Assembly: GCF_016758195.1 (NCBI RefSeq)
Contig: NZ_QYAC01000009.1
Location: 1-64,000, forward strand
Source of the DNA: Leucobacter chromiireducens subsp. solipictus
GTDB lineage: Bacteria > Actinomycetota > Actinomycetes > Actinomycetales > Microbacteriaceae
Direction: 5' to 3'
DNA: 64,000 nt
Position numbers and translations under genes: made by a program. The first letter of the stretch is position 1. Each line of letters opens with the position of its first letter. Positions 1 through 64,000 of this stretch are shown one piece after another. Under the pieces are notes generated by a model. The model made no database searches. It had not been told where the DNA came from and worked only from the letters and a program-made list of their open reading frames with translations.

Positions 1-254
1 CAACCTAGACAGGCCCCACCTTGGTATCGGAGGCCAAACTCCGATCGATCGAGTCAACAACGGTCGAGGTCAGTACACCTAGACCCGAATTCACGGGGGC
101 GGGGTGTGGGGCGATGCCCCGGCCCCGCCCCCGTGGCGTCCCGGGGACGCTCGGCCGTGCGGCCCACACTACGTATTCCGGATAGCGCTTCATCGTCGAA
201 GCGGGCATTCTTGTCTCACACCTTCAACCAGCGTCGCGAGAAGGAGACATTCGG
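1..254. other. Upstream non-coding region with a strong hairpin
   Basis: No convincing gene is visible. A 13-bp GC-rich inverted repeat (CACGGGGGCGGGG at 92-104, complement at 123-135) with an inner GGGGC/GCCCC stem could end transcription of a gene left of the window. A smaller repeat, ATCGGAG/CTCCGAT, sits at 26-45. The leader of the flavin reductase gene follows, with an AGAAGGAGA ribosome binding site just before 255. Confidence 0.5.
92..135. terminator. GC-rich hairpin, likely terminator
   Basis: Perfect 13-bp arms at 92-104 and 123-135 with a nested GGGGC/GCCCC stem and no T-run, as is common in actinobacteria. It probably insulates the operon starting at 255 from an upstream gene outside the window. 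Confidence 0.45.
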
Positions 255-701
255 ATGCGCGAAGAATTCAAGGCCGCGATGCGGGAGTGGCACACGGGCA
301 TCTGCCTCGTCACCAGCGTGGACGCTGAGCGGAATCCCATCGGGCTCGTGTGCAACTCGTTCACCTCGCTGTCGCTCGATCCGCTCCTGGTGAGCTGGGC
401 GGTGGATCACGGATCCTCGGCCATTCAGGCCTGGCGCGGCGCGGGATCGTACGCGCTGCACGTGCTGCCGCCGATGCCGCGCCCACTCGAGCATCCCCTC
501 GTCGCGGCATTCGCGCAGCGCGGCGGCGACAAGTTCCGCGACCTCGCCTACACGCATAACACCCTCGGCGACCCGGTGTTCCCCGAGCTCCAGACCCGCT
601 TCGACTGCGTCGTGCATCAGCGGATCGAGATTGGCGACCACGACCTGATGGTGGGCCGCCCGACCGAGATCCTCCACCCCCAACAGAATCGAGCATCATG
701 A
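255..701 (+). CDS. Flavin reductase-like protein, partner of the LLM monooxygenase
   Basis: 148-aa protein of the flavin reductase-like (FMN-binding split-barrel) family, somewhat short for it. It should supply reduced FMN to a two-component monooxygenase. The motif VCNSFTSLSLDPLLVSWAV is the family's flavin-binding SFTSxSxxPPL region; here the usual PPL is DPLL. The start is supported by AGAAGGAGACATT upstream. Its 3' end overlaps the next gene (LLM monooxygenase, 698) by 4 bp, so the two are translationally coupled. The C-terminus is abrupt after GRPTEILHPQ, where family members usually carry a few more strands. The substrate of the pair cannot be told from this gene. Confidence 0.82.
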   Translation: MREEFKAAMREWHTGICLVTSVDAERNPIGLVCNSFTSLSLDPLLVSWAVDHGSSAIQAWRGAGSYALHVLPPMPRPLEHPLVAAFAQRGGDKFRDLAYTHNTLGDPVFPELQTRFDCVVHQRIEIGDHDLMVGRPTEILHPQQNRAS

Positions 702-1804
702 ACCGCGACATCCTCAACGGCGAAGATTTCAAACTCGGGCTCTTCTCCCCGAACTGCTCCGGCGGCCTCGCCGTGACCCAGATCCCCGAGCGCTGGAGCG
801 CGAGCTGGGAGGACAATCTTGCCCTCGCCCGCGCTGCGGAGGCCGCGGGGATCGACTTTCTCCTGCCGATCGCGCGGTTCATCGGCTACCAGGGGGAGAC
901 GAACTTCCACGGCTCGGTCCTCGACCCGATCGTGTGGGCGGCCGGGCTGCTCGCGAGCACGCAGCGGATCAACGTCTTTTCGACCGTCCACACCGCGTTC
1001 AACAACCCGATGGTCGTCGCAAAGCAGTTGGCCACGCTGGATCAGATCGGGGGCGGCGGTCGCGCCGGGCTGAACGTTGTCGCGGGCTGGAACCTGCCCG
1101 AGTACGAGGCACTGGGAGCCCCCATGCCGGAGGCGCACGACGACCGCTATGGCTTCGCCGCGGAGTGGCTGAGCGTGATCGAGCAGGCGTGGGCCGCGGA
1201 GGGAAAGTTCCAGCACAACGGCACCTTCTACCAGCTCAAGGACACCGAATCTGAGCCGAAGCCGCGCGGCGGCCGGGTGCCCATCTTGAACGCCGGCTCC
1301 TCCGCGCAGGGCCGAGATTTCGCCGCGCACTACTCAGACTTCGCGTTCACGATCATCCCCGACGCCGAGACCGGGGCGGGGATCGTGCGCAGCATGAAGG
1401 AGGAGGCCCGGACCAAGTACGAGCGTGAGGTCGGCGTGTTCACCCTGAGCCATGTGGTCTGCCGCAGCACCCGCGCCGAGGCTGAGGACTACCTCGCGTA
1501 CTACGCGGACGAGCACGCGGACTGGGGTGCCGTGGACTACCTGATGGGATTGCAGGGCATGCACGCGCAGTCGTTCACGCCGGAGATGCTGCAGACCATG
1601 CGCTCGCGCTTCGCCTCGGGGCACGGGTCGTTGCCGATCGTCGGGACGCCGGAGGACGTCGCGGAGCAGATCCGGGCCGTCCACGAGGCCGGCTTCGACG
1701 GCATGACACTGGCGTTTGTCGATTACACGTCCGAGGTGACTCAGTTCGGCCGCGAGGTGATGCCGATCCTTGAGCGCATGGGCGTGCGCCTCCCGCGGGG
1801 CTGA
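698..1804 (+). CDS. RutA-like LLM-class flavin-dependent monooxygenase
   Basis: 368-aa bacterial luciferase-like TIM-barrel enzyme that uses FMNH2 from the adjacent reductase. The NVVAGWNLPEYEALG segment and the N-terminal LGLFSPN strand match the RutA/pyrimidine monooxygenase and DszA-like branch, whose members attack amide, N-heterocycle or sulfone substrates. ATGA overlap with the reductase indicates a dedicated pair. RutA itself opens uracil, but no other rut gene is present, so a uracil role is unlikely. The AraC regulator 11 bp downstream is probably co-transcribed. Family confidence is high; the substrate is unknown. Confidence 0.85.
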   Translation: MNRDILNGEDFKLGLFSPNCSGGLAVTQIPERWSASWEDNLALARAAEAAGIDFLLPIARFIGYQGETNFHGSVLDPIVWAAGLLASTQRINVFSTVHTAFNNPMVVAKQLATLDQIGGGGRAGLNVVAGWNLPEYEALGAPMPEAHDDRYGFAAEWLSVIEQAWAAEGKFQHNGTFYQLKDTESEPKPRGGRVPILNAGSSAQGRDFAAHYSDFAFTIIPDAETGAGIVRSMKEEARTKYEREVGVFTLSHVVCRSTRAEAEDYLAYYADEHADWGAVDYLMGLQGMHAQSFTPEMLQTMRSRFASGHGSLPIVGTPEDVAEQIRAVHEAGFDGMTLAFVDYTSEVTQFGREVMPILERMGVRLPRG

Positions 1805-1815
1805 CCCTGGGACCG

Positions 1816-2748
1816 ATGTCTCCCGCATTGCTCGCGGAGTACCCCGTGGCTCGCACGACGAGCCCCGGGGCGCTTCGCGATGCGGTCGACGGCCTCACCG
1901 GGTACGGACACACCGTCGTCGGGAAGGCGCCGGCGGCGGGCACTGGTGCGCTCCACGGCACCGTCAATGGGGTGCGGATCGGCGGACTGTCGCTGGTATT
2001 TGTCGCCTATGCGACCCGGGTGAGCGTGCTCGCGCCACCGACGCGCGACCAGGTCGTCCTCGTGGTCCCGCTCGGCCCGATGTGGGTGGAGGTGGCCGGC
2101 CGCGCGCAGCGGATGGTCGAGCCGTTCGTGCTCTCGGCCAGCGCCGATACGCTGATGCGCCCTGACCCGCGCGCCGGTGCCCTGGTGGGGGCCGTGGCGC
2201 ATTCGGAGGTGGCCGGCCTCTTCCGGGAGGCGTTCGGGGGAGACCGCGAGTACACCGTCAATCTCGCGCAGGATCGCGCGATCCCGGTGCACGCCGCCCC
2301 CGCCCTCCGCCGCGGTTGGCAGGATTTCGCGGCACACCCGGCCCCCGACCCGGCGGCGGTGCTCGATCGGCTCCTCATCGGGCTGGCGCCCTACACGCGG
2401 GGCACCGAGGCTGGCCCGGGCGGGCCGCCGGCCTACCTCATCCACGCCGTGCGCCACCTCCGCCGGCACCTCGCCGAGCCGCTGTCCCTTGCCGAACTCG
2501 GCGGCATCGTGGGGATTGGCAGCCGTCAGCTTCAGCTCGCGTTCCAGGCGCACCTCGGCCGCACCGCGCAGGAGGTGGTTCGTGATGCTCGGCTTGATCG
2601 CGCCTGGACGTTGCTGCGCGCAGGCTCGGGCACCGATGCGCGCCGGGTCGCGGATGTCGCCGCCGAGGTGGGGATCCCGCACAGCGGGCGGTTCTCGCAG
2701 TACTTCTTTGCCCGCTATGGGGTACACCCTTCGGCGCTGCGTACCTAG
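1816..2748 (+). CDS. AraC-family transcriptional regulator
   Basis: 310 aa. The N-terminal ~200 residues form an AraC-binding-like (PF14525-type) sensor domain. The C-terminal ~100 residues contain two HTH motifs (SLAELGGIVGIGSRQLQLAF and ADVAAEVGIPHSGRFSQYF, with the RFSQYFFARYGVHPSALR signature). It lies 11 bp after the LLM monooxygenase, so it probably controls that operon. The stop codon sits inside the terminator hairpin at 2725-2760. The effector is unknown. Confidence 0.85.
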   Translation: MSPALLAEYPVARTTSPGALRDAVDGLTGYGHTVVGKAPAAGTGALHGTVNGVRIGGLSLVFVAYATRVSVLAPPTRDQVVLVVPLGPMWVEVAGRAQRMVEPFVLSASADTLMRPDPRAGALVGAVAHSEVAGLFREAFGGDREYTVNLAQDRAIPVHAAPALRRGWQDFAAHPAPDPAAVLDRLLIGLAPYTRGTEAGPGGPPAYLIHAVRHLRRHLAEPLSLAELGGIVGIGSRQLQLAFQAHLGRTAQEVVRDARLDRAWTLLRAGSGTDARRVADVAAEVGIPHSGRFSQYFFARYGVHPSALRT

Positions 2749-2760
2749 CGCCGAAGGGTG
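2725..2760. terminator. Bidirectional terminator between convergent genes
   Basis: 13-bp perfect stem CACCCTTCGGCGC (2725-2737) with GCGCCGAAGGGTG (2748-2760) and a 10-nt loop. The left arm is still coding for the AraC regulator and the TAG stop lies at the loop/right arm border. It separates the AraC gene from the leftward oxidoreductase gene ending at 2776. Confidence 0.6.
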
Positions 2761-2775
2761 CACCCGGGGTCGGAG

Positions 2776-4419
2776 TTAGGCGGCCGGCGCGGGGGCCGGC
2801 AGCCCCCGGAGGGCTACCGTGAGCGCGGCACCGTCCTCGTCGGCCATCGCCGCCTTGCTCAGCCGGGCCAGCGCGCGCGCCGCGTCCGGGGTGCCGAGGA
2901 GCTGGGGCACCGCGCCGAGGAGGCGCGCGAAGCTCTCCGAGCCGTGCGCGTGAGTCTGGCCGTACCCCTTCAAGACGCGCGCGCACTTCGCGATCTCGCA
3001 CGCGAGATCGTAGTCCACAGCGGCGGTCTCGACGACGAGGTCGAGCCACGCGTCGATCGCGAGCTGCTCGCGGCCGTAGCGGAGCGAGCGCGGCCGCATG
3101 GGCCGCATCGACGCCATCAGCCACAGCATGCTCGACCCGAACACGGACGTCGTGTTGACGATCATCCCATCGCGCGTGATCGCGCCGACGAGCTTCGCGA
3201 ACAGCTGGGAGCGAGACAGCGCCCGACCGAGGGCCGTGGGCAGTGTGTCGGTGATCTCGTCGATCTGCGGGTGCAGGAACTCGCGCACCTGCGTGAGCTC
3301 GCCGCTGTCGGCCTTCGCCTCGACCCGGACCCCCTCGATGCGCCGCTTGCGGAGCTTTTGCAGCGCCACATGGATGGTGTCCTGGTACGACATCCAGAGG
3401 GCCGTGTGCCGCGCGACCTCGACGGAGAGGCTCGCGTCGCCCGCGCGCTCCGCGTCGAACGGTGCAACCCGGGCCACCCGGTCCAGGAACAGATCCGTGT
3501 ACGCGGGCCCCTGGTACATCGCGGTGCGCACGCACCCGTGCACCACCATCGAACGCGCCGGGGCCGCGAACTCGGGGATCCGGTCCATGCGGTCGGCGAT
3601 CTTCGGGCCGACGAGCGCCCGCGGATCGGAGGTCGCGAGCTCCGTATGCCGCGCCGCGGCGGCCTCGGCGGCCTCCTCTTCCGGATCGCGGGGTCGGCGC
3701 CGGCCGATCGTGACGCGGACCGGGCCGAGACCCGACGGCGGCTTCGGGCGGGCGGCCTCGGCCGCGGCGTCCTGCGCCGCGACGAAGCCGAGCCCGAACG
3801 CCGCGAGGGAACGCTCGACCGCTTTGCCCGAGCGGCGCAGCGACTCCTCGAACGCCTCCCGCGGGATCGGCAGCACGCCGGATCCCGCGAGCGCGCCGAA
3901 GAGCGAGGACGAGATCACGCTGCCCGCCTGCGCCGCGAGCGCGTTGAAATCGGTGGCGATGAGCTGCTTCGATCCGGCGCGGGCCGAAGCGATCAGGCTT
4001 TCGTCGTCGACGCGGCCGTCACCGAGGGCGATCTTCTCCGTGATCGCGTAGACGCGGTTCGTTGAGGCGATGAGCGTGGTCCGATCCGGCGTGCAGAAGC
4101 CGCGCTGGAGGGCGCGTCCGGCCTCCATCAGCTCGGACGCGATGACCACGTCGACCTGTCCCGGGGTGGGAAACAGGCTGAGGATCGGCTCGCTGCGCGC
4201 GCTCCCATCGCTCGCGGCATCGCTGCGCGGGTAGAGCTCCACGTAGTAGACTGTGGCACCCGTGCGCTGTGCGACGCCCGCGACCGAGGTGCTCTGCGTG
4301 ATGAATCCGGAGTCCTCGCCCAGCGAGACGATCCAGTCGGCGAGGACGCCGCCGCCCTCGCCGCCCATGGCGAGGATCGCGATCGTGATGGGCCGGCGGC
4401 CCGCTTCCCAGGTGCTCAC
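2776..4419 (-). CDS. Indolepyruvate oxidoreductase subunit beta family protein
   Basis: 547 aa, starting at a GTG (VSTWEAGRRPITIAILAMGG) that overlaps the stop of the upstream alpha subunit gene (GTGA at 4416-4419). The N-terminal ~200 residues are the gamma/beta-type domain of 2-oxoacid ferredoxin oxidoreductases, with a glycine-rich AMGGEGGGVLADW motif. The C-terminal ~330 residues correspond to the long extension (DUF6537-type) of the two-subunit proteobacterial and actinobacterial form. With the alpha subunit it should decarboxylate an aryl-2-oxoacid to an aryl-acetyl-CoA and pass electrons to ferredoxin. A longer frame continues upstream only as an antisense-like shadow of the alpha gene. 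Confidence 0.82.
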   Translation of the reverse strand: MSTWEAGRRPITIAILAMGGEGGGVLADWIVSLGEDSGFITQSTSVAGVAQRTGATVYYVELYPRSDAASDGSARSEPILSLFPTPGQVDVVIASELMEAGRALQRGFCTPDRTTLIASTNRVYAITEKIALGDGRVDDESLIASARAGSKQLIATDFNALAAQAGSVISSSLFGALAGSGVLPIPREAFEESLRRSGKAVERSLAAFGLGFVAAQDAAAEAARPKPPSGLGPVRVTIGRRRPRDPEEEAAEAAAARHTELATSDPRALVGPKIADRMDRIPEFAAPARSMVVHGCVRTAMYQGPAYTDLFLDRVARVAPFDAERAGDASLSVEVARHTALWMSYQDTIHVALQKLRKRRIEGVRVEAKADSGELTQVREFLHPQIDEITDTLPTALGRALSRSQLFAKLVGAITRDGMIVNTTSVFGSSMLWLMASMRPMRPRSLRYGREQLAIDAWLDLVVETAAVDYDLACEIAKCARVLKGYGQTHAHGSESFARLLGAVPQLLGTPDAARALARLSKAAMADEDGAALTVALRGLPAPAPAA

Positions 4420-6590
4420 GCGGCCACCTCGTACTGGCTCGCGCGCCGCTCGATGGGGGAGGACAGCAGGGCGATCCAGCCGCCGCGGATCTTCCCGAGC
4501 GTGCGGTCGATCCAGCTCGGGTTGATGACCACGTCGGTGCGGTAGAAGGAGGGGCACAGCGACGCGGCGTGCGCGTTTGCGCCGCACACCCCGCAGCCCA
4601 CGCAGCTGTCGATCACGGTGGCAACCGGGTCGGTGCGCATCGGATCGGGATTCTCTTTCAGCGTGAGGGAGGGGCAGCCCGAGATGCGGATGCAGGCGTG
4701 GTCGCCGGTGCAGGTATCGGCGTCGACGCCGAAGCGCTGGCGCACGACCCGCTTGCCCGCGGCGATGTCTTTCTGGCGTTTCGGCTTCTCCCGCCGCTGC
4801 TTGTTGAGCTGGCACTCGCTCTGCGCGACGATCACCTTCGGCCCCTCGGTCTCCGTCGTGAAGGCTTCGACGAACACCTTCTTGAGCTTCGCAACGTCAT
4901 AGGTGTGGGACATCGTCTTCGCCCATTTCACACCGATTCCGCGCACGGCCCGCTCGATCGGGTTGCCCGAGGAGCGGTTCGCGGTCTCCGCCTGGCCGTA
5001 GGAGGAGAGGACGTCCTGGCCGCCCGTTGCGGCGGCGTAGGAGTTGTCGACCACGACCACGACCTGGTCGTTCTTGTTGAACACGGCGTTGCCGATGCCG
5101 CTCGTGAGGCCGTTGTGCCAGAACCCGCCGTCGCCCATCACGCCGATGGTGGAGCGATCGGCGTCCTTCGGGTTGAGGGCCGCCGCCCCCGCGGAGCCGA
5201 GGCCGTAGCCCATCGTGGTGCCGCCCAGGTTGAACGGCTCATTGATCCCGAAGAGGTGGCAGCCGATGTCCATACTGACGTGGTGCTCCTGGCCCACTTC
5301 TTTCTCAGCGAGCTTCATCGCTGAGAAGATCGGCCGCTCGGGGCAGCCCGTGCACAGCCCGGGCGGGCGGGCCTGCACCTGTGCGGCCTCCACCCGGGGG
5401 GCGAAGGGGCTGGCCGGGTTGTCGGCCGGGAGGAGGAGCGACGGCTGCGTCGCGATGAGTTCCGGGGTGTACTGGCTGAGGAACTGGGTGAGCCCCTCGG
5501 TGACGACCTGGGTGGTGTACTCGCCGCCCATGGGCAGCAGGTCCTTGCCGTGGAGCGCGGTGTCGACGCCCGCCTTGCGGAGGATCGAGTGGAGGTTCTG
5601 CTCGATGTAGTCGGGCTGACCCTCCTCGAGGAGCAGCACGGCCCGCTTGTCGCGGCAGAACTCGAGGACTTCCGCGTCGATCACGGGGTAGGTGACGTTC
5701 ATCACGTACATCGGGACCCGGGTATTGCCGAACGCGTCCGAGCAGCCGAGCAGCTCGAGCGCCCGGTTCACCGTGTTGTAGAGGCCGCCCTGCACGATGA
5801 TGCCGATGTCGTCGACGTCGCCGTCGAAGAACTCGTTGAGCTGGTGCTCGCGAATGTACTCGACCGCCGCCGGCCAGCGCGCATGGACCTTCTCGTGCTC
5901 GTGCAGGAAGCTGGCGGGAGGCAGCACGATCCGGCTGAGGTCGCGCTGCGGGTTCTCGACCGCATCCGTGATGGTCATCGGCGGGCGCAGGTTCTCCGTC
6001 GTGGTGAAGGAACCCTGGAGATGGCAGGATCGCAGGCGCAGATCCAGCATCACCGGGGTGTTGCTGGCCTCGGACAGCGCGAAACCGTGTTTGACCGTGT
6101 TCACGATCGCGGAGATGTTGGGGCGTGGATCGAGGAGCCACATCTGCGATTTCATCGCGAATGCGTGGGAGCGCTCCTGCATGATGCTGGATCCTTCGCC
6201 GTAGTCCTCGCCGAGGATCACGAGCGCGCCGCCCTGGACGCCGCCGCTCGAGAGGTTCGCGAGCGCGTCCGACGCCACGTTGAGCCCCACCGTCGATTTG
6301 AACGTGACGGCCCCGCGGAGGGGGTAGTGGACGGACGCGGCGAGCATTGCGGCCGCCGTCGCCTCGGAGGCGGAATTCTCAAAATAGACATCCAGCTCTT
6401 CGAGGATGTCGTGCGCGTCACCGAGCACATCCATGAGGTGCGAGATCGGTGCACCCTGGTAGCCGCCGACGTAGGCGACCCCCGATTCCAGCAGGGCCTT
6501 GGTCACGGCGAGGATTCCCTCGACGTGCAGTTCGGTCCCGGCCTCGGAACGGAGGAGCTTGACCTCGTTGACGAATGACCGTTCAGCCAT
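4416..6590 (-). CDS. iorA: Indolepyruvate ferredoxin oxidoreductase alpha subunit (IorA-like)
   Basis: 724-aa TPP enzyme. It has an N-terminal pyrimidine-binding domain (about 20-390), a TPP-binding domain with MGDGGFWHNG near residue 480 followed by VVVVDNSYAAATGG, and a C-terminal ferredoxin-like part. Of the two iron-sulfur motifs, CVGCGVCGANAHAASLCP (about 660) looks intact. The first (CTGDHACIRISGC) lacks canonical CxxCxxC spacing, as is usual in this sub-family. It should oxidise aryl pyruvates (indolepyruvate, phenylpyruvate) to the CoA thioester. It has its own promoter (6649-6676), which carries the element shared with the liv, paaX and FAH promoters. The RBS is AAAGGGCAG. Confidence 0.86.
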   Translation of the reverse strand: MAERSFVNEVKLLRSEAGTELHVEGILAVTKALLESGVAYVGGYQGAPISHLMDVLGDAHDILEELDVYFENSASEATAAAMLAASVHYPLRGAVTFKSTVGLNVASDALANLSSGGVQGGALVILGEDYGEGSSIMQERSHAFAMKSQMWLLDPRPNISAIVNTVKHGFALSEASNTPVMLDLRLRSCHLQGSFTTTENLRPPMTITDAVENPQRDLSRIVLPPASFLHEHEKVHARWPAAVEYIREHQLNEFFDGDVDDIGIIVQGGLYNTVNRALELLGCSDAFGNTRVPMYVMNVTYPVIDAEVLEFCRDKRAVLLLEEGQPDYIEQNLHSILRKAGVDTALHGKDLLPMGGEYTTQVVTEGLTQFLSQYTPELIATQPSLLLPADNPASPFAPRVEAAQVQARPPGLCTGCPERPIFSAMKLAEKEVGQEHHVSMDIGCHLFGINEPFNLGGTTMGYGLGSAGAAALNPKDADRSTIGVMGDGGFWHNGLTSGIGNAVFNKNDQVVVVVDNSYAAATGGQDVLSSYGQAETANRSSGNPIERAVRGIGVKWAKTMSHTYDVAKLKKVFVEAFTTETEGPKVIVAQSECQLNKQRREKPKRQKDIAAGKRVVRQRFGVDADTCTGDHACIRISGCPSLTLKENPDPMRTDPVATVIDSCVGCGVCGANAHAASLCPSFYRTDVVINPSWIDRTLGKIRGGWIALLSSPIERRASQYEVAA

Positions 6591-6648
6591 AATTTCTGCC
6601 CTTTCGTGTCACCATTGACCCGTGTCCCTTACGCGAGGGCACGATCCC

Positions 6649-6676
6649 AATATATCAAAGATCGTGCGATCGTCAC
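6649..6676 (-). promoter_or_regulatory. Promoter of iorA with shared PaaX-type element
   Basis: On the minus strand, -35 GTGACG (6671-6676), a 16-bp spacer and -10 TATATT (6649-6654). The -35 is part of TGACGATCGC (6666-6675). The same TGAYGNWCGY box with the same 16-bp spacing occurs at the livJ, paaX and FAH promoters. An operator overlapping the -35 would suit repression by the PaaX-family protein encoded at 11604-12425. Confidence 0.55.
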
Positions 6677-6710
6677 AGAAGTGACAGGAAAAGTTCGGAT
6701 TACGGATCGG

Positions 6711-7787
6711 TTACGGCCGTGGCATCAGGCGGGGCCGAAACGGCCAGCTCGCCTCGCGCCCGCCCGTGATCCCGGACGGGCGGAAAATGAGAATCAGGAC
6801 CATGATCGCGCCGAGCGTGATTAAGCGGCTTCCCGAAGGAATGGAGATCAGGCTCTCGCCCAGCTGGACGCCCTTTTCGAGGAGCCCGAGGATGTGGCTC
6901 AGTGCGGAGATCGCGAGGGTGCCGACCACGGCACCCCACAGCGAACGCATCCCGCCCACGACGAGCATCGCGATCGTCGTAAACGTGAAGTCCAGCGAGA
7001 ACTGCGAGGCCTGGGCGACCCCGTTCAGCTGCACCCAGACGGCCCCGCCGACGGCCGCCAGCGCCCCCGAAACAGTGAACGCCAGCAGGCGGTGCAGCGT
7101 GATCCGGACGCCGGACGCCGGTGCCGCCTGGATGTTGTCGCGTGAGGCCCGGAGCATCCGGGCGCTGCGACTCTGCCCGTAGAGCCAGGCAAGTGCGATG
7201 ACGGCGAGGGCGATGATCAGCACGCCCTGCAGATCGAAGCTGCGTGGCAACCCGGTCATCGACTGGCCCGCCTTCGGGCCGATTCGCGTCCAGTAGGTCA
7301 GGATCTGCACGACCAGCATGAGCAGGGCAAAGGTCGCGATGCCCGCCTCGAGGCCGTGCAGGCGCATGAGGGCGAGGCCGCTGATGAATGCGAGCAGGCC
7401 GCCCATCACGGCGGCCACGAGGAGGGCCACGATGGGACCCGCCTGGGCCTCCGTGAGGAACGGGAACAGATCCGGCATGATCGCCGTCTTGATCTGGCTC
7501 GGGATCGTGAGGAGCGAGAGCGTCCACGCGCCCACCGCCACGAACGCGATGTGCCCGAAGGAGAGTACGCCGCTGTTCCCGATGAAGGTCCACATGGCGA
7601 CCACGATGATCAGGTTCGCGAGCGCGTAGCCGAGATCGATCGATGCGGCCTGCGAGATCGAACTCGCGACCAGCGAGAACAGCCACACGGTGATGAGCGG
7701 CACCGCGAGCGACCACAGTCGGGCGACGGCTTCGGGGACGGCGATGCCCGTGAATCGGTGCCGGGGGAGGGGCGTCGGGGAGGTCAT
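6711..7787 (-). CDS. livM: Branched-chain-type ABC transporter permease (LivM)
   Basis: 358-aa integral membrane permease of the HAAT importer family with about 10 hydrophobic segments. The conserved cytoplasmic coupling loop reads SARMLRASRDNIQAAPASGV, as in LivM. The ATG at 7787 overlaps the stop of livH (7784) in an ATGA. It is the last gene of a five-gene leftward operon (livJ-G-F-H-M). It imports an amino acid or aromatic acid together with LivH. The catabolic setting suggests an aromatic substrate, but that is inference. Confidence 0.88.
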   Translation of the reverse strand: MTSPTPLPRHRFTGIAVPEAVARLWSLAVPLITVWLFSLVASSISQAASIDLGYALANLIIVVAMWTFIGNSGVLSFGHIAFVAVGAWTLSLLTIPSQIKTAIMPDLFPFLTEAQAGPIVALLVAAVMGGLLAFISGLALMRLHGLEAGIATFALLMLVVQILTYWTRIGPKAGQSMTGLPRSFDLQGVLIIALAVIALAWLYGQSRSARMLRASRDNIQAAPASGVRITLHRLLAFTVSGALAAVGGAVWVQLNGVAQASQFSLDFTFTTIAMLVVGGMRSLWGAVVGTLAISALSHILGLLEKGVQLGESLISIPSGSRLITLGAIMVLILIFRPSGITGGREASWPFRPRLMPRP

Positions 7788-8665
7788 GTGCGCTCCTTCG
7801 AGGTGCGACTGGCGAAGATGCCGTTGGGAGCGATGACGAGCACGACGGCCACGAGGAGATACACAAAGGCAATGCGGAAGTCGTTGATCCACGCTGGCAA
7901 GAATGAGGTGAACAGGGATACCGCGAAGCCGACCAGGAAGCCACCGGCGACGCTGCCGCCGAGCTTCCCGAGGCCACCGATCGTCGACCCGATGAGCGCG
8001 AAGAGGGTGACCTGCACGCCGAACGTCGGCCCGACCGATCCGCTCTGGGCCGTCATGACAAACGCGATCGCCGCGGCGAGCACGCCACTGATCGCGAAGG
8101 TCAGCGCGATGACGCTGCCCGCCCGGATCCCCAGGATGCGCGCGGCGCGGAAGTCTTCGGAGGCCGCCTGCACCTGGAGTCCCATGCGCGTGCGGGTCAG
8201 GAACAGACGCACAGCGATGAGGAGGAGCGCGGCGAGCGCGATCGAAACGATCGAGACGAGATTGATCCGCAGTTCCCCCACGTGGATCGACGCCGAGAGT
8301 CCCGGGGCGACCGCCGCGGAGCGCACGTTGGTGCCGAACACCCCGTCGTAGACGCGCTGCAGCAGGATGCTGAGCCCGAAGCTCGCGATGAGAAGGGTGG
8401 CGGGGGGCTGCGCGCGGAGCCACCGGAACACGGCGGCGTCCATGCACCACGCCAGGACGACGGCCACGACGATCGAGGCGACGATCGCGAGCGGCGGGGA
8501 GACGGGCCACAGCAGGATGAGCGCGTACCCGGCCCCCGTGATGAGCTCGCCGTTGGCGAAGTTTGCGAGGCGCATCACGCCAAACACGAGGCCGATGCCG
8601 AGGGCCGCGAGCGCGTAGACCGCGCCCGTGGAGGTTGCGTCAATGAGAGCCTGAAGAATGTTCAC
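7784..8665 (-). CDS. livH: Branched-chain-type ABC transporter permease (LivH)
   Basis: 293-aa permease with about 8 TM helices. It has the LivH hallmarks GLVFGVMRLANFANGEL near the N-terminus and the ASEDFRAARILGIRAGSVI coupling loop. It overlaps livF upstream (ATGA at 8662-8665) and livM downstream (ATGA at 7784-7787). It forms the channel with LivM. Confidence 0.88.
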   Translation of the reverse strand: MNILQALIDATSTGAVYALAALGIGLVFGVMRLANFANGELITGAGYALILLWPVSPPLAIVASIVVAVVLAWCMDAAVFRWLRAQPPATLLIASFGLSILLQRVYDGVFGTNVRSAAVAPGLSASIHVGELRINLVSIVSIALAALLLIAVRLFLTRTRMGLQVQAASEDFRAARILGIRAGSVIALTFAISGVLAAAIAFVMTAQSGSVGPTFGVQVTLFALIGSTIGGLGKLGGSVAGGFLVGFAVSLFTSFLPAWINDFRIAFVYLLVAVVLVIAPNGIFASRTSKERT

Positions 8666-9393
8666 GAGCCGAGATACGCTTTCATCAGAAGGGCGGAGTC
8701 CTGGGCGTCTGCGGGACCGAGCGTCATGGTGATCCGGCCCTCACTGAGCACGTGCGTGCGATCCGCCGCGGCGACGGTCTGCTGAGCGCGCTGCTCCACG
8801 AGGAGGACGGCGGTGCCGCGCTCGCGGATGCGTTCGATCGAGGCAAACACGGTGTCGACGGCGGTCGGGGACAACCCGAGCGAGGGTTCGTCGAGTGCCA
8901 GGAGGCGGGGGGCCGCGAGGAGTGCCCGTCCGATGGCCAGCTGCTGCTGCTGCCCGCCCGAGAGGAGCCCCGCCTGGCGGTCCGCAAACTCATCGAGGAT
9001 GGGAAACAGCGAATGCACCCAGGCGAGATCCTCGTCCAGGCCGGCCGAACTGGCGCGGGCGGTCGAGCCGAGGCGCAGATTCTCGCGCACCGTCAGCCGG
9101 CCGAAGACGTTGTGCCCCTCCGACACGAGCGCGAGACCCGAGCGCGCAATACGCTCGGTCGGCACCCCCAGCGTGGCGGCTCCCGCGAACTCGAGTGCGG
9201 TCGCCTGGGCGCGCACCGCCCCGACCAGCGCGTGCATGAACGAGGATTTTCCGGCCCCGTTCGGCCCGATGATCCCGACGAGCTCGCCCGCGTCGACGTG
9301 GCAGGAGACGCCGTTGACGGCGCGGACGCCGCGGTAGGAGACCGTGAGGTGGTCGACGGTGAGGAGGCGCGTCGGCGCGGGAGCGGCGGTCAT
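8662..9393 (-). CDS. livF: Branched-chain-type ABC transporter ATPase (LivF)
   Basis: 243-aa ATPase: Walker A GPNGAGKSS (about residue 43), signature LLSGGQQQQLAIGRAL, Walker B LLALDEPSLGLSP and the LivF-like LVEQ switch region. The ATG at 9393 overlaps the livG stop (9390). A longer upstream frame is only the livG antisense-frame shadow. Confidence 0.88.
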   Translation of the reverse strand: MTAAPAPTRLLTVDHLTVSYRGVRAVNGVSCHVDAGELVGIIGPNGAGKSSFMHALVGAVRAQATALEFAGAATLGVPTERIARSGLALVSEGHNVFGRLTVRENLRLGSTARASSAGLDEDLAWVHSLFPILDEFADRQAGLLSGGQQQQLAIGRALLAAPRLLALDEPSLGLSPTAVDTVFASIERIRERGTAVLLVEQRAQQTVAAADRTHVLSEGRITMTLGPADAQDSALLMKAYLGS

Positions 9394-10166
9394 CCGAGGG
9401 CCCCCTCGCCGATCTGGGCGGCCGCGCTGCCGAGGTAACTGCTCGCGAGCCGCGCGTCGTGCCGGACCTCGTCGGGCGTGCCCGCGAGGACGTTCTTCCC
9501 GGCTCCGAGGACCGTAATGGTGTCGCAGCTCGAGAAAATGAGCGGCATGTTGTGATCGATGAGGAGCACGCCCACGTCGCGGTCGGCGACGGCACGCATC
9601 GTCTCGCGCAGGTGCTCCGCCTCGCCGTCGTTCAGCCCGGCCGCGGGTTCGTCGAGCAGCACGTAGCTCGGTCGGGTCGCGAGTGCGCGGGCGACCCCGA
9701 GGCGGCGTTCCACGCCGTGGGGCAGCCGGTCGGCATCGTGCAGCAGCCACTCCTCGAGCAGGAGATCCGCGAGGAGCTCCCGGGCGAGGGCGCGCGCCGC
9801 GCGCGGGCCGGCCCCGCAGGCGAGCGCGGTGACCTCGACGTTTTCGAGCACGGTGCAGCCGGCGAAGAGGTGTCCGTGCTGAAAGGTGCGGGCGACCCCG
9901 CGGCGCGCTCGGCGCTCGGGGCGGACCCGCGTGAAGTCCTCGCCGTCGACGTACACGTGACCGCTGTCCGGGCGATCGTAGCCGGTGAGGATATTCACCA
10001 GTGTCGACTTGCCGGCACCGTTGGCACCGATGAGGCCAGTGACCTGGCCGCGGGGGATGTCAATCGTGACATCCTGGAGCGCTTGGACCCCGCTGTATGC
10101 GCGGGAGAGGGCCTCCCCCCGCAGCTGCCGGGCAGCTGCGGGGGGAGAGACTGTCGACGGCGTCAT
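9390..10166 (-). CDS. livG: Branched-chain-type ABC transporter ATPase (LivG)
   Basis: 258-aa ATPase with Walker A GANGAGKST, the LivG-type GVARTFQ loop, Walker B YVLLDEPAAGLN and the LLIDHNM switch. The ABC signature is degenerate (LPHGVERRLGVARAL instead of LSGGQ or LSYGQQRR), which may be a true family variant. It starts 12 bp after the livJ stop and overlaps livF by 4 bp. Confidence 0.87.
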   Translation of the reverse strand: MTPSTVSPPAAARQLRGEALSRAYSGVQALQDVTIDIPRGQVTGLIGANGAGKSTLVNILTGYDRPDSGHVYVDGEDFTRVRPERRARRGVARTFQHGHLFAGCTVLENVEVTALACGAGPRAARALARELLADLLLEEWLLHDADRLPHGVERRLGVARALATRPSYVLLDEPAAGLNDGEAEHLRETMRAVADRDVGVLLIDHNMPLIFSSCDTITVLGAGKNVLAGTPDEVRHDARLASSYLGSAAAQIGEGALG

Positions 10167-10178
10167 GTGCGCGTCTCG

Positions 10179-11384
10179 CTAGCGGATGACTTTTTCGGGT
10201 GCGCGGGTCTCGACGTGCGCGAGCGCCCCGTCGGCAACCTGGAGCACGCGCTGCGGACGCTCCACGTTGACGTGCAATTCCTCGCTGAAGGAGGTGGGGC
10301 CGACGAGGAGCGGAACGTCCGTGAAACCCGTGAGGGCCGCGGCGAGCTTGTCCCCGTCCCAGGATCCGGCCTCCTCCGCCGCGAGCTTCACTGCCTCGAT
10401 TGCGGAGGCCCCCGTGGTCATGCTGCCGTTCTCGGGCCGGGAACCCGTGACCTCTTCGTACGTCGCCGAGGCCTCGTTCACCTTCGGGTCGCTGTCGTCG
10501 CCCCAGACCGAGGGGTACGTGACGATGTAGTAGTCCGTGAGCCCGGGGATCGCGTCGAGCCAGAACGTCCCGTCCATGCCGAATCCGGAGACGACGGGGG
10601 TGTCGATGCCGCCGTCGCGGAGTTCTTTCGCGGCCTTGCCGCCGCCCTCGCCGTAGCTGCAGTTGAACACGACGTCCGGTGCGGGGCCGCTCGTGATCTT
10701 CGAGACGGTCTCCTTGATGGAGTCGCCCTGCTTGAACGTATAGGTGGCGATCTCGGTGCCGCCGAGCTCGGTGAACCGCTTCGCGGCGGTCTCGCACTGA
10801 TTCTGCGTGTACTTGATGGAGTCGTCCTTGACGAAGACGGCGTTCTTCCAGCCCCGCTCGGTCGCGAACTCGGCCATCACGCTGGCCTCGCCGGGGACGG
10901 CGTTGCCGAGCGAGAAGCCGATGTTGAGGCCGCCCTCGGGGCCGTAAATGGTGTCGCCGACGCAGGGGGCGATGTTGAGGATGTTGTGTTGTTCGGCGAC
11001 CTGTGAGGCGGGGACCGCGGTGTCGTAGTCGCACGTCACCATGAGGACCTTCGCCCCGTCGTCGATGAGGCTCTGCGCGGCGGGCGCGTATTTCTCGAAG
11101 TCCGATCCGGTGTCGATCACGGAGAGCTCGACCGGGGTGCCGTCGATGCCGCCGTCCTCGTTGAGCTCGTCAACGGCGATCTTCATGGCGGTGAGCGCGG
11201 GGGTGTCGAAGGGGGACATGAATCCCGTCTCGGCCATCACCGCGCCGATGAGAATTGGTTCACCGGCGTCGCCCGCATCAGCGGTGGAGCCGGATCCGGA
11301 TCCGGGTGCTGCGGAGACGCAGCCGGACAGTGCGAGCGAGCTGACGGCGAGTGCCGTCAGGACGCCCAGATGGGTCTTGCGCAT
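10179..11384 (-). CDS. ABC transporter substrate-binding lipoprotein (LivJ-type)
   Basis: 401 aa. A lipoprotein signal peptide ends at LALSGC (Cys22). It is followed by a Ser/Gly-rich tether and a periplasmic-binding fold of the Leu/Ile/Val-binding (PBP type 1) class starting at EPILIGAVMAETGFMSPFD. First gene of the liv operon, with its promoter at 11540-11567. Binding proteins of this class near aromatic catabolism genes often carry aromatic acids rather than leucine. An upstream in-frame extension to 11537 is rejected because the signal peptide fits the ATG at 11384. Confidence 0.87.
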   Translation of the reverse strand: MRKTHLGVLTALAVSSLALSGCVSAAPGSGSGSTADAGDAGEPILIGAVMAETGFMSPFDTPALTAMKIAVDELNEDGGIDGTPVELSVIDTGSDFEKYAPAAQSLIDDGAKVLMVTCDYDTAVPASQVAEQHNILNIAPCVGDTIYGPEGGLNIGFSLGNAVPGEASVMAEFATERGWKNAVFVKDDSIKYTQNQCETAAKRFTELGGTEIATYTFKQGDSIKETVSKITSGPAPDVVFNCSYGEGGGKAAKELRDGGIDTPVVSGFGMDGTFWLDAIPGLTDYYIVTYPSVWGDDSDPKVNEASATYEEVTGSRPENGSMTTGASAIEAVKLAAEEAGSWDGDKLAAALTGFTDVPLLVGPTSFSEELHVNVERPQRVLQVADGALAHVETRAPEKVIR

Positions 11385-11539
11385 GTGCTCGGGCCTTCCT
11401 GTGATGACGGAGCGGCTCGACAGTGAGGCCCGCTCGTCTGGATGTTCAGGGGCGCCAGCGGCGACGGGAGACGAAGAGCTGGGCTCTCGCAGCCCGGAAC
11501 AGGGAATCGGGCTGGGGTGTCGACGGTGACAGCACAATT

Positions 11540-11567
11540 ACTATCCCAGAAATGTAACGTCCGTCAA
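11540..11567 (-). promoter_or_regulatory. Promoter of liv operon with shared PaaX-type element
   Basis: Minus strand: -35 TTGACG (11562-11567), 16-bp spacer, -10 GATAGT (11540-11545). The extended box TGACGGACGT covers 11557-11566 and matches the TGAYGNWCGY element of the iorA, paaX and FAH promoters with the same spacing. Confidence 0.55.
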
Positions 11568-11603
11568 GAAGGTGTTTGAAATTGGCGAAGCGCGTACGCC
11601 GGG

Positions 11604-12425
11604 TTAGGGCGCGACGGAGCGCTCCACGAACGCGAATGCGGCCTGGTCGAGGTGCGTGACGATCTCCTCGATGAGGCGGGTGGCGGGATCGCCAGCCCAG
11701 TCGCTGCGGAGGAGTTCGCGGGGGAGGCCCGGATCCCGCATGGGCAGGACGCGCCAATCATCGAGCGCCCGCATGTAGTGGATGAACCCCTCCTGGGATT
11801 CGATGTCCGCAGGCTCGCGACGGCGCAGCGCCTGGAATCCGGGCTGGTGGCGGGCGAGGAAGTGCTGGTACCCCGCGTGGATATCCTCCAGATCCCAACT
11901 CTCGGACACCATGTGGCTGAGTTCCTGGCCGCCCGCGTGGCGACCCACGAAGAGATTCGTGTTCGCCATCAGGTCGAGCTGGTCGATCACCGCGATGGCC
12001 TCCTCGGCCATGCGGGCCGGCGCGATCCAGACGCCCTGTCCGGCGTTGCCAAAGCTGAGCGAGGCGAGGCGTGAGCGCAGGAGGTGCCGCTTCGCGCGGT
12101 GCTGCTCGGGGATCGAGAACGTCGCGATGCACCACCCATCACTCAGGTTTGCCGGTTGGCGGGAGTGCCAGATGAACTCGTCGCCGGTCGCGAGCGTGGT
12201 CTGGGCGTGCTCGGTGAGACGGTAGCCGCTGCGCCCGTCCCGCTTCTCGGGCAGGAGCCAGCCGCGCTTCTTCAGGCGGGACACACCGGTGCGGGTGCTC
12301 GACTCGTCAACGCCGAGGACCTCGAGCATCGCCACGATCCCTTTGATGGGGAGCCAGTCGCCCGTCCGGCGTGCGAACGCGCCGAGGAGGGTGACGAGGA
12401 GGGTGCGTGAGGTGTTCGAGTGCAT
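11604..12425 (-). CDS. PaaX-family transcriptional regulator
   Basis: 273 aa starting at ATG 12425 (MHSNTSRTLLVTLLGAF). The N-terminal winged helix (about 5-75) has the PaaX features STRTGVSRLKKRGWL and RSGYRLTEHA. The middle and C-terminal domains match PaaX (QGVWIAPARM, WDLEDIHAGYQHFL). PaaX represses phenylacetyl-CoA catabolism and senses an aryl-CoA, so this homologue may sense the CoA thioester made by the IorA system. The ATG at 12461 is rejected as start because it falls in the predicted -10 box. The gene is divergent from the VOC gene, and the shared region carries the putative operator. Confidence 0.85.
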   Translation of the reverse strand: MHSNTSRTLLVTLLGAFARRTGDWLPIKGIVAMLEVLGVDESSTRTGVSRLKKRGWLLPEKRDGRSGYRLTEHAQTTLATGDEFIWHSRQPANLSDGWCIATFSIPEQHRAKRHLLRSRLASLSFGNAGQGVWIAPARMAEEAIAVIDQLDLMANTNLFVGRHAGGQELSHMVSESWDLEDIHAGYQHFLARHQPGFQALRRREPADIESQEGFIHYMRALDDWRVLPMRDPGLPRELLRSDWAGDPATRLIEEIVTHLDQAAFAFVERSVAP

Positions 12426-12459
12426 TCGGGTGGCCTGCCTACTCCGCGAGGGGTGATCC

Positions 12460-12487
12460 ATATTGACATTTCTCTTGCGATCATCAC
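12460..12487 (-). promoter_or_regulatory. Autoregulatory promoter of the paaX-type gene
   Basis: Minus strand: -35 GTGATG (12482-12487), 16-bp spacer, weak -10 CAATAT (12460-12465). The extended box TGATGATCGC (12477-12486) matches the element at three other promoters. A TTGACA on the plus strand at 12463-12468 may serve the divergent VOC gene, so an operator here could control both. Confidence 0.45.
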
Positions 12488-12545
12488 AGATTCGTGACAG
12501 TTTGAGGTGGAGCCCGACGGAGTGTGCTCAGATACAGGAGCGTCC

Positions 12546-13031
12546 ATGACCCAGTTTCCATCGTTCTCTCACGTCGGTATTACGGTACCGAATCTTCGCG
12601 ATGCCGTCGATTGGTACCGCGACACGTTCGGCTGCTACCTGCTTGCGGGGCCGATCGAGGTTCACGAAGACGACAGTCCGCTCGGGATCGCCGCGACCGG
12701 CATTTACGGTGCAGGGTTCACTCGCTTCGCGTTTGCGCACATGTCGGGAGCTGACGGCGCGGGCCTGGAGATCTTCGAGTTCGCGGCCCCCGCGTATCAG
12801 CGCCCCGCCGATTCCTTCGAGTTTTGGCGCAGCGGTGTGAACCATTTCGCGGTCACCGCACACGACGTCGCGGGATTCGCGGCGCAGGTGGTGGCGGCGG
12901 GTGGGCGGCAGCGCTCCGAGGTCGTCGTGATCAACCCCGAACGCGGCTTCGAGATCGTCTACTGCGAAGATCCCTGGGGCAATGTGTTCGAGGTGTGCTC
13001 GCACCCCTACCCCTATATGTGGGGTGGGTGA
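12546..13031 (+). CDS. VOC-family (glyoxalase/dioxygenase fold) protein
   Basis: 161 aa with two beta-alpha-beta-beta-beta modules. Putative metal ligands are His in FSHVGITV, Glu in GLEIFEF, His in VNHFAV and Glu in CEDPWGNVFEV, the usual set for type I glyoxalase-like enzymes. The start is set by CAGGAGCGTCCATG; an in-frame start at 12507 lacks a ribosome site. It is divergent from the paaX-type gene. An epimerase, lyase or small dioxygenase role is possible; the substrate is unknown. Confidence 0.8.
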   Translation: MTQFPSFSHVGITVPNLRDAVDWYRDTFGCYLLAGPIEVHEDDSPLGIAATGIYGAGFTRFAFAHMSGADGAGLEIFEFAAPAYQRPADSFEFWRSGVNHFAVTAHDVAGFAAQVVAAGGRQRSEVVVINPERGFEIVYCEDPWGNVFEVCSHPYPYMWGG

Positions 13032-13048
13032 GGGGCGGAGCTCAGGCA

Positions 13049-13081
13049 ATTCGGGCCCCGGGCGCTGCCCGGGGCCCGAAT
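13049..13081. terminator. Bidirectional terminator
   Basis: 15-bp perfect stem (arm beginning ATTCGGGCCCCGGGC) with a 3-nt loop between the convergent VOC and thioesterase genes. Confidence 0.7.
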
Positions 13082-13094
13082 CTCTGTCATGGCG

Positions 13095-13493
13095 CTACGC
13101 GTCGCGGAGCACCGTGGTCACGCGGGCGGTCGACACGCGCCGGCCCTCCTCATCGTCGATCTCCACGGCGTAGACCGCGACGGACTTGCCGAGCCGGATG
13201 GCCGAGCAGGTGGCGGTGACTCGGCCCGCCGCGGCCCGGCCGGTATGGGTGGCGCTGATGTCGAGGCCGACCGCCGTGCGGCCGTCGCCCGCGTGTTCGC
13301 ACGCCGCGAGCGAGGCGAGGGTCTCGGCGAGTGTGCAGTAGGCGCCGCCGTGCATGGAGCCGGTGATCTGTCGATTGCCCGCGACGGGCATGGTGGCGAC
13401 GGCGTGCTCGGCGCTGACGCGAACGAACTCGATGCCGAGTCGCTCGTCGAGCTCACCGAGGATGGTCTGGACGGGTCCGGTGGTGGGGGTCAT
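13095..13493 (-). CDS. PaaI-type hotdog thioesterase
   Basis: 132-aa 4HBT hotdog protein with the GSMHGGAYCTLAE motif typical of PaaI/YdiI acyl-CoA thioesterases (the His-Gly-Gly turn and catalytic acidic residue). It probably hydrolyses a stalled aromatic CoA thioester. It lies 14 bp after the RidA gene in the same leftward operon, which diverges from the FAH operon. Confidence 0.83.
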   Translation of the reverse strand: MTPTTGPVQTILGELDERLGIEFVRVSAEHAVATMPVAGNRQITGSMHGGAYCTLAETLASLAACEHAGDGRTAVGLDISATHTGRAAAGRVTATCSAIRLGKSVAVYAVEIDDEEGRRVSTARVTTVLRDA

Positions 13494-13507
13494 GGCGTCT
13501 CCTCACG

Positions 13508-13921
13508 TCAGTGTGTGGGTGAGTCGGCATCGCCGAGGTAGGCGACGCCCTGGATCTCGATCAGTGCCTCGGGCTGCCACAGCTGCGTGACGCCGACCCC
13601 CGCCATGGCGGGGTACTCGGTTCCGGCCATCTCGCGCCAGAGCTTGCCGATCTCGCGGCCGTTGCGCTGGTAGTCGTCGACGTCGGTGAGGTAGATCGTG
13701 ACGTCGATGAGGTCGGCGGGTGTGCCGCCCGCGTGTTCGAGCGTGGCGAGCACGTTGCCGAACGCCTGGACGAACTGCTCGATGATGCCGCCGGGCACGA
13801 TCTCGTAGTCCGCGTTGAGGGCCGTCTGCCCGCCGAGATAGACAAAGGGGCCCGCTTTGACGCCGTGCGCAAAGCCCTTCGGCTTGCAGAGCTGCGGGGG
13901 GTTGATGATTTCTGCTGACAT
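13508..13921 (-). CDS. RidA-family protein (first copy)
   Basis: 137-aa YjgF/YER057c/UK114 protein. The start at 13921 has an ideal AGAAGGAGA site; the longer frame to 13987 does not. RidA proteins remove reactive enamine/imine intermediates or, in some subfamilies, hydrolyse aminoacrylates from ring cleavage. The usual catalytic Arg region is not clearly conserved (EYPAMAGVGVTQLW), so it may belong to an Rid1-7 catabolic subclass. First gene of the operon with the PaaI thioesterase. Confidence 0.8.
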   Translation of the reverse strand: MSAEIINPPQLCKPKGFAHGVKAGPFVYLGGQTALNADYEIVPGGIIEQFVQAFGNVLATLEHAGGTPADLIDVTIYLTDVDDYQRNGREIGKLWREMAGTEYPAMAGVGVTQLWQPEALIEIQGVAYLGDADSPTH

Positions 13922-14008
13922 CGTTGTCTCCTTCTGAGCCTGGGGCTCCTGGCACTTCGAGCCGGTGGCTCTGGGTGGGCGTCGCAAGAAACTTTCTGTC
14001 TCGTACTT

Positions 14009-14036
14009 GTGACGTTCGTGATTATTCTGACATACT
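14009..14036 (+). promoter_or_regulatory. Promoter of the FAH-tesB-hydroxylase operon with shared element
   Basis: Plus strand: -35 GTGACG (14009-14014), 16-bp spacer, -10 CATACT (14031-14036). The extended box TGACGTTCGT covers 14010-14019. Architecture is identical to the iorA promoter. The following TTCGTGATT also resembles the half of the published E. coli PaaX consensus reading TTCGYGWT. Confidence 0.55.
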
Positions 14037-14108
14037 TGGGAGCCATTCGGGGAAACTGATCACACCGAATTCCGAGGCGAACGCCTCACCTGAGCTACGG
14101 GAGCAACG

Positions 14109-14987
14109 ATGCACTTGGCGACAATCCACACGGGGGCCGGCCACACGCGCGCCGCCGTCCGCGGCAGCGACGCCGACGACTGGACCCTCCTTGCGGAATC
14201 CGACGCGGGCGTGCTGATCGCGCACCCCGACTGGCGCGATCGGGTCGACCGGGCGCTCGCCGATCCGGGATCGGAGCGCGTGAGCGCGGCCGGCTCGGAG
14301 CTGGCGGCCCCGATCCCGCGCCCCGCGAAGATCGTCTGTTGCGGGCTGAACTACCACGACCACATTGTGGAGACCGGGCGCGACGTTCCGGAGTACCCGA
14401 CGCTGTTCGCGAAGTTCGCGGATACGCTGACCGGCCCGACCGCTGACCTCGTGATCGCGGGATCCGAGAAGGTCGACTGGGAGGCCGAACTCGTCGTCGT
14501 TGTGGGGGCTCCGATCCGCCACGCGAGCCGCGCGCAAGCCGAAGCGGCGATCCTGGGATACACGGTGGCGAACGACGTCTCCTGCCGGGACTGGCAGGCG
14601 CGCACGCTGCAGTGGTTCCAGGGAAAGGCCTGGGATCGCACCACGCCGCTCGGCCCCGTCGTGGTGACCGCGGACGCGATCTCGCCCACAGACGGGCTCA
14701 GCATCCAGTGCGAGATCGACGGCGACACCGTGCAGCACAGCAACACCCGAGAGCTCGTGTTCGACGCCGCCGACCTCGTCGCGTATGTGTCCCAGTTCAC
14801 GGAACTCGGCCCGGGAGACCTCATCCTCACCGGGACCCCGGGCGGCGTGGGCCTCGGGGCCACCCCGCCGCGGTGGCTGCGCGACGGTCAGGTGCTCACC
14901 ACCACGATCGCGGGCATCGGCACGCTGACGAACACGTTGCGTATCTCGCAGCTCGCACCCGCACACGAACCGGAGGATCCCGCATGA
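14109..14987 (+). CDS. Fumarylacetoacetate hydrolase (FAH) family protein
   Basis: 292 aa. The N-terminal ~65 residues are a short lid domain. The FAH catalytic domain starts at KIVCCGLNYHDHI and includes metal ligand Glu in WEAELVVVVG, then DVSCRDWQARTLQW and the conserved LILTGTPGGVG loop. Such enzymes hydrolyse or decarboxylate 1,3-dioxo acids such as fumarylpyruvate or acylpyruvates formed after ring opening. First gene of the rightward operon; overlaps tesB by an ATGA. Confidence 0.86.
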   Translation: MHLATIHTGAGHTRAAVRGSDADDWTLLAESDAGVLIAHPDWRDRVDRALADPGSERVSAAGSELAAPIPRPAKIVCCGLNYHDHIVETGRDVPEYPTLFAKFADTLTGPTADLVIAGSEKVDWEAELVVVVGAPIRHASRAQAEAAILGYTVANDVSCRDWQARTLQWFQGKAWDRTTPLGPVVVTADAISPTDGLSIQCEIDGDTVQHSNTRELVFDAADLVAYVSQFTELGPGDLILTGTPGGVGLGATPPRWLRDGQVLTTTIAGIGTLTNTLRISQLAPAHEPEDPA

Positions 14988-15895
14988 ACACCGCACCGAC
15001 CCCCGACAGCTCGGCCGCCCCGGGGAACCACGCCGATAGCCAGCGTTTCCTGGCCGCGATCCGGCTCACCGAGCGGCCCGCGGAGGTATTCGATCGCGCC
15101 TTCGAGGTGATCCCCCAGTATGTGCCGTGGCCCAAAGCGTACGGCGGGGACTCCGTCGCGCAGGCCGCTGCCGCGGCGCTCGCCACCGTCGGGGACGACC
15201 GTGAGCTGCACGCGATGCACAGCTCATTCCTGCGCCCCGTCACCATTGGCGAGCCCGTCCGCTACGAGGTCGAGCTGCTCCGCGATGGGCGCGGCTACTC
15301 CACCCGCCATGTCCGTGGGTTCCAGGGCGGCAAAGCGGTATTTCTCACGACCGCCTCGTTCCAGGTCCCCGAGGACGGCCCGGTGCACGCCCCCGCCATC
15401 CCCGAGGTGCCCGCGCCCGAGAGCCTTCCGAGCTCCGCAGACTACCTTCGCGAGCGCGGCGCGGACACCTCGCCCGCGGGCGACTACTGGGCACACGGCC
15501 GCAGCTTCGATATGCGGCACATTCCGGGCCCGCTGTACGTCGAGGTCGACGGGGTGGCGAGCACGCATCAGGGGGTGTGGCTCCGCGCCTTCGAGACGCT
15601 GCCGGATGACCCGCGCACTCAGCAGCTCGCACTCGCCTACGCCTGCGACTACACCATCCTGGAACCCTCGCTCCGTGCCCTCGGCCTGCACTGGTCGACG
15701 CCCGGGCTCGTGACCGCGAGCCTGGATCACAGCATGTGGTTCCACAGCCCGGCGCGCGCCGACGACTGGGTGCTGTACCTCCAGGACAGCTCCGGCGTGC
15801 AGCGTGGTCGCGGCCTCAATCTCGGCCGCTTCTTCGCCCGAGACGGCACGCTCATCGCGACCGTCGCGCAAGAGGGCATGATCCGCCACCCCTGA
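14984..15895 (+). CDS. tesB: Acyl-CoA thioesterase II (TesB-type)
   Basis: 303-aa double hotdog enzyme. Diagnostic segments are the ASFQ turn, ACDYTIL and TASLDHSMWFH with the catalytic Asp. The start ATG overlaps the FAH stop (14984-14987) and is preceded by CGGAGGATC. In this operon it may release a hydroxylated aromatic or ring-opened acid from CoA. It is the second thioesterase in this regulon. Confidence 0.86.
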   Translation: MNTAPTPDSSAAPGNHADSQRFLAAIRLTERPAEVFDRAFEVIPQYVPWPKAYGGDSVAQAAAAALATVGDDRELHAMHSSFLRPVTIGEPVRYEVELLRDGRGYSTRHVRGFQGGKAVFLTTASFQVPEDGPVHAPAIPEVPAPESLPSSADYLRERGADTSPAGDYWAHGRSFDMRHIPGPLYVEVDGVASTHQGVWLRAFETLPDDPRTQQLALAYACDYTILEPSLRALGLHWSTPGLVTASLDHSMWFHSPARADDWVLYLQDSSGVQRGRGLNLGRFFARDGTLIATVAQEGMIRHP

Positions 15896-15965
15896 CTCCC
15901 CGCCGTACCGCGGTCGCGCGCACCCAATGGAGGGGCCGCGCTGCACCCGTAGAAAGGACACCCGA

Positions 15966-18350
15966 ATGGGAAAACGAATCGCCGTCATCGGAGGCGGGCC
16001 CGCCGGGCTCTACTTCGCCGTGTTGGCCAAGAAACTCGACCCGAGCCACGAGATCACGATCTGGGAGCGGAACGCCCGCGATGACACGTTTGGCTTCGGC
16101 GTCGTGTTCAGCGATGAGACGCTCAGCGGCATCCAGAACGCTGACCCGGAGACGTTCGCCGCGATGCAGCAGTGCGCCGCGCAGTGGAGCGACATCGACG
16201 TGCACTTCAAGGGCGAGCGCATCACCGTCGGGGGGCAGGGCTTCGCGGCGACCAGCCGCAAGGCGCTCCTGCTGCTGCTCCAGGAACGCGCCCTGGAGCT
16301 CGGGGTGACGATCCACTTCCTCACCGAGGCCCCCGACGTCGACGCACTGTCCGCGGAGTACGATCTTGTGATCGCGGCGGACGGCATCAACTCCCGGATC
16401 CGACCCCACTACGCGGACAGCTTCGGACCGTCGCTCGATCCTCGCCGCTCGAAGTTCATCTGGCTGGGGCTCGATCGCGCGATCGAGGCGTTCACGTTCC
16501 ACGTCAAGCACACCCCGTGGGGCATCATCCAGGTGCACGCCTACCCGTACTCCGCGACGGAGAGTACCTTCCTCGTCGAGATGCACGAGGATGTGTGGCG
16601 CGCCGCCGGTTTCGACGCGAGCGAGAGCCAGGTCTTCCCGCCCGGCGTCAGCGATGATGCCTCGGTCGCGAAGCTCGCCGAGATCTTCGCGGACGAGCTC
16701 GACGGCGCGAAACTCCTCACCAACAACTCGAAGTGGATCACCTTCAACACGGTGCGCAACGAGAAATGGAGCCACAGCAACGTGGTGCTGCTCGGGGACG
16801 CCGCGCACACGGCGCACTTCTCGATCGGGTCCGGCACCAAGCTGGCGCTCGAGGACGCACTGGCGCTCGCCGCGAACCTCCACGAGCACCCGGACGATCT
16901 TCCCGCCGCCCTCGACGCGTACGAGGCGGAACGGCGCCCGGTGGTGCTCTCGCTGCAGCGCGCCGCCCAGGCCTCGCTCGAGTGGTTCGAGAACATCGGG
17001 CAGTACGCCGATCAGGAGCCGCTGCAGTTCGCCTTCAACCTCCTCACGCGCTCGCGCCGGATCACCTTCGAGAACCTGGGGTTGCGCGACGCGGACTTCG
17101 CGGGCGTCATGCAGCGCGATTTCGCGAACCGCACCTCGGGCTCGGACGTGCCCGCCATGTTCCAGCCGTTCCGGATCGGGCAGCTCGAACTGAAGAACCG
17201 GATCATCGTGTCGGCGATGGATCAGTACTCCGCCGAGGACGGCGTGGTCACCGACTTCCATCTCGTCCACCTCGGAAGCCGAGCCATGGGCGGGGCGGGG
17301 CTCGTGATGACCGAGATGATCGCGCCGAGCGCGGACGGCAGGATCTCCCCGGCCGATGCGGGCCTGTACACGGACGAGCAGGGGGACGCCTGGCGGCGGA
17401 TCGTGGAGTTCGTGCACGCCAACTCCACGGCGAAGATCGGCGCGCAGATCGGCCACTCCGGCCGGAAGGGCTCCACGAAGAAGATGTGGGAGGGGATCGA
17501 CGAGCCCGTGGAGACGGGCGGCTGGGAGGTGATCGCCCCCTCCGCGCTCCCGTACGGGCCGGCCAGCAACGTGCCGCGCGCGGCGACCCGTGCCGATCTC
17601 GACCGGATCCGGGACGCGCACGTCGCGGCGACGCAGCGCGCCGCCGCCGCGGGCTTCGACCTGCTCGAGCTCCACGCCGCGCACGGCTACCTGCTCTCGT
17701 CGTTCCTCTCGCCCGTCGCCAACCAGCGCGACGACGAGTACGGCGGGAGCCTCGAGAACCGGCTCCGCTACCCGCTCGAGGTCTTCGACGCCGTGCGCGC
17801 GGCGTGGCCCGCCGACAAACCGCTCCTCGTGCGCATCTCCGCGCACGACTGGATTCCCGGGGGCAACGACGACGAAGACGCCGTGGCGATCGCCGCCGCG
17901 TTCATCGAGCACGGCGCGGACGGCATCGACGTCTCGTCCGGGCAGGTGGGCGGGGAGGAACGCCCCCAGTTCGGTCGCAGCTACCAGACGCCCTTTGCCG
18001 ACAAGATCCGCAATCGCGTCGCCGAGAAGGCGGGTGCCGCCGTCGTCGCCGTGGGGGCGATCTCCTCCTACGACGACGTGAACTCCCTGCTCCTCGCCGG
18101 GCGCTGCGATCTCGTCGCGATCGGGCGCAGCCACCTCTACGACCCGCACTGGACCTTGCACGCCGCCGCCGATCAGGAGTTCCAGGGCGACTCCGCGGCC
18201 TGGATCAACCCCTACCGTGCCGGCCGCCGCAAGCCGCCGACCGCTCGCACGGACGCGATCCGGCCTCGACTCGAACTCCTGCACGCCGCGGACGGGCAGG
18301 ACTCGGCGCACACCCGATGGATTGGAGGGCGCACCGTCCCGGCCGTATAG
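15966..18350 (+). CDS. Fused FAD monooxygenase / OYE reductase (salicylyl-CoA or 2-aminobenzoyl-CoA hydroxylase type)
   Basis: 794-aa fusion. Residues ~1-385 are a class A flavoprotein monooxygenase: GGGPAGLYFAV Rossmann motif, GDAAHTAHFSIGSGTKLALED FAD site. Residues ~400-780 are an Old Yellow Enzyme barrel: FRIGQLELKNRIIVSAM, LHAAHGYLLSSFLSP, the conserved YGGSLENRLRY. This architecture is known from salicylyl-CoA 5-hydroxylase (SdgC) and 2-aminobenzoyl-CoA monooxygenase/reductase, which act on aryl-CoA. The start at 15966 has AGAAAGGACACCCGA; the frame start at 15927 does not. No CoA ligase lies in the window, so the activating enzyme must be elsewhere or the CoA ester arises by oxidative decarboxylation. 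Confidence 0.85.
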   Translation: MGKRIAVIGGGPAGLYFAVLAKKLDPSHEITIWERNARDDTFGFGVVFSDETLSGIQNADPETFAAMQQCAAQWSDIDVHFKGERITVGGQGFAATSRKALLLLLQERALELGVTIHFLTEAPDVDALSAEYDLVIAADGINSRIRPHYADSFGPSLDPRRSKFIWLGLDRAIEAFTFHVKHTPWGIIQVHAYPYSATESTFLVEMHEDVWRAAGFDASESQVFPPGVSDDASVAKLAEIFADELDGAKLLTNNSKWITFNTVRNEKWSHSNVVLLGDAAHTAHFSIGSGTKLALEDALALAANLHEHPDDLPAALDAYEAERRPVVLSLQRAAQASLEWFENIGQYADQEPLQFAFNLLTRSRRITFENLGLRDADFAGVMQRDFANRTSGSDVPAMFQPFRIGQLELKNRIIVSAMDQYSAEDGVVTDFHLVHLGSRAMGGAGLVMTEMIAPSADGRISPADAGLYTDEQGDAWRRIVEFVHANSTAKIGAQIGHSGRKGSTKKMWEGIDEPVETGGWEVIAPSALPYGPASNVPRAATRADLDRIRDAHVAATQRAAAAGFDLLELHAAHGYLLSSFLSPVANQRDDEYGGSLENRLRYPLEVFDAVRAAWPADKPLLVRISAHDWIPGGNDDEDAVAIAAAFIEHGADGIDVSSGQVGGEERPQFGRSYQTPFADKIRNRVAEKAGAAVVAVGAISSYDDVNSLLLAGRCDLVAIGRSHLYDPHWTLHAAADQEFQGDSAAWINPYRAGRRKPPTARTDAIRPRLELLHAADGQDSAHTRWIGGRTVPAV

Positions 18351-18466
18351 CCCCGCAGATTCGACACCCCAGTAGGATCACATCGCGGGTGTCGGCGGGG
18401 GCGGCGCCCTGGAGCGCTGCCCCGCCGGCACCCCGGTCATCACATCTCAACGAGGAGACCCACACC

Positions 18467-19237
18467 ATGACCACCACCGCCATTGCCGCGGCGCTCGCCG
18501 CCGGCACGCTTCGCATTGTCGACCTCACGAACCCGCTCTCATCGGAGACGCCCACGCTGCGGCTGCCGGACCCGTTTGCCAACCTCATCGACTTCAGTCT
18601 CGAAGAGGTCAGCCGCTTCAACGAGCCGGGGCCGTTCTGGATGCATCACAACATCCACACGGGGGAGCACATCGGCACGCACCTCGACGCCCCGATGCAC
18701 TGGATCAGCGGCCGCGACGGCCACGACGTCGCGAGCATCGCCCCGGAGCGGCTCATCGGGCCCGCCGTGGTCATCGACGTCACCGCGCAGGTCGCGGCGA
18801 ACCCCGACCATCTGGTCACCGTCGCGGACCTGCAGGCCTGGGAGGCCGAACACGGCCCGCTGCCGGAAAACGGGTGGGTGCTGTTCCGGTCCGGCTGGGA
18901 TCGGTACGCGGACGATCAGGAGGCCTTCCTCAACGCCGACGACACGGGCTCGCACACGCCCGGCATGACCGCCGAGGCCGCGCTCTGGCTCGCCCAGGAG
19001 ACGAAGATCTCGGGTGTGGGGGTGGAGACCGTCGGCATCGACGCGGGCCGGGGTGCCGAGCTCGATCCGCCGTTCCCCGCGCACTACCACTTGCTCGGCA
19101 ACGACAAGTACGGCATCACCTCGCTGCAAAACCTCGCGCAGCTGCCGACCACGGGAGCCGTGATCGTGGTCGCGCCGCTCCCGATCGTGGGCGGCGGCGG
19201 CAGCCCCTCTCGCATCTACGCGCTGATCGACGGCTAG
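18467..19237 (+). CDS. Cyclase-family metal hydrolase (kynurenine formamidase / isatin hydrolase type)
   Basis: 256 aa, PF04199 family. The metal motif HxGxHxxxHxGTHxDxPxH is visible as HTGEHIGTHLDAPMHW, followed by SGRDG. KynB is nearer 210 residues; the greater length and the GEHxGTHxDxPxHW form are also compatible with isatin hydrolase. Either activity would yield anthranilate or its precursor and fits the neighbouring hydroxylase. The RBS is AACGAGGAGACC. A 116-bp gap separates it from the hydroxylase. Confidence 0.8.
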   Translation: MTTTAIAAALAAGTLRIVDLTNPLSSETPTLRLPDPFANLIDFSLEEVSRFNEPGPFWMHHNIHTGEHIGTHLDAPMHWISGRDGHDVASIAPERLIGPAVVIDVTAQVAANPDHLVTVADLQAWEAEHGPLPENGWVLFRSGWDRYADDQEAFLNADDTGSHTPGMTAEAALWLAQETKISGVGVETVGIDAGRGAELDPPFPAHYHLLGNDKYGITSLQNLAQLPTTGAVIVVAPLPIVGGGGSPSRIYALIDG

Positions 19238-19245
19238 GGGCGCCC

Positions 19246-19641
19246 ATGTCACGCACCGACCTGACGCCGGAGAGCCTGCACCCCGCGCCCGGGTTCAGCC
19301 ACGTCACGATCGCGCCGGCCGGCACCACCGTGTACGTGGCCGGCCAGATGGGGCTCGCCCCGGACTTCAGCCTGATCGGCCCGGGCGACTTGGGAGAGCA
19401 GACGCGCGCCGCCATGCGCAACGTTGAGCTCGCCATGGCGGCCGCCGGCCTCGGCTGGGACGACATCGTGCGGCGCACGATTTACACGCTGCATCCCACG
19501 GAGTTTGGGGTGATCACCGCCGCGATCGAGGACGTGCAGGGGAGCACGCGCCATCCCGCGCAGACCATCGTCGGGATCTCGGGACTCGCCATCGCGGGGG
19601 CCCTGATCGAGATCGAGGTCACCGGCGTGATCCCCGCCTAA
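19246..19641 (+). CDS. RidA-family protein (second copy)
   Basis: 131 aa, starting 8 bp after the cyclase gene. The YVAGQMGLAPDFSLIGPGD strand-turn and the C-terminal IEIEVTGVIP match RidA. It differs clearly from the copy at 13508-13921, so it is not a recent duplicate. Last gene of the operon, followed by a 23-bp hairpin. It probably handles an unstable enamine or imine made by amino-ring oxidation. Confidence 0.8.
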   Translation: MSRTDLTPESLHPAPGFSHVTIAPAGTTVYVAGQMGLAPDFSLIGPGDLGEQTRAAMRNVELAMAAAGLGWDDIVRRTIYTLHPTEFGVITAAIEDVQGSTRHPAQTIVGISGLAIAGALIEIEVTGVIPA

Positions 19642-19647
19642 CCGCTG

Positions 19648-19698
19648 CCCCGCAACGCTGAGGCCCCCGGAGTTTCCGGGGGCCTCAGCGTTGCGGGG
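19648..19698. terminator. Long bidirectional terminator
   Basis: 23-bp perfect stem (19648-19670 with 19676-19698) and a 5-nt AGTTT loop between two convergent operons. Confidence 0.78.
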
Positions 19699-19704
19699 TG
19701 CGCG

Positions 19705-21291
19705 CTACCGCGTGCGCCCCGTGATGATGCGCTGTGCGACGAGGTGCCCCGACCCCGCCCCGAGCCCCGGGCCGGGGTGCGTGGCGGCCCCGATGTGCCA
19801 CACGCCGGCGACCGCGGTTCGGTGCCCGGCGGCGCCCGGGAACGGCCGCCAGCGCAGGTTCTGGTCGAGCTCCGCGGAGCCCGCATACGGGTCGCCCGCG
19901 ATCGCGTTCGGGTTGGCCGCCAGCAAGTCCGTTGGGGCGATCACGTCGGTCGCGAGCACCGAGGAGATCGTGCCGGGCGCGAACACCTCGAGCCGCTCCA
20001 AGACCCGGTCCACGTAGCGCTGCCGGAGCTCGGGACGGTCCCAGCCACCACTCGTGTCGATCTGCTCGCGGGCGTCACCGACGGGCGCGAACGGGACCTC
20101 CTGGAGCTGCAGCCACAGGGTCGCCTTCCCGTCCGGAGCCCGGCTCGGGTCGATCACGCTCTGCTGGCCCACGACCACGGTGGGCTGGGACGGGAGCAGT
20201 CCCGCCTCCGCCTGCGCGCACGCGATGCCGGTGCTGCCCGAGCCGTCGCTCAGGTGCACGAGCGGAACCTCGCGGAGCGCCGGGTCCTCCCACTGGAGGG
20301 GGCGGTCGAGCGCGAAGTGCAGCTGCATGGCGGCCCGGCCGGGCCGGTACCGCCGCGCGCGCTCCCGCTGGGCAGCGACCTGCGGTGCGCCCGCGAGAAG
20401 CGTCCCGTAGAGCGCACCCGGGGTGACGCTCGCGAGCACGGTGTCCGCGGTGATGTGCCCCGCGGACGTCCGCACGCCCGTGACCTTGCCGTCTGCGACG
20501 ACGATCTCCTCGGCCTCGACCCCGGTGCGGATGTCGACGCCCGCATCCCGCAGGAGCGACTCGAAGGCCGCGAGGAAGGATCCCACGCCGCCCGTGACGA
20601 CCGGCAGACCGAATTGATGCATCGCGGCGGCGAACACCGGGATCATCATGCCGCCGGTCGCGTGATCCGGACCGAGACCCGAGTGCAGGCCCCAGGGGGT
20701 CCACACCGCGTCGACCTCCCAGCCGGTGAACGTGCGTCGCAGGTAGCTGCGCGCGCTCGTGAGGGCGTCGCGGGCGAGTTCCTCGACGCCGGCCATTTTG
20801 AGTCCGCGCAGGGCCTTCCAGCCGAGTTTGCCGAGCACCGCGGAAGAGCCGAGCTCGGCCCCGAGGGCCCCGAAGATCGTGGGGGCCCGGGTGCCGAACT
20901 CGGCGAGCATCGCGAGGTAGGCGTCGCGATCCTCCGCCTGCGCGAAGCCCGCGGCCGTACGCTCGGGGTCGCGGTACGCAATCGCGGTGCGCCGCTCGCC
21001 CTGCACGTCCGCCGTGCTCGCCGTGACCGCGGTCTCACTGTTGCTATAGGCGAGCCCGCGCGCGGCGAGCTCCCCGCCCAGCTCGCCGAATGCCGCGCTC
21101 GACACAAACAGCGGGTGCCAGGACGAGTACGTGTCGTGGCGGAAGCCGGGGAGCGTGCGCTCCTCCTCCGCGGCAATGAAGCCGCCGATCCGCGCCGAGC
21201 GCTCGAGCAATATGGTGGGGACTCCGGCCCGCGCCAGCTCTGCCGCGGCCACCATCCCGTTGATCCCGCTGCCAATGACGACTGTGGTCAT
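19705..21291 (-). CDS. Phytoene dehydrogenase-like FAD oxidoreductase
   Basis: 528-aa two-dinucleotide-binding-domain flavoprotein: VVIGSGINGMVAAAELARAG at the N-terminus and the C-terminal GVWHIGAATHPGPGLGAGSG that closes the FAD site. It is related to phytoene desaturase/PYROXD2 oxidases, but no carotenoid gene is present. Its ATG overlaps the stop of the flavin reductase gene (21288-21291), placing it in the StyA-like operon. It may oxidise or dehydrogenate a hydroxylated heterocycle; this is inference. Confidence 0.8.
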   Translation of the reverse strand: MTTVVIGSGINGMVAAAELARAGVPTILLERSARIGGFIAAEEERTLPGFRHDTYSSWHPLFVSSAAFGELGGELAARGLAYSNSETAVTASTADVQGERRTAIAYRDPERTAAGFAQAEDRDAYLAMLAEFGTRAPTIFGALGAELGSSAVLGKLGWKALRGLKMAGVEELARDALTSARSYLRRTFTGWEVDAVWTPWGLHSGLGPDHATGGMMIPVFAAAMHQFGLPVVTGGVGSFLAAFESLLRDAGVDIRTGVEAEEIVVADGKVTGVRTSAGHITADTVLASVTPGALYGTLLAGAPQVAAQRERARRYRPGRAAMQLHFALDRPLQWEDPALREVPLVHLSDGSGSTGIACAQAEAGLLPSQPTVVVGQQSVIDPSRAPDGKATLWLQLQEVPFAPVGDAREQIDTSGGWDRPELRQRYVDRVLERLEVFAPGTISSVLATDVIAPTDLLAANPNAIAGDPYAGSAELDQNLRWRPFPGAAGHRTAVAGVWHIGAATHPGPGLGAGSGHLVAQRIITGRTR

Positions 21292-21803
21292 GAACGCTCC
21301 GCTCGGTTCGTGGTGGTGTCATGGTAACTGCCGCCGTGGAATACGAGCGGCGCAGCCGCGGCGTGTGCGTAGTGCCGGATCTGACCGATGAAGATGACGT
21401 GATCGCCGGCCTCGTGGCGCGCCACGGTTTCGCACTCGAACGTGGCGAGCGTCCCCTCGAGCACGGGGATCCCGGCAACACCGTCCCGGAGGAGCACGCC
21501 GTCGAATTTATCGCTCGCCCCCGTCGCGAACTGGCGCGACAGGTGCTGCTGATCGCTCGCGAGGACGTTGATGGCGAAGTGGCTCGCCTCCTCGAACGCG
21601 GGGAGGCTCCGCAGGTGCCGCCCGGGGCACCACAGCACGAGCGGGGGATCCATCGAGAGCGAGGTGAAGGAGTTCGCCGTGACCCCGATCCGCTCGCCAT
21701 CCCCGGCGAGGGTCGTGACCACCGTAACCCCGGTGGCGAACTGTCCGAACGCGGCGCGCAGATCGAGCGGATCGAACGCGGCCGAATCAACACTGATGTT
21801 CAT
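21288..21803 (-). CDS. Flavin reductase (StyB-like)
   Basis: 171-aa flavin reductase domain protein, start at 21803 behind GAGGGGGAAACC. The motif GVTANSFTSLSMDPPLVLWC is the flavin-binding signature. It lies 79 bp after the StyA-like monooxygenase gene and is its likely FADH2 supplier. It is more typical of its family than the 255-701 paralogue, so the two probably serve different oxygenases. Confidence 0.84.
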   Translation of the reverse strand: MNISVDSAAFDPLDLRAAFGQFATGVTVVTTLAGDGERIGVTANSFTSLSMDPPLVLWCPGRHLRSLPAFEEASHFAINVLASDQQHLSRQFATGASDKFDGVLLRDGVAGIPVLEGTLATFECETVARHEAGDHVIFIGQIRHYAHAAAAPLVFHGGSYHDTTTNRAERS

Positions 21804-21882
21804 GGTTTCCCCCTCGGTACGTGAGGACGTGCGGGTCTGCGTGGTGATGCGTGTCGTGGACAAGGTGTGCTCCGATCCCGGG

Positions 21883-23124
21883 CTAGGCGCCCGCGCGTGC
21901 CGCGACCTCGGCGAGGTAGCGTTCGGCACCATCTGGGGTGAGGAAGTAGTCCCCGAAATCGACGGGGTCGGTGAAGCCGTTCGCGAAACGGTGCGCGATC
22001 TCGGGGTACTGCGCCCCCGCGGCGAGGAGCTGCAGCACGTGGGGCGGCGGCGGACTCAGCAGCGCGTTGGTCCAGTCGGCGACCGGCTTGATCCGCGCCC
22101 AGTAGCGCTCGAAAGCGTTCTGCTGGAACGCCCGGTCGTAGGGCAGGTTCTCGTGATCGAGGATCGCATCGAGGTAACTCTGCGCGCACTTCGAGGCGTT
22201 GTTCGAGCCCTGACCCGTGATCGGGTCGTTCAAGACCACCACGTCGCCCATGCCGAGCACCGTGCGCCCGGAGGGCAGATGCATGACCGGGTGGCGCACG
22301 GTCGGAGCGAAGCGGCCCTGCAGCACCCCCAGGTCATCGGTGAGCGCGACGTTGGTGGCGCGCTCCGCTTCCCAAGGGAGGTAGGTCTGCAGGAAGTCGA
22401 GGGACGCGTCGAGGTGCTGCTCCGGGGTGAGCCCCTGCCAGCGATCCAGCGGGCCGCCCGGCACGCCCTCGAACACGAAGATGTGGCAGTCGCCCGTGAC
22501 GGTGGCGGCGGGGAACACGAAGAATTCCCCGACCCCCGGAATCAGGTTGAAACTCACGCGGGAGAAATCCGGGGTGGGTTCGAAGCCGGTGACGTAGGTG
22601 AGGGCCAGCGCGCGCTGCGGCTCCGCGTAGGTGCTCCGCTCGGCGTCCCGCTCAAACCCGCGCGCGATCTCGCCCTTGCCGGCGGCGACGATCACGAGCT
22701 CCGAGTCACGCGTGTAGCGTTCGAGCGCGGCGATGTCCGCGGCCTCGTACACGACCTCGCCGCCGTTCTGCACGAACAGCTCGATGAGCGCAGGGAACTT
22801 GATCCGCTGATCGATCGCGTAGGCGGTGGAGTCGAGCTGCCCGGCCCAGCTGAAGAGCTTCTCGCCCGGCTGCTCCGGGTGGGGCACGGTAAAACCGACC
22901 CCGTTCACGGCGGGGGCATCCGGCCAGAGGTCGACGCCCACCGCGCGCTCGTACTCGAGCGCCTTGGAAAACATGCACTGGCTCGATGCGACGCGGCCCG
23001 CGCGAATCTCTTCGGGGGTGCGGTCGGAGATGAGCCGCACGTGGTAGCCGTGCATGAGGAGGCCGAGGCCGAGCTGAATGCCGGACTGGCCGGCTCCGAC
23101 GATGGTGATGTGACGCTGAGACAT
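21883..23124 (-). CDS. StyA-like (group E) styrene/indole flavin monooxygenase
   Basis: 413 aa with the N-terminal ITIVGAGQSGIQLGLGLLMHG FAD motif and a styrene monooxygenase layout. The NDPITGQGSNNASKCA segment is the characteristic C-terminal FAD loop of StyA and indole monooxygenases. The start at 23124 has GAGAGGATCC. It should epoxidise an aryl vinyl or indole double bond using reduced FAD from the adjacent reductase. No styrene oxide isomerase is present, so an indole-type substrate is more likely than styrene. Confidence 0.85.
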   Translation of the reverse strand: MSQRHITIVGAGQSGIQLGLGLLMHGYHVRLISDRTPEEIRAGRVASSQCMFSKALEYERAVGVDLWPDAPAVNGVGFTVPHPEQPGEKLFSWAGQLDSTAYAIDQRIKFPALIELFVQNGGEVVYEAADIAALERYTRDSELVIVAAGKGEIARGFERDAERSTYAEPQRALALTYVTGFEPTPDFSRVSFNLIPGVGEFFVFPAATVTGDCHIFVFEGVPGGPLDRWQGLTPEQHLDASLDFLQTYLPWEAERATNVALTDDLGVLQGRFAPTVRHPVMHLPSGRTVLGMGDVVVLNDPITGQGSNNASKCAQSYLDAILDHENLPYDRAFQQNAFERYWARIKPVADWTNALLSPPPPHVLQLLAAGAQYPEIAHRFANGFTDPVDFGDYFLTPDGAERYLAEVAARAGA

Positions 23125-23173
23125 AAGGATCCTCTCGGGAATGGGAAAACGAGTGGGGCGACGGAGCCGCGAG

Positions 23174-23950
23174 TCAGGGGGCGAGGAGCGGGATCGCGGG
23201 ATCGCGCTGCTCGGGGCCGAGGGCGGAGTAGCCGCCGTCGACCGCGTAGTCGGCACCGGTCACGAAGCTTGCGGCGTCGGAGGCGAGGAAGGAGACGACG
23301 CGGCCGACCTCTTCGGGACGGCCGAGCCGGCCGAGCATGTGGAAGTTCGCGGCGACCCGGTCGGCGTGTTCGAGATCGCCCTCCGAGACCGCCTCGATGA
23401 CGTTGGACCAGGTCCAGCCGGGGCTCACCGAGTTCACCCGGATCCGGTCAGGTGCGTAGTCGAGTGCCTGGAGCTTCGTGAGCTGCACGATCGCGGCCTT
23501 GCTCACCGGGTACACCCACCGGCCGGTCTGCGCGATGGCGGAGGAGATCGACGCAAAGTTCACGATCGCCCCCGTGCCGCTCTGCGCGAGGTGCGGGCGC
23601 GCCGTTTCCGCAAGCCGCGCGGCACTCACGAGGTTCACGTTGAGACCCGCGAGCCAGTCTGTCCGGGACGTTTCCGCACCGTTGTCGAGGTAGCTCGCCG
23701 CGAGGTTCACGAGCACGTCGAGCCGTCCGTGGCGCTCGATGATCCCGGCCACGAGGGCGGCGGTCTGGGCGTCGTCGGTGATGTCGCAGCGCTGTGCGTC
23801 GATGCCCGCGGGGAGCTGTGCCAGCCCCGCGTCGTCGACGTCGGCGACCACCACGGTCGCGCCCTCCTGGCGCAGCACCTGGACCACGCCCTGGCCGATC
23901 TTGGTCGCGCCGCCGGTGACGAGGGCGACTCTGTCGGTGAGTGGGGGCAT
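23174..23950 (-). CDS. Short-chain dehydrogenase/reductase
   Basis: 258-aa classical SDR: TGGATKIGQG cofactor motif, NLAAS in place of NNAG, catalytic Ser in ASISSAIAQ and YPVSK (Tyr-x3-Lys). Acidic VADVDD after beta-2 suggests NAD preference. The start at 23950 follows AGGAGGACATGCA. First gene of the operon with the StyA-like monooxygenase (49-bp gap). It may oxidise the hydroxy- or dihydroxy-product of the monooxygenase, as IifB-type SDRs do in indole degradation. Confidence 0.85.
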   Translation of the reverse strand: MPPLTDRVALVTGGATKIGQGVVQVLRQEGATVVVADVDDAGLAQLPAGIDAQRCDITDDAQTAALVAGIIERHGRLDVLVNLAASYLDNGAETSRTDWLAGLNVNLVSAARLAETARPHLAQSGTGAIVNFASISSAIAQTGRWVYPVSKAAIVQLTKLQALDYAPDRIRVNSVSPGWTWSNVIEAVSEGDLEHADRVAANFHMLGRLGRPEEVGRVVSFLASDAASFVTGADYAVDGGYSALGPEQRDPAIPLLAP

Positions 23951-24053
23951 TGCATGTCCTCCTACGTTCGTCGTTGAACTGGGACCCACTGTGCGTGGGC
24001 GGCATCGCTGAGTATGCTTACCCTCAATCACAACGGTCGTGCCGCGGGTGCCG

Positions 24054-24080
24054 CTATCCACATCGCGCCGACACTATCCA
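24054..24080 (+). promoter_or_regulatory. Candidate AraC-type direct-repeat operator
   Basis: The heptamer CTATCCA occurs at 24054-24060 and 24074-24080, exactly 20 bp apart (about two helical turns), in the region between the divergent SDR-styA operon and the AraC regulator at 24118. The spacing suits a tandem AraC dimer site. Confidence 0.4.
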
Positions 24081-24117
24081 TTTAACGTCGAGCAACGATG
24101 CGGACGGAGGGGGCGCG

Positions 24118-25131
24118 ATGGGGCCACGCGCATGGGCAGCACTGCCGAGCTCGGATGAGTTGTTGCGCAGCCGAACGAGCGTGCGGGCGGACACCATCGA
24201 CGAGGCGCACGCGACGGTGTCGGGCGTGTTCTGCGAGCACCACTTGGCCCCTCTGGAACGCCGGGAGGTGCGCATGAGCATGCGCTCGCTGCACGAGGGC
24301 GGGGTGGGGATCGATCTGCTCGACTATGGTGCCGCGGTGCGGATCGGGGTGGGACGCGGACTCGAAAACTTCCATCTGGTGCAGATCCCGCTGCGCGGGC
24401 GGGCCACCATGCAGGTGGGGAACGCGCTCGTGGAATCTTCGCCCACGGTTGCGACCGTGCCGCCACTCGAACGCGAGTTCGTGATGCGCTGGGATGCCGG
24501 CGTCCCGACGCTCATCCTCTACGCCACCCAGGAGCGGGTGCGCGACGTCGCTCGGGCGGTGTACGGGGTCGACGACGCACGGCTGCAGCTGGGGTTGCAG
24601 CTGCAGCTGGGCACCCTCGCGGGCGGCGACTTTCTCCGCGCGCTGCTCGAGCATCACGAGGTGCTGGAACGGACGACGAGCGACGGCGGCTACGCGCGGA
24701 AGCTGTCATCGGAGCTTCTCCTGGCCCGGCTGCTGAGCGCGGTCGAGAACTCGGTGAGTCGCTCGCTCGGAACCTGGGCCCAGGCCGAGCCGGTGCGGGT
24801 GACCCCGGGGGACGCGCTCGTGCGCCGCTTCGAGGAGAGCATCGAGGCTGGCGTGACGCACGGCGCGACCGTGCTGGAACTCGCGGCGCAGCTGGGGGTC
24901 CCGTTGCGCACCCTCCAGACCCACGTGCGTGCGGTGCGGGGCACGACCCCGACGGCGTTGCTGCGTCACGCCCAGCTCCGGCACGCGCGGACGATGCTCA
25001 CGGCGGCAGATCCGCTGCGGGAGACGGTGACCGCGATCGCGCAGCGCGCGGGCTTCGCACACCTCGGCCGGTTCTCGACGGAGTATCGGCGGCTGTTCGG
25101 GGAGTCGCCCGGCGAGACCCTGCGGCGCTAA
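24118..25131 (+). CDS. AraC-family transcriptional regulator
   Basis: 337 aa from ATG 24118 (GGAGGG upstream); the longer frame from 23941 overlaps the SDR start and is not needed. The N-terminal ~220 residues are an AraC-binding-like (PF14525) domain of the kind found in regulators of aromatic degradation. The C-terminal HTH_18 carries TVLELAAQLGVPLRTLQTHV and AGFAHLGRFSTEYRRLFGESP. Divergent from the SDR-StyA operon, its likely target. It is followed closely by the IclR gene. Confidence 0.85.
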   Translation: MGPRAWAALPSSDELLRSRTSVRADTIDEAHATVSGVFCEHHLAPLERREVRMSMRSLHEGGVGIDLLDYGAAVRIGVGRGLENFHLVQIPLRGRATMQVGNALVESSPTVATVPPLEREFVMRWDAGVPTLILYATQERVRDVARAVYGVDDARLQLGLQLQLGTLAGGDFLRALLEHHEVLERTTSDGGYARKLSSELLLARLLSAVENSVSRSLGTWAQAEPVRVTPGDALVRRFEESIEAGVTHGATVLELAAQLGVPLRTLQTHVRAVRGTTPTALLRHAQLRHARTMLTAADPLRETVTAIAQRAGFAHLGRFSTEYRRLFGESPGETLRR

Positions 25132-25144
25132 GCTCGCGGACATC

Positions 25145-25918
25145 ATGGTCGAAACGCTGAACTCAGTGTCGAAGGCGCTTGAGGTGCTGCACCTGTTGCG
25201 GGCCCGGGGGCCGCTCCGGCTGTCGGACATTGCCGACGGGATCGGGGTCGGGACCTCCACCGCGCACCGGCTGGTGGCGACGCTGCGGGAACAGCGGTTT
25301 GTGCGCCAGGAGTCGCAGGGGAAACGCTACGAGCTGGGCAGTGCGATGCTGTTCACGAGTTCGGTGTCCGCGCTGGAGCACTGCGTCGCGGTGAGCGAGC
25401 CGGTCATGCGGGAGCTGCAACGGGGATCGGGGGAGACCGTCCACCTGAGCGTGCTCCGGGGGCGCCGTTGCCTGTTCGCCGCCTCCGTGGAATCAGATCG
25501 GCCGGTCCGGGTCACGAGCCGGGTGGGGCAGGGGCCGCCCGCGCACACCGCGGCGGGCGGCAAGGTGCTGCTGGCCGCCCTCCCCGCGGACCGCCTTGCG
25601 GACACGTATCTCGATGAGCCGCTTTCGGCCCCCACGCCCGAGTCGATCACCGATCCGGCGCGGCTCCGGGCCGAGCTCGCGCGGGTAACGGCGGACGGAT
25701 ACGCGAGGAATCGGGGCGAGTCGGAGGACGACATGTATGCGCTTGCGGTGCCGGTGCGGCGGCCAGGAGGCGAGGTCATCAGCAGCCTGACGATCGCGGC
25801 ACCGTTGTCCCGCATGGCCGTGTCCGCTGGGGCGCGGGAGCTCAGCGTGCGCGAGCGGGAGCTGCTCGAACAGCTGCGGGTGTCGGCGGCGCGGATCGAA
25901 GAACGGCTCGCGTACTAA
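25145..25918 (+). CDS. IclR-family transcriptional regulator
   Basis: 257 aa: N-terminal winged helix (LSDIADGIGVGTSTAHRLVATL) and an IclR effector domain with VGQGPPAHTAAGGKVLLA and DDMYALAVPVRRPGGEVI. It lies 13 bp after the AraC gene, so the two are probably co-transcribed. It may act on the palindrome at 25959-25982 in front of the cupin gene. Confidence 0.85.
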   Translation: MVETLNSVSKALEVLHLLRARGPLRLSDIADGIGVGTSTAHRLVATLREQRFVRQESQGKRYELGSAMLFTSSVSALEHCVAVSEPVMRELQRGSGETVHLSVLRGRRCLFAASVESDRPVRVTSRVGQGPPAHTAAGGKVLLAALPADRLADTYLDEPLSAPTPESITDPARLRAELARVTADGYARNRGESEDDMYALAVPVRRPGGEVISSLTIAAPLSRMAVSAGARELSVRERELLEQLRVSAARIEERLAY

Positions 25919-25958
25919 GGGGTGTGGCGGGGCGCGGTGGTGCAATTGTCCCGCTATA

Positions 25959-25982
25959 CGGAAAAGCTTACCCGGCTTTCCG
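25959..25982 (+). promoter_or_regulatory. Candidate IclR operator before the cupin gene
   Basis: Interrupted palindrome CGGAAA (25959-25964) and TTTCCG (25977-25982), with an inner AAAGC/GCTTT pair, in the 148-bp gap between the IclR and cupin genes. TAGATT at 25991-25996 may be the -10 box. Confidence 0.3.
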
Positions 25983-26066
25983 CTGGGGGGTAGATTCGGG
26001 ACGACCTCCCCATCGACGCGCGAGTGACACGGTGCGCCGGTGGGCCAACCCGAAAGGACCCGCATC

Positions 26067-26534
26067 ATGGGCGCAGAAACCGCAACCAACACCGCACTCG
26101 ATCCGCTCGGCCGCCCCTTCAAGCAGATCAGCATCCAGCGCAAGGACGAGCTCCCGCTCGCCCCCGGGCAGACCGCCAAGGCGAAGCGCTACTCGGGCGT
26201 CTCGGTCGAAAACACCGACGTGGTCGGCCTGTGGTTCGGCCGGGTCCACACCGGGGTGGGTGAGCACTCGGACCCGCACCATCACGGCGAGGCGGAGACC
26301 GGCGGCTACGTGCTGCAGGGCCGGGGCTACATTCGCTTTGGCGAGCGCTACGACGAGATCATCTACTTCGAACAGGGCGATTTCGTCTACGTCCCGCCAT
26401 TCGTGCCCCACATTGAGGGCAACGCCAGCCGTTCCCAGGAGCTCATCTGGTTGACCACGCGCAACCCCGACAACATCGTCGTGAACCTCACCGATCAAGA
26501 CGTTTCTGATCTGGAACTCGAATACACCGACTAG
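26067..26534 (+). CDS. Small single-domain cupin protein
   Basis: 155 aa. Cupin motif 1 is HSDPHHHGEAETGGYVLQG with His/His/Glu metal ligands, and motif 2 is GDFVYVPPFVPHIEGN. The start at 26067 follows GAAAGGACCC; an in-frame ATG at 26040 lacks a site. It is too small for a bicupin gentisate dioxygenase. It could be an isomerase, decarboxylase or sensor linked to the catabolic cluster. Confidence 0.8.
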   Translation: MGAETATNTALDPLGRPFKQISIQRKDELPLAPGQTAKAKRYSGVSVENTDVVGLWFGRVHTGVGEHSDPHHHGEAETGGYVLQGRGYIRFGERYDEIIYFEQGDFVYVPPFVPHIEGNASRSQELIWLTTRNPDNIVVNLTDQDVSDLELEYTD

Positions 26535-26595
26535 TGTTCGCGGGGCACGGCGGAATCTCCGCACGGTTCTCGGGTTCGTTCGGTAGGATCAGGGC

Positions 26596-26880
26596 ATGAG
26601 CGAGATGCAGCATGCGGGAACCGGCGGTGTCGCCCTCTCCAAGGACGTGCTCGCACCCAGTGTGCAGCGCATTGGACGCCGCGATATCGAGATCACCTTC
26701 CTCGGAACCAACTCGGCAGGGCAGCCGACGTGGATCATGTGGAACGCGGACGAACCATACCTGATCGGCATGCTCTCGCAGGGCAAGATGGGCTACCGCT
26801 TCGAGCAGCGCACCAGCTCCGGAGCAATGGTCCACGAGAACATTTCGTTGAGCCGCGTGCAACGCGCACTCGGCGGCTAA
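26596..26880 (+). CDS. Small protein of unknown function
   Basis: 94 aa, not recognised. It is soluble, with no signal peptide or TM segment, and has a beta-rich core (RDIEITFLGTNSAGQ, PTWIMWNADEPYLIGML) that could be a small barrel. AGGATCAGGGC precedes the ATG. It lies 61 bp after the cupin gene and is closed by an 18-bp hairpin, so it is probably a real gene. Function cannot be inferred. Confidence 0.6.
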   Translation: MSEMQHAGTGGVALSKDVLAPSVQRIGRRDIEITFLGTNSAGQPTWIMWNADEPYLIGMLSQGKMGYRFEQRTSSGAMVHENISLSRVQRALGG

Positions 26881-26900
26881 CGCTTCCGCACCCTCGTGCG

Positions 26901-26942
26901 CCTCAGCGCGCCGCGACCCCCTCCGGTCGCGGCGCGCTGAGG
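26901..26942. terminator. Terminator closing the catabolic region
   Basis: 18-bp perfect stem (26901-26918 with 26925-26942), loop CCCTCC, directly after the 94-aa gene. Confidence 0.72.
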
Positions 26943-27118
26943 CGTGCCCAGAATCTGCGTGTTTTTCCCGGATGTGCCCGGGTCCGTCTCGCCATACCGT
27001 AAGCCGCATCACGCGGTCTCGGGGGTAGAGACGCAGTCTCGCCCGTTCGCGGCCTCGGATCGAGGGCGGGACAACGGTGTGCCGTCCCCGGAATGGTCCG
27101 GAAGAAAGCGGCAGAGCA

Positions 27119-30100
27119 ATGAAGCGCACACGTGGTCCCGAGCATCCCCACTATCCACGGTGGATCGGCCGATGGCGGATCAGGCCGGAACGCCCCGGCC
27201 GGTTTCGGGAACCACGCGCGGGAAGCGTGCGCGGCGCGAGCATCCGCGGGGGTGCGATCCTCGCCGTCGCCGCGGCACTCGTGTTTCAGCCATTGACCGC
27301 CCCCGCGTTTGCGCTCGATGCCCCCGTCGACACGGTGCCGGTGGCGGCAGCGGACGCGCCGGTGGCACCGCCGGCGGTCGAGCCCGTGGCGGTACCTGTT
27401 GCCGAGCCGGCACCGGAACCCGCCCCGGTCCCTGAACCAGTTCCGGTCCCTGAGCCCGCCCCGGCTCCTGCACCCGTGCCGGTCCCTGAGCCTGTACCCG
27501 TGGTGGAGCCCGCCCCCGTGCCCGTGCCCGAACCGGCGCCCGAGCCCGCCCCAGCGGCCCCTGACGTCGCGCAGCCTCCCGCGCCTGAGCCGACGGTCTC
27601 GGAGACCCCCGCGGTGCCCGAGGAGACCGTGGCCCCGGAGGCCGAAACGGCAGATCCGGCCCCCGATGCGGCGGCCGAGGCAGCTCGTGTTGCGGCCGAG
27701 GAACTCGCGCGTGGCGGCGGGAAGAAAGACAAGGTGACGCTCTGTCACGCGACGTCCTCGGTGAAGAACCCGTGGGTGCAGATCACCGTCGCGGCGGATG
27801 GTGCGGCGAGCGGCCACGCGGGAGCGCATCACCAGGACGGGCGCGACATCATCCCGCCCTTCAGCTACACCGAGAATCGGCAGGTGCAGCAGTTCCCGGG
27901 CCAGAACTGGGATGCGGCCGGACAGGCGATCTACGAACGCGGCTGCGCGAACCCGCCTGAGCCGCCGAAGGATCCGGCACCGACGGTCACCCTGAACCTG
28001 GGGGAGTGCGTCGAGGGCGACACCATGCCGTCCGTCACCGCGGTCTTTGGCAACCTCGTCGTGGGCCAGCCGTACACCTACGAGGGCAACGGGCAGGCGG
28101 CCGTCGACTTTGTCGCCACCGCGACCAGCGAGACACGAAGCCTCGGCGCAGCACAGGGCACCTCGGTGACCGTCGACATCCGTGGCACCGGGCCCCGAGC
28201 CGCGCAGGGCGCGGTGACGCGCTCCGTGCAGGTGGAAAAGTGCGCCGAGCCGCCCGAGGAGGAGGTGACGCTGTGTCACGCGACGTCGTCTGATTCCAAT
28301 CCCTGGGTGGAGCTGACGCTTCCCCCCGCGGGAGTGCTGAACGGGCATGCGGGCGCGAGCCACCAGGATGGCCGCGACATCATCCCGCCGTTCGAGTACG
28401 GGGACGGGGAGAGCTTCCCGGGCCAGAACTGGGACGAGGATGGTCAGGCGATCTTCGAGAACGGATGCGCGGAGCCGGAGGTTCCGGTTGATCCGGATCC
28501 GGCGGTCTCGATCTCGGCCGGTGAATGCCCGGCGATGGGTGGCTTTGCCCCGTTGACGGTCACGCTGAGTGAGCTCGTGGTGGGTGAGCCGTACACGGTG
28601 GAGTTCGACGGGGTTGCAACGGACGCGAGCTCGCCGATGTCCTTCACCGCGGACGCCGCGACCCGGGTGATCGAGGTGATGCCGTCCGAGGAGGGCGCGC
28701 TGCACGTGACGGTGACCGGGACCGGTGAACACGCTGGCGAGTCCGCGGACGCGACGGCGCAGGTTGCCGAGTGCCCCGAACCGGAGCTGCCCGAGATCAC
28801 GCTCAGCCTGGATCAGTGTCTCGCCTACGGAGAGCCACTCCCCGCAGCGGTCACCGCTGAGCTCAGCGGCCTCGTGTCCGGCGTGACCTACACCGTGACG
28901 ATCGGAGCCGAGGGCGGTGGCACGCCGTATGTCACGCGCTCCGTGGACGGGTCCGAAGGTACGACCGCGAGCCTGCAGCTCGACCTCGCGGGAACCGGCA
29001 GCTACGTCGTGACCGTCAGTGTGGGGGAGGAAGAACTCACCCGCACCATTGAGGTGACACCCTGCCCGCCCGGTTCCTATGATCTGTCGCTCGTGAAGAC
29101 CGCGAGCGCCGGCGAAGCAGGGGTCGCTGAGGTGGGCGACACGATCCAGTATTCGATCACGGTGACCAATGCCGGCCCGGACGCGGCCCTCGATCCGGTC
29201 GTGACGGACACGCTCCCGGCCGGGCTGAGCGCAGTGTCGGGCACGGGATCCGGCCCCGCCGGGTGGACGGTTGACGCGTCCGGCAGCAGCGTCACCGCCA
29301 GCTACGCCGGCGCGTTCACCGGCGAGGCAACGATCACCTTCGACGCGCTCGTGGTCACCGCACCGCCGAGCGGCGAAATCACCAACCAGGCGTGCGTCGC
29401 CGCCTCGGGGGTGGCGGAACCCGAACCGCAGCCTGAACGGGCCGCCACGGGCCTCCTGGGGCTTCCGGCACTGGTGCTGGTGGATCCCGAGGCTGCAGGC
29501 GACGGCGGCGACAGCAATTCCGGCAACGACTGCGGTTCGGTGACCACCGAGGTGCGTGGCGTGGCGATCGCGGGCAGCGCGGTCTGCGTCAACGACACCC
29601 CGTGGTTCACCTACAGTGTCACCCCGAGCGGGACCGCGGATCCGAGCGAACTGCCGATCGTCATGATCTGGTGGACCGCCGACGCGTACGCGGCACGCGA
29701 CGCTTCAATCCCCGCCGGGGACACGGCGGCGATCCTGGCGGACGGGGCGTCCCAGGTGGACCCGATCGCCTACCCCGACGGGTGGGTGAGCGGCCAAACC
29801 CTGAGCGGCCAGATGCTGTGGCCGGGCGCGACGGTTGACGAGGAAGGGAATCCGACCGGTTGGCCCGGCTGGACCCTGCAGGGCGACGGCACCTGGGTGC
29901 TGGATCCCGCGGCCCCGCACTACAACCTGCGTGAGCAGGCGGTCGTGGAGATCCGGATCAACCCGACCGCAGCCGAGACGACGGTGTACCCGCCGGCCAC
30001 CCCGAATTGCGCGGCCCAGCCGCCGCAGCCGCCGGTGACCCCGGAACCGCCCGTCACGCCGCCGGTGACCACACCGCCGGCCGCGGTCGCTCCGCCCGCT

Positions 30101-30289
30101 CCCGCGGTGAGCGTGCCCGGGACGCTGCCGCGCACCGCCGTCGCGATGCCGACCCGCCTCGCGGACACGGGGGCTCCCGACGGGGCTTCCGAGCAGCGTG
30201 GCGCGATCGGCGGCCTCGGAATCGCCGCGACACTCGCGGGACTCGCGCTCTGGAGTTTCGCGCGCAGGCGGCGTCACGAGGATGCCTGA
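27119..30289 (+). CDS. LADTG-anchored surface protein with twin CHATSS domains and DUF11
   Basis: 1056 aa from ATG 27119. A long N-terminal signal peptide (about 1-65) is followed by a Pro/Glu/Val-rich stalk (about 66-190). Two copies of a module VTLCHATSS-NPWV...GHAG-HQDGRDIIPPF...FPGQNWD-GQAI-GC lie near 206-275 and 382-450, separated by Ig-like segments. A DUF11 repeat (YDLSLVKTAS, VGDTIQYSITVTNAGPDA) lies near 654-760. The C-terminus has LADTG (about 1014), a hydrophobic helix and RRRR, the class E sortase layout. It is exported and wall-anchored; ligand unknown. Confidence 0.82.
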   Translation: MKRTRGPEHPHYPRWIGRWRIRPERPGRFREPRAGSVRGASIRGGAILAVAAALVFQPLTAPAFALDAPVDTVPVAAADAPVAPPAVEPVAVPVAEPAPEPAPVPEPVPVPEPAPAPAPVPVPEPVPVVEPAPVPVPEPAPEPAPAAPDVAQPPAPEPTVSETPAVPEETVAPEAETADPAPDAAAEAARVAAEELARGGGKKDKVTLCHATSSVKNPWVQITVAADGAASGHAGAHHQDGRDIIPPFSYTENRQVQQFPGQNWDAAGQAIYERGCANPPEPPKDPAPTVTLNLGECVEGDTMPSVTAVFGNLVVGQPYTYEGNGQAAVDFVATATSETRSLGAAQGTSVTVDIRGTGPRAAQGAVTRSVQVEKCAEPPEEEVTLCHATSSDSNPWVELTLPPAGVLNGHAGASHQDGRDIIPPFEYGDGESFPGQNWDEDGQAIFENGCAEPEVPVDPDPAVSISAGECPAMGGFAPLTVTLSELVVGEPYTVEFDGVATDASSPMSFTADAATRVIEVMPSEEGALHVTVTGTGEHAGESADATAQVAECPEPELPEITLSLDQCLAYGEPLPAAVTAELSGLVSGVTYTVTIGAEGGGTPYVTRSVDGSEGTTASLQLDLAGTGSYVVTVSVGEEELTRTIEVTPCPPGSYDLSLVKTASAGEAGVAEVGDTIQYSITVTNAGPDAALDPVVTDTLPAGLSAVSGTGSGPAGWTVDASGSSVTASYAGAFTGEATITFDALVVTAPPSGEITNQACVAASGVAEPEPQPERAATGLLGLPALVLVDPEAAGDGGDSNSGNDCGSVTTEVRGVAIAGSAVCVNDTPWFTYSVTPSGTADPSELPIVMIWWTADAYAARDASIPAGDTAAILADGASQVDPIAYPDGWVSGQTLSGQMLWPGATVDEEGNPTGWPGWTLQGDGTWVLDPAAPHYNLREQAVVEIRINPTAAETTVYPPATPNCAAQPPQPPVTPEPPVTPPVTTPPAAVAPPAPAVSVPGTLPRTAVAMPTRLADTGAPDGASEQRGAIGGLGIAATLAGLALWSFARRRRHEDA

Positions 30290-30356
30290 GCTCGGCGTGA
30301 AAACTTCGCGCTGAACTCGGAATCCGCGAAATGACGCGGATCTCGCCCCGGTCCCA

Positions 30357-30372
30357 GTTCCCCAAAGTGGGG
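30357..30372. repeat. 15-mer repeated inverted at 32235-32249
   Basis: GTTCCCCAAAGTGGG at 30357-30371 recurs as its reverse complement at 32235-32249. The core CCCCAAAGTGGGG is itself a short hairpin. The pair brackets the tRNA cluster, the APH-like gene and the DksA-like gene. Confidence 0.5.
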
Positions 30373-30494
30373 CACCTGGGGGCGGGGCGGACCTCTGCGA
30401 CACGCCAGGGATGCGGGATTCCGGGGGTGCGATTTGCCAGAGGGGTCGGAGTCGGCATAGTATTTCATCTCGGTAGCAAGCATGAAAGTGCTTC

Positions 30495-30567
30495 GGCCCC
30501 ATCGTTTAGCGGCCTAGGACACCGCCCTTTCACGGCGGCAGCACGGGTTCGAATCCCGTTGGGGTCA
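30495..30567 (+). tRNA. tRNA-Glu (TTC)
   Basis: 73-nt cloverleaf: acceptor GGCCCCA pairs with TGGGGTC (one G-U), anticodon stem CCGCC/GGCGG around CTTTCAC (anticodon TTC), T arm CGGGTTCGAATCCCG. No encoded CCA. First of four tRNAs in a cluster. Confidence 0.96.
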
Positions 30568-30597
30568 CTGATACCACGTATAATTGAATAACACTAT

Positions 30598-30671
30598 GGC
30601 CCTGTAGCGCAGTTGGTTAGCGCGCCGCCCTGTCACGGCGGAGGTCGCGGGTTCAAGTCCCGTCAGGGTCG
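30598..30671 (+). tRNA. tRNA-Asp (GTC), copy 1
   Basis: 74-nt cloverleaf, anticodon loop CTGTCAC (GTC), discriminator G as expected for Asp. Identical in sequence to the copy at 30902-30975. No encoded CCA. Confidence 0.96.
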
Positions 30672-30681
30672 CTAGGTGAAG

Positions 30682-30707
30682 AACCCTTCCTCGGAAGGGT
30701 TTCTTCG
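30682..30707 (+). terminator. Rho-independent terminator after tRNA-Asp
   Basis: Stem AACCCTTCC/GGAAGGGTT (30682-30690 with 30693-30701) followed by TTTCTTCG. Confidence 0.7.
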
Positions 30708-30737
30708 TCTCCGGTGATCGCCCTAGCGTGAACACCT

Positions 30738-30810
30738 GGCTCTGTAGCTCAGTTGGTAGAGCGTTCGACTGAAAATCGAAAGGTCACCGGATCGATGCCG
30801 GTCGGAGCCA
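30738..30810 (+). tRNA. tRNA-Phe (GAA)
   Basis: 73-nt cloverleaf: acceptor GGCTCTG/CGGAGCC, anticodon loop CTGAAAA (GAA), discriminator A. The T loop reads ATCGATG, so position 54 is A instead of the near-universal T. Confidence 0.95.
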
Positions 30811-30812
30811 CT

Positions 30813-30852
30813 GAACCCCCTTGTAGCTTCTACATCAAGGGGGTTCTTTCTT
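30813..30852 (+). terminator. Terminator after tRNA-Phe
   Basis: 11-bp stem GAACCCCCTTG/CAAGGGGGTTC (30813-30823 with 30836-30846), an inner TGTAG/CTACA stem, and a TTTCTT tail. Confidence 0.78.
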
Positions 30853-30901
30853 CGTGCCTGACCCCGTGTGTCTCACACGGGAAGCACACAATTTCATATC
30901 T

Positions 30902-30975
30902 GGCCCTGTAGCGCAGTTGGTTAGCGCGCCGCCCTGTCACGGCGGAGGTCGCGGGTTCAAGTCCCGTCAGGGTCG
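30902..30975 (+). tRNA. tRNA-Asp (GTC), copy 2
   Basis: 74 nt, identical to 30598-30671 over the mature sequence; flanks differ. Followed by its own terminator. Confidence 0.96.
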
Positions 30976-30983
30976 CCACTCGA

Positions 30984-31014
30984 GAAGCCCGTCTTTGGAC
31001 GGGCTTCTTTTCGT
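30984..31014 (+). terminator. Terminator after second tRNA-Asp
   Basis: 10-bp stem GAAGCCCGTC/GACGGGCTTC (30984-30993 with 30998-31007) followed by TTTT. Confidence 0.78.
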
Positions 31015-31050
31015 TGTAGGGCGCTCCCGGCGTTCGCGCGGCGCCCGTCC

Positions 31051-31857
31051 CTACCACGTCAGCGGGTCGAGCCGCAGGTACGCGTCCAGGCGCTCGGCAT
31101 CGAGGTCGATGCCGTAGCGGGCGGCAAACTCCCGGTCGGCACGCCGCGCGCAGGGCTCATCCGACCAGGATTCGCGCGCGTTCGCCAGGAGGAGCGCGAT
31201 ATCCGCATAGGGGTCCGCGCGTCCGAGGCGGCCAAGGTCGATCAGGCCGCCGACGCGCGAGGTCGTGGGATCGATCACGATGTTGGGGAGGCAGAAGTCG
31301 CCGTGGCACACGACCGCGTCGCGGGCCTCCCCGGCGCGCAGCTCGGGAAGTGCGCGTTCGAGACCCGCAAGGATCTCGGCGGGCGGGGTCGCGACCAGGT
31401 GCTCGGGGAGGAACTCGGTCTGGACGCGGCCCTCGGTCACCGTCGCGCGGGCGAGGGTCATCATCGGGTCGATGCCGCGGTCAAATGGGCAGCTCTCCAC
31501 GGGGAGCTCGTGCAGGGCGCGGAGGGTGTCGGCGATGGCCGGCCAGGCCGTTGCGAGCGCCGCCGGATCGAGCCGATCCGCGGGCACCCCGGCGACGGCG
31601 CTCGTGATCAGGCATGCGCCGTGCTCCGAGTCGCGCCAGTCCAGCACGGTGGGGCCGGGGACCGGCGTGCCGGAAAGCCAAGCGAGGCGATCCCGCTCCG
31701 CGGCGAGCGAGCCGACCTCGGCGCGAGACACCAGCTTGGCGAATCGGTCCCGCGTGCGGTGCCGCAGGACCCCGGCACCGGACTCTCCGCCGGTGACGGG
31801 TTCCCACTCGCCGGGGTCGAGCGCGAAGCTGCGCGGTGGGTCGCCCGCTAGGAGCAC
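31051..31857 (-). CDS. APH(3'')-type aminoglycoside phosphotransferase homologue
   Basis: About 268 aa, close to the length of APH(3'')-Ib. GGESGAGVLRHR aligns with the GGESGDFVFRR start of that family, and CLITSAVAGVPADRL and CPFDRG follow in order. The Brenner-type catalytic motif is VCHGDFCLPNIVID, the metal motif is GLIDLGRLGRADPYADIAL, and it ends in AYLRLDPLTW. It should transfer phosphate from ATP to an aminoglycoside (streptomycin in the named family), but chromosomal relatives may act on other substrates. The start is uncertain: GTG 31857 gives the family length; ATG 31920 would overlap the dksA-like gene by 73 bp. Confidence 0.82.
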   Translation of the reverse strand: MLLAGDPPRSFALDPGEWEPVTGGESGAGVLRHRTRDRFAKLVSRAEVGSLAAERDRLAWLSGTPVPGPTVLDWRDSEHGACLITSAVAGVPADRLDPAALATAWPAIADTLRALHELPVESCPFDRGIDPMMTLARATVTEGRVQTEFLPEHLVATPPAEILAGLERALPELRAGEARDAVVCHGDFCLPNIVIDPTTSRVGGLIDLGRLGRADPYADIALLLANARESWSDEPCARRADREFAARYGIDLDAERLDAYLRLDPLTW

Positions 31858-32201
31858 GACACGCACCGCTCGCGGAACGGGCGGACCTCGAGCTGCCCGC
31901 TCGGGATCGCGCCTCCGCACGTGAGGCAGGTCCCGTAGCTTCCGTCATCGACGCGCTGCATCGCGGCCTCGGCCTGCTGGAGGTCGGCGCGCGCGGACTC
32001 GAGCAGGCCGGCTCGGAGCGACCACTGTGCGGAAAAGGGTTCGCCGTCGGGGTCGTGTTCGTCGTCGTCTGGCGCGCCGCTGCGCGCACGCACCAGGGCG
32101 GCGAGTTCCGCGTCGAGCCGCTCAGCCCGCGCGCGCAGTCGCTCCAGTTCGGCGCTGAGGTGGGTGCGGTGCTGTGTGTCTGGGTTCGAGCGGGAGTCCA
32201 T
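31848..32201 (-). CDS. DksA/TraR-type C4 zinc-finger protein
   Basis: 117 aa: N-terminal coiled coil (RTHLSAELERLRARAERLDAELAAL region), then SYGTCLTCGGAIPSGQLEVR...ERCVSC, the four-Cys zinc finger of the DksA/TraR family (C-x2-C near 95, C-x2-C at the end). The RBS GGAGATACTTC precedes the ATG. It is slightly shorter than DksA and may bind RNA polymerase secondary channel. The APH-like gene follows in overlap. Confidence 0.85.
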   Translation of the reverse strand: MDSRSNPDTQHRTHLSAELERLRARAERLDAELAALVRARSGAPDDDEHDPDGEPFSAQWSLRAGLLESARADLQQAEAAMQRVDDGSYGTCLTCGGAIPSGQLEVRPFRERCVSCS

Positions 32202-32564
32202 GAAGTATCTCCAAGTCGATTCACGGTGCCACTACCCACTTTGGGGAACAAGTGGTTCCCCAAGACTAACCCCGATCGGACTGTGAAGTGTCCAGAACGC
32301 TGGGAACCGAGTTTCGGAAGCAATGCCGGCTGAGTTTCGGCGGGCCAAGCTCACTATCCCGGCTGCGTCGTACCATTTGGCTCTGTGGCCCGCGTGCCAG
32401 TGGAGGACTGTGTCGACGGTTCGCGAATCGAGGGGTGCTGGGCATCGAGAAGCACCGTTTCTGCTGCCAACTGTGGCCCAGGGCTGCGAGAGGGGTGCAA
32501 AGCCAACGTGGCATGCTTGGTAAAGTCAGTTTGTACGCACAGGTTCCTACTTCAAAGGACACGA
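32202..32564. other. Intergenic region, 363 bp
   Basis: Lies between the divergent dksA-like and lipoprotein genes. It contains the inverted repeat TTGGGGAAC-AAGTG-GTTCCCCAA (32241-32263). Base composition shifts from GC-rich to clearly AT-richer towards the lipoprotein gene. Short frames on both strands have no ribosome site or recognisable product; no gene called. Confidence 0.5.
32235..32263. repeat. Inverted repeat, partner of 30357-30371
   Basis: CCCACTTTGGGGAAC (32235-32249) is the exact reverse complement of 30357-30371. It also forms a local 9-bp stem with GTTCCCCAA at 32255-32263. Confidence 0.5.
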
Positions 32565-33332
32565 ATGTCTAATCGATTTCTCTCCGCCGGTCTCGCCGTT
32601 GGTGCTGCCGTAACCATGGCGTTGGGCTTATCAGCGTGTTCCGGTGGGAGCCCATTCCCGGAGGAGGCGCTGCAGGGATACTTCGCCCCTTTGGGTGAGG
32701 TCGGGCCTGCAGACAAATCTTCTTCGCTTGAGTTTGCGGCCCCAGGGTCACCGGCGGCGATGTACGCCACCGAGCAGATCGCCCATGCCCAGGCACAGCA
32801 GGACGGTGGAAGTCTCGGGGTCGAGAGCCAGGAGACCGTCATTGAAAGCGAATCGGTGTTCTTGTGTGCCGATGGTTACGATGCTGAAGGCGCCGAAAAG
32901 GCGGACTTCTGCTACGAATACTCGAACATCGTGCTGGATGAGGACGACAAAGTTGTCTCATTCGATGCAGACGGTAAGCCTCTCGAAGGTCGGATTGCCG
33001 TTGGAGACGGGACATCAGTTTCGGTCGCCGACGTGGGAAGCGTCACTTACGTGAGCTCATACGAGACGATTGGTGGCGAGCTAGTAGTCGTTGTAGAGAT
33101 TGCCTCCAACGTGGACCCGCTCACAATCAGGTCGTACGAAGCCACCTATGTCACAGACGATGGCCGCCCTACCTCGGCGAAGACCACCGACGGCCCGATT
33201 GAGCTCAAGAGCGACCGAGTTGCAAACGTGGCCGTATGGTTTCCTAACGTCGGCCTCGGCGGCACTCTTGAACTTCAGTTCATGGATGCGGAATACAACA
33301 ACTTCGAGGTAGAAATCCCTACTGCGAAGTAG
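32565..33332 (+). CDS. Uncharacterised lipoprotein
   Basis: 255 aa from ATG 32565 (CAAAGGACACGA upstream). The lipobox is LGLSAC (Cys about 25), followed by SGGSPFPEE and a secreted beta-rich domain with no family I recognise. The gene is noticeably poorer in G+C than the flanking catabolic and surface genes. It shares that property with the convergent PASTA-MmpS gene, suggesting the pair arrived together. It is anchored on the outer face of the membrane. Confidence 0.75.
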   Translation: MSNRFLSAGLAVGAAVTMALGLSACSGGSPFPEEALQGYFAPLGEVGPADKSSSLEFAAPGSPAAMYATEQIAHAQAQQDGGSLGVESQETVIESESVFLCADGYDAEGAEKADFCYEYSNIVLDEDDKVVSFDADGKPLEGRIAVGDGTSVSVADVGSVTYVSSYETIGGELVVVVEIASNVDPLTIRSYEATYVTDDGRPTSAKTTDGPIELKSDRVANVAVWFPNVGLGGTLELQFMDAEYNNFEVEIPTAK

Positions 33333-33358
33333 TCGCTAAGTATGTTGGGATCCACCGA

Positions 33359-33392
33359 GAAGGGGTCCGCGCCTTTAGGCGCGGACCCCTTC
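33359..33392. terminator. Bidirectional terminator
   Basis: 15-bp perfect stem GAAGGGGTCCGCGCC with its complement (33359-33373 and 33378-33392), loop TTTA, between convergent genes. Confidence 0.8.
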
Positions 33393-33409
33393 GGTCTTCT
33401 GAACTGCTC

Positions 33410-34690
33410 CTAGTAACAGCTCACCATTGCGTATGGGCCGGTTGAAGTGTTCTCCTTGACAACCTTTCCGTCTTTGACGACCTGACACGTGATCTCAGTG
33501 CCGCCGTCAGACATGAATGCACTCAGCATTCCGATGCCAGACATGGCCGGGTCGAATGCCTTCTCCCAGGGAAGCGAAGTGCTGTTCGCCTGCTGGACGT
33601 TGAAGCTTCCGGGTTGCGACCACGTGATGTCCGCCACGGAACCATTGCCGGTTACTCGATACATGTAGCCTTTCGGCCTATTCTCGAGTCGAACTTCGGA
33701 GTCGGCCGCGACGATAGTTCCTGCTGCGACACTCTGGCTCACGACCACGGTATCGTCATCGTGCGCGCGAGTCACGTTGCTGAACCCCAATGACTTGAGC
33801 ATTGCCAAAGCCGAACTCACCGATATGTCCTTACCTACAAGATCCGGCATGGTGATGCCCAGTGTGACCTTAACCTCCGTGAAGGCGGGAACTGCCTGGC
33901 CGGTGGCTGGGGACATCGAGAGCGGAGCGTTCCCTGTGCCAACGAACACCGGCACTAGCAATGCTCGTGAGATCTCGTCAGCGGCGCTCGCCTCGAACGA
34001 GGCCTGTGCGGCATCGAGATCTGAGCTCGAGTCTGCTTCGGCTTCTAGCGCCGGCACCTCCACATCCGGTATGTCAACCGAAATCACAACACCGGTTCCA
34101 GCATCAACCTTTTTCCCGGGTGTAATCGATTGTTCCGTAACTTTCCACATCGATACGACACCCTCTGCGTAGTCGTCGAGGTTCTCCGGTATCGAGTTCA
34201 CTCGCTCCAGAAAAAGGCCTACCGCTGCGAGTTCCGTCTCGGCATGCTCGATCGTCATGTCCCCGAGGTCCGGCACAGAAATCTCCACGGGGGCAACTGA
34301 TACTGAGACGCTGTCGCCCGCGTAGACTCGCGTCCCGGGTTCTTGCTCCTGGGCGGTTATCTCGATGAACTCGCCGGACACTTCCTGAACGAGTTGGTTG
34401 GGATTTGGAATCATGCCGAGATCCAGGGCGTCCAGTGAGGCCTCGGCCGAGGCGTAGGTGTTCCCGACAAGGTCCGGCACTTCCCGCTTCTTCGAGGTAT
34501 CGACCAGGTACCAAATGCCAGCTCCGACTACGAGGAGGAGCGCTATGGAAACGGCGACCCATCTTCTTAGTTGACTTGGAATCCGTCGTTTGCCTTGACT
34601 TGCCGACGTATCCAGCCCTTCATGCGGCGTCGGTGACTCTGAATATTCTGGGCGGTGGGCCACATGATCTGGAGTATCTGACGTCGACAT
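33410..34690 (-). CDS. Membrane protein with three PASTA domains and a C-terminal MmpS-like domain
   Basis: 426 aa from ATG 34690 (AAGGAGTCGA upstream). Residues ~1-45 are a hydrophilic cytoplasmic tail and ~46-65 a single TM (WVAVSIALLLVVGAGIWYLV). Three PASTA units begin at VPDLVGNTYASAEASL, VPDLGDMTIEHAETEL and MPDLVGKDISVSSALAML. The last ~85 residues (YRVTGNGSVADITWSQ...TEITCQVVKDGKVVKENTS) resemble the MmpS extracytoplasmic domain. There is no kinase domain, so this is not PknB. It may bind peptidoglycan fragments and dock to a membrane or lipoprotein partner. The gene is AT-richer than most of the window. Confidence 0.78.
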   Translation of the reverse strand: MSTSDTPDHVAHRPEYSESPTPHEGLDTSASQGKRRIPSQLRRWVAVSIALLLVVGAGIWYLVDTSKKREVPDLVGNTYASAEASLDALDLGMIPNPNQLVQEVSGEFIEITAQEQEPGTRVYAGDSVSVSVAPVEISVPDLGDMTIEHAETELAAVGLFLERVNSIPENLDDYAEGVVSMWKVTEQSITPGKKVDAGTGVVISVDIPDVEVPALEAEADSSSDLDAAQASFEASAADEISRALLVPVFVGTGNAPLSMSPATGQAVPAFTEVKVTLGITMPDLVGKDISVSSALAMLKSLGFSNVTRAHDDDTVVVSQSVAAGTIVAADSEVRLENRPKGYMYRVTGNGSVADITWSQPGSFNVQQANSTSLPWEKAFDPAMSGIGMLSAFMSDGGTEITCQVVKDGKVVKENTSTGPYAMVSCY

Positions 34691-34947
34691 TCGACTCCTT
34701 GGCAAAGGGTTGGTACCTGATTAGATCAACCTTACCGAATGCACTTTCACTGTTAGGACGAAGCCAAGCGAATGGAAAAACAATGCTTCTACCCGGAAAA
34801 GAGTTTTGCTTCACCATCGGAAGCTTGCTGGAGCTCTAGGTTCAGGGCGGTCCAGTTGCCGTGCGAGTCCGGAAGCACCCGCAAGAACTACTTGAATAGC
34901 GTAGTAACCAACGAGCGGGTTGGAAGTGCCAAGCCTCCTGCAGTCGC

Positions 34948-35480
34948 TTAAGCAGAGGCCGAATACCCCGCAACGTTAAATGGCTCGAAAGGCGTTGGGC
35001 CATTCACGTAGAGCGGGTGCCGGGGGTGTAAGGCCGTCGTCGGTATTCCAAGCTGCACCCAGGTGCAGGCCTGGAGCTGCGGCAGCGCGGCGATGTCGCG
35101 CGCAAGGTTCCGCAGGTACGGGCGTGAGTCGATCAGTGTTCCCCACGTGGCAAGCACCGTGAGTGGTCGCCCGCTAACGTGATCGGCGATCCGGTGCATG
35201 TTCTCCGCCGCGAGTACGTGATCGGCATCAGGTTGGATTCCCGCCGGATTCCTCGAGATCTGTGGGTACACGTTGAACATGGTCCAGCTGTCGTACCCGC
35301 TGCGCTCGGCGAAGGCCGTACACGCGTCACTGTGGGGTCGAGGGCACTCGGCACGGCCGTGCTGGGGGTGATCCCGAAACAGATGAGCGGGGATTCATCC
35401 GCGGTGCCGAAGACGAAGCGGGAGTTCCCGTGAGCTGACTTCTCCCACACCCACGCGGTTCGACCGGTCGCCTCGCTCAT
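34948..35480 (-). pseudogene. DUF1643-family gene with a frameshift
   Basis: Two minus frames together spell one DUF1643 protein. The first runs from MSEATGRTAWVWEK through LICFGITPSTA and LDPTVTRVR. After about position 35316 the frame changes to AFAERSGYDSWTMFNVYPQ...ATWG...LGIPTTALHPRHPLYVNGP. The expected order (PSTA, DPTV, NxYP, WG, HPLY) is complete, so a single missing base near 35316 explains the break. It is either a real pseudogene or a sequence error. Function of the family is unknown. Confidence 0.7.
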
Positions 35481-35700
35481 GCCAGCACTCTCTCCGTTGG
35501 GACCCCCGCTGCATCGTGCTCGGTCGCCCCGAGGATGAGGTTGCCCCTCCCTGCCCCCGCGCTGGGGCCGCCACCGCCATTTCGAGAAAGCGACAGCCCT
35601 GTCCGGTATCGACTACCTGGTCCTCGATGAGGCTCTCCGAGATGCGGACGCTCGTGCGCTCTTCGACCGCGCGGTCCAGGAGATTCGGGACGGCACCGCG

Positions 35701-36948
35701 GTGCCGCAGAAGCTGAGCCGGGGGAGCGGCCTTGTAGTGGCGGGCCAGAGAATGCTGGGGACCGCGGTGCTCGAGTATGGGATCGGACTGATCCCGGCCG
35801 ACGAGTTCGCGTTCGACTCGGCACGCGACCTGGCCGAGCGAGCACGGGTACTGCTCGGGTGGCACGCAATTTCCTCCACCCTGCGGGAGCGGGTGGATCA
35901 GCGGCTGTGCGTCTCGTACTTCACGAATCAGGGCAGCGAGTGGGATCCCGACTGGCAGCTGCGCGCCGATGCAGAGACGGACCACCTGCCCGAGGGCTTC
36001 TTTCAGTTCGCGTGCTACGTGGCGATCGGCGAGCTGAAGTTTGGGCCGAGCTACGCTTCGGTCAGCGCACACCGGATCTTTGAGTGGGTAACGAAGCTGG
36101 GAAGCACGCTGCCGACGCAGTTCCAGAAACACGGGACCGGGGATCTGCCCGCTGAACTCGCGGCCTACCGCGGCAGCGGGGATGCTGCCGGGGTTCGCGC
36201 GCAGGCAAACGATGCCCTGGCGACAGTCCGAGTCGCCATCAACAACGAGACCGAGCAGAGCTACGCGGCCGTGCTTGAGTATCTGGTCCGGCTCCTCGAC
36301 ACCACTGACTTTCCGCGCTCCTACGCCCTCGAATTTCGGGGCCCCACCAAGCAGTATCTCCCCATCCCCGGGCTGCCCAAGAAGGGTATGCATCAGCTGT
36401 TCGCCTGCGCGGTGGCGTACCCCGCGCTGTGGCCGAGCATTGCCCGCTACGCCCAATCGGCGATGCGCGAGCACGACTGGTACACGAACCTCGACGACGA
36501 ACACTGCGCCATGCCGGGCACCTTCGCGGTGTTCGCACTCGGGATCACCGCGGACGCCGCGGCGCATCCGGAGGTGGTGCGGTTGGTGCAGTCGTATCTG
36601 GACGAGGCCGACGGTGAGCACCAGTCCGTGCACGACCGCTTCGTCGAGGCCTATATCGACGCCCACGGTTTCGATGCAACCAGCCTGGGCTACCTGCTGA
36701 GCTGCGCGGGAAACATCCAGCAGCTCCGGCACCGGAAGGGATATGCGGCGCAGGTGGCGAACGCGGCGAGCCTCGGCGCGCTGGTGCCGCTGCGTGCGTC
36801 AGTCAGTGACGACGCCTGGCGTCACGTCCGGTATGCGATCTGGGGAGAAGCCGCCGAACGACGGGATACGGCCGGTCAGCTCGGCAGCACGATCATTGCG
36901 CGTGCTCCTGAAGAGCTTCGGCCACTGCTGGCCGCCGTGTTCGCGTAA
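35701..36948 (+). CDS. Uncharacterised cytoplasmic protein, 5' end uncertain
   Basis: 415 aa from GTG 35701, not recognised. It is mostly alpha-helical with no signal or TM, and has conserved-looking segments (CVSYFTNQGSEWDPDWQL, FQFACYVAIGELKFGPSYAS, DEHCAMPGTFAVFALG). The coding-like frame continues upstream to 35539 (FEKATALSGIDYLVLDEALR) but has no ATG, GTG or TTG there. Either an unusual start is used or the 5' end is frameshifted. It is divergent from the broken DUF1643 gene, which supports local decay or sequencing error. Confidence 0.6.
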   Translation: MPQKLSRGSGLVVAGQRMLGTAVLEYGIGLIPADEFAFDSARDLAERARVLLGWHAISSTLRERVDQRLCVSYFTNQGSEWDPDWQLRADAETDHLPEGFFQFACYVAIGELKFGPSYASVSAHRIFEWVTKLGSTLPTQFQKHGTGDLPAELAAYRGSGDAAGVRAQANDALATVRVAINNETEQSYAAVLEYLVRLLDTTDFPRSYALEFRGPTKQYLPIPGLPKKGMHQLFACAVAYPALWPSIARYAQSAMREHDWYTNLDDEHCAMPGTFAVFALGITADAAAHPEVVRLVQSYLDEADGEHQSVHDRFVEAYIDAHGFDATSLGYLLSCAGNIQQLRHRKGYAAQVANAASLGALVPLRASVSDDAWRHVRYAIWGEAAERRDTAGQLGSTIIARAPEELRPLLAAVFA

Positions 36949-37252
36949 CTCCGGTCGACCTGTCAGGGCCGTGCCCGGCGCAGCGGCACACGCTGCGCCA
37001 TCCAGAGCACGGCCCCGCCCATGCGGCCACCACGATCTCCACGGCGGCACTGACGAGTTCGGGGATCCGCACACCCCCGCGATGGGCCCGGCCCAGAGGG
37101 CGACGACGATACCCAGTACCGCGCTGTAGGCCGCTCGAATCCACAGCGCGCAGATCCCGCTGTCAGGCTCTCTTGGGGGAGACGTGCAAGGATTTCACTC
37201 CAGCGTGGGGTCGAGATGATAATGACGCTGAGTCCATTCGGACTGGGGGCGC
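36949..37252. other. Intergenic region, 304 bp, with a membrane-protein remnant
   Basis: No intact gene. On the minus strand, hydrophobic stretches in three successive frames read like one small membrane protein: AYSAVLGIVVALWAGPIAG, then RIPELVSAAVEIVVAAWAG, then GAVLWMAQRVPLRRARP with a stop near 36957. The sigma factor leader occupies the right end. Confidence 0.4.
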
Positions 37253-38512
37253 ATGGGTAATCGCAAGGAATGGCGGGTTTTGGGGTTTACAGAATCACGG
37301 GTGCACAGTTCCGCTGCCGATTCATACCCGGACTCGGTGGCCGCCGAACTCGCGGGCGTTGATGACGTGGCGCTCTGCGCTGTCGTGCGATCCGACGCCG
37401 ATTCGGTGCGGGGCCGTGCGGCCTTCGCCGAGCTCTACGGGCGTCACCGCGAGGCGGTCACGGCGCAGGCGTACACCCTGACCCGGGACTGGGGCCGGGC
37501 AGAGGATCTGACCGCGGAGACGTTTGCGCGAGTGCTCCGCGCGCTGGCGGGCGGAAACGGGCCACAGGAATCGGTGTTGAGATACCTCCTGGTCGCACTG
37601 CGGGGAGAGGCGAGCCGTGCTGCCGAACTCGCGGCGGAGTCCGTGCCGGTCGCCCCGGAGACCATCGCGGATTTCCTGGACGTTACCCCTGACTTCGTGA
37701 CGGAGCTCTCCGAACGCGACCAGATCGTGCGCGCGTTTGTTGCGCTCCCCGCCGAGACCCGCGAGATGCTCTGGGCGGTGGATGTCGAGGGCCTCACCGC
37801 CTCGGACGCGGCCGAGCACCTGGGGACCACCCCCGGCGCGCTTCGGGTCGCCGTGCACCGAGCGCGGAAACGGCTCGCGACGTCCTACCTCCAGCAGTAC
37901 GTGGAGGTCAGCGATCCGCGGTGTCTCCCATTTGCTCGGCGGCTTGCGAGCCTCGCCCGGCAGAGCCTGGGGACTCGTGACACCGCCGAAGTTTCGGCGC
38001 ATCTCGCGGGTTGTACCGCCTGCACGGCGCAACTCGAACGCCTGCGTTCGCTCGCCCGGCAGCTGCGCGTGTGGGTGGGACCGTTGCTCATCGGCGGATC
38101 CGTCGGGGGGATCGCGATTGCGGCGGGAACGGGGAACGCCCCCGCCGCGACGGCCGCCACAGACGAGGCGGTGCGACACGCGAGTCCGGCCGTGGGCCGC
38201 GCCGCGGCTGCACCGACCCACACCGCGCAGCGGTTCGCGGTGTGGGCGAGCCTCGCGGCCGGAATCGGGCTGGTCATGTGGGGGATCTTCCTCATCATTC
38301 CGCAGGCACCCGAAGCCTTCCCGGAGGATCCCGGAATCCACGAACCCGTCGCACGTGACCGGCCCAGCACCCCACCCCCGTCCGCTGCGCCGGACGGGGA
38401 GGGCACCGGACCCACCGATCGAACCGGATCGGTGCCGTCGGGTTCGCCACTGACCGGGGGCGCGGTGGTCGCGGGCGACGACGATACGCCGAACTGGTTC
38501 CTGCAGGAGTAG
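37253..38512 (+). CDS. ECF sigma factor fused to zinc-finger and membrane segment
   Basis: 419 aa. Sigma region 2 lies at ~50-115 (FAELYGRHREAVTAQAYTLTRDWGRAEDLTAETF) and region 4 at ~155-215 (LPAETREMLWAVDVEGLTASDAAEHLGTTPGALRVAVHRARKRL). A zf-HC2-like H-x3-C-x2-C (HLAGCTAC) follows near 247, then two TM segments (about 272-292 and 330-350) and a Pro/Thr-rich extracytoplasmic tail. It resembles ECF groups with a built-in anti-sigma module. It sits 221 bp before the adhesin gene, so it may control surface proteins. Confidence 0.82.
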   Translation: MGNRKEWRVLGFTESRVHSSAADSYPDSVAAELAGVDDVALCAVVRSDADSVRGRAAFAELYGRHREAVTAQAYTLTRDWGRAEDLTAETFARVLRALAGGNGPQESVLRYLLVALRGEASRAAELAAESVPVAPETIADFLDVTPDFVTELSERDQIVRAFVALPAETREMLWAVDVEGLTASDAAEHLGTTPGALRVAVHRARKRLATSYLQQYVEVSDPRCLPFARRLASLARQSLGTRDTAEVSAHLAGCTACTAQLERLRSLARQLRVWVGPLLIGGSVGGIAIAAGTGNAPAATAATDEAVRHASPAVGRAAAAPTHTAQRFAVWASLAAGIGLVMWGIFLIIPQAPEAFPEDPGIHEPVARDRPSTPPPSAAPDGEGTGPTDRTGSVPSGSPLTGGAVVAGDDDTPNWFLQE

Positions 38513-38733
38513 CGACGAGACACCGCACATGACCGGCCGCACGGGGGCGCTCGACGGGGCGCGCAGGCGCGGGAGCTCGCGGAATTGCTGGGTCGGTGTA
38601 ACGATCTGCCCGGCCGGCGGTCTTTATTTGTCGTGCGAGTCCGGTGGGGAGATTTCCGGGACCGGCCTCGCACGAGCCGCGGAGATGCGTGCGGCTGCCA
38701 CCGTCTGACCAAGGGGAAGTGCACAGAGCAATC

Positions 38734-41544
38734 ATGGGTACACAACGAACACGAGGCTCACGAGTCTGGCGCGGGATCGCGGCGGCGCTCGTCGGTCTCC
38801 TCACACTGGGGAGCGCCACCGCAGCCGTGGCGGCCCCGCCATACGAGACCGAAGCGACGCTCACAGCGATCGAATTCACGAATACCACGGTGACGAGCGG
38901 GTGGGATGCGGAGCTGACGGGAAGCTGGTCGCTGCCGGACAACCCCACCTCCCCGGCCGGGTTTGTCGTTGACCTGCCGGCCGATCTGCAGGGCCTGACC
39001 GACGCATTCCCGCTGCTCGACCCGAGTGGGGTGGCAATGGGGCAGTGCGAGGTGACGGCCACCCAGATCGTGTGTGACTTCGACGCGGCGTACCTCGAGG
39101 CGCACCCCTACAACCTGTCGGGAGACTTCAACTTCTGGGCCCAGGTGCGTACCACGGTGACCGAGGGCACCGAGACCACCTACGTGATTGACGGCAAGGA
39201 AGTCACGGTGATCGTGACGCCGCCCGACGGGCCGTGCACGGAAAACTGCAGCTTCGAAGGTCGCCAGAGCAGCAAGTGGGGCAGCTACGACCGTGCGACC
39301 GACACCATTATGTGGACCGTTGTGGTCGGGAGTGGCGTGAACGGCGCGGTGGGCGGTGAAACGATGCGGGTCGTGGACACCCCCGGTCCGAACCAGGAGA
39401 TGCTCACCGAGTTCCAGGGGAACACCTACCCGGTGCTGCGCGCCACGAACGAGCTCGTCGTCACGGGATCCGGCGTTCAACAGCCGGGGAACTGGCAGTC
39501 GGTCCCGCTGGATCGATACTCCGTGGACGGGACGACCGTCGAGTGGACCGCGGAAGCGGGGTACTACTACAGCATTCGCTACGTGGCGCAGGTCACGGAT
39601 GCAGGCGCGGCCGGGAGCTACACGAACTCGGCAACGGTCACGATCGGTGGCGAGGACCGCGTCGTCGGCAGCGAAGTCGTCCGTCAGGGTGGCGGCGGCA
39701 CCGGCACCGGCGATCAGAAGGGCCGGTTCTCCATCACCAAGGCCGTGAACTGGGAGGGCCCGGCGGTCGAGGGCATCGAGTTCGGTGGCACGTTCACGGT
39801 GACCACCCCCGCCGGGGCGGAGAGCGCCGGGGAGTTCACGGTCACCGAGGGGAACACCTGGACGAGCCCGTCGTACCCGACCGGCTCAACCGTGCACATT
39901 GACGAGATTCTGCCCGCCGATCCGGCGAATCTCGACTGGGCGACGCCCGTGCTCTCGCAGAACGACTTCGCCATCGCCGGTGCGGCCACGACCGAGGTGA
40001 CGCCGACCAACACCGCGTCGGTGGCTCAGGGGGTGTTCTCCGCCGCAAAGATCGTTGACGGCGACGGCGCCGCGGCTGTTGACCCCGACGCCGAGTTCCT
40101 GCTTGATTACGCGTACCCGGCCGGTCCCGGTTTCGACGCTGGATCGGGCACGCTCAGTCTGCCCGCCTCGGGCACCGCGGTGCAGTCCCCGAAGCTCCCC
40201 GTGGGCGCGGTGCTGACGCTGAGCGAGCGCACCCCGGAGCCCGTGAACGGTGCGAGCTGGACCGGCGCGACGCTGTCCACGGACACCGTGACCATTGGGC
40301 GAGATGACGTCGTCAACGTCACGGTCACCAACACGCTCAGCGCCGTTTCGGGTGGGCTGATCATCACCAAGCAGCTGACCGGTGCGGGCGCGGGTGAGTT
40401 CGCCGCCGAAGACGAGCTGACCTTCGCCGTGGTGTGCACCGTGGACCGGGAGACCGTCTTCGAACGAGACGTGACGCTGCAGGTGAACGGCCAGTCCGCG
40501 GTCACGTCGGAGGTTCTCACGCCGATCCCCGCCGGTGCCGAGTGCACCGTGACGGAGACCGCGGCGGGGAACTCGGACGCGGACCAGCGGCCGGCACCCG
40601 TGACCGTCACGATCCCCTGGGATCCGCAGGAACAGGTCAGCGGCACGGTCACCGCATCGTTGACGAACTTCTACAGCGCCGGATCCGTCGAGGTGACCAA
40701 GACGCTGGGCGGCGACGAGATCGCCGTTGCGGCAGCGCAGGATCGCGTCTTTGAGATCCTGGTCACCTGCCAGATCGAGGAGCGCGACAGCGCCGGATCG
40801 CCGGTGCGGGCGGACGTGTACTCCGGGACCGTCCGGATCAAGGGCGGCCAGACGAAGTTCCTCGGCGATGCGGGGGAGCCGCGCCTCCTGCCGCTCGGTA
40901 CGAAGTGCTTCGCCGAGGAGACGGAGACCGGGGGCGCCGCGAAGGTGACCATCGATCACGACTCCTTCGAGAACGCCGCAGAGGTTCGTCGGGGCACCCC
41001 CGACGCGCTGCAGCGCCTGAGCATCAGCGCGGTGAACACGTTCGAAAACGCTGCGCTGACGGTCTCCAAGCAGGTCGTGGGGACGGGCACCGGCCAGCCC
41101 TACCACTTCGCGCTCGCCTGCACGATCCCCGAGGTCGGCACCGACGGCGCGCTGATCGACGCGGCCTACACGCTGCCCGAGGCGGATGCCGCCTTCACGC
41201 TCGCTGACGGCGAGGCACGCACGGTGACGGTTCCCGCGGGCGTGACCTGCCAGGTCACCGAGACCGACGTGCCGCGCGGCGCGACGGTGTCGATGCGAGA
41301 CAGCGACGCCGCCTCGGACGGCGGGTCGACGGATGGCGTGGTATCCGCGATGTCCGGGACGAAGAACACCGTTGACGTGGTGAACACCTTCGCGGCTCCG
41401 CCGACGGGCCCGAAGCCGCCGCTGGCGACCACCGGTGGCGCGGGCCTCGCGGGCATTGGCGTGCTGAGCGCCGGACTCCTGCTCATCGGCGGTGCGCTGC
41501 TGCTGCTCCGGAAGCGCGGTACCGGCGCGCACACGGGCGCGTAG
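38734..41544 (+). CDS. LATTG-anchored adhesin with DUF5979 repeats
   Basis: 936 aa from ATG 38734. The signal peptide ends near AAVAAPP (about 35). The N-terminal ~300 residues have the Ig-like adhesin fold seen in SdrG/ClfA-type proteins (TLTAIEFTNTTVTSGWDAELTGSW, LSGDFNFWAQVRTTV). About five DUF5979 repeats follow, each with a pattern like VTKTLGG...EILVTCQ...CFAEETETGGA and the (V)NTF/TNT strand. The C-terminus has LATTG (about 897), a TM helix and RKRG. Expected to be a covalently attached wall adhesin. A 15-bp hairpin closes the gene. Confidence 0.82.
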   Translation: MGTQRTRGSRVWRGIAAALVGLLTLGSATAAVAAPPYETEATLTAIEFTNTTVTSGWDAELTGSWSLPDNPTSPAGFVVDLPADLQGLTDAFPLLDPSGVAMGQCEVTATQIVCDFDAAYLEAHPYNLSGDFNFWAQVRTTVTEGTETTYVIDGKEVTVIVTPPDGPCTENCSFEGRQSSKWGSYDRATDTIMWTVVVGSGVNGAVGGETMRVVDTPGPNQEMLTEFQGNTYPVLRATNELVVTGSGVQQPGNWQSVPLDRYSVDGTTVEWTAEAGYYYSIRYVAQVTDAGAAGSYTNSATVTIGGEDRVVGSEVVRQGGGGTGTGDQKGRFSITKAVNWEGPAVEGIEFGGTFTVTTPAGAESAGEFTVTEGNTWTSPSYPTGSTVHIDEILPADPANLDWATPVLSQNDFAIAGAATTEVTPTNTASVAQGVFSAAKIVDGDGAAAVDPDAEFLLDYAYPAGPGFDAGSGTLSLPASGTAVQSPKLPVGAVLTLSERTPEPVNGASWTGATLSTDTVTIGRDDVVNVTVTNTLSAVSGGLIITKQLTGAGAGEFAAEDELTFAVVCTVDRETVFERDVTLQVNGQSAVTSEVLTPIPAGAECTVTETAAGNSDADQRPAPVTVTIPWDPQEQVSGTVTASLTNFYSAGSVEVTKTLGGDEIAVAAAQDRVFEILVTCQIEERDSAGSPVRADVYSGTVRIKGGQTKFLGDAGEPRLLPLGTKCFAEETETGGAAKVTIDHDSFENAAEVRRGTPDALQRLSISAVNTFENAALTVSKQVVGTGTGQPYHFALACTIPEVGTDGALIDAAYTLPEADAAFTLADGEARTVTVPAGVTCQVTETDVPRGATVSMRDSDAASDGGSTDGVVSAMSGTKNTVDVVNTFAAPPTGPKPPLATTGGAGLAGIGVLSAGLLLIGGALLLLRKRGTGAHTGA

Positions 41545-41562
41545 CCCCGCGGCTGAGTCCTG

Positions 41563-41608
41563 GGCCCCCGGTCGCGCCCGCTCCTCGGAGCGAGCGCGAC
41601 CGGGGGCC
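41563..41608 (+). terminator. Terminator of the adhesin gene
   Basis: 15-bp outer stem (41563-41577 with 41594-41608) and inner GCTCC/GGAGC stem. Confidence 0.72.
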
Positions 41609-41805
41609 GAGTCGTCTGGCGCGTCGGATGAGCCCCGAGGCGCGGCGCTTAGCGACACGGCGCTCCGGGAATGCGGCGGGGCGCTGGGCGTTGCATCACT
41701 CGGGGATCGGGGCGCGGTCGAGGGATCGCGGGCACGGAATTGCTCTGTGCGATCCCTCGACACGACACCGGACACGTGCTGTCCCGCTGAAAGGATGCAT
41801 TCCGC

Positions 41806-42390
41806 ATGACCACCACCTCCGAGCGCCCGCTCATCAAGCTCATCGTCGGCAGCGTGCGCCCCGTGCGCGTCGGCGACCAGATCGCCGCGGCGCTCGCCCC
41901 CGTGCTGGCCGAGGCGGCTGACGCCCGCGTGGAGATCGTTGACCTCGCGGAGCTCGGGCTGCCGCTGCTCGACGAACCGCTGATGCCGGCACTGAACCAG
42001 TACCAGCACGCGCACACCAAGGCCTGGAGCGCGAGTGTCTCGGAGAGCGACGCGGTGGTCTTCCTCACCCCGCAGTACAACGGCGGCTACCCCGCGTCCC
42101 TGAAGAACGCGATCGACTACCTGTTCCACGAGTGGAAGGGCAAGCCGGCATCCGTGATCAGCTACGGCGGCTACGGTGGCGGCGCGGCCGCGGAGCAGCT
42201 GCACAGCGTCATGAAGTTCATCGGCTTCGACACCGTGAGCCAGGGCGTCGAGATCACGCTGCCGCGTGAGTCCTATGGTGCCGACGGGCGACTCACCGAC
42301 GCGGCACCGATCATCGCGGGCTCCGCGGATGATATTCGTGAGCTCGGCGAGGCGTTCGCGGCACGCCTGAACGAAGCGGTCGCGGCCTAA
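41806..42390 (+). CDS. NADPH-dependent FMN reductase (flavodoxin-like)
   Basis: 194 aa. GSVRPVRVGDQIA is the FMN phosphate loop and LTPQYNGGYPASLKNAIDYL the ring-binding loop of the NADPH-dependent FMN/quinone reductase family. YGGYGGGAAAEQL completes the site. Single gene in an envelope-protein neighbourhood, with no link to the oxygenase cluster. It probably detoxifies quinones or supplies flavin. Confidence 0.88.
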   Translation: MTTTSERPLIKLIVGSVRPVRVGDQIAAALAPVLAEAADARVEIVDLAELGLPLLDEPLMPALNQYQHAHTKAWSASVSESDAVVFLTPQYNGGYPASLKNAIDYLFHEWKGKPASVISYGGYGGGAAAEQLHSVMKFIGFDTVSQGVEITLPRESYGADGRLTDAAPIIAGSADDIRELGEAFAARLNEAVAA

Positions 42391-42939
42391 GCCGCCGCTG
42401 GGGCCCGGCTGGCGGCGCCCGACCCGGCTAGCGGCATCCGACCCGGCTGGCGGCGCCCGATTCGACTGGCTGGGCCCCACAACCGACCTCTTCTGGCACA
42501 ACCGACCCCGAACTCGCGCGAAATCCTGCGTGTTCCGGGTCGGTTGTGCATTTCCGGCTCGGTTGTGGGGCGCGGCGACGCTGCGTGCTCCCGGGCCCCA
42601 GACTTCCGGAACCCAGGCTTCCGGAATCCAGGCTCGCGCAGCTCAGGACGAGCCGCGTCTCGGTCGCCGAGCGGACGGCCGATCCTGCGGGAGATGCGGC
42701 AGGCCGACGGGACGCGTGATCCCGCATCGCTTGCTACACTCGTGCCCGTGAGTTCCCGAGAGCTGTACTCCCAGCGTCAGGAGGTTGTTGGCGACGCACT
42801 CGCCGACGACGACTAGCTGGATGTCACCGCCGCGCCCGCGCCCTGCGCGCCCCGTGCGGCGGTGTCACCGTACCCTCACTCACCTCTGCGGGAGCGCACG
42901 CTGCAGACAGCTGTGCGCGGGCTCCCAGAAAGCGCGATC
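42391..42939. other. Intergenic region, 549 bp, with repeat element
   Basis: Begins with about three imperfect copies of a GGCTGGCGGCGCCCGACCC-type unit (42407-42470). A nested inverted repeat (42475-42570) and short CTTCCGGAA-containing direct repeats near 42603-42640 follow. A short frame ending at 42816 (VSSRELYSQRQEVVGDALADDD) has no start signal and may be a gene fragment. No gene called. Confidence 0.5.
42475..42570. repeat. Nested palindromic element
   Basis: Outer 12-bp arms CCCCACAACCGA (42475-42486) and TCGGTTGTGGGG (42559-42570). Inner 13-bp arms GCACAACCGACCC (42496-42508) and GGGTCGGTTGTGC (42537-42549). All four share the core ACAACCGA. It looks like a REP/MITE-type intergenic repeat. 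Confidence 0.55.
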
Positions 42940-43443
42940 ATGCTTCCCCTGACCGACTCCTTCATCCGTTCGTCCTTCATCAATGTCTCCCGTCGGGAGG
43001 TGAAGGAAATGACGGTGCCGGATCAGCTCGCCGAGTTCGGCCCGGACGACTGGGCACAGCTCGACTACCTCGGCTGGCGGGATCCGAAGTTTGTGCGGCG
43101 CGGCTACGTGGTCCTGCCCCGGCTCGACGGTGACCCCGTCGGGGTGCTCCTCACCCAGGCTGAGGCGACCCCGCGCGCCCGGGCACTGTGCAACTGGTGC
43201 CGCGACGTGCGGCTCCCCAACGATGTCGTCTTCTGGAGCGCGAAACGCGTGGGCGATGCCGGGCGGCGCGGCAACACCGTGGGCACCCTGGTGTGCCGCG
43301 CGTTCGAGTGCTCCCGCAACGTGCGGAATGATCCGCCGCCCGCGTACACCGGTTTCGATGTGGCGGCGGCGCGCGAGCGCCGGATCGACGATCTCCGGCT
43401 CAAAGCGGCGGGATTCGCCGACATGCTCCTCACCGGTCGGTAG
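42940..43443 (+). CDS. FBP-domain (FusB-like, EF-G-binding) zinc-finger protein
   Basis: 167 aa from ATG 42940 (MLPLTDSFIRSSFINVSRRE). It has the FBP/FusB order: N-terminal helical part, LDYLGWRDPKF, a zinc finger with ALCNWCRDVR, AKRVGDAGRRGNTVGTLVC, then C-x4-C (CRAFECSRNVR). FusB-type proteins bind EF-G and rescue stalled translocation complexes; some give fusidic acid resistance. Actinobacterial homologues are common and mostly uncharacterised. Confidence 0.84.
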   Translation: MLPLTDSFIRSSFINVSRREVKEMTVPDQLAEFGPDDWAQLDYLGWRDPKFVRRGYVVLPRLDGDPVGVLLTQAEATPRARALCNWCRDVRLPNDVVFWSAKRVGDAGRRGNTVGTLVCRAFECSRNVRNDPPPAYTGFDVAAARERRIDDLRLKAAGFADMLLTGR

Positions 43444-43449
43444 CCGCGC

Positions 43450-43486
43450 GGCCCCGGTGCAGCGCGGACCGTGCCGCACCGGGGCC
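43450..43486 (+). terminator. Terminator after the FBP gene
   Basis: 11-bp stem GGCCCCGGTGC/GCACCGGGGCC (43450-43460 with 43476-43486). Confidence 0.6.
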
Positions 43487-43622
43487 CGTCCCTCAATACA
43501 ATGAGGGGAGTGGCACACGGAGATCGTGTCCGGACGTTGACGCAGAGTGACCCGATCGGGGAGTGCGCGTTCCGCGAGAGCGGTTGAGCCGGAAGCCACC
43601 TGCACAAGGGGGATGTTCAGGC

Positions 43623-46600
43623 GTGCGTGGCGCAATGCAGTGGGGGAGCCCGGTCCGGGCAGGTGCGGGTCGGGTCCGCGGGGACCAGTTGCGACGGTGG
43701 ATCGCGGCGGCAGCGGCAATCACGCCGCTCGTCGCGTCACTCCTCGTCGCCTCGCCGGCACCCGCCCTCGCCACCGTGGAATCGTCACCGCCTCCCGTGG
43801 TGGAGAACTCCGCGGAACTCCCCTCGGCGGGGGACACCTCTGAGGCACCGGAGCCCGATCCCGTGGAACCCGATCCGGCGCAGTCTGATCCAGCGCAGTC
43901 TGGTCCAGCGCAGTCTGGTCCAGCGCAGTCTGATCCGGGGCGGTCCGAACCGGCGGAGGACGGCTCTGAGGCGACGGTGCCCGATCCCGTGGAACCCGAT
44001 CCGGCGCAGTCTGATCCGGGGCGGTCCGAACCGGCGGAGGACGGCTCTGAGGCGACGGTGCCCGATCCGGTAGAGCCCGATCCGGGACGGGACGTGCCCG
44101 CGCCGACTCCGGCGGCGGATCCCGCGCCGGTGGGCGCGGGATCCGCCGACCGGCTTCCCGCCCCCGCGGGAGGAACGCCGAGCCCGAACGGGGCCGAGCC
44201 TTCGGGGCTGAACCTGTACACCGCCCAAGGGCTCGCTGAGCCGGTGAAGACGGTCACCGTGGAGCACCCGGAGTCGGGCATCCGGGTGGTCCGGCAATGG
44301 AACAAGGTCACCGGCCCCGTGTCCGGTCCGATCCGAGCGGGCGAGGTGCTGCAGTTCCACACGGCGATCACGAACACGGGCACGAACTCCTGGACTGCGG
44401 CGAACCCGCTCCGTTACGAGTCCACTCTGGACGAGCTCACCACGGGAGCGGTCTACTCCGGCTCTCGCACGGGCACGCACCCGAACTACTGCGCGCCGAC
44501 GGAGTGGTCGGCAAACTGCGGCTCCGGGATCACGCAGAGCGGCTCGGCCCTGTCGCTGAGCTTCGCCCTCGCCCCGGGCGCGACCCGCTACATCAGCGTG
44601 CGCGTCCAGGTGCGCAACCATTTCCCCGACTCCCTCCTCCTCGCGGACACCGCAACGGTCTCGGGTGCTCTCGGGGTAGGTGGGGCGCCGTTCACGACCG
44701 ATGCTCGGCTCGCGGCACCGGTCACCGCGCAGCTTCCGGACCTCGAGTTCGTCACGGAACGCTTGACGAAGGTGGGCGGGGCGGCGCAGGGCCCGATCCG
44801 CGCCGGCGACGTGCTGCAGTACCACGTTGCCGTCAAGAACTCGGGGGCCGGCGACTGGACGGCGAAGTCAGCCTGGGCCGAAGACCGGCTCGCCACCATC
44901 ACGACCGACATTTCGGGGCTGCGTGACGACGCGATCATTCTCGGCGCTCGCGCGGGCGCACACTCGAGCTACTGCGGGCCCACGGAGTGGAGCCCCTACT
45001 GCGGCAGTTCCCCCACCGCCGACGCGGAAGGCCGGATCTCGCAGAGCTTCCCGCTGAACGCCGGGGCCATCTACTACGTCAACGTGCGGATCCAGATCAC
45101 GAACGACTTCCTCGCGGGAGACCAACGCCTGGCACACGCCTTTGTTGCGTCAGGGGACCCCGGGGCGGGGGCCCCACGGGTTGAACGTACCGCCGAATTT
45201 GATGACCGAGTGACCGTGCAACACCCGGATCTCGCGTTTTCGGACGCGCGATGGACGAAGGTCGCGGGGAAGGCGGGCGGCCCGATCCGCGCCGGCGACG
45301 TGTTGCAGTACCACGTGGCCGTGAAGAACGTGGGCGCGGGGGATTGGACGGCGAAGTCCGCGTGGGCGGCCGAGCGGCTTGCCACGATCACCGCGGACGT
45401 GTCCGGGCTGCGCGATGACGCGGTGATCCTGGGCTCGCGCGTTGGACCCAACGCGTACTACTGCGGTCCCACCGAATGGTCCCCGTACTGTGGCACCGCC
45501 CCCGCTGTCGCCGCTGACGGCACCATCGTGGAGCGGTTCGCGCTCGCCGCCGGTGCCACACAATTCTTCAACATTCGGATGCAGATCACGAACGATTTCC
45601 TTGCGGGAGACCAACGCCTCGATTCTGTGTTCACCACGACCGGGGAGCCCGGGAACGGCGAACCGCGGATCACGCGGACCCATGAGTTCAGCGATCGGGT
45701 CGAGGTGCAGCACCCCGACCTCGAATTCTCGGACGCACGGTGGACGAAGGTCGCGGGCAAGGCAGGCGGCCCGATCCGCGCCGGCGACGTGTTGCAGTAC
45801 CACGTGGCCGTGAAGAACACGGGTGCGGGGGATTGGACGGCGAAGTCCGCGTGGGCGGCCGAGCGGCTCGCGACGGTCACCGCCGACGTGTCAGGACTGC
45901 GCGATGACGCGGTGATCCTGGGCTCGCGCGTGGGACCGAACTCCTATTACTGCGGGCCGACGGAGTGGTCGCCGTACTGCGGCACCTCACCGGCCGTGGC
46001 CGCCGACGGCACCGTGACCGAGAAGTTCGCACTTGCCGCAGGCGCGACCCACTACGTCAACGTGCGGATCCAGATCACGAACGATTTCCTTGCGGGGGAT
46101 CAGCGTCTCGACGCGGTGTTCACCACGACCGGGGAGCCTGGGAACGGCCAGCCGAGGGTCACACGGACGCATGAATTCAGCGATCGGGTCGAGGTGCAGC
46201 ACCCGGACCTGGAACTCGCCGATGCGCGGTGGACGAAGGTCGCGGGCAAAGTGGGCGGCCCGATCCGCGCCGGCGACGTGCTGCAGTATCACGTGGCCGT
46301 GAAGAACACGGGCGCGGGGGATTGGACGGCGAAGTCCGCGTGGGCGGCGGATCGCCTCGCGCAGATCACCGCCGACGTGTCGGGCCTCCGCGATGATGCC
46401 GTGGTGATCGGCGCGCGCGTGGGTGCCAGCGCCGGATACTGCGCGCCCACCGAGTGGTCCCCCTATTGCGGCACGTCTCCGGCGGTCAGCGCGGACGGGA
46501 CAATCTCGGAGTCCTTCCCGCTCGCGGCCGGCGCGACGCACTACATGAACGTGCGGATCCAGATCACGAACGATTTCCTTGCGGGGGATCAGCGTCTCGA

Positions 46601-49600
46601 CACCGTATTCACCACCGGCGGGGACCCGGGCAATGACCGGCCCAGGATCGAGCACTCCCATGCGTTCGGCGAGCGCGTCACCGTGCAGCATCCTGAACTG
46701 CAGATTCAGCGCCAGCTCTGGACCAAGGTCGGCGGCGACCCGCAGGGGCCGGTCCGCGCAGGAGACGTGTTGCAGTACCACGTTGCCGTGAAAAACACGG
46801 GCGACGGCGACTGGGTGGCGAAGTCGAGCTGGGCGAACGAAACGCTCGCCCGGTTCTCCAGCGACCTGACCGGCGTGCTGGACGATGCCGTGTTCATGGA
46901 ATCGCGGACCGGTACCCACGCCACGTATTGCGGGCCCACCGAAATGACCGCATCCTGCGGCAGCGCGCTGCCGGCGCCCATCGACGGAAAGATCGTCTCT
47001 GACTTCGCCCTCCCCGCCGGCGCTGTGCAGTACATGAACTACCGGGTGCGCGTCTCCGACGCCTACACGGGGGACCACCGACTCGTGAACCCCGTGTGCG
47101 CGACGGGGAACCCCGGAAACGGCCAAGCGGCGGTGTCAGACTGTGGGGAGACCCTCGCTGAGCTGGAACTCCAGTATCCAGACGTCGAGGTGACCGTCTC
47201 CACGGAGAAGCGCCCCAATCCCACGTCGGCGCTCCGCGCCGGAGACACCGTCAGCTACACCGTCAGCCTCGAGAACACGGGGGACGGTGACTGGAATCAG
47301 CCATCGAATTGGGCAGCGGGCAATCCGCTCTCACTCACCATGGATCTCTCCGACGTGCTGGACGATGCCGCGGTCACGCGCGCGCCCACGGGCGGGGCGT
47401 CGATCGCTCAGACAGAGCTCCGCTGGTCAGGCGGACTCGCCGCGGGCCGCACGCAACGCATCGAATTCGATGTGCGGGTGGCGAATCAGAGTGCCGGATC
47501 AGGCAGCAACCTGATGCTTCGCGCGGAGGCGGTGGCGACGGGGGACACCCGAAACCCGGCCGCCCAGCCTTCCCACCTCACCCGATCGGCCGAGACCGAA
47601 CTGGGAGTGGGCGAGCGGTGGACGCTGAGTAAGCGGGCATACCGCGCGAACGGTGATGAGCTGTCCGAACATGCGTCGGTGCGGCCCGGCGACGCGATTA
47701 CCTATCGCGTCGAGGCATCCGCGGTCGGCGGCTGGCCCGTCCCCCGAGTTGCGCTCAGCGACGACCTCAGCGATGTGCTCGATAATGCTGAGCTCGAGGG
47801 CGATGTCGAGCTGCGCATCGGCGATGCGCCGGGACGCGTGCTGCCGGTGCGCGACGATACGGTCGAAACCGGAGAATTTGTGTTGCCGGGGACCGGGAAC
47901 GCGGCGATCGTGTACACCGTCCGGGTGCCCGAGGACATGCGTTCGGGAACGCTGCGGAACTCGGCGTCGGGGGAGGCCTTCGGGGTTGCCGGAGGCGCGA
48001 TCGCACCTCAGGGCTGCGGTGCGGCCCAGACTCCGTGCATCACCGAGCACCGAATCACGGCACCCGAGCCGCTGATCGAGAAGCGGATGTCGCCAGGCGC
48101 GAGCGTCGCCCGCGGCGACACGGTGAGCTACACGGTGCGGGTCACGAACCCGGGCCCCGGCGCGTGGACGGAGCGCACCCCGCTCTCCATGATCGATGAG
48201 CTGGGGCGGGTCCTGGATGACGCGGAGATGCTGGGGGAGTCGGGTGCCGAGGTGACGGTGCACACCAGCGACCCGTCCGCAGCAGCCAGTCTCCCCGTTC
48301 GGAATGAGCGCATCGCGTGGTCGGGGTCGCTGGCGGCGGGAGCCTGGGTCGAGTTCCAGTACCGGGTGCGGGTCGGGACCGATGCCAGTGCCGGTGACCG
48401 GGTCTTGGTGAACGAGGCCTGCACGGGCGCTCCCGGGAAAGAACGGGTGTGCGACGAGGTACGGGCCACGATCCCGCTCTCGCCGACCGAGATTGACCGG
48501 CCACAGTGGGGCGGCGGGGATGCGGACGGCTGTGCGACCCCGCCGTGGATTACGCTGCCGGTCACGCCCGGGGTGGTGTACACGATGGCCGGAACCGTCG
48601 AACCCGGGGGATCGGTGACGGTCACGGCGACCCCGCGTCCGGGCTACACGCTGGTCGTGCCGGCCGGGTGGACGCCCGATCCGGACGGTGTCACCGCGAG
48701 CTTCACGGTCGAGTTCCCCACGTGTGAGGGGAAGAACTACGTCTTCCCCGAGGTGGACGTCGTCCTGGGTGGCTGCGCCGAAGACGGGACGATCACCCCG
48801 CCCGCGGTGCGTCTGCCCGACACCGAGGGGATCGAGTATCGCATCGACGGCGAGGTGGTTGCAGGTGGCACGGTCGTGATCACGGCGACCGCGCAACCCG
48901 GATTCACGCTTCGGGTGTTGGCACACTCCACCGGGTGGCAGCTCGCCCCGGACGGGCAGACCGCCTCCCACACCGTCACCTTCCCCAAGCCCGCGTGTTC
49001 GGGACCTGGCGAAGGCGGCTCGGCATGGGTCCCGGACCTTCCGATCTGGACGGGCCCCAGCTGCGAGGTGCCGGACCGCGCCCCCGCGCTCACCCTGCCG
49101 GACACAGAGGGGCTGGAATACTCCGTCGAGGGTGAGGTCGCGCTCGGCTCGACCGTGACGGTGACCGTGCGCGCCCTGGACGGGTCGGTGCTCGGTCACC
49201 GGGACGGCTGGACGTACAGCTCCGACCGACGCAGCGCGAGCTGGCGCATTGCGTTCGCGCCGCCGAGCGGGTGCGATACTGGCGGAAATACCGACGGCGG
49301 CCCGACCGAGCCGGGCGGCGAGGGCGGAACCGACGGCGAGACCGACGGTGGGACCGAGGGTGGCGAAGACGGTGGCGGAACCGAGGGCGGAACCGACCCG
49401 TCTGAACCCGGCACTGACCCCTCGGACGACATCGAGGTGCCGCCGATTCCGAGCCTGCCCGATCCGGTGTGCGTGGCCGGGGACGTCGTCATGCCGAGCC
49501 TCGAAGTGATCCTCGTGCCCGGTGTGTGGTACGAAGTTGCGGGGGAGATCGCCCCTGGGGCTACGGTGGTGCTGACCGCGCGGACGCTGCCCGGGTACAT

Positions 49601-50120
49601 CTTGCAGAACACGGCGGACTGGATGACGGGCCGCTGGGAGGTCGCACCGGATCGGCGCAGCGCCACGCAGACGGTGCGATTCCCCACCGTGGAGGAGCTC
49701 TGCGGCGGCGGAATCGGCCCCACGGACCCCACGGATCCGACGGACCCGACCGAGCCCACGGATCCGACGGATCCGACGGACCCGACCGAGCCCACGGATC
49801 CGACCGAGCCCACGGATCCGACCGAGCCGACGGATCCGACCGAGCCCACGCATCCGACTGAGCCCACCGATCCGACCGGCCCAACACGCCCCACGGACCC
49901 CACCGCGCCTGCCGACCCGGGCGATCCCGGCGCGCCGGCGCGTCCGGGCGGCTCTGCCGATCCCGCGGGCACGAGCGCCCCGCTCCCGGCGGCCGAACGT
50001 TCGCTTGCGGTGACCGGGAGCGCCGGCACCTTCGGCGTCCTGCTCGGTGCCGCCGCATGCTTCCTCGTCGGCGCGGCGATGTTCACCCGTCGGCGCGGCA
50101 CCGCGGAGCGAAACGGCTAG
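43623..50120 (+). CDS. Giant LAVTG-anchored surface protein with six ~163-residue repeats
   Basis: About 2165 aa; GTG 43623 fits the AAGGGGGATGTT ribosome site better than ATG 43635 or the frame start at 43563. The signal peptide ends near ALATVESS. A PDPVEPDPAQS low-complexity stalk precedes six units starting near residues 226, 380, 543, 706, 869 and 1032, each WTKVAGK-GGPIRAGDVLQYHVAV...YCGPTEWSPYCG...VRIQITNDFLAGDQRL. The last five are spaced exactly 489 bp apart. DUF11-like domains (about 1195-1620), two or more Cys-bounded Ig-like modules, a Gly/Glu-rich run, a TDPTEP repeat and LAVTG (about 2128) plus TM follow. A fibrous wall protein. Confidence 0.82.
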   Translation: MRGAMQWGSPVRAGAGRVRGDQLRRWIAAAAAITPLVASLLVASPAPALATVESSPPPVVENSAELPSAGDTSEAPEPDPVEPDPAQSDPAQSGPAQSGPAQSDPGRSEPAEDGSEATVPDPVEPDPAQSDPGRSEPAEDGSEATVPDPVEPDPGRDVPAPTPAADPAPVGAGSADRLPAPAGGTPSPNGAEPSGLNLYTAQGLAEPVKTVTVEHPESGIRVVRQWNKVTGPVSGPIRAGEVLQFHTAITNTGTNSWTAANPLRYESTLDELTTGAVYSGSRTGTHPNYCAPTEWSANCGSGITQSGSALSLSFALAPGATRYISVRVQVRNHFPDSLLLADTATVSGALGVGGAPFTTDARLAAPVTAQLPDLEFVTERLTKVGGAAQGPIRAGDVLQYHVAVKNSGAGDWTAKSAWAEDRLATITTDISGLRDDAIILGARAGAHSSYCGPTEWSPYCGSSPTADAEGRISQSFPLNAGAIYYVNVRIQITNDFLAGDQRLAHAFVASGDPGAGAPRVERTAEFDDRVTVQHPDLAFSDARWTKVAGKAGGPIRAGDVLQYHVAVKNVGAGDWTAKSAWAAERLATITADVSGLRDDAVILGSRVGPNAYYCGPTEWSPYCGTAPAVAADGTIVERFALAAGATQFFNIRMQITNDFLAGDQRLDSVFTTTGEPGNGEPRITRTHEFSDRVEVQHPDLEFSDARWTKVAGKAGGPIRAGDVLQYHVAVKNTGAGDWTAKSAWAAERLATVTADVSGLRDDAVILGSRVGPNSYYCGPTEWSPYCGTSPAVAADGTVTEKFALAAGATHYVNVRIQITNDFLAGDQRLDAVFTTTGEPGNGQPRVTRTHEFSDRVEVQHPDLELADARWTKVAGKVGGPIRAGDVLQYHVAVKNTGAGDWTAKSAWAADRLAQITADVSGLRDDAVVIGARVGASAGYCAPTEWSPYCGTSPAVSADGTISESFPLAAGATHYMNVRIQITNDFLAGDQRLDTVFTTGGDPGNDRPRIEHSHAFGERVTVQHPELQIQRQLWTKVGGDPQGPVRAGDVLQYHVAVKNTGDGDWVAKSSWANETLARFSSDLTGVLDDAVFMESRTGTHATYCGPTEMTASCGSALPAPIDGKIVSDFALPAGAVQYMNYRVRVSDAYTGDHRLVNPVCATGNPGNGQAAVSDCGETLAELELQYPDVEVTVSTEKRPNPTSALRAGDTVSYTVSLENTGDGDWNQPSNWAAGNPLSLTMDLSDVLDDAAVTRAPTGGASIAQTELRWSGGLAAGRTQRIEFDVRVANQSAGSGSNLMLRAEAVATGDTRNPAAQPSHLTRSAETELGVGERWTLSKRAYRANGDELSEHASVRPGDAITYRVEASAVGGWPVPRVALSDDLSDVLDNAELEGDVELRIGDAPGRVLPVRDDTVETGEFVLPGTGNAAIVYTVRVPEDMRSGTLRNSASGEAFGVAGGAIAPQGCGAAQTPCITEHRITAPEPLIEKRMSPGASVARGDTVSYTVRVTNPGPGAWTERTPLSMIDELGRVLDDAEMLGESGAEVTVHTSDPSAAASLPVRNERIAWSGSLAAGAWVEFQYRVRVGTDASAGDRVLVNEACTGAPGKERVCDEVRATIPLSPTEIDRPQWGGGDADGCATPPWITLPVTPGVVYTMAGTVEPGGSVTVTATPRPGYTLVVPAGWTPDPDGVTASFTVEFPTCEGKNYVFPEVDVVLGGCAEDGTITPPAVRLPDTEGIEYRIDGEVVAGGTVVITATAQPGFTLRVLAHSTGWQLAPDGQTASHTVTFPKPACSGPGEGGSAWVPDLPIWTGPSCEVPDRAPALTLPDTEGLEYSVEGEVALGSTVTVTVRALDGSVLGHRDGWTYSSDRRSASWRIAFAPPSGCDTGGNTDGGPTEPGGEGGTDGETDGGTEGGEDGGGTEGGTDPSEPGTDPSDDIEVPPIPSLPDPVCVAGDVVMPSLEVILVPGVWYEVAGEIAPGATVVLTARTLPGYILQNTADWMTGRWEVAPDRRSATQTVRFPTVEELCGGGIGPTDPTDPTDPTEPTDPTDPTDPTEPTDPTEPTDPTEPTDPTEPTHPTEPTDPTGPTRPTDPTAPADPGDPGAPARPGGSADPAGTSAPLPAAERSLAVTGSAGTFGVLLGAAACFLVGAAMFTRRRGTAERNG
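44298..47190 (+). repeat. Six tandem intragenic repeats, 489-bp period
   Basis: The TGGACGAAGG-type landmark lies at 44298, 44763, 45252, 45741, 46230 and 46719. Intervals are 465 and then four times 489 bp. Units 3, 4 and 5 are close to identical over long stretches (for example GATTTCCTTGCGGG and the AAGTCCGCGTGGGCGG region), indicating recent duplication or gene conversion. Confidence 0.85.
49718..49744 (+). repeat. 27-bp arm of an inverted repeat in the TDPTEP-coding region
   Basis: A perfect 27-nt reverse-complement copy lies at 50370-50396 within the convergent SHIRT gene. It is embedded in a longer stretch of 9-bp ACGGATCCG/ACGGACCCC-like units coding Thr-Asp-Pro and Thr-Glu-Pro (49720-49880). 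Confidence 0.75.
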
Positions 50121-51673
50121 CGCGCGCGTCGGCGAAGTCCGAGCATCACTCCAGCGAGCAGGCTCACGGCCGCGAGGGCGATCACCGGGGCGGGGTTCGC
50201 GCCGCCCGTGCGTGCAAGCTTCGTGCCGGCCCAGTCTGTTCCGCCCCCACTCGTCGGAGGAGTCGTGGGTGTCACCGGTCCGGCAGGATCGCTCGGGCCG
50301 CCGGGCTCGGTCGGTCCACCCGGGTCCGTGGGCTCCGTCGGATCGGTCGGTCCGGTCGGGTCCGTGGGCTCCGTCGGATCCGTGGGGTCCGTGGGGTCCG
50401 TGGGATCGACCTTCGAACGCGTGAACTTCCAGGAGCCGGTGAACTCGAGATCCGCGCCGTCGACCACCTGGGTGGAAGGCTCCCAACCCGCAAACTGCCA
50501 GAACCCGTCCGGAACCGTGACGGAGCGGACCTCGAGCGGTTCGGGCGTCACCTCAGTCCCCTGCACCGCACTGCTCGGCGCGGGGAGCAACGCCGTCACC
50601 GCTGCGGGGAGCTCCCCGCCCGCGACGTCGTGGAAAGCGTAGTTCACGACGAACTCGGCGTCAGGGTCCACGGTGTACGCCCATTCACCCTGAAAGTGGA
50701 GGTTGGCGGCATCGACGATCGCCTGCTCGGGCACCCACCCGGTGAATGACCAGCTGCCCTGTCCATCGCGCACCGTGGTTACCGCCGGTGCGGGTGGGGT
50801 GACCGTGCTGCCATCGACCTGCATGGTCGCCCGCGGGGGGAGCAACGCGAGTACGGACTCGGGGAGCGCGCGCCCGGCCGTGCCGCTGACGAACTCGAAA
50901 TCTGCGTCATAGGTGTGGACCATGGTGAGATCCACCGCGTTTCCCGTGGCATCAAAAGTGAGCGGCATCATCGCGTGGAAGAACGCGTCCATCCGCATCT
51001 CACCGCTCACGGTGGGATCGGTCATGGTGAATGTCTTGCCCGCCACGAATGCGGACTGGGGGACGTAGAAGGCGCGCGCCGGGGTCGTCAGACTCAGGGA
51101 CTGCGGCTGGTTCGCATCGAGCTGAGCGCCGGTGACCTTGCTTCCGTCCTCGTTGACAAGAACGAACTCGGCGGCATATCGTCCGGTCTCGGCATCGTAG
51201 GACACCGAGGTGCACCGGATGAACGAGCTCAACTCGGTGTCGGGGTTCTGGGCTTCGACCTCGGACTGGAGCGCATCGCACTCGACGAACCCGGGGTCAC
51301 TTGACACCACCTCGCTGTCAACGGTGAACGAGATATCCCAGTTTCCGCTGAACGTCTTCTCCGCCCACCGGGCCGGAGTGTTCCCGGAGCCGAACCCCCA
51401 GACGGTTTTGAAGAGCCGGTAGGAACGCCACAGGCTCGTCATGTCCAGGTTGCCACGGTAGGCGATCTGGTAGGCCGTGTCCGGAGCATCGCCCTTTGCG
51501 GAGTCATACAGGAACTCGCTGTTGCTGGTGATCTGGCCACTGTTGTCGATCGCGTAGGCGTCTGCCGACACAGCGATCGTTACCGGTGTGGCGGCGTGTG
51601 CGGGCGTGGCGAGTCCCAGCAGCGCGACGCAGGCGGCAAGCGTAGCGGCGGCGAGAGCGGTGGTGCGTTTCAT
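50117..51673 (-). CDS. LARTG-anchored surface protein with two SHIRT domains
   Basis: 518 aa from ATG 51673 behind GGGGGGAAATCAG. The signal peptide ends at HAATPV (about 28). A novel-looking ~220-residue N-terminal domain (ADAYAIDNSGQITSNSEFLY) is followed by two SHIRT-type repeats (FEFVSGTAGRALPESVLALLP and YAFHDVAGGELPAAVTALLP, each ending W-F-GW...F-G-W). Then come PTDPTDPTEP repeats, LARTG, a TM helix and RRRAR. The stop codon shares a CTAG with the stop of the giant gene on the other strand. SHIRT domains are rigid stalk elements in streptococcal surface proteins. Confidence 0.82.
   Translation of the reverse strand: MKRTTALAAATLAACVALLGLATPAHAATPVTIAVSADAYAIDNSGQITSNSEFLYDSAKGDAPDTAYQIAYRGNLDMTSLWRSYRLFKTVWGFGSGNTPARWAEKTFSGNWDISFTVDSEVVSSDPGFVECDALQSEVEAQNPDTELSSFIRCTSVSYDAETGRYAAEFVLVNEDGSKVTGAQLDANQPQSLSLTTPARAFYVPQSAFVAGKTFTMTDPTVSGEMRMDAFFHAMMPLTFDATGNAVDLTMVHTYDADFEFVSGTAGRALPESVLALLPPRATMQVDGSTVTPPAPAVTTVRDGQGSWSFTGWVPEQAIVDAANLHFQGEWAYTVDPDAEFVVNYAFHDVAGGELPAAVTALLPAPSSAVQGTEVTPEPLEVRSVTVPDGFWQFAGWEPSTQVVDGADLEFTGSWKFTRSKVDPTDPTDPTDPTEPTDPTGPTDPTEPTDPGGPTEPGGPSDPAGPVTPTTPPTSGGGTDWAGTKLARTGGANPAPVIALAAVSLLAGVMLGLRRRAR
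50370..50396 (-). repeat. 27-bp arm of an inverted repeat
   Basis: Exact reverse complement of 49718-49744. The two arms flank the wall-anchor ends of the two convergent surface genes (about 650 bp apart). Confidence 0.75.
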
Positions 51674-51782
51674 CTGATTTCCCCCCAGTCGGCAGACGTG
51701 CCCACACCATAACCCGAGACATAGAAAAAAGATAGCTTCGGGCAAGGGGGACGCGGCGGGCAAGAAGAGTAGGCTCCCAAGG

Positions 51783-52259
51783 GTGACTCGCATCCTGCTC
51801 TTCGAACCCCGCATCGCCGGCAACACCGGCAACGTGATCCGCATGGCCGCCGGATCGGGGGCCGAGCTCCACCTCGTGAACCCGCTCTTCGATTTCGAAG
51901 ACGCGAAGCTGCGCCGTGCGGGTCTCGACTACCACGATCTGGCGATCGTGCAGCAGCACGATTCATTTGAGGCAGCGCTGCACGCACTCCAGCCGGCCCG
52001 CGTGTTCGCGTTTACCGCCCGTACGGAGCGTTCCTACACTGACGTCTCATACGAGCCGAGCGATGTGCTGCTGTTCGGCCCGGAACCGACGGGGCTGAGC
52101 GAGGAGATCTTGGCGCACGAGGCCGTGACCGATCGGCTGCGCGTCCCGATGCTCCCGGGGCGGCGTTCCATGAACCTGGCGAACTGCGTCGCGGTCGCCA
52201 CCTACGAGGCCTGGCGACAGCGGGGCTTCCCGGGAGCAGGAACGGACACCGGGGTGTGA
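51783..52259 (+). CDS. trmL: tRNA (cytidine/uridine-2'-O)-methyltransferase TrmL
   Basis: 158-aa SPOUT methyltransferase starting at GTG 51783. The three knotted motifs are visible: EPRIAGNTGNVIRMAAGSG, LLFGPEPTGLSEE and the VPMLPGRRSMNLANCVAVATYEAWRQ knot. It modifies the wobble position of certain leucine tRNAs using SAM. The downstream gene overlaps by 4 bp (GTGA). Confidence 0.92.
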   Translation: MTRILLFEPRIAGNTGNVIRMAAGSGAELHLVNPLFDFEDAKLRRAGLDYHDLAIVQQHDSFEAALHALQPARVFAFTARTERSYTDVSYEPSDVLLFGPEPTGLSEEILAHEAVTDRLRVPMLPGRRSMNLANCVAVATYEAWRQRGFPGAGTDTGV

Positions 52260-53008
52260 GGCTCGCAACGCTGGCGCTCACGCCGTGGTATCGCCGCCCT
52301 GAATCCCGGCGCGGTGGCGGCACGGACCATCCCGGGTCGACGCTTCCCACGGCGATCCTCGATCATGCGTCGCCGGTGATCCGCGCGCTCGTCGCGCAAG
52401 CTCGGGAACGCGCGGTTGCTGGGGATGGCACGGCCGGCCCGGCGTCGCCGCTCGCCACGGTGCGCGCCGCACACGCGCTGATCCGGGATGCGGTGCGGCC
52501 CGTCACCGCGATGGAGGAGACCACTCCGGCCTCCCGCGTCTTGGCCCGCGGGACGGGATCGTGCAGCCAGCGCCTCGGGGTGCTGGAGAGTGCCGCCCGC
52601 GCGATCGGCGTGGAAACCCGGGTGCGTGCGCTCTCGATTGACGGCGCGTTCTGGCGACCCCGCTTCCCGCGCCTCACTTTTGCGCTGCCGGACCGGGTGT
52701 TGCTGGCGTGGCCTGAGTTCCGGTTCGACGCGTGGCGCTCCGCCTCGGAGCTGTTTGGGCCGTTGGGCTGCGGAGCTGGCGGGGCCTTCACGAACTCCGG
52801 TGCGGAAACGCTGTTCGAAGCCGCGGGGCGGTGCGCCGTCGACTGGGACGGGAGAACGAATGGGGATCCCGCGGACCTTTCCACGTACCTGCGTGCGGAC
52901 CTCGGCTACGTTACGGACCGAGACGAGCTGTTCGCGCGGTTCGGCCAGACCCTGTGCTTCCCTTCGCGCGTGATCGCAGACCCGGTGATGCGCCGGATCC
53001 CGGCCTGA
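52256..53008 (+). CDS. Transglutaminase-like superfamily protein (tentative)
   Basis: 250 aa, overlapping trmL by 4 bp. RGTGSCSQRLGVLESAARAIGVETRVRAL matches the Cys-nucleophile helix of transglutaminase-like proteins (GxCxxxxxLxxxLxRxxGIxxR). The His and Asp of the triad are not obvious (ALSIDGAFW where a His is expected), so it may be inactive or divergent. No signal or TM. Confidence 0.6.
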   Translation: MRLATLALTPWYRRPESRRGGGTDHPGSTLPTAILDHASPVIRALVAQARERAVAGDGTAGPASPLATVRAAHALIRDAVRPVTAMEETTPASRVLARGTGSCSQRLGVLESAARAIGVETRVRALSIDGAFWRPRFPRLTFALPDRVLLAWPEFRFDAWRSASELFGPLGCGAGGAFTNSGAETLFEAAGRCAVDWDGRTNGDPADLSTYLRADLGYVTDRDELFARFGQTLCFPSRVIADPVMRRIPA

Positions 53009-53198
53009 GCGGGCGGCACCGCCGAGCGTTCGAAGAGCATCGCACGCATCCGCCCGTCGAGCCGGTGGCTCAGCCCCGAGGCTGCCGACCAGTACCGCGA
53101 CGAGCCTGGTGACAGGGCGCGGAGGCTGCCCGCAATGACACTGGACGTCAGTGGGGTGAGTGTGGGAGTGGGGGCGGCTCCATCACAACTGGAGGTTC

Positions 53199-53645
53199 TT
53201 ATTCGTGTTGCGAGGCCCGGGCGCCACGCTGCGAGCGCAGCTGGGCGGCGAGGCCCGCGGCGTCCTGCTGGATCCAGTACTCGGCGATCAGGCCGTCCGC
53301 GACGCGATACACGGCACTGCCGACGGTCTCAATGGGGTGGCCCGTCGGCGGATGCCCGTCGATCATGCCCACGTGGTGCCCACGCTGCGTCCAGCGGGCA
53401 TACGCCTTATCGCCGTCGACGAGCAGCTCGTCGACGGTGAACTCGAAGTTTCCGAACATCTCGATCATTTCTTCGACGTGCTCGGTGTAGTTCGCGGGGC
53501 TTCGCTCCAGGGTTTCGCCGGCCCCCGCGCGCACCTGGTTCGCCAGCACCACGGGCGCGAAGTACTCCGACGCGCGCTTCGGCGAGCGGCCACTGCGGAC
53601 GTGCTCGAGGAACGCGCGGACGGTGGTTTCGGTGCTTCGGCTCAT
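53199..53645 (-). CDS. SnoaL-like (NTF2-fold) protein
   Basis: 148 aa: N-terminal VRAFLEHVRSG helix, HVEEMIEMFGNFEFTVDELLVDGDKAYARWTQRGHHVG and a C-terminal EYWIQQDAAGL, the pattern of SnoaL/ester cyclase-like proteins. No polyketide genes lie nearby. Probably a small hydrolase, isomerase or stress protein. Confidence 0.78.
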   Translation of the reverse strand: MSRSTETTVRAFLEHVRSGRSPKRASEYFAPVVLANQVRAGAGETLERSPANYTEHVEEMIEMFGNFEFTVDELLVDGDKAYARWTQRGHHVGMIDGHPPTGHPIETVGSAVYRVADGLIAEYWIQQDAAGLAAQLRSQRGARASQHE

Positions 53646-53690
53646 GGGACGAGTGTAGTAGCGCGGGAGGCGGCGAATAATCCTGCCGCC

Positions 53691-54551
53691 CTACTGGGCC
53701 ACGCGGGCAGCCCACTCGCTCACGGGGCGCGGCTGCAGGCCGAGCAGCTGCTGCGCGCTGCGCGCCGCCGACACCACGAAGCGATCCTGCGTGTTGAGTG
53801 CACGGTAGAGGCCGACGACGGGGCCCGCGCCGGGACCAAAGAGCGGGGTGATGAGCTCACCGAACTGGTCCGGCGTGATGCCCTCGAACCGTACTTCCCG
53901 GCCCCACACGCTTTCCAATGCCGTGGCGACGTCTGCGCCGGAGAGGCCGGGCAGGTGCCCGACCGACACCGTCCCCGTGACGGTGGTGTCGGTCAGGAGA
54001 TGCGCGGCCACCGCGGCCACGTCGGTGTGGGAGCTCCAGGACACGGGATAGTCGACGGGCAACGGGTAACGCAGCACGCCTTCGGCGCGCGCCGGGCCCT
54101 GCACCACCGGAAGGAGCAGGTTCTCGAGGTAGAGGCGAGGCTCCACGATAGCGGCGGAGACGCCGGAGTCCGTGACCTCGCGGATGAGCGTGGCGAGCGG
54201 GCTGTCGGCGGGTGCCTGCATGGGCGAATCGGGTTCGCTGACCACGACGCCGCTCGTGGAAATGACGACCCGCGCCGGGCGTGCTGCGGAGATCGCCGTT
54301 GCGATCGCGCTGGCCTGGAGCTGAGCCTGCGCGTGATCAGCGAGGGGGAGGTGGACAAACACGCCACTGGTGCCGGTGTAGAGGTCGGTGAGCGCGGCCG
54401 CGTCGGCGAGGTCGACTGAGACGCCGGTGACCCCTTCGGGGAGCGCGGTGAGATCGCGGACCGCCGCGGTCGCGTCGTGGCCTGCGTTTCGGAGGGCGGA
54501 CAGGACGGGGGAGCCTTGAGCGCCGGTGGCGCCGTGAATGATGAACGTCAT
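53691..54551 (-). CDS. NmrA-family NAD(P)-binding protein
   Basis: 286-aa atypical SDR: FIIHGATGAQGSPVLSALRNAGH nucleotide motif, VVISTSGV, and no classical YxxxK in the active position. Divergent from an HxlR regulator, a typical arrangement for NmrA/quinone oxidoreductase-type redox sensors such as QorB/YtfG. May act as an NAD(P)H-quinone reductase or a redox sensor. Confidence 0.83.
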   Translation of the reverse strand: MTFIIHGATGAQGSPVLSALRNAGHDATAAVRDLTALPEGVTGVSVDLADAAALTDLYTGTSGVFVHLPLADHAQAQLQASAIATAISAARPARVVISTSGVVVSEPDSPMQAPADSPLATLIREVTDSGVSAAIVEPRLYLENLLLPVVQGPARAEGVLRYPLPVDYPVSWSSHTDVAAVAAHLLTDTTVTGTVSVGHLPGLSGADVATALESVWGREVRFEGITPDQFGELITPLFGPGAGPVVGLYRALNTQDRFVVSAARSAQQLLGLQPRPVSEWAARVAQ

Positions 54552-54561
54552 GGCTCTATTA

Positions 54562-54576
54562 GTGCATATGGTGCAC
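54562..54576. promoter_or_regulatory. Candidate HxlR operator
   Basis: Dyad GTGCA-TATGG-TGCAC in the 66-bp gap between the divergent nmrA-like and hxlR-like genes. It is downstream of a TTGACG (-35-like, minus strand, 54583-54588), so binding could block the nmrA-like promoter. Confidence 0.4.
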
Positions 54577-54617
54577 CAGTTACGTCAAGTGAACTTATGG
54601 CGCGTATGATCACTCCC

Positions 54618-54968
54618 ATGAGTTCCACAGAACTGCCCGAGTGCGGGGTCGCGCGTTTCTTGATGCTCTGCAGCGGGCCGTGGGCCACGCTGATCGTGCG
54701 GGAACTCCTGCACGGCCCGCAGCGCTTCGGGGAACTTCGCGAGGCCCTTCCCGGGGTCAGCGCGCACACGCTGACGAGTCGCCTGCGCAGCTTCGAGGAG
54801 CGCGGGATCCTCACGCGCACGGCCTACGCGGAGATCCCGCCGCGCGTGGTGTACGAGCTCACGGAGCTGGGGCGGGAACTCCGCCCGGTGCTCGATGCGA
54901 TGAACGCGTGGGGGAGCGCCGCACCGGCGTCCGCGTTCACCGCGGCGAAGGTCACCGCCCCGCGGTGA
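54618..54968 (+). CDS. HxlR-family transcriptional regulator
   Basis: About 116 aa. CGVARFLMLCSGPWATLIVRELLHGPQRFGELREALPGVSAHTLTSRL is the HxlR winged helix with the conserved N-terminal Cys (redox-sensing in several members). The start may be 54597, 54606 or 54618; all are in frame. It is divergent from the nmrA-like gene and overlaps the lysE-like gene tail by 17 bp. Confidence 0.83.
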   Translation: MSSTELPECGVARFLMLCSGPWATLIVRELLHGPQRFGELREALPGVSAHTLTSRLRSFEERGILTRTAYAEIPPRVVYELTELGRELRPVLDAMNAWGSAAPASAFTAAKVTAPR

Positions 54969-55587
54969 ACGCGAGCAGCTGTTCGGTCACCAGCAGCAGC
55001 CCGAGCGCGATCATGGTGACCCCGGCGATCTTCGTGATGACGAGGCCCGCGCGCGGCCGCGTGCCGAGCAGGCGGCGCGAGCCGTGCGCCACGGCGAAGT
55101 AGATCACGATGCAGTTGGCGACGTGCAGGAGTCCGAGCACAAACATCTGCGCTTCCGGTCGCCAGGCGGCCCCCGCGGAGGTGAATTGCGGGAGCAGTGC
55201 GAGGAGCAGGAGCAGCCCCTTCGGGTTGAAGCCGCTCACCCCCGCCCCGCGCAGGAACTGGCTGGTGAAGCCGCCGCTCGGCACCGCGGTCGTGTCGTCG
55301 AAGCTGTGGGCCGGTCCGCGCAGCGTCGTGACGCCGAGATACACGAGGTACGCCGCACCGAGCACGGTGAGGGCGGTGAGCAGCGGCGGGAAGGTGGCAA
55401 CGAGCGCACCGGCCCCGAGCGCGAGCACGCCGATCATGACGACGTAACCGAACGCCATCCCGAGGACCGCGGGGACGACCGAGCCCGGCCGCAACCCCGT
55501 CGCGATCGCGAACGCCCAGTCGGGGCCGGGCGTGAGCGCGAGCAGGATCGCGATGGTCCAGAACTGCAGCATGAGGGCGCCGTCCAC
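54952..55587 (-). CDS. LysE/RhtB-family amino acid exporter
   Basis: 211 aa with six hydrophobic segments. LLALTPGPDWAFAIATGL (the conserved PGP motif) and FNPKGLLLLLALLPQF are family signatures. Divergent from an Lrp/AsnC regulator, its probable activator. It exports an amino acid or small metabolite. Confidence 0.86.
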   Translation of the reverse strand: MDGALMLQFWTIAILLALTPGPDWAFAIATGLRPGSVVPAVLGMAFGYVVMIGVLALGAGALVATFPPLLTALTVLGAAYLVYLGVTTLRGPAHSFDDTTAVPSGGFTSQFLRGAGVSGFNPKGLLLLLALLPQFTSAGAAWRPEAQMFVLGLLHVANCIVIYFAVAHGSRRLLGTRPRAGLVITKIAGVTMIALGLLLVTEQLLAFTAGR

Positions 55588-55707
55588 CGAATCTCCTGTT
55601 CGTCGCCCGGCAGGGAGTTCCGGGCGATCAAGAGAGTACGCAGATTTGCGCGAAATGTGCTTCGCTTCTCGCGCGGAAACGCCGGAATCGGTGGCATAAT
55701 TTCGAAG

Positions 55708-56163
55708 ATGGACGCAATCGACCGGGAGATTCTTTCAATCGTGCAACGCGATGGGCGCATGACGACCACGGACCTCGCCGATCGCGTGGGCTTGAGCCTC
55801 TCCGCGTGCCACCGCAGGCTCAAGGAGCTGGAGCGATCCGGAGCGATCCAGGGGTATCGCGCGGTGGTGGCCCCGGCCGCGGTGGGGCTCACCTTTGAGG
55901 CGATCGTGTTCGTCACGATGCAGCACACCGCGCTCGAAGTGATCTCCGCGTTCGAGTCAGCGGTGGCGGACATGCCGAGCGTGGTCGAGGCGCAGCGTTT
56001 GTTCGGACAGCCCGACTACATGCTGCGCGTCTTGGCCCGTGATCTCCCTGACTATCAGGCGTTCTTCGATTCAACGTTGACCGGCCTGCCGGGCGTTCAG
56101 CGGCTGACCTCGACGATGGTCATGAAGCAGATCGGTCCCGACTGGACCGTCCCGATCTCCTAG
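55708..56163 (+). CDS. Lrp/AsnC-family transcriptional regulator
   Basis: 151 aa from ATG 55708 (MDAIDREILSIVQRDGRMTTTDLADRVGLSLSACHRRL), then an AsnC ligand-binding domain with FGQPDYMLRVLARDLPDYQAFF. It diverges from the lysE-like gene with 120 bp between, so it likely senses the exported amino acid. Confidence 0.88.
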   Translation: MDAIDREILSIVQRDGRMTTTDLADRVGLSLSACHRRLKELERSGAIQGYRAVVAPAAVGLTFEAIVFVTMQHTALEVISAFESAVADMPSVVEAQRLFGQPDYMLRVLARDLPDYQAFFDSTLTGLPGVQRLTSTMVMKQIGPDWTVPIS

Positions 56164-56260
56164 CTTTGTCGCCACCGCGCGCGGCGCGGCGTTCGCACAG
56201 CTCCCGAGGATCGTCGAGGACGTGTCGGTCCGCCGTGCTTGGGTGCCTATGCGGTGTGTC

Positions 56261-56297
56261 GGCTGAGGGGCCGCGCACCCCGCGCGACCCCTCAGCC
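56261..56297. terminator. Hairpin between Lrp and DUF2871 genes
   Basis: 10-bp stem GGCTGAGGGG/CCCCTCAGCC (56261-56270 with 56288-56297) between convergent genes. Confidence 0.6.
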
Positions 56298-56313
56298 GGG
56301 GCGAGTGGCGGCG

Positions 56314-56760
56314 CTATCGCAGCACCGGCTCAGTGGCCGCGTTCGCCGCTGCCGCGGTGACGGCGCGGCGCAGCGCCACGAAGAACACGATCATGCCAGC
56401 GGTGACCAGCATGTGCCCGAGCCCCGCGATGCCGGAGATCATCTTGTTCGACTCGAGCCCGAGCACGGTGAGACTGCCGTGCCAGATCAGCATGCCGGAG
56501 GTGAGAATCACGCCGGCGTTGTACAGCCAGAAGAACCAGGCGAAGAGCTTTCGGCTGCGCGAGATCGTGAACACCTTTTCGAGCGCCAGCGCGATCAGCA
56601 ACACGATGAAACCGAGCGTCAGGAGGTGGGTGTGCGCGAGGCCGAGCTGGCTGAACTGCCCCTCGGGGAAGTCGTTGAGCTTGGTGAATTCGCGGTAGAA
56701 CAGGCCGGAGGAGACGCCGACGAGCAGGTAGAGGAACGCGGCGTTGAGAAGCGGTTTCAT
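56314..56760 (-). CDS. DUF2871-family membrane protein
   Basis: 148 aa with four hydrophobic segments: SSGLFYREFTKL near the N-terminus, GLAHTHLLTLGFIVLLIALALEKVF, YNAGVILTSGMLIWHGS and IAGLGHMLVTAGMIVFFVAL. The conserved His pairs could bind haem or metal. Function unknown. Confidence 0.8.
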   Translation of the reverse strand: MKPLLNAAFLYLLVGVSSGLFYREFTKLNDFPEGQFSQLGLAHTHLLTLGFIVLLIALALEKVFTISRSRKLFAWFFWLYNAGVILTSGMLIWHGSLTVLGLESNKMISGIAGLGHMLVTAGMIVFFVALRRAVTAAAANAATEPVLR

Positions 56761-56864
56761 GGGATCCTTCTTCGGTTTCAGGGGAACGTGGTGCGGTGAA
56801 ATGGGTGTAGTGAACCGCGCCGGGTGGCACGGGCCAGCGGCGGAGCAGTGAAACAGGGGCGGCG

Positions 56865-57485
56865 CTAGATCAGGCCGGTCTCCTGTGCGACGTGGACGGC
56901 GCGTGATCGGCCATCCACGTCGAGCTTCGTGAAGATATGGGCGAGATGCGTTTTCACGGTTGCCTCGCTCACGAACAGGGCGCGCGCGATCTCCCGGTTT
57001 GTGTCGCCGGTCGCAAGGAGTCGCAGGACCTCAATCTCCCGTTCGGTGAGTTTCGGGAGCGGCCGTCGCATGCCGCGGAGGACGCGGGCGGCGAGATCCG
57101 GCGCGAGGACGGTGTCGCCCGCTGCGGCACGCTGGATCCCGTCGACGATGGTGTCGGGTGCCACATCCTTGAGCAGGTATCCCGCCGCCCCGGCCTCGAT
57201 CGCGCCGAGGATCTCGGCATCGCGGTCGAACGTGGTCAGGATCAGCACGGCGGGCGCGGGATTCAGCGCCCGCAGCGCCGCTGTGGTCTGAATGCCGTCC
57301 ATGCCGTCGCCCAGGCGCAGGTCGCAGAGCACGACGTCCGGGTGCAGGGATCCCGCGAGCCGGATCGCTTCTTCTCCGGTTGCGGCCTCGCCCACCACGC
57401 GGACCGTGTCACCGATGTCGAGCACGGCGCGGAGCCCGCTGCGCACCACCGGATGGTCGTCAACGAGGAGCACGGTGGTGGTCAT
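56865..57485 (-). CDS. NarL/LuxR-family response regulator
   Basis: 206 aa: receiver with DDH at ~9-11, phospho-acceptor Asp in VVLCDLRL, Lys in YLLKD; C-terminal LuxR HTH ([43 protein letters not shown]). It overlaps the kinase gene by an ATGA, so they are an obligate pair. Last gene of the MMPL-HK-RR operon. Confidence 0.92.
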
Positions 57486-58801
57486 GACGGATCCTCCGGG
57501 GCGGTGTGGGGGTCGGCGGGTGCGGTGTGGGCGGCGGGCGCGGGGAACCGGTGCAGCGGCAGGTGCACCGAGAGCGCGGTGCCCTCGCCCGGCGCGCTCT
57601 CCACGTCGATTCCGCCGCCGAGTTCGCGCATCCGGGCCCGCATGAAACGCAGGCCGTAGCTCGACGACTCTCGCTCGGCGTGCGCCTCCCAGGCGGCGAC
57701 GTCGAACCCCGCACCGTCGTCGATGAGGTCGAGCCTGACGGTGTCGTCGGCGTCGATCAGGCTCACCACGACCCGCGTCGCGGCAGCGTGGAGTCTGACG
57801 TTCGCGAGCGCGGACTGCGCGGTGCGGAGCAGGGCCACCTCGACATCGGTGGGGAGCGCGGGCAGCGTGGAATCGACGTGCAGCTCGCTCGAAATTCCCG
57901 TCTGCTGGTCGAGCTCATCGAGCATGCGCCGCAGGGCCTCTGCGAGGGCACCGTCCTCGAGTTCTGCGGGGGCGAGGGCCGCGACGATCCGGCGCACATC
58001 CGAGAGGCTCGCCCCAGCCAGCGTTTCGAGCTGTGCGAGCGTTCGCGCGGCCTCGGCGTCCCCGGTGCGGGTGGCCCCGGCATGGGCGAGCAGCCGGATC
58101 GACGAGAGCGCCTGCGCCACGGTGTCGTGAATATCGCGAGAGATCCGGGTGCGCTCTGCGATCGCACCGGAGTGACGCTGTGCGAGTGCGAGCTCATCTT
58201 GCAACTCGGCCATCTCCGACTGCGCATCCCGGAGCGAGCGCACGAGCCGCTCGCGTTCTGCGGCGTCCCGCAACAGTTGCAGGTAGCCGCGGGAGATCCC
58301 GAAGGCGAACACCCCACCGATGAGGGGGCCGATCACGTTGGCGTAGCTGGTGGTTCCGTGATGCACGATCGGCGCGACCGTGGTCACCGCGAGCACCACC
58401 GCCGAGAACAGGAGTCCCCAGCGGAGGGGGAGAAGATGCCCGGCGAGCAGCCACAGCAGGAACGCGAGCCACACAAATTCTGCCGACACGGAGACAGCAC
58501 CGACCCAGATGACGGCGAAGCCGAGGAGCCACCACACCACGGCACCCCGGGTGCGGGGTGCCGGGAGTAGCGCACCGGCGGCGTGCCAGGCAAGGATCGC
58601 GCAGCCCGCCACGATCGCGGCGGCGGCCGGCGTCCCGTCCCCGATGGCACGAATCACGCCGATGGCGGTGAGCAGCAGTGCGATCAGGTGCTGCCCAATC
58701 TCCATCGCTCGGACCGTGGCACCCGTCGGCGCGGGCACCGGGGCGGCGTCGGATGACGCCGCCGGATCCGGCGAGGCGAGGGGCGCGTTGAGCAGGCTCA
58801 T
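57482..58801 (-). CDS. NarL-type sensor histidine kinase
   Basis: 439 aa from ATG 58801, overlapping the MMPL gene stop. Five to six TM helices (about 35-190), a coiled coil ([20 protein letters not shown]), a HisKA_3 box ([19 protein letters not shown], His about 245) and a HATPase domain with a divergent N box (NVRLHAAA) and DDGAGF. Probably senses membrane or envelope stress and controls the exporter. Confidence 0.9.
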
Positions 58802-60858
58802 GACTTCATTCTCGCTGGTCGCGGCGCGATCCGCCCCGGCCACCAGATGCGATCCCCGAGCAGACTGAACAGGGCGGGCACGATCATGCTCCGTACGAGG
58901 AGCGTATCGACGAGCACACCGAGGCCCACGATCAAGCCGAGCTGGCCGAGTGTCACGAGGGGCAGCACCCCGAGCGCGGCGAACACGGCGGCGAGTACGA
59001 TTCCGGCGCTCGTGATGACGCTGCCGGTGTGCGTGATCGCCTCGACCATGCCGTCCCGCGTGCCGTGCACCACGGCTTCGTGCTTCGCGCGGTGCACGAG
59101 GAAAATGGTGTAGTCGATGCCGAGGGCAACAAGAAACAGGAACGCGAGCAGCGGCACTTGCGGGTCGAGCGCGTGCTGGTCCCACATGACGCGACTCAGC
59201 CAGGCCCCCGCGCCAATCGCCGCGACCGCGCTCATCAGGTTCACGGCGAGGAGCAGTGCGGGGGCGATGAGCGACCGCAAGAGGAACACGAGCACGAGGA
59301 ATCCGACGGCGAGCAGGAGCGGGGCGATCACCCGGAGATCCTGCGCGTTTCCGGCGCGCGCATCGAGTTCAGTGGCGGCGGCCCCGCCCACGAGCGCCTC
59401 GGCACCGGGCACAGCATGCACCGCCTCGCGGAGCTCCGTCACCTGCGCGAGGTTTGCCTCACTGCTCGGCGCATACTCGCTGGTCACCATGAGCTTGGTG
59501 AGCCCGGCATCGCTCGGCTCTCCGGCTGGATGCGCCCGCACCACACCCTCGACTTCTCGGATCGCGGAGAGGACGTCGGGGACCGCAGCATGCTCCGTGA
59601 GCACAAAGATGGGCTGTGCCTCGCCCGCGGGGAAGTGCGCGGAGAAGCTCTCGAGGCCCGCCGCTGACTCGGATTGCACGCGGAACTTCTCGGCCTGATC
59701 GAGCCCGACGGAGGTGCCCCAGAGCCCGCTCGCCATGATCGCGAGCACCGCGAGACCCGCAAGCAGGCTCGCCATGGGGCGGCGCACGACGCGGCTCGCG
59801 AAGGCCCGCCAACCGCGGCCGGGCCGCTGCGCAGATCCGGGGCGCGGCACAAACGGCCAGAACACGCCCCGGCCGCATACGGCGAGGAATGGGGGCAGGA
59901 GAAACAGTACCGCCGCGAGCGCGATGAGGAGCCCCAGTGCCGCGGGGATCCCGATGCCCCGCGTGCCCGGGATCACGGCGAGCAGCAGCGTGAGGAGCGC
60001 GAGCACCACGGTCAGGTTCGACGCGACGATCGCGGGCAGGCTCTTCCGCCACGCGGTGCTCAGCGCGGACCGGTGGTCGGTCGTCGTGAGGAGCTCCTCG
60101 CGATAGCGGGAAATCAGCAGCAGCGCGTAGTTGGTGCCCGCGCCGAACACGAGCACGCTGATGATGCCCGCATCGAATTGCAAGTCCCACTCGGCACCGG
60201 CGGCGGCGGTGACCCGGCCGGCGAGGCCGTCGGCGAGGGCGACCACGGTCAGCGGGATCAACCAGAGGATCGGCGACCGGTAGGTGGCGAGCAGCAGGAT
60301 CGCGACGATCAGGATCGTGACGAACAGCAGCGTGAAGTCGGCGCCCTCGAACGCGCCAGCGATGTCGGCCCCGAAAGTGGGGCCGCCGGTCACCTGCAGG
60401 GTGAGGCCCGAGGGAGCATGCTGGGCCACCTGCGCGCGCAGTTCCCCAATGACCTCGGCGGTTTCCGTGTTGTCTGCGCCCACCGTCACCGGGGTGATGA
60501 TCACGGCAGCCTCGCCGTCCTCGCTCACGGTGGGAGCGGCGGCGGGTTCGGGTGAGATCGCCGACCCCAGCTCAGTGAGCGCGGTCAGGTCCTGCGCGCT
60601 CAGGGCACCGCCCCCGTCCCGCGTCGCGACGATCAGCACGGACTGCTCGTCGGCGTTCGGGAACTCGGCGAGCAGCTCGCTCACTCGCGTCGACTCCGCG
60701 TCTGCGGGGGCGGGCATGTTGCGACTGGGGGCCTCCGCCCCGCCGAAGAGGCCGAAGAGTCCGACGAGGAGGGCGAGGGCCACGCCGAGCGCAACCCATG
60801 CCCCGCCGCGCGAGGTGAGCCAATCGGAAAAGCGGGTCGATCCGCGGGTGTGTGCCAT
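58798..60858 (-). CDS. MMPL/RND-type transporter
   Basis: 686 aa from ATG 60858 (GTGGAGGT upstream). Twelve TM helices in the MmpL layout, with two extracytoplasmic loops. The TM4 region FGAGTNYALLLISRYREEL and TM10 region LGIDYTIFLVHRAKHE contain the conserved proton-relay Asp/Tyr motif in the second half; in the first half Asp is replaced (GTNYAL rather than GxDYxL). It probably exports lipids or hydrophobic drugs. Operon head for the two-component system. Confidence 0.88.
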   Translation of the reverse strand: MAHTRGSTRFSDWLTSRGGAWVALGVALALLVGLFGLFGGAEAPSRNMPAPADAESTRVSELLAEFPNADEQSVLIVATRDGGGALSAQDLTALTELGSAISPEPAAAPTVSEDGEAAVIITPVTVGADNTETAEVIGELRAQVAQHAPSGLTLQVTGGPTFGADIAGAFEGADFTLLFVTILIVAILLLATYRSPILWLIPLTVVALADGLAGRVTAAAGAEWDLQFDAGIISVLVFGAGTNYALLLISRYREELLTTTDHRSALSTAWRKSLPAIVASNLTVVLALLTLLLAVIPGTRGIGIPAALGLLIALAAVLFLLPPFLAVCGRGVFWPFVPRPGSAQRPGRGWRAFASRVVRRPMASLLAGLAVLAIMASGLWGTSVGLDQAEKFRVQSESAAGLESFSAHFPAGEAQPIFVLTEHAAVPDVLSAIREVEGVVRAHPAGEPSDAGLTKLMVTSEYAPSSEANLAQVTELREAVHAVPGAEALVGGAAATELDARAGNAQDLRVIAPLLLAVGFLVLVFLLRSLIAPALLLAVNLMSAVAAIGAGAWLSRVMWDQHALDPQVPLLAFLFLVALGIDYTIFLVHRAKHEAVVHGTRDGMVEAITHTGSVITSAGIVLAAVFAALGVLPLVTLGQLGLIVGLGVLVDTLLVRSMIVPALFSLLGDRIWWPGRIAPRPARMKS

Positions 60859-60946
60859 ACCTCCACTCCACCAGCCGTGCGGATTTCGAGCATCGCGCGA
60901 GTGGGTGAATCCCGGATCATCCAAATGGGTGATGCGGGCGAGGAAA

Positions 60947-61483
60947 CTACGCTTCAGTCGGCGTTGCCGCGGGCTTCAGCCGGAACATGCGCACGAGGCT
61001 CACGGCGATGCCGCCGAACAGTCCCGCCGTGCCCACCACGGTGAGCGGCATCATCGACACGGGAAACATGATCTCGCAGATGATGCCGATACACATCAGC
61101 GCGCAGCAGGCGGTCACCCAGACGATCATCTGCTCGCCGAGCCGGTACATCGGCTGAGCGGTGTCCTCGGTGACCTCCACCGGGAAGTTGAAGTAGCGGG
61201 GGTGGAACGACAGCCAGGTCATGCCACCCACGAGCGCCGCCAGGATCGCGAGCAGCGGGAAGACGGAGCTCGGCGGCCCCCACGCGTCGGGCTCCCCGGT
61301 GACTCCGAAGTGCGTCGGCACGGAGTCGGGGAGCGCGGGGTAACGGAGCAGGGCGGCGACGATCGCGGCCCCGGTGAGGACCACGGTGGCGATCCGGATC
61401 CAACGCGTCACCGCGCCCGTACGATACGTGCGCTGTGGACGCTGCGCGTGACCGGAGGCGGCGGTGGATCGGGTCGGCTCCAT
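60947..61483 (-). CDS. DUF1648-domain membrane protein
   Basis: 178 aa from ATG 61483. LRYPALPDSVPTHFGVTGEPDAWG is the DUF1648 signature. Four TM helices, with the PMYRLGEQMIVWVTACCALM segment near the middle. The family occurs in SdpI-like and other small membrane proteins; function unknown here. Confidence 0.75.
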   Translation of the reverse strand: MEPTRSTAASGHAQRPQRTYRTGAVTRWIRIATVVLTGAAIVAALLRYPALPDSVPTHFGVTGEPDAWGPPSSVFPLLAILAALVGGMTWLSFHPRYFNFPVEVTEDTAQPMYRLGEQMIVWVTACCALMCIGIICEIMFPVSMMPLTVVGTAGLFGGIAVSLVRMFRLKPAATPTEA

Positions 61484-61706
61484 CGTTCCAGGGTAGCGGG
61501 GTGCCCGCACTCGCGCATTGCGGTCGCTGACCCCGGGGAGAGGGATCGGGTGGTGGCCCCGGGAACCCAGGAGTGGGCAGTGCGCCGGGCCTGGACCCAC
61601 TGTGAGCACTCTGGATAGTATGGGCGTCGTTGTGTGTTCTGGTCATGGGGGTGGCCGCCACGGCATCACCCTGACTGGTTCACGTCGGCGGACTGACGGG
61701 GGAATC

Positions 61707-64000
61707 ATGGGGATCTTCGAGGAACACCGGCCGCTGCGCAGTGCAGCACGGCGGGGCGCGGGACTGATCGCGATCGCGGCGTTGACGCTGAGCCTGGTCG
61801 GAGTGCAGGGCTCGGCTGCCTGGGCAATGGACGAGGCAGCCTCTGGGCTCACCGACCCGGAGCTGATCGCATGCGTGAACGCAAAGCTCGGTGGCGGTCG
61901 GGCTCCTGACGCCACGGTGACCGCGGACGACGTCGCGGGAGTGACCGCGCTCAGTTGTGACCGGAACTTCAGCGTGACGTCCCTGGCAGGCCTGGAAGGT
62001 GCCACGAAACTCAGTTCGCTCTCACTCACCGGGGGCGGCCACGATCTCTCGGCCGCCGGTGCGCTCGACGCGCTCGCGAGCGCACCGAAGCTTGCGACCC
62101 TCTTCATGACCGGCGCGCAGGTGACTGACGCCTCGCTCCCAGGTCTCGCCGGTGCGCCGCTTCTCGCGACCGTGACGCTCAAGGAGAATCCGGAGCTTTC
62201 GGACCTCTCCCCGTTGGGGACACTGCCAAAGCTTCGGAAGCTCGACATTTTTGACAATCCGAAGGTGAGTGATCTTTCCCCGCTTGCGGATCGCACGCTT
62301 CTGACAGACTTGACCGCCGGCAAGCTTCCGCTCGTTACCGACCTCAGCCCGCTCCGGAACCTGACCGCGCTCACGTACCTCAACGTGCAGAAGAATGCGG
62401 TGACCTCGCTCTCACCGCTGTCGGGTCTGACCGCGCTCACCTCGCTGACTGCGTCGATGAACCCGATCACCTCACTCGAGCCCCTTGCCGCTCTGACCGC
62501 AATGAGGAACCTCGATGTCCAGAGCGCGCAGCTGACCAGCCTGCGCGGGATCGAGGATATGGTCGACCTCAGGACCCTCGATATCGCTGGCAATGCCACA
62601 CTGAACGGCAAGATCGACGAGATCGCAGGGAAGCCGCAGCTGACCCGGATCCACATGAACGCGGTGGGGGCGAGCGACACGGCACCGCTCTCCGGGCTCA
62701 CGTCGCTCACGAATCTGCAGGCTCTGGGGAACCACTTCGCCTCAATTGTGGGACTGCCCGCAGCCCCCGGCCAGGTCTCCACGGGCACCTTTGCGGTCAC
62801 TGCGCAGCAGGTCCCTGGAGCAGCGCAGTACGTGCCCAAGGGCGCGAAAACGTTCCGATACGACGTCACGGGAGATCTTGAGCTCCGAGACGGGTCGTTC
62901 CCCGCATTCGGGGGCAACCAAGTGCCAACGCTGTCCCCAGAGTTCCCGCTCGTCGACATCAAGGTGTACCCAGCAATCCCGCAACTCGAGTACTCCTTCT
63001 CCGAGAACCCGCAGGGCAACGACCGATTTGCGGGAACGGTTGGACTGCCGATCGTGTGGAGCACGATTGAGAGCATCGACAGCGCAACGATCACGCAGGG
63101 AACGAGCTGGTCGCAGCCGATCTCGTACACGAGCGGCTTCCCTGCGGCGAGCTTCGCCCTTGCCGGGGATGTCCCGGAGTGGGTGGCGATCGATCCCAGT
63201 GATGGGACGATGTCGGGCACGCCGGATGAAGAAGGGGATTGGGCCTTCGAGCTGCGCGTCGCAGACGCGCTCGGCAACACGATGACCCAGCGGGTACATC
63301 TCTCCGTTCCCGCTGCCGCGAATGCGGTTGTCGAGATCGGCGCAGATCAGACGGCGGAGGCACCGGGCACCCTGGAATTCACGGTGACGCGCTCGGCGCT
63401 TTCGGCGGAGGCCTGGCAGGGTGCCGTCTCCGTTGATGTGGCAACGCTCGACGGAACCGCGACGGCCGGTGTCGACTATGTTGCCGTCAGCGAGACGCTG
63501 ACGTGGGACGCGAACGACACAAGCGACAGGATCGTGCGGGTCGACACCCTGCCGGGGAGCGCGGGAGGAGAAAGCCGGGCGTTCACCCTGGAACTGAGCA
63601 ACCCGAGCGCGCACGCCGAGCTGGGGGCCGGGTTCAGCAGCGACGGAATCATCACGTATCCCGTGCCCGAACCGACCACGATCGCGTTCGGCGGAGACCA
63701 GGTTGCGGAGGCAGGAGAATCCTTCAGCTTTGTGGTCTCGCGCGATGATGCGCAGCTTAACCCCTGGACGGGGGAGGCCAGCGTGCGGGTGACGAGTCAG
63801 GACGAGACCGCAATTTCGACGGGAGACGACCGCGACTACGATGCCATTGACACGACGGTGACGTGGGCGGCGGGAGAGACCGGCCCACAGCTCGTCGAGG
63901 TGACGACCTATCCAGGGAACGCGGGGGACGACGACCGTGAATTCGAGCTCGTGCTCTCCGATCCCGCGCCGACGAGCTTCACGCAGCTCGGCAGCCCTGC
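61707..64000 (+). CDS. LRR/Calx-beta surface protein, truncated by the window edge
   Basis: Open frame from ATG 61707 (GACGGGGGAATC) to the window end, at least 764 aa. The signal peptide ends near AAWAMDEA. Internalin-like leucine-rich repeats (LSPLGTLPKLRKLDIFDNP, LSPLRNLTALTYLNVQKN pattern) cover about 75-345. An Ig-like and a putative-Ig (He_PIG: WVAIDPSDGTMSGTPDEEG) domain follow at ~350-530. Two Calx-beta repeats with GTATAGVDYVAV and DRDYDAIDTTVTW complete the visible part. Likely wall-anchored like its neighbours, but the C-terminus is not in view. Confidence 0.8.
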   Translation, partial: MGIFEEHRPLRSAARRGAGLIAIAALTLSLVGVQGSAAWAMDEAASGLTDPELIACVNAKLGGGRAPDATVTADDVAGVTALSCDRNFSVTSLAGLEGATKLSSLSLTGGGHDLSAAGALDALASAPKLATLFMTGAQVTDASLPGLAGAPLLATVTLKENPELSDLSPLGTLPKLRKLDIFDNPKVSDLSPLADRTLLTDLTAGKLPLVTDLSPLRNLTALTYLNVQKNAVTSLSPLSGLTALTSLTASMNPITSLEPLAALTAMRNLDVQSAQLTSLRGIEDMVDLRTLDIAGNATLNGKIDEIAGKPQLTRIHMNAVGASDTAPLSGLTSLTNLQALGNHFASIVGLPAAPGQVSTGTFAVTAQQVPGAAQYVPKGAKTFRYDVTGDLELRDGSFPAFGGNQVPTLSPEFPLVDIKVYPAIPQLEYSFSENPQGNDRFAGTVGLPIVWSTIESIDSATITQGTSWSQPISYTSGFPAASFALAGDVPEWVAIDPSDGTMSGTPDEEGDWAFELRVADALGNTMTQRVHLSVPAAANAVVEIGADQTAEAPGTLEFTVTRSALSAEAWQGAVSVDVATLDGTATAGVDYVAVSETLTWDANDTSDRIVRVDTLPGSAGGESRAFTLELSNPSAHAELGAGFSSDGIITYPVPEPTTIAFGGDQVAEAGESFSFVVSRDDAQLNPWTGEASVRVTSQDETAISTGDDRDYDAIDTTVTWAAGETGPQLVEVTTYPGNAGDDDREFELVLSDPAPTSFTQLGSP

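Follow-up and report, generated by a model that had tools for sequence, protein, structure and literature searches.

Which protein controls four promoters that share a short element, and which compound would release it? The question is raised by a 64,000-nucleotide stretch of Leucobacter DNA (hereafter the window, on contig C11), in which a gene for a PaaX-family regulator lies among genes of aromatic catabolism and transport (Table 1). The rightward run consists of fah, tesB, acmr, the isatin-hydrolase-like gene and a RidA-like gene. The region also encodes a PaaI-type thioesterase. The first-pass annotation had proposed that the iorA, livJ, paaX and fah promoters carry a common 10-mer embedded in the -35 hexamer, followed at constant distance by a -10 box, and that they form a PaaX-type regulon.

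Table 1. Genes, candidate operator elements and a further conserved block in the window
Feature	Position	Strand	Remarks
AraC-type gene	1816-2748		adjoins iorB
iorB-like subunit	2776..4419	-	POR and DUF6537 domains
iorA-like 2-oxoacid oxidoreductase subunit	4416..6590	-	TIGR03336 below cut-off; TPP domain
Candidate operator element, iorA, TGACGATCGC	6666..6675	-	-35 GTGACG 6676-6671; -10 TATATT 6654-6649
liv-type ABC transporter, livJ, G, F, H, M	6711..11384	-	
Candidate operator element, livJ, TGACGGACGT	11557..11566	-	-35 TTGACG 11567-11562; -10-like GATAGT 11545-11540
PaaX-family regulator (paaX)	11604..12461 (likelier start 12425)	-	three PaaX Pfam domains
Candidate operator element, paaX/voc gap, TGATGATCGC	12477..12486	-	GTGATG 12487-12482; -10-like CAATAT 12465-12460
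Second conserved block, paaX-voc gap	12510..12529	+	seen in aligned paaX upstream sequences
VOC (glyoxalase-like) protein	12547..13031 (ORF from 12507)	+	divergent from paaX
RidA-like protein	13503..13922	-	divergent from fah; 43% over 98 residues to pAL1 RidA; no Pfam match
Candidate operator element, fah, TGACGTTCGTGA	14010..14021	+	-35 GTGACG 14009-14014; -10 CATACT 14031-14036
FAH-family hydrolase (fah)	14109..14987	+	52% identical to pAL1 protein
TesB-type acyl-CoA thioesterase (tesB)	14984..15895	+	62% identical to pAL1 protein
2-aminobenzoyl-CoA monooxygenase/reductase-like (acmr)	15927..18350	+	NF006101 above cut-off; NCBI name salicylyl-CoA 5-hydroxylase; 68% identical to pAL1 enzyme
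Isatin-hydrolase-like protein	18380..19237, start approximate	+	isatin hydrolase 5nmp, E 8.9e-77

The element and its promoters

All four 10-mers were confirmed in the sequence. If the -35 hexamer is written as nTGAYG, 16 bp separate it from a -10-like hexamer at each site. Good -10 boxes had been claimed for three of the four promoters. The claim was too strong for the livJ site and for the paaX -10. The latter runs into the ATG (12461-12459) of the listed ORF, whose translation more probably begins at the in-frame ATG at 12425, and it has no counterpart at the other four paaX sites compared. The livJ element is the weakest of the four.

The genome (3.54 Mb) holds 630 copies of the bare 10-mer (332 forward, 298 reverse), which was on this ground rejected as evidence. 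Unlike the 10-mer, the extended element is not common. When the pooled sites were analysed for dyads, the optimum, at a CG-NN-CG centre, was no more than modest. In sequence, the candidate operator site consists of TGACG on the left and of a right half that varies more, with TGACGNNCGTCA as its ideal form. By eye, the fah and livJ sites match nine of the ten fixed bases of this palindrome, iorA eight and paaX seven. The palindrome is of the type associated with MeqR2, which is reportedly the PaaX-type repressor of the Arthrobacter plasmid pAL1 and is said to bind TGACGNNCGTcA, located at the -35 in two promoters, and to respond to anthraniloyl-CoA.

Conservation and recovery of the element

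The comparison covered stretches around PaaX genes from another nine Leucobacter genomes, where these are 58-77% identical, and from six family members outside the genus (42-61%). With the window included, the strict 10-mer was found upstream of iorA in 6 of 7 orthologous regions, upstream of livJ in 5 of 7 and upstream of fah in 9 of 11, while for paaX it was present in 6 of 16 regions, or 5 of the 11 in which PaaX is at least 58% identical. A -10-like hexamer followed at equal distance at all seven iorA, all seven livJ and all ten fah sites. Hence, the element is kept in orthologous Leucobacter promoters beyond what chance would give, a point on which the annotation had made its proposal depend. 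Conserved columns start 12 bases ahead of the element and continue across the -35/-10 spacer. Eight bases ahead of TGA, all 23 aligned sites have a C, as does the livJ site of genome G045, which had been left out of them. For the livJ gene of G135, no nearby site was among the best profile matches.

The sites, 29 in number, were chosen by eye from orthologous upstream sequences, those of paaX from five loci only. All 29 were used in the whole-profile scans (leave-one-promoter-out, other PaaX loci, 25 further loci, pAL1 and the ligase places). The sequence-only model R1 was built from 23 of them; left out were five sites identical to others and the G045 livJ site, a genuine outlier. For the leave-one-out analysis, profiles made from three promoters (columns -12 to +12) served to rank the fourth among 127,954 window positions. 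Left-out iorA reached rank 3, paaX rank 4 and fah rank 4, each of them being the best untrained position. The livJ site came to rank 122, and to rank 10 once the -10 columns were included. Ranks were poorer with columns -2 to +12 (iorA 4, paaX 5, fah 8, livJ 235); with the bare 10-mer they were 6, 43, 28 and 107, respectively.

On its own genome, R1 placed fah (E 0.0085), iorA (E 0.085) and paaX (E 0.67) at the top, followed by matches at chance level (E from 1.6); livJ was absent from the seven matches. Since the fah, iorA and paaX sites were members of the training set, the fair evidence consists of the leave-one-out ranks and of untrained sites. Such sites were matched at ridA/fah of G045 (E 0.010), ligase/IclR of G042 (E 0.22), cupin-tesB-ligase of G013 (E 0.33), iorA of G047 (E 0.35, about 23 kb from its own paaX) and cupin-ligase of G012 (E 0.90) and G051 (E 0.96). 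On the other hand, 51 of 54 genomes contain some match at E <=5, and good-scoring matches also fall within genes (G042 twice, E 0.026; G001, E 0.030). When 25 further loci were each compared with 60 simulated sequences, six of them (L050, L053, L092, L096, L064 and L058) beat all 60 and the others did not. The genome's own phenylacetate region, where no site was expected, was exceeded by just one of 60 simulated sequences.

The element accompanies PaaX-family genes in Leucobacter and in some other Micrococcales. In G008, G022, G043 and G001, about 3.6-3.7 kb separate a GTGACGATCGTGCA site from a PaaX gene of more remote relationship (33-34%). Transporter-type genes are found nearby in the first three of these genomes. 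G206, which belongs to another genus, carries CGTGACG-AA-CGTCACG upstream of paaX, its 7-base arms being perfect, and has another site some 520 bp upstream of fah. The acmr gene is present in the stretch at all nine order-level and four of six family-level PaaX loci. Conversely, each of the 11 acmr-bearing Leucobacter genomes has a PaaX-like gene (ten at >=58% identity, G013 at 37%), which in ten cases lies on the same fetched stretch as acmr and in G045 on a different contig.

Exact copies of TGACGNNCGTCA, exact matches being listed first, number two in the genome; if up to one mismatch is allowed, 258 places are found and the sequence is thus common. One exact copy is located on contig C5 inside open frames. 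The other (C11:121567-121578) precedes by about 65 bp a ligase homolog (C11:119873-121501), the only one of the genome at E <=1e-100, which is 57% identical to the pAL1 ligase gene and lies 107 kb from the window set on the same contig. By a rough estimate, the chance of finding the palindrome before the ligase gene is 1 in 9,000 (two places, 200-bp target). Ligase homologs occur in 10 of the 54 genomes, all among the 11 that carry acmr, and a site was detected upstream of the ligase gene or operon at 9 of 11 places in the genus (G000, G008, G012, G013, G020, G042, G045, G047-C1 and G051). At the two others, G047-C2 and G025, there was none among the best profile matches.

Proposed regulation and competing explanations

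Very probably, the element serves as operator for a PaaX-family repressor with a MeqR2-like mode of action, which would be released by 2-aminobenzoyl-CoA (anthraniloyl-CoA). The protein encoded at 11604-12461 would bind the element and keep RNA polymerase off the -35; as the element overlaps the -35 hexamers of the iorA, livJ and fah promoters, bound repressor would exclude the polymerase there. Binding of 2-aminobenzoyl-CoA to the repressor would then lead to its release from the DNA, by which the fah-tesB-acmr-isatin-hydrolase run, iorAB, the liv transporter, the paaX-voc region and the remote ligase gene would be switched on. The idea of a PaaX-type regulon gains support from the association of this candidate operator with PaaX-family genes and from its recovery in pAL1 promoters.

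Among the aryl-CoA effectors considered in the first-pass annotation, anthraniloyl-CoA is the likeliest and is the one predicted here. A PaaX-type regulator responding to salicylyl-CoA, phenylacetyl-CoA or indoleacetyl-CoA instead is unlikely, even though the product of 15927-18350 scored above the NCBIfam cut-off as salicylyl-CoA 5-hydroxylase and iorA resembles indolepyruvate oxidoreductases. The pAL1 gene bearing the same NCBI name is assigned to anthranilate in PMC3534580, and the ligase under the same operator resembles one reported there to be active on anthranilate, the pAL1 ligase gene being equated with that of the paper by gene order. Moreover, the RidA-like and isatin-hydrolase-like genes suit an amino-aromatic compound, and paaA/paaC-type genes are located on C5. 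The regulator contains the N-terminal, middle and C-terminal PaaX domains of Pfam, all above cut-off, and remained below that of TIGR02277, the NCBIfam model of the phenylacetate repressor PaaX (145.4 vs 264.55 bits). A phenylacetate regulon was rejected on account of this score and of the position of both PaaA/PaaC-type matches on C5, away from the regulator on C11.

It is very improbable that the shared sequence merely reflects a good promoter (TTGACG-like -35, 16 bp to an extended -10) without a specific regulator. Such a promoter would account for the overlap with the -35, for the constant -10 distance at iorA, livJ and fah and for the fact that livJ gains most from the -10 columns. However, the conserved stretch starts 12 bases before the element and reaches through the spacer, a profile lacking the -10 still recovers three sites, and orthologous paaX regions preserve the element without the -10. 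An operator of another local regulator, for instance the AraC-type gene next to iorB, can scarcely be expected, because G012, G051 and G042, in whose fetched stretches ior, liv and the AraC gene were not found, retain the fah element, and because pAL1 pairs the element with two PaaX genes.

From gene context it is conceivable, though less likely than not, that the isatin-hydrolase-like enzyme opens isatin and that the IorAB-like enzyme oxidises the isatinate so formed, a 2-oxo acid, directly to 2-aminobenzoyl-CoA, bypassing free anthranilate and the ligase; the product would at once be the inducer of the whole set. A route from isatin via isatinate to 2-aminobenzoyl-CoA by IorAB was not found in the available parts of the literature matches listed. 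The iorA gene is present in 7 of 54 genomes, always together with acmr and an adjoining isatin-hydrolase-like gene. The latter occurs in 18 of the 54 genomes, 11 of which lack iorA and acmr, and is therefore not specific to the isatinate route. The idea that IorAB strictly takes the place of the ligase was rejected, as six of the seven iorA-bearing genomes also carry a ligase homolog elsewhere.

Under the proposed regulation, the MeqR2-type operator known from an Arthrobacter plasmid would also exist in Leucobacter genomes. There it would be a simple finder of scattered genes of 2-aminobenzoyl-CoA catabolism, as the exact palindrome led to the distant ligase gene. Membership of the IorAB-like pair, the liv-type transporter and the isatin-hydrolase-like gene in one regulon would suggest substrates for proteins so far named by similarity alone.

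Comparison with known systems

The window regulator has its domains in common with PaaX of E. coli and Pseudomonas, and its match to the E. coli PaaX structure 8a39 is weak (E 6.5e-17). The review PMC9493321 describes E. coli PaaX as a repressor of its own promoter, where it hinders RNA polymerase, and names phenylacetyl-CoA as the compound that releases it. Its site given there, TGATTC(N27)GAATCA, is unlike the window element. The resemblance to the E. coli consensus mentioned in the annotation does not stand as a proper comparison, and the MeqR2-type palindrome TGACGNNCGTCA fits instead. Among the matches listed for literature on PaaX operators, PaaX in general and PaaX-family motifs in Actinobacteria, such a motif was not found.

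The iad pathway of auxin degradation converts indole-3-acetate via isatin to anthranilate (PMC9613470), which would be a point in common with the window set. By contrast, the regulators of iac and iad loci in the accessible text of that paper belong to the MarR family and once to LysR, with PaaX absent from it.

The closest counterpart is the quinaldine/anthranilate cluster of pAL1 from Arthrobacter sp. Rue61a, in whose control two PaaX-related regulators share according to PMC3534580. Its regulator genes flank ridA / fah-cupin-tesB-ligase-acmr, and the window has ridA / fah-tesB-acmr. The Leucobacter-trained profile was run on pAL1 positions 5000-32000. The six best distinct places lie 340 bp before sod, at ridA/fah, and before the genes for a FAD monooxygenase, a molybdopterin oxidase, moaA and the second PaaX protein. 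Five of the six contain TGACGNNCGTCA with at most one mismatch (three exactly), and one further such copy is located inside moaE. Like a MeqR2-type regulator, the window protein is encoded near acmr, fah, tesB and ridA genes, and the palindrome occurs in putative target promoters, with the exact copy before the ligase gene. Unlike in MeqR2 sites, however, the right half is degenerate in those of the window. The two proteins belong to the same family but are 32% identical over 250 residues and fall into different clades. In a tree of 33 rows, from which the G025 ortholog had been dropped by a filter, MeqR2, the second pAL1 protein and two other Leucobacter paralogs formed one group (96/96), whereas the window protein was placed outside this clade in a separate group of 16 (89/99); the deep forks lacked resolution. 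It was therefore filed as a PaaX-family regulator working like MeqR2 rather than as a MeqR2 ortholog. The window set further differs from pAL1 by the additional iorAB, liv and isatin-hydrolase-like genes and by the separation of the ligase gene from the other genes. What was already known is the MeqR2-type switch on pAL1; the new part would be the inclusion of iorAB, of a liv-type transporter and of an isatin-hydrolase-like gene among its targets.

Predicted operators and the paaX-voc gap

The predicted PaaX-type operator is kept at iorA in one compared genome (G047) despite a separation of about 23 kb from paaX. A second block in the paaX-voc gap is common to the window and four relatives. 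At a distance of about 3.6-3.7 kb from the GTGACGATCGTGCA site, a distant PaaX paralog was found in four Leucobacter genomes, and together they look like a second PaaX-type regulon.

Features located in the window and in compared genomes
Feature	Position	Remarks
GTGACGATCGTGCA site	L057:10855; L058:6581; L059:11115; L061:11946	four Leucobacter genomes
Predicted operator at iorA	L073:3428-3448	G047
Second conserved block GAGCCCGACGGAGTGTGCTC	window 12510-12529	paaX-voc gap
Isatin-hydrolase-like gene	window 18380-19237 (+)	immediately 3' of acmr
acmr match	G020:C3:305837-308248	one in-frame TGA
Ligase match	G020:C3:223311-224450	one in-frame TGA
Two PaaX-type genes	L053:4311-5075 and 6233-7057	G435, single cluster

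Associated genes and likeness to pAL1

The isatin-hydrolase-like gene is present in 18 of the 54 genus genomes, 11 of which lack iorA and acmr. The in-frame TGA in the acmr and ligase matches of G020 reflects either sequencing error or decay. The cluster of G435 resembles plasmid pAL1 of Arthrobacter sp. Rue61a in possessing two PaaX-type genes.
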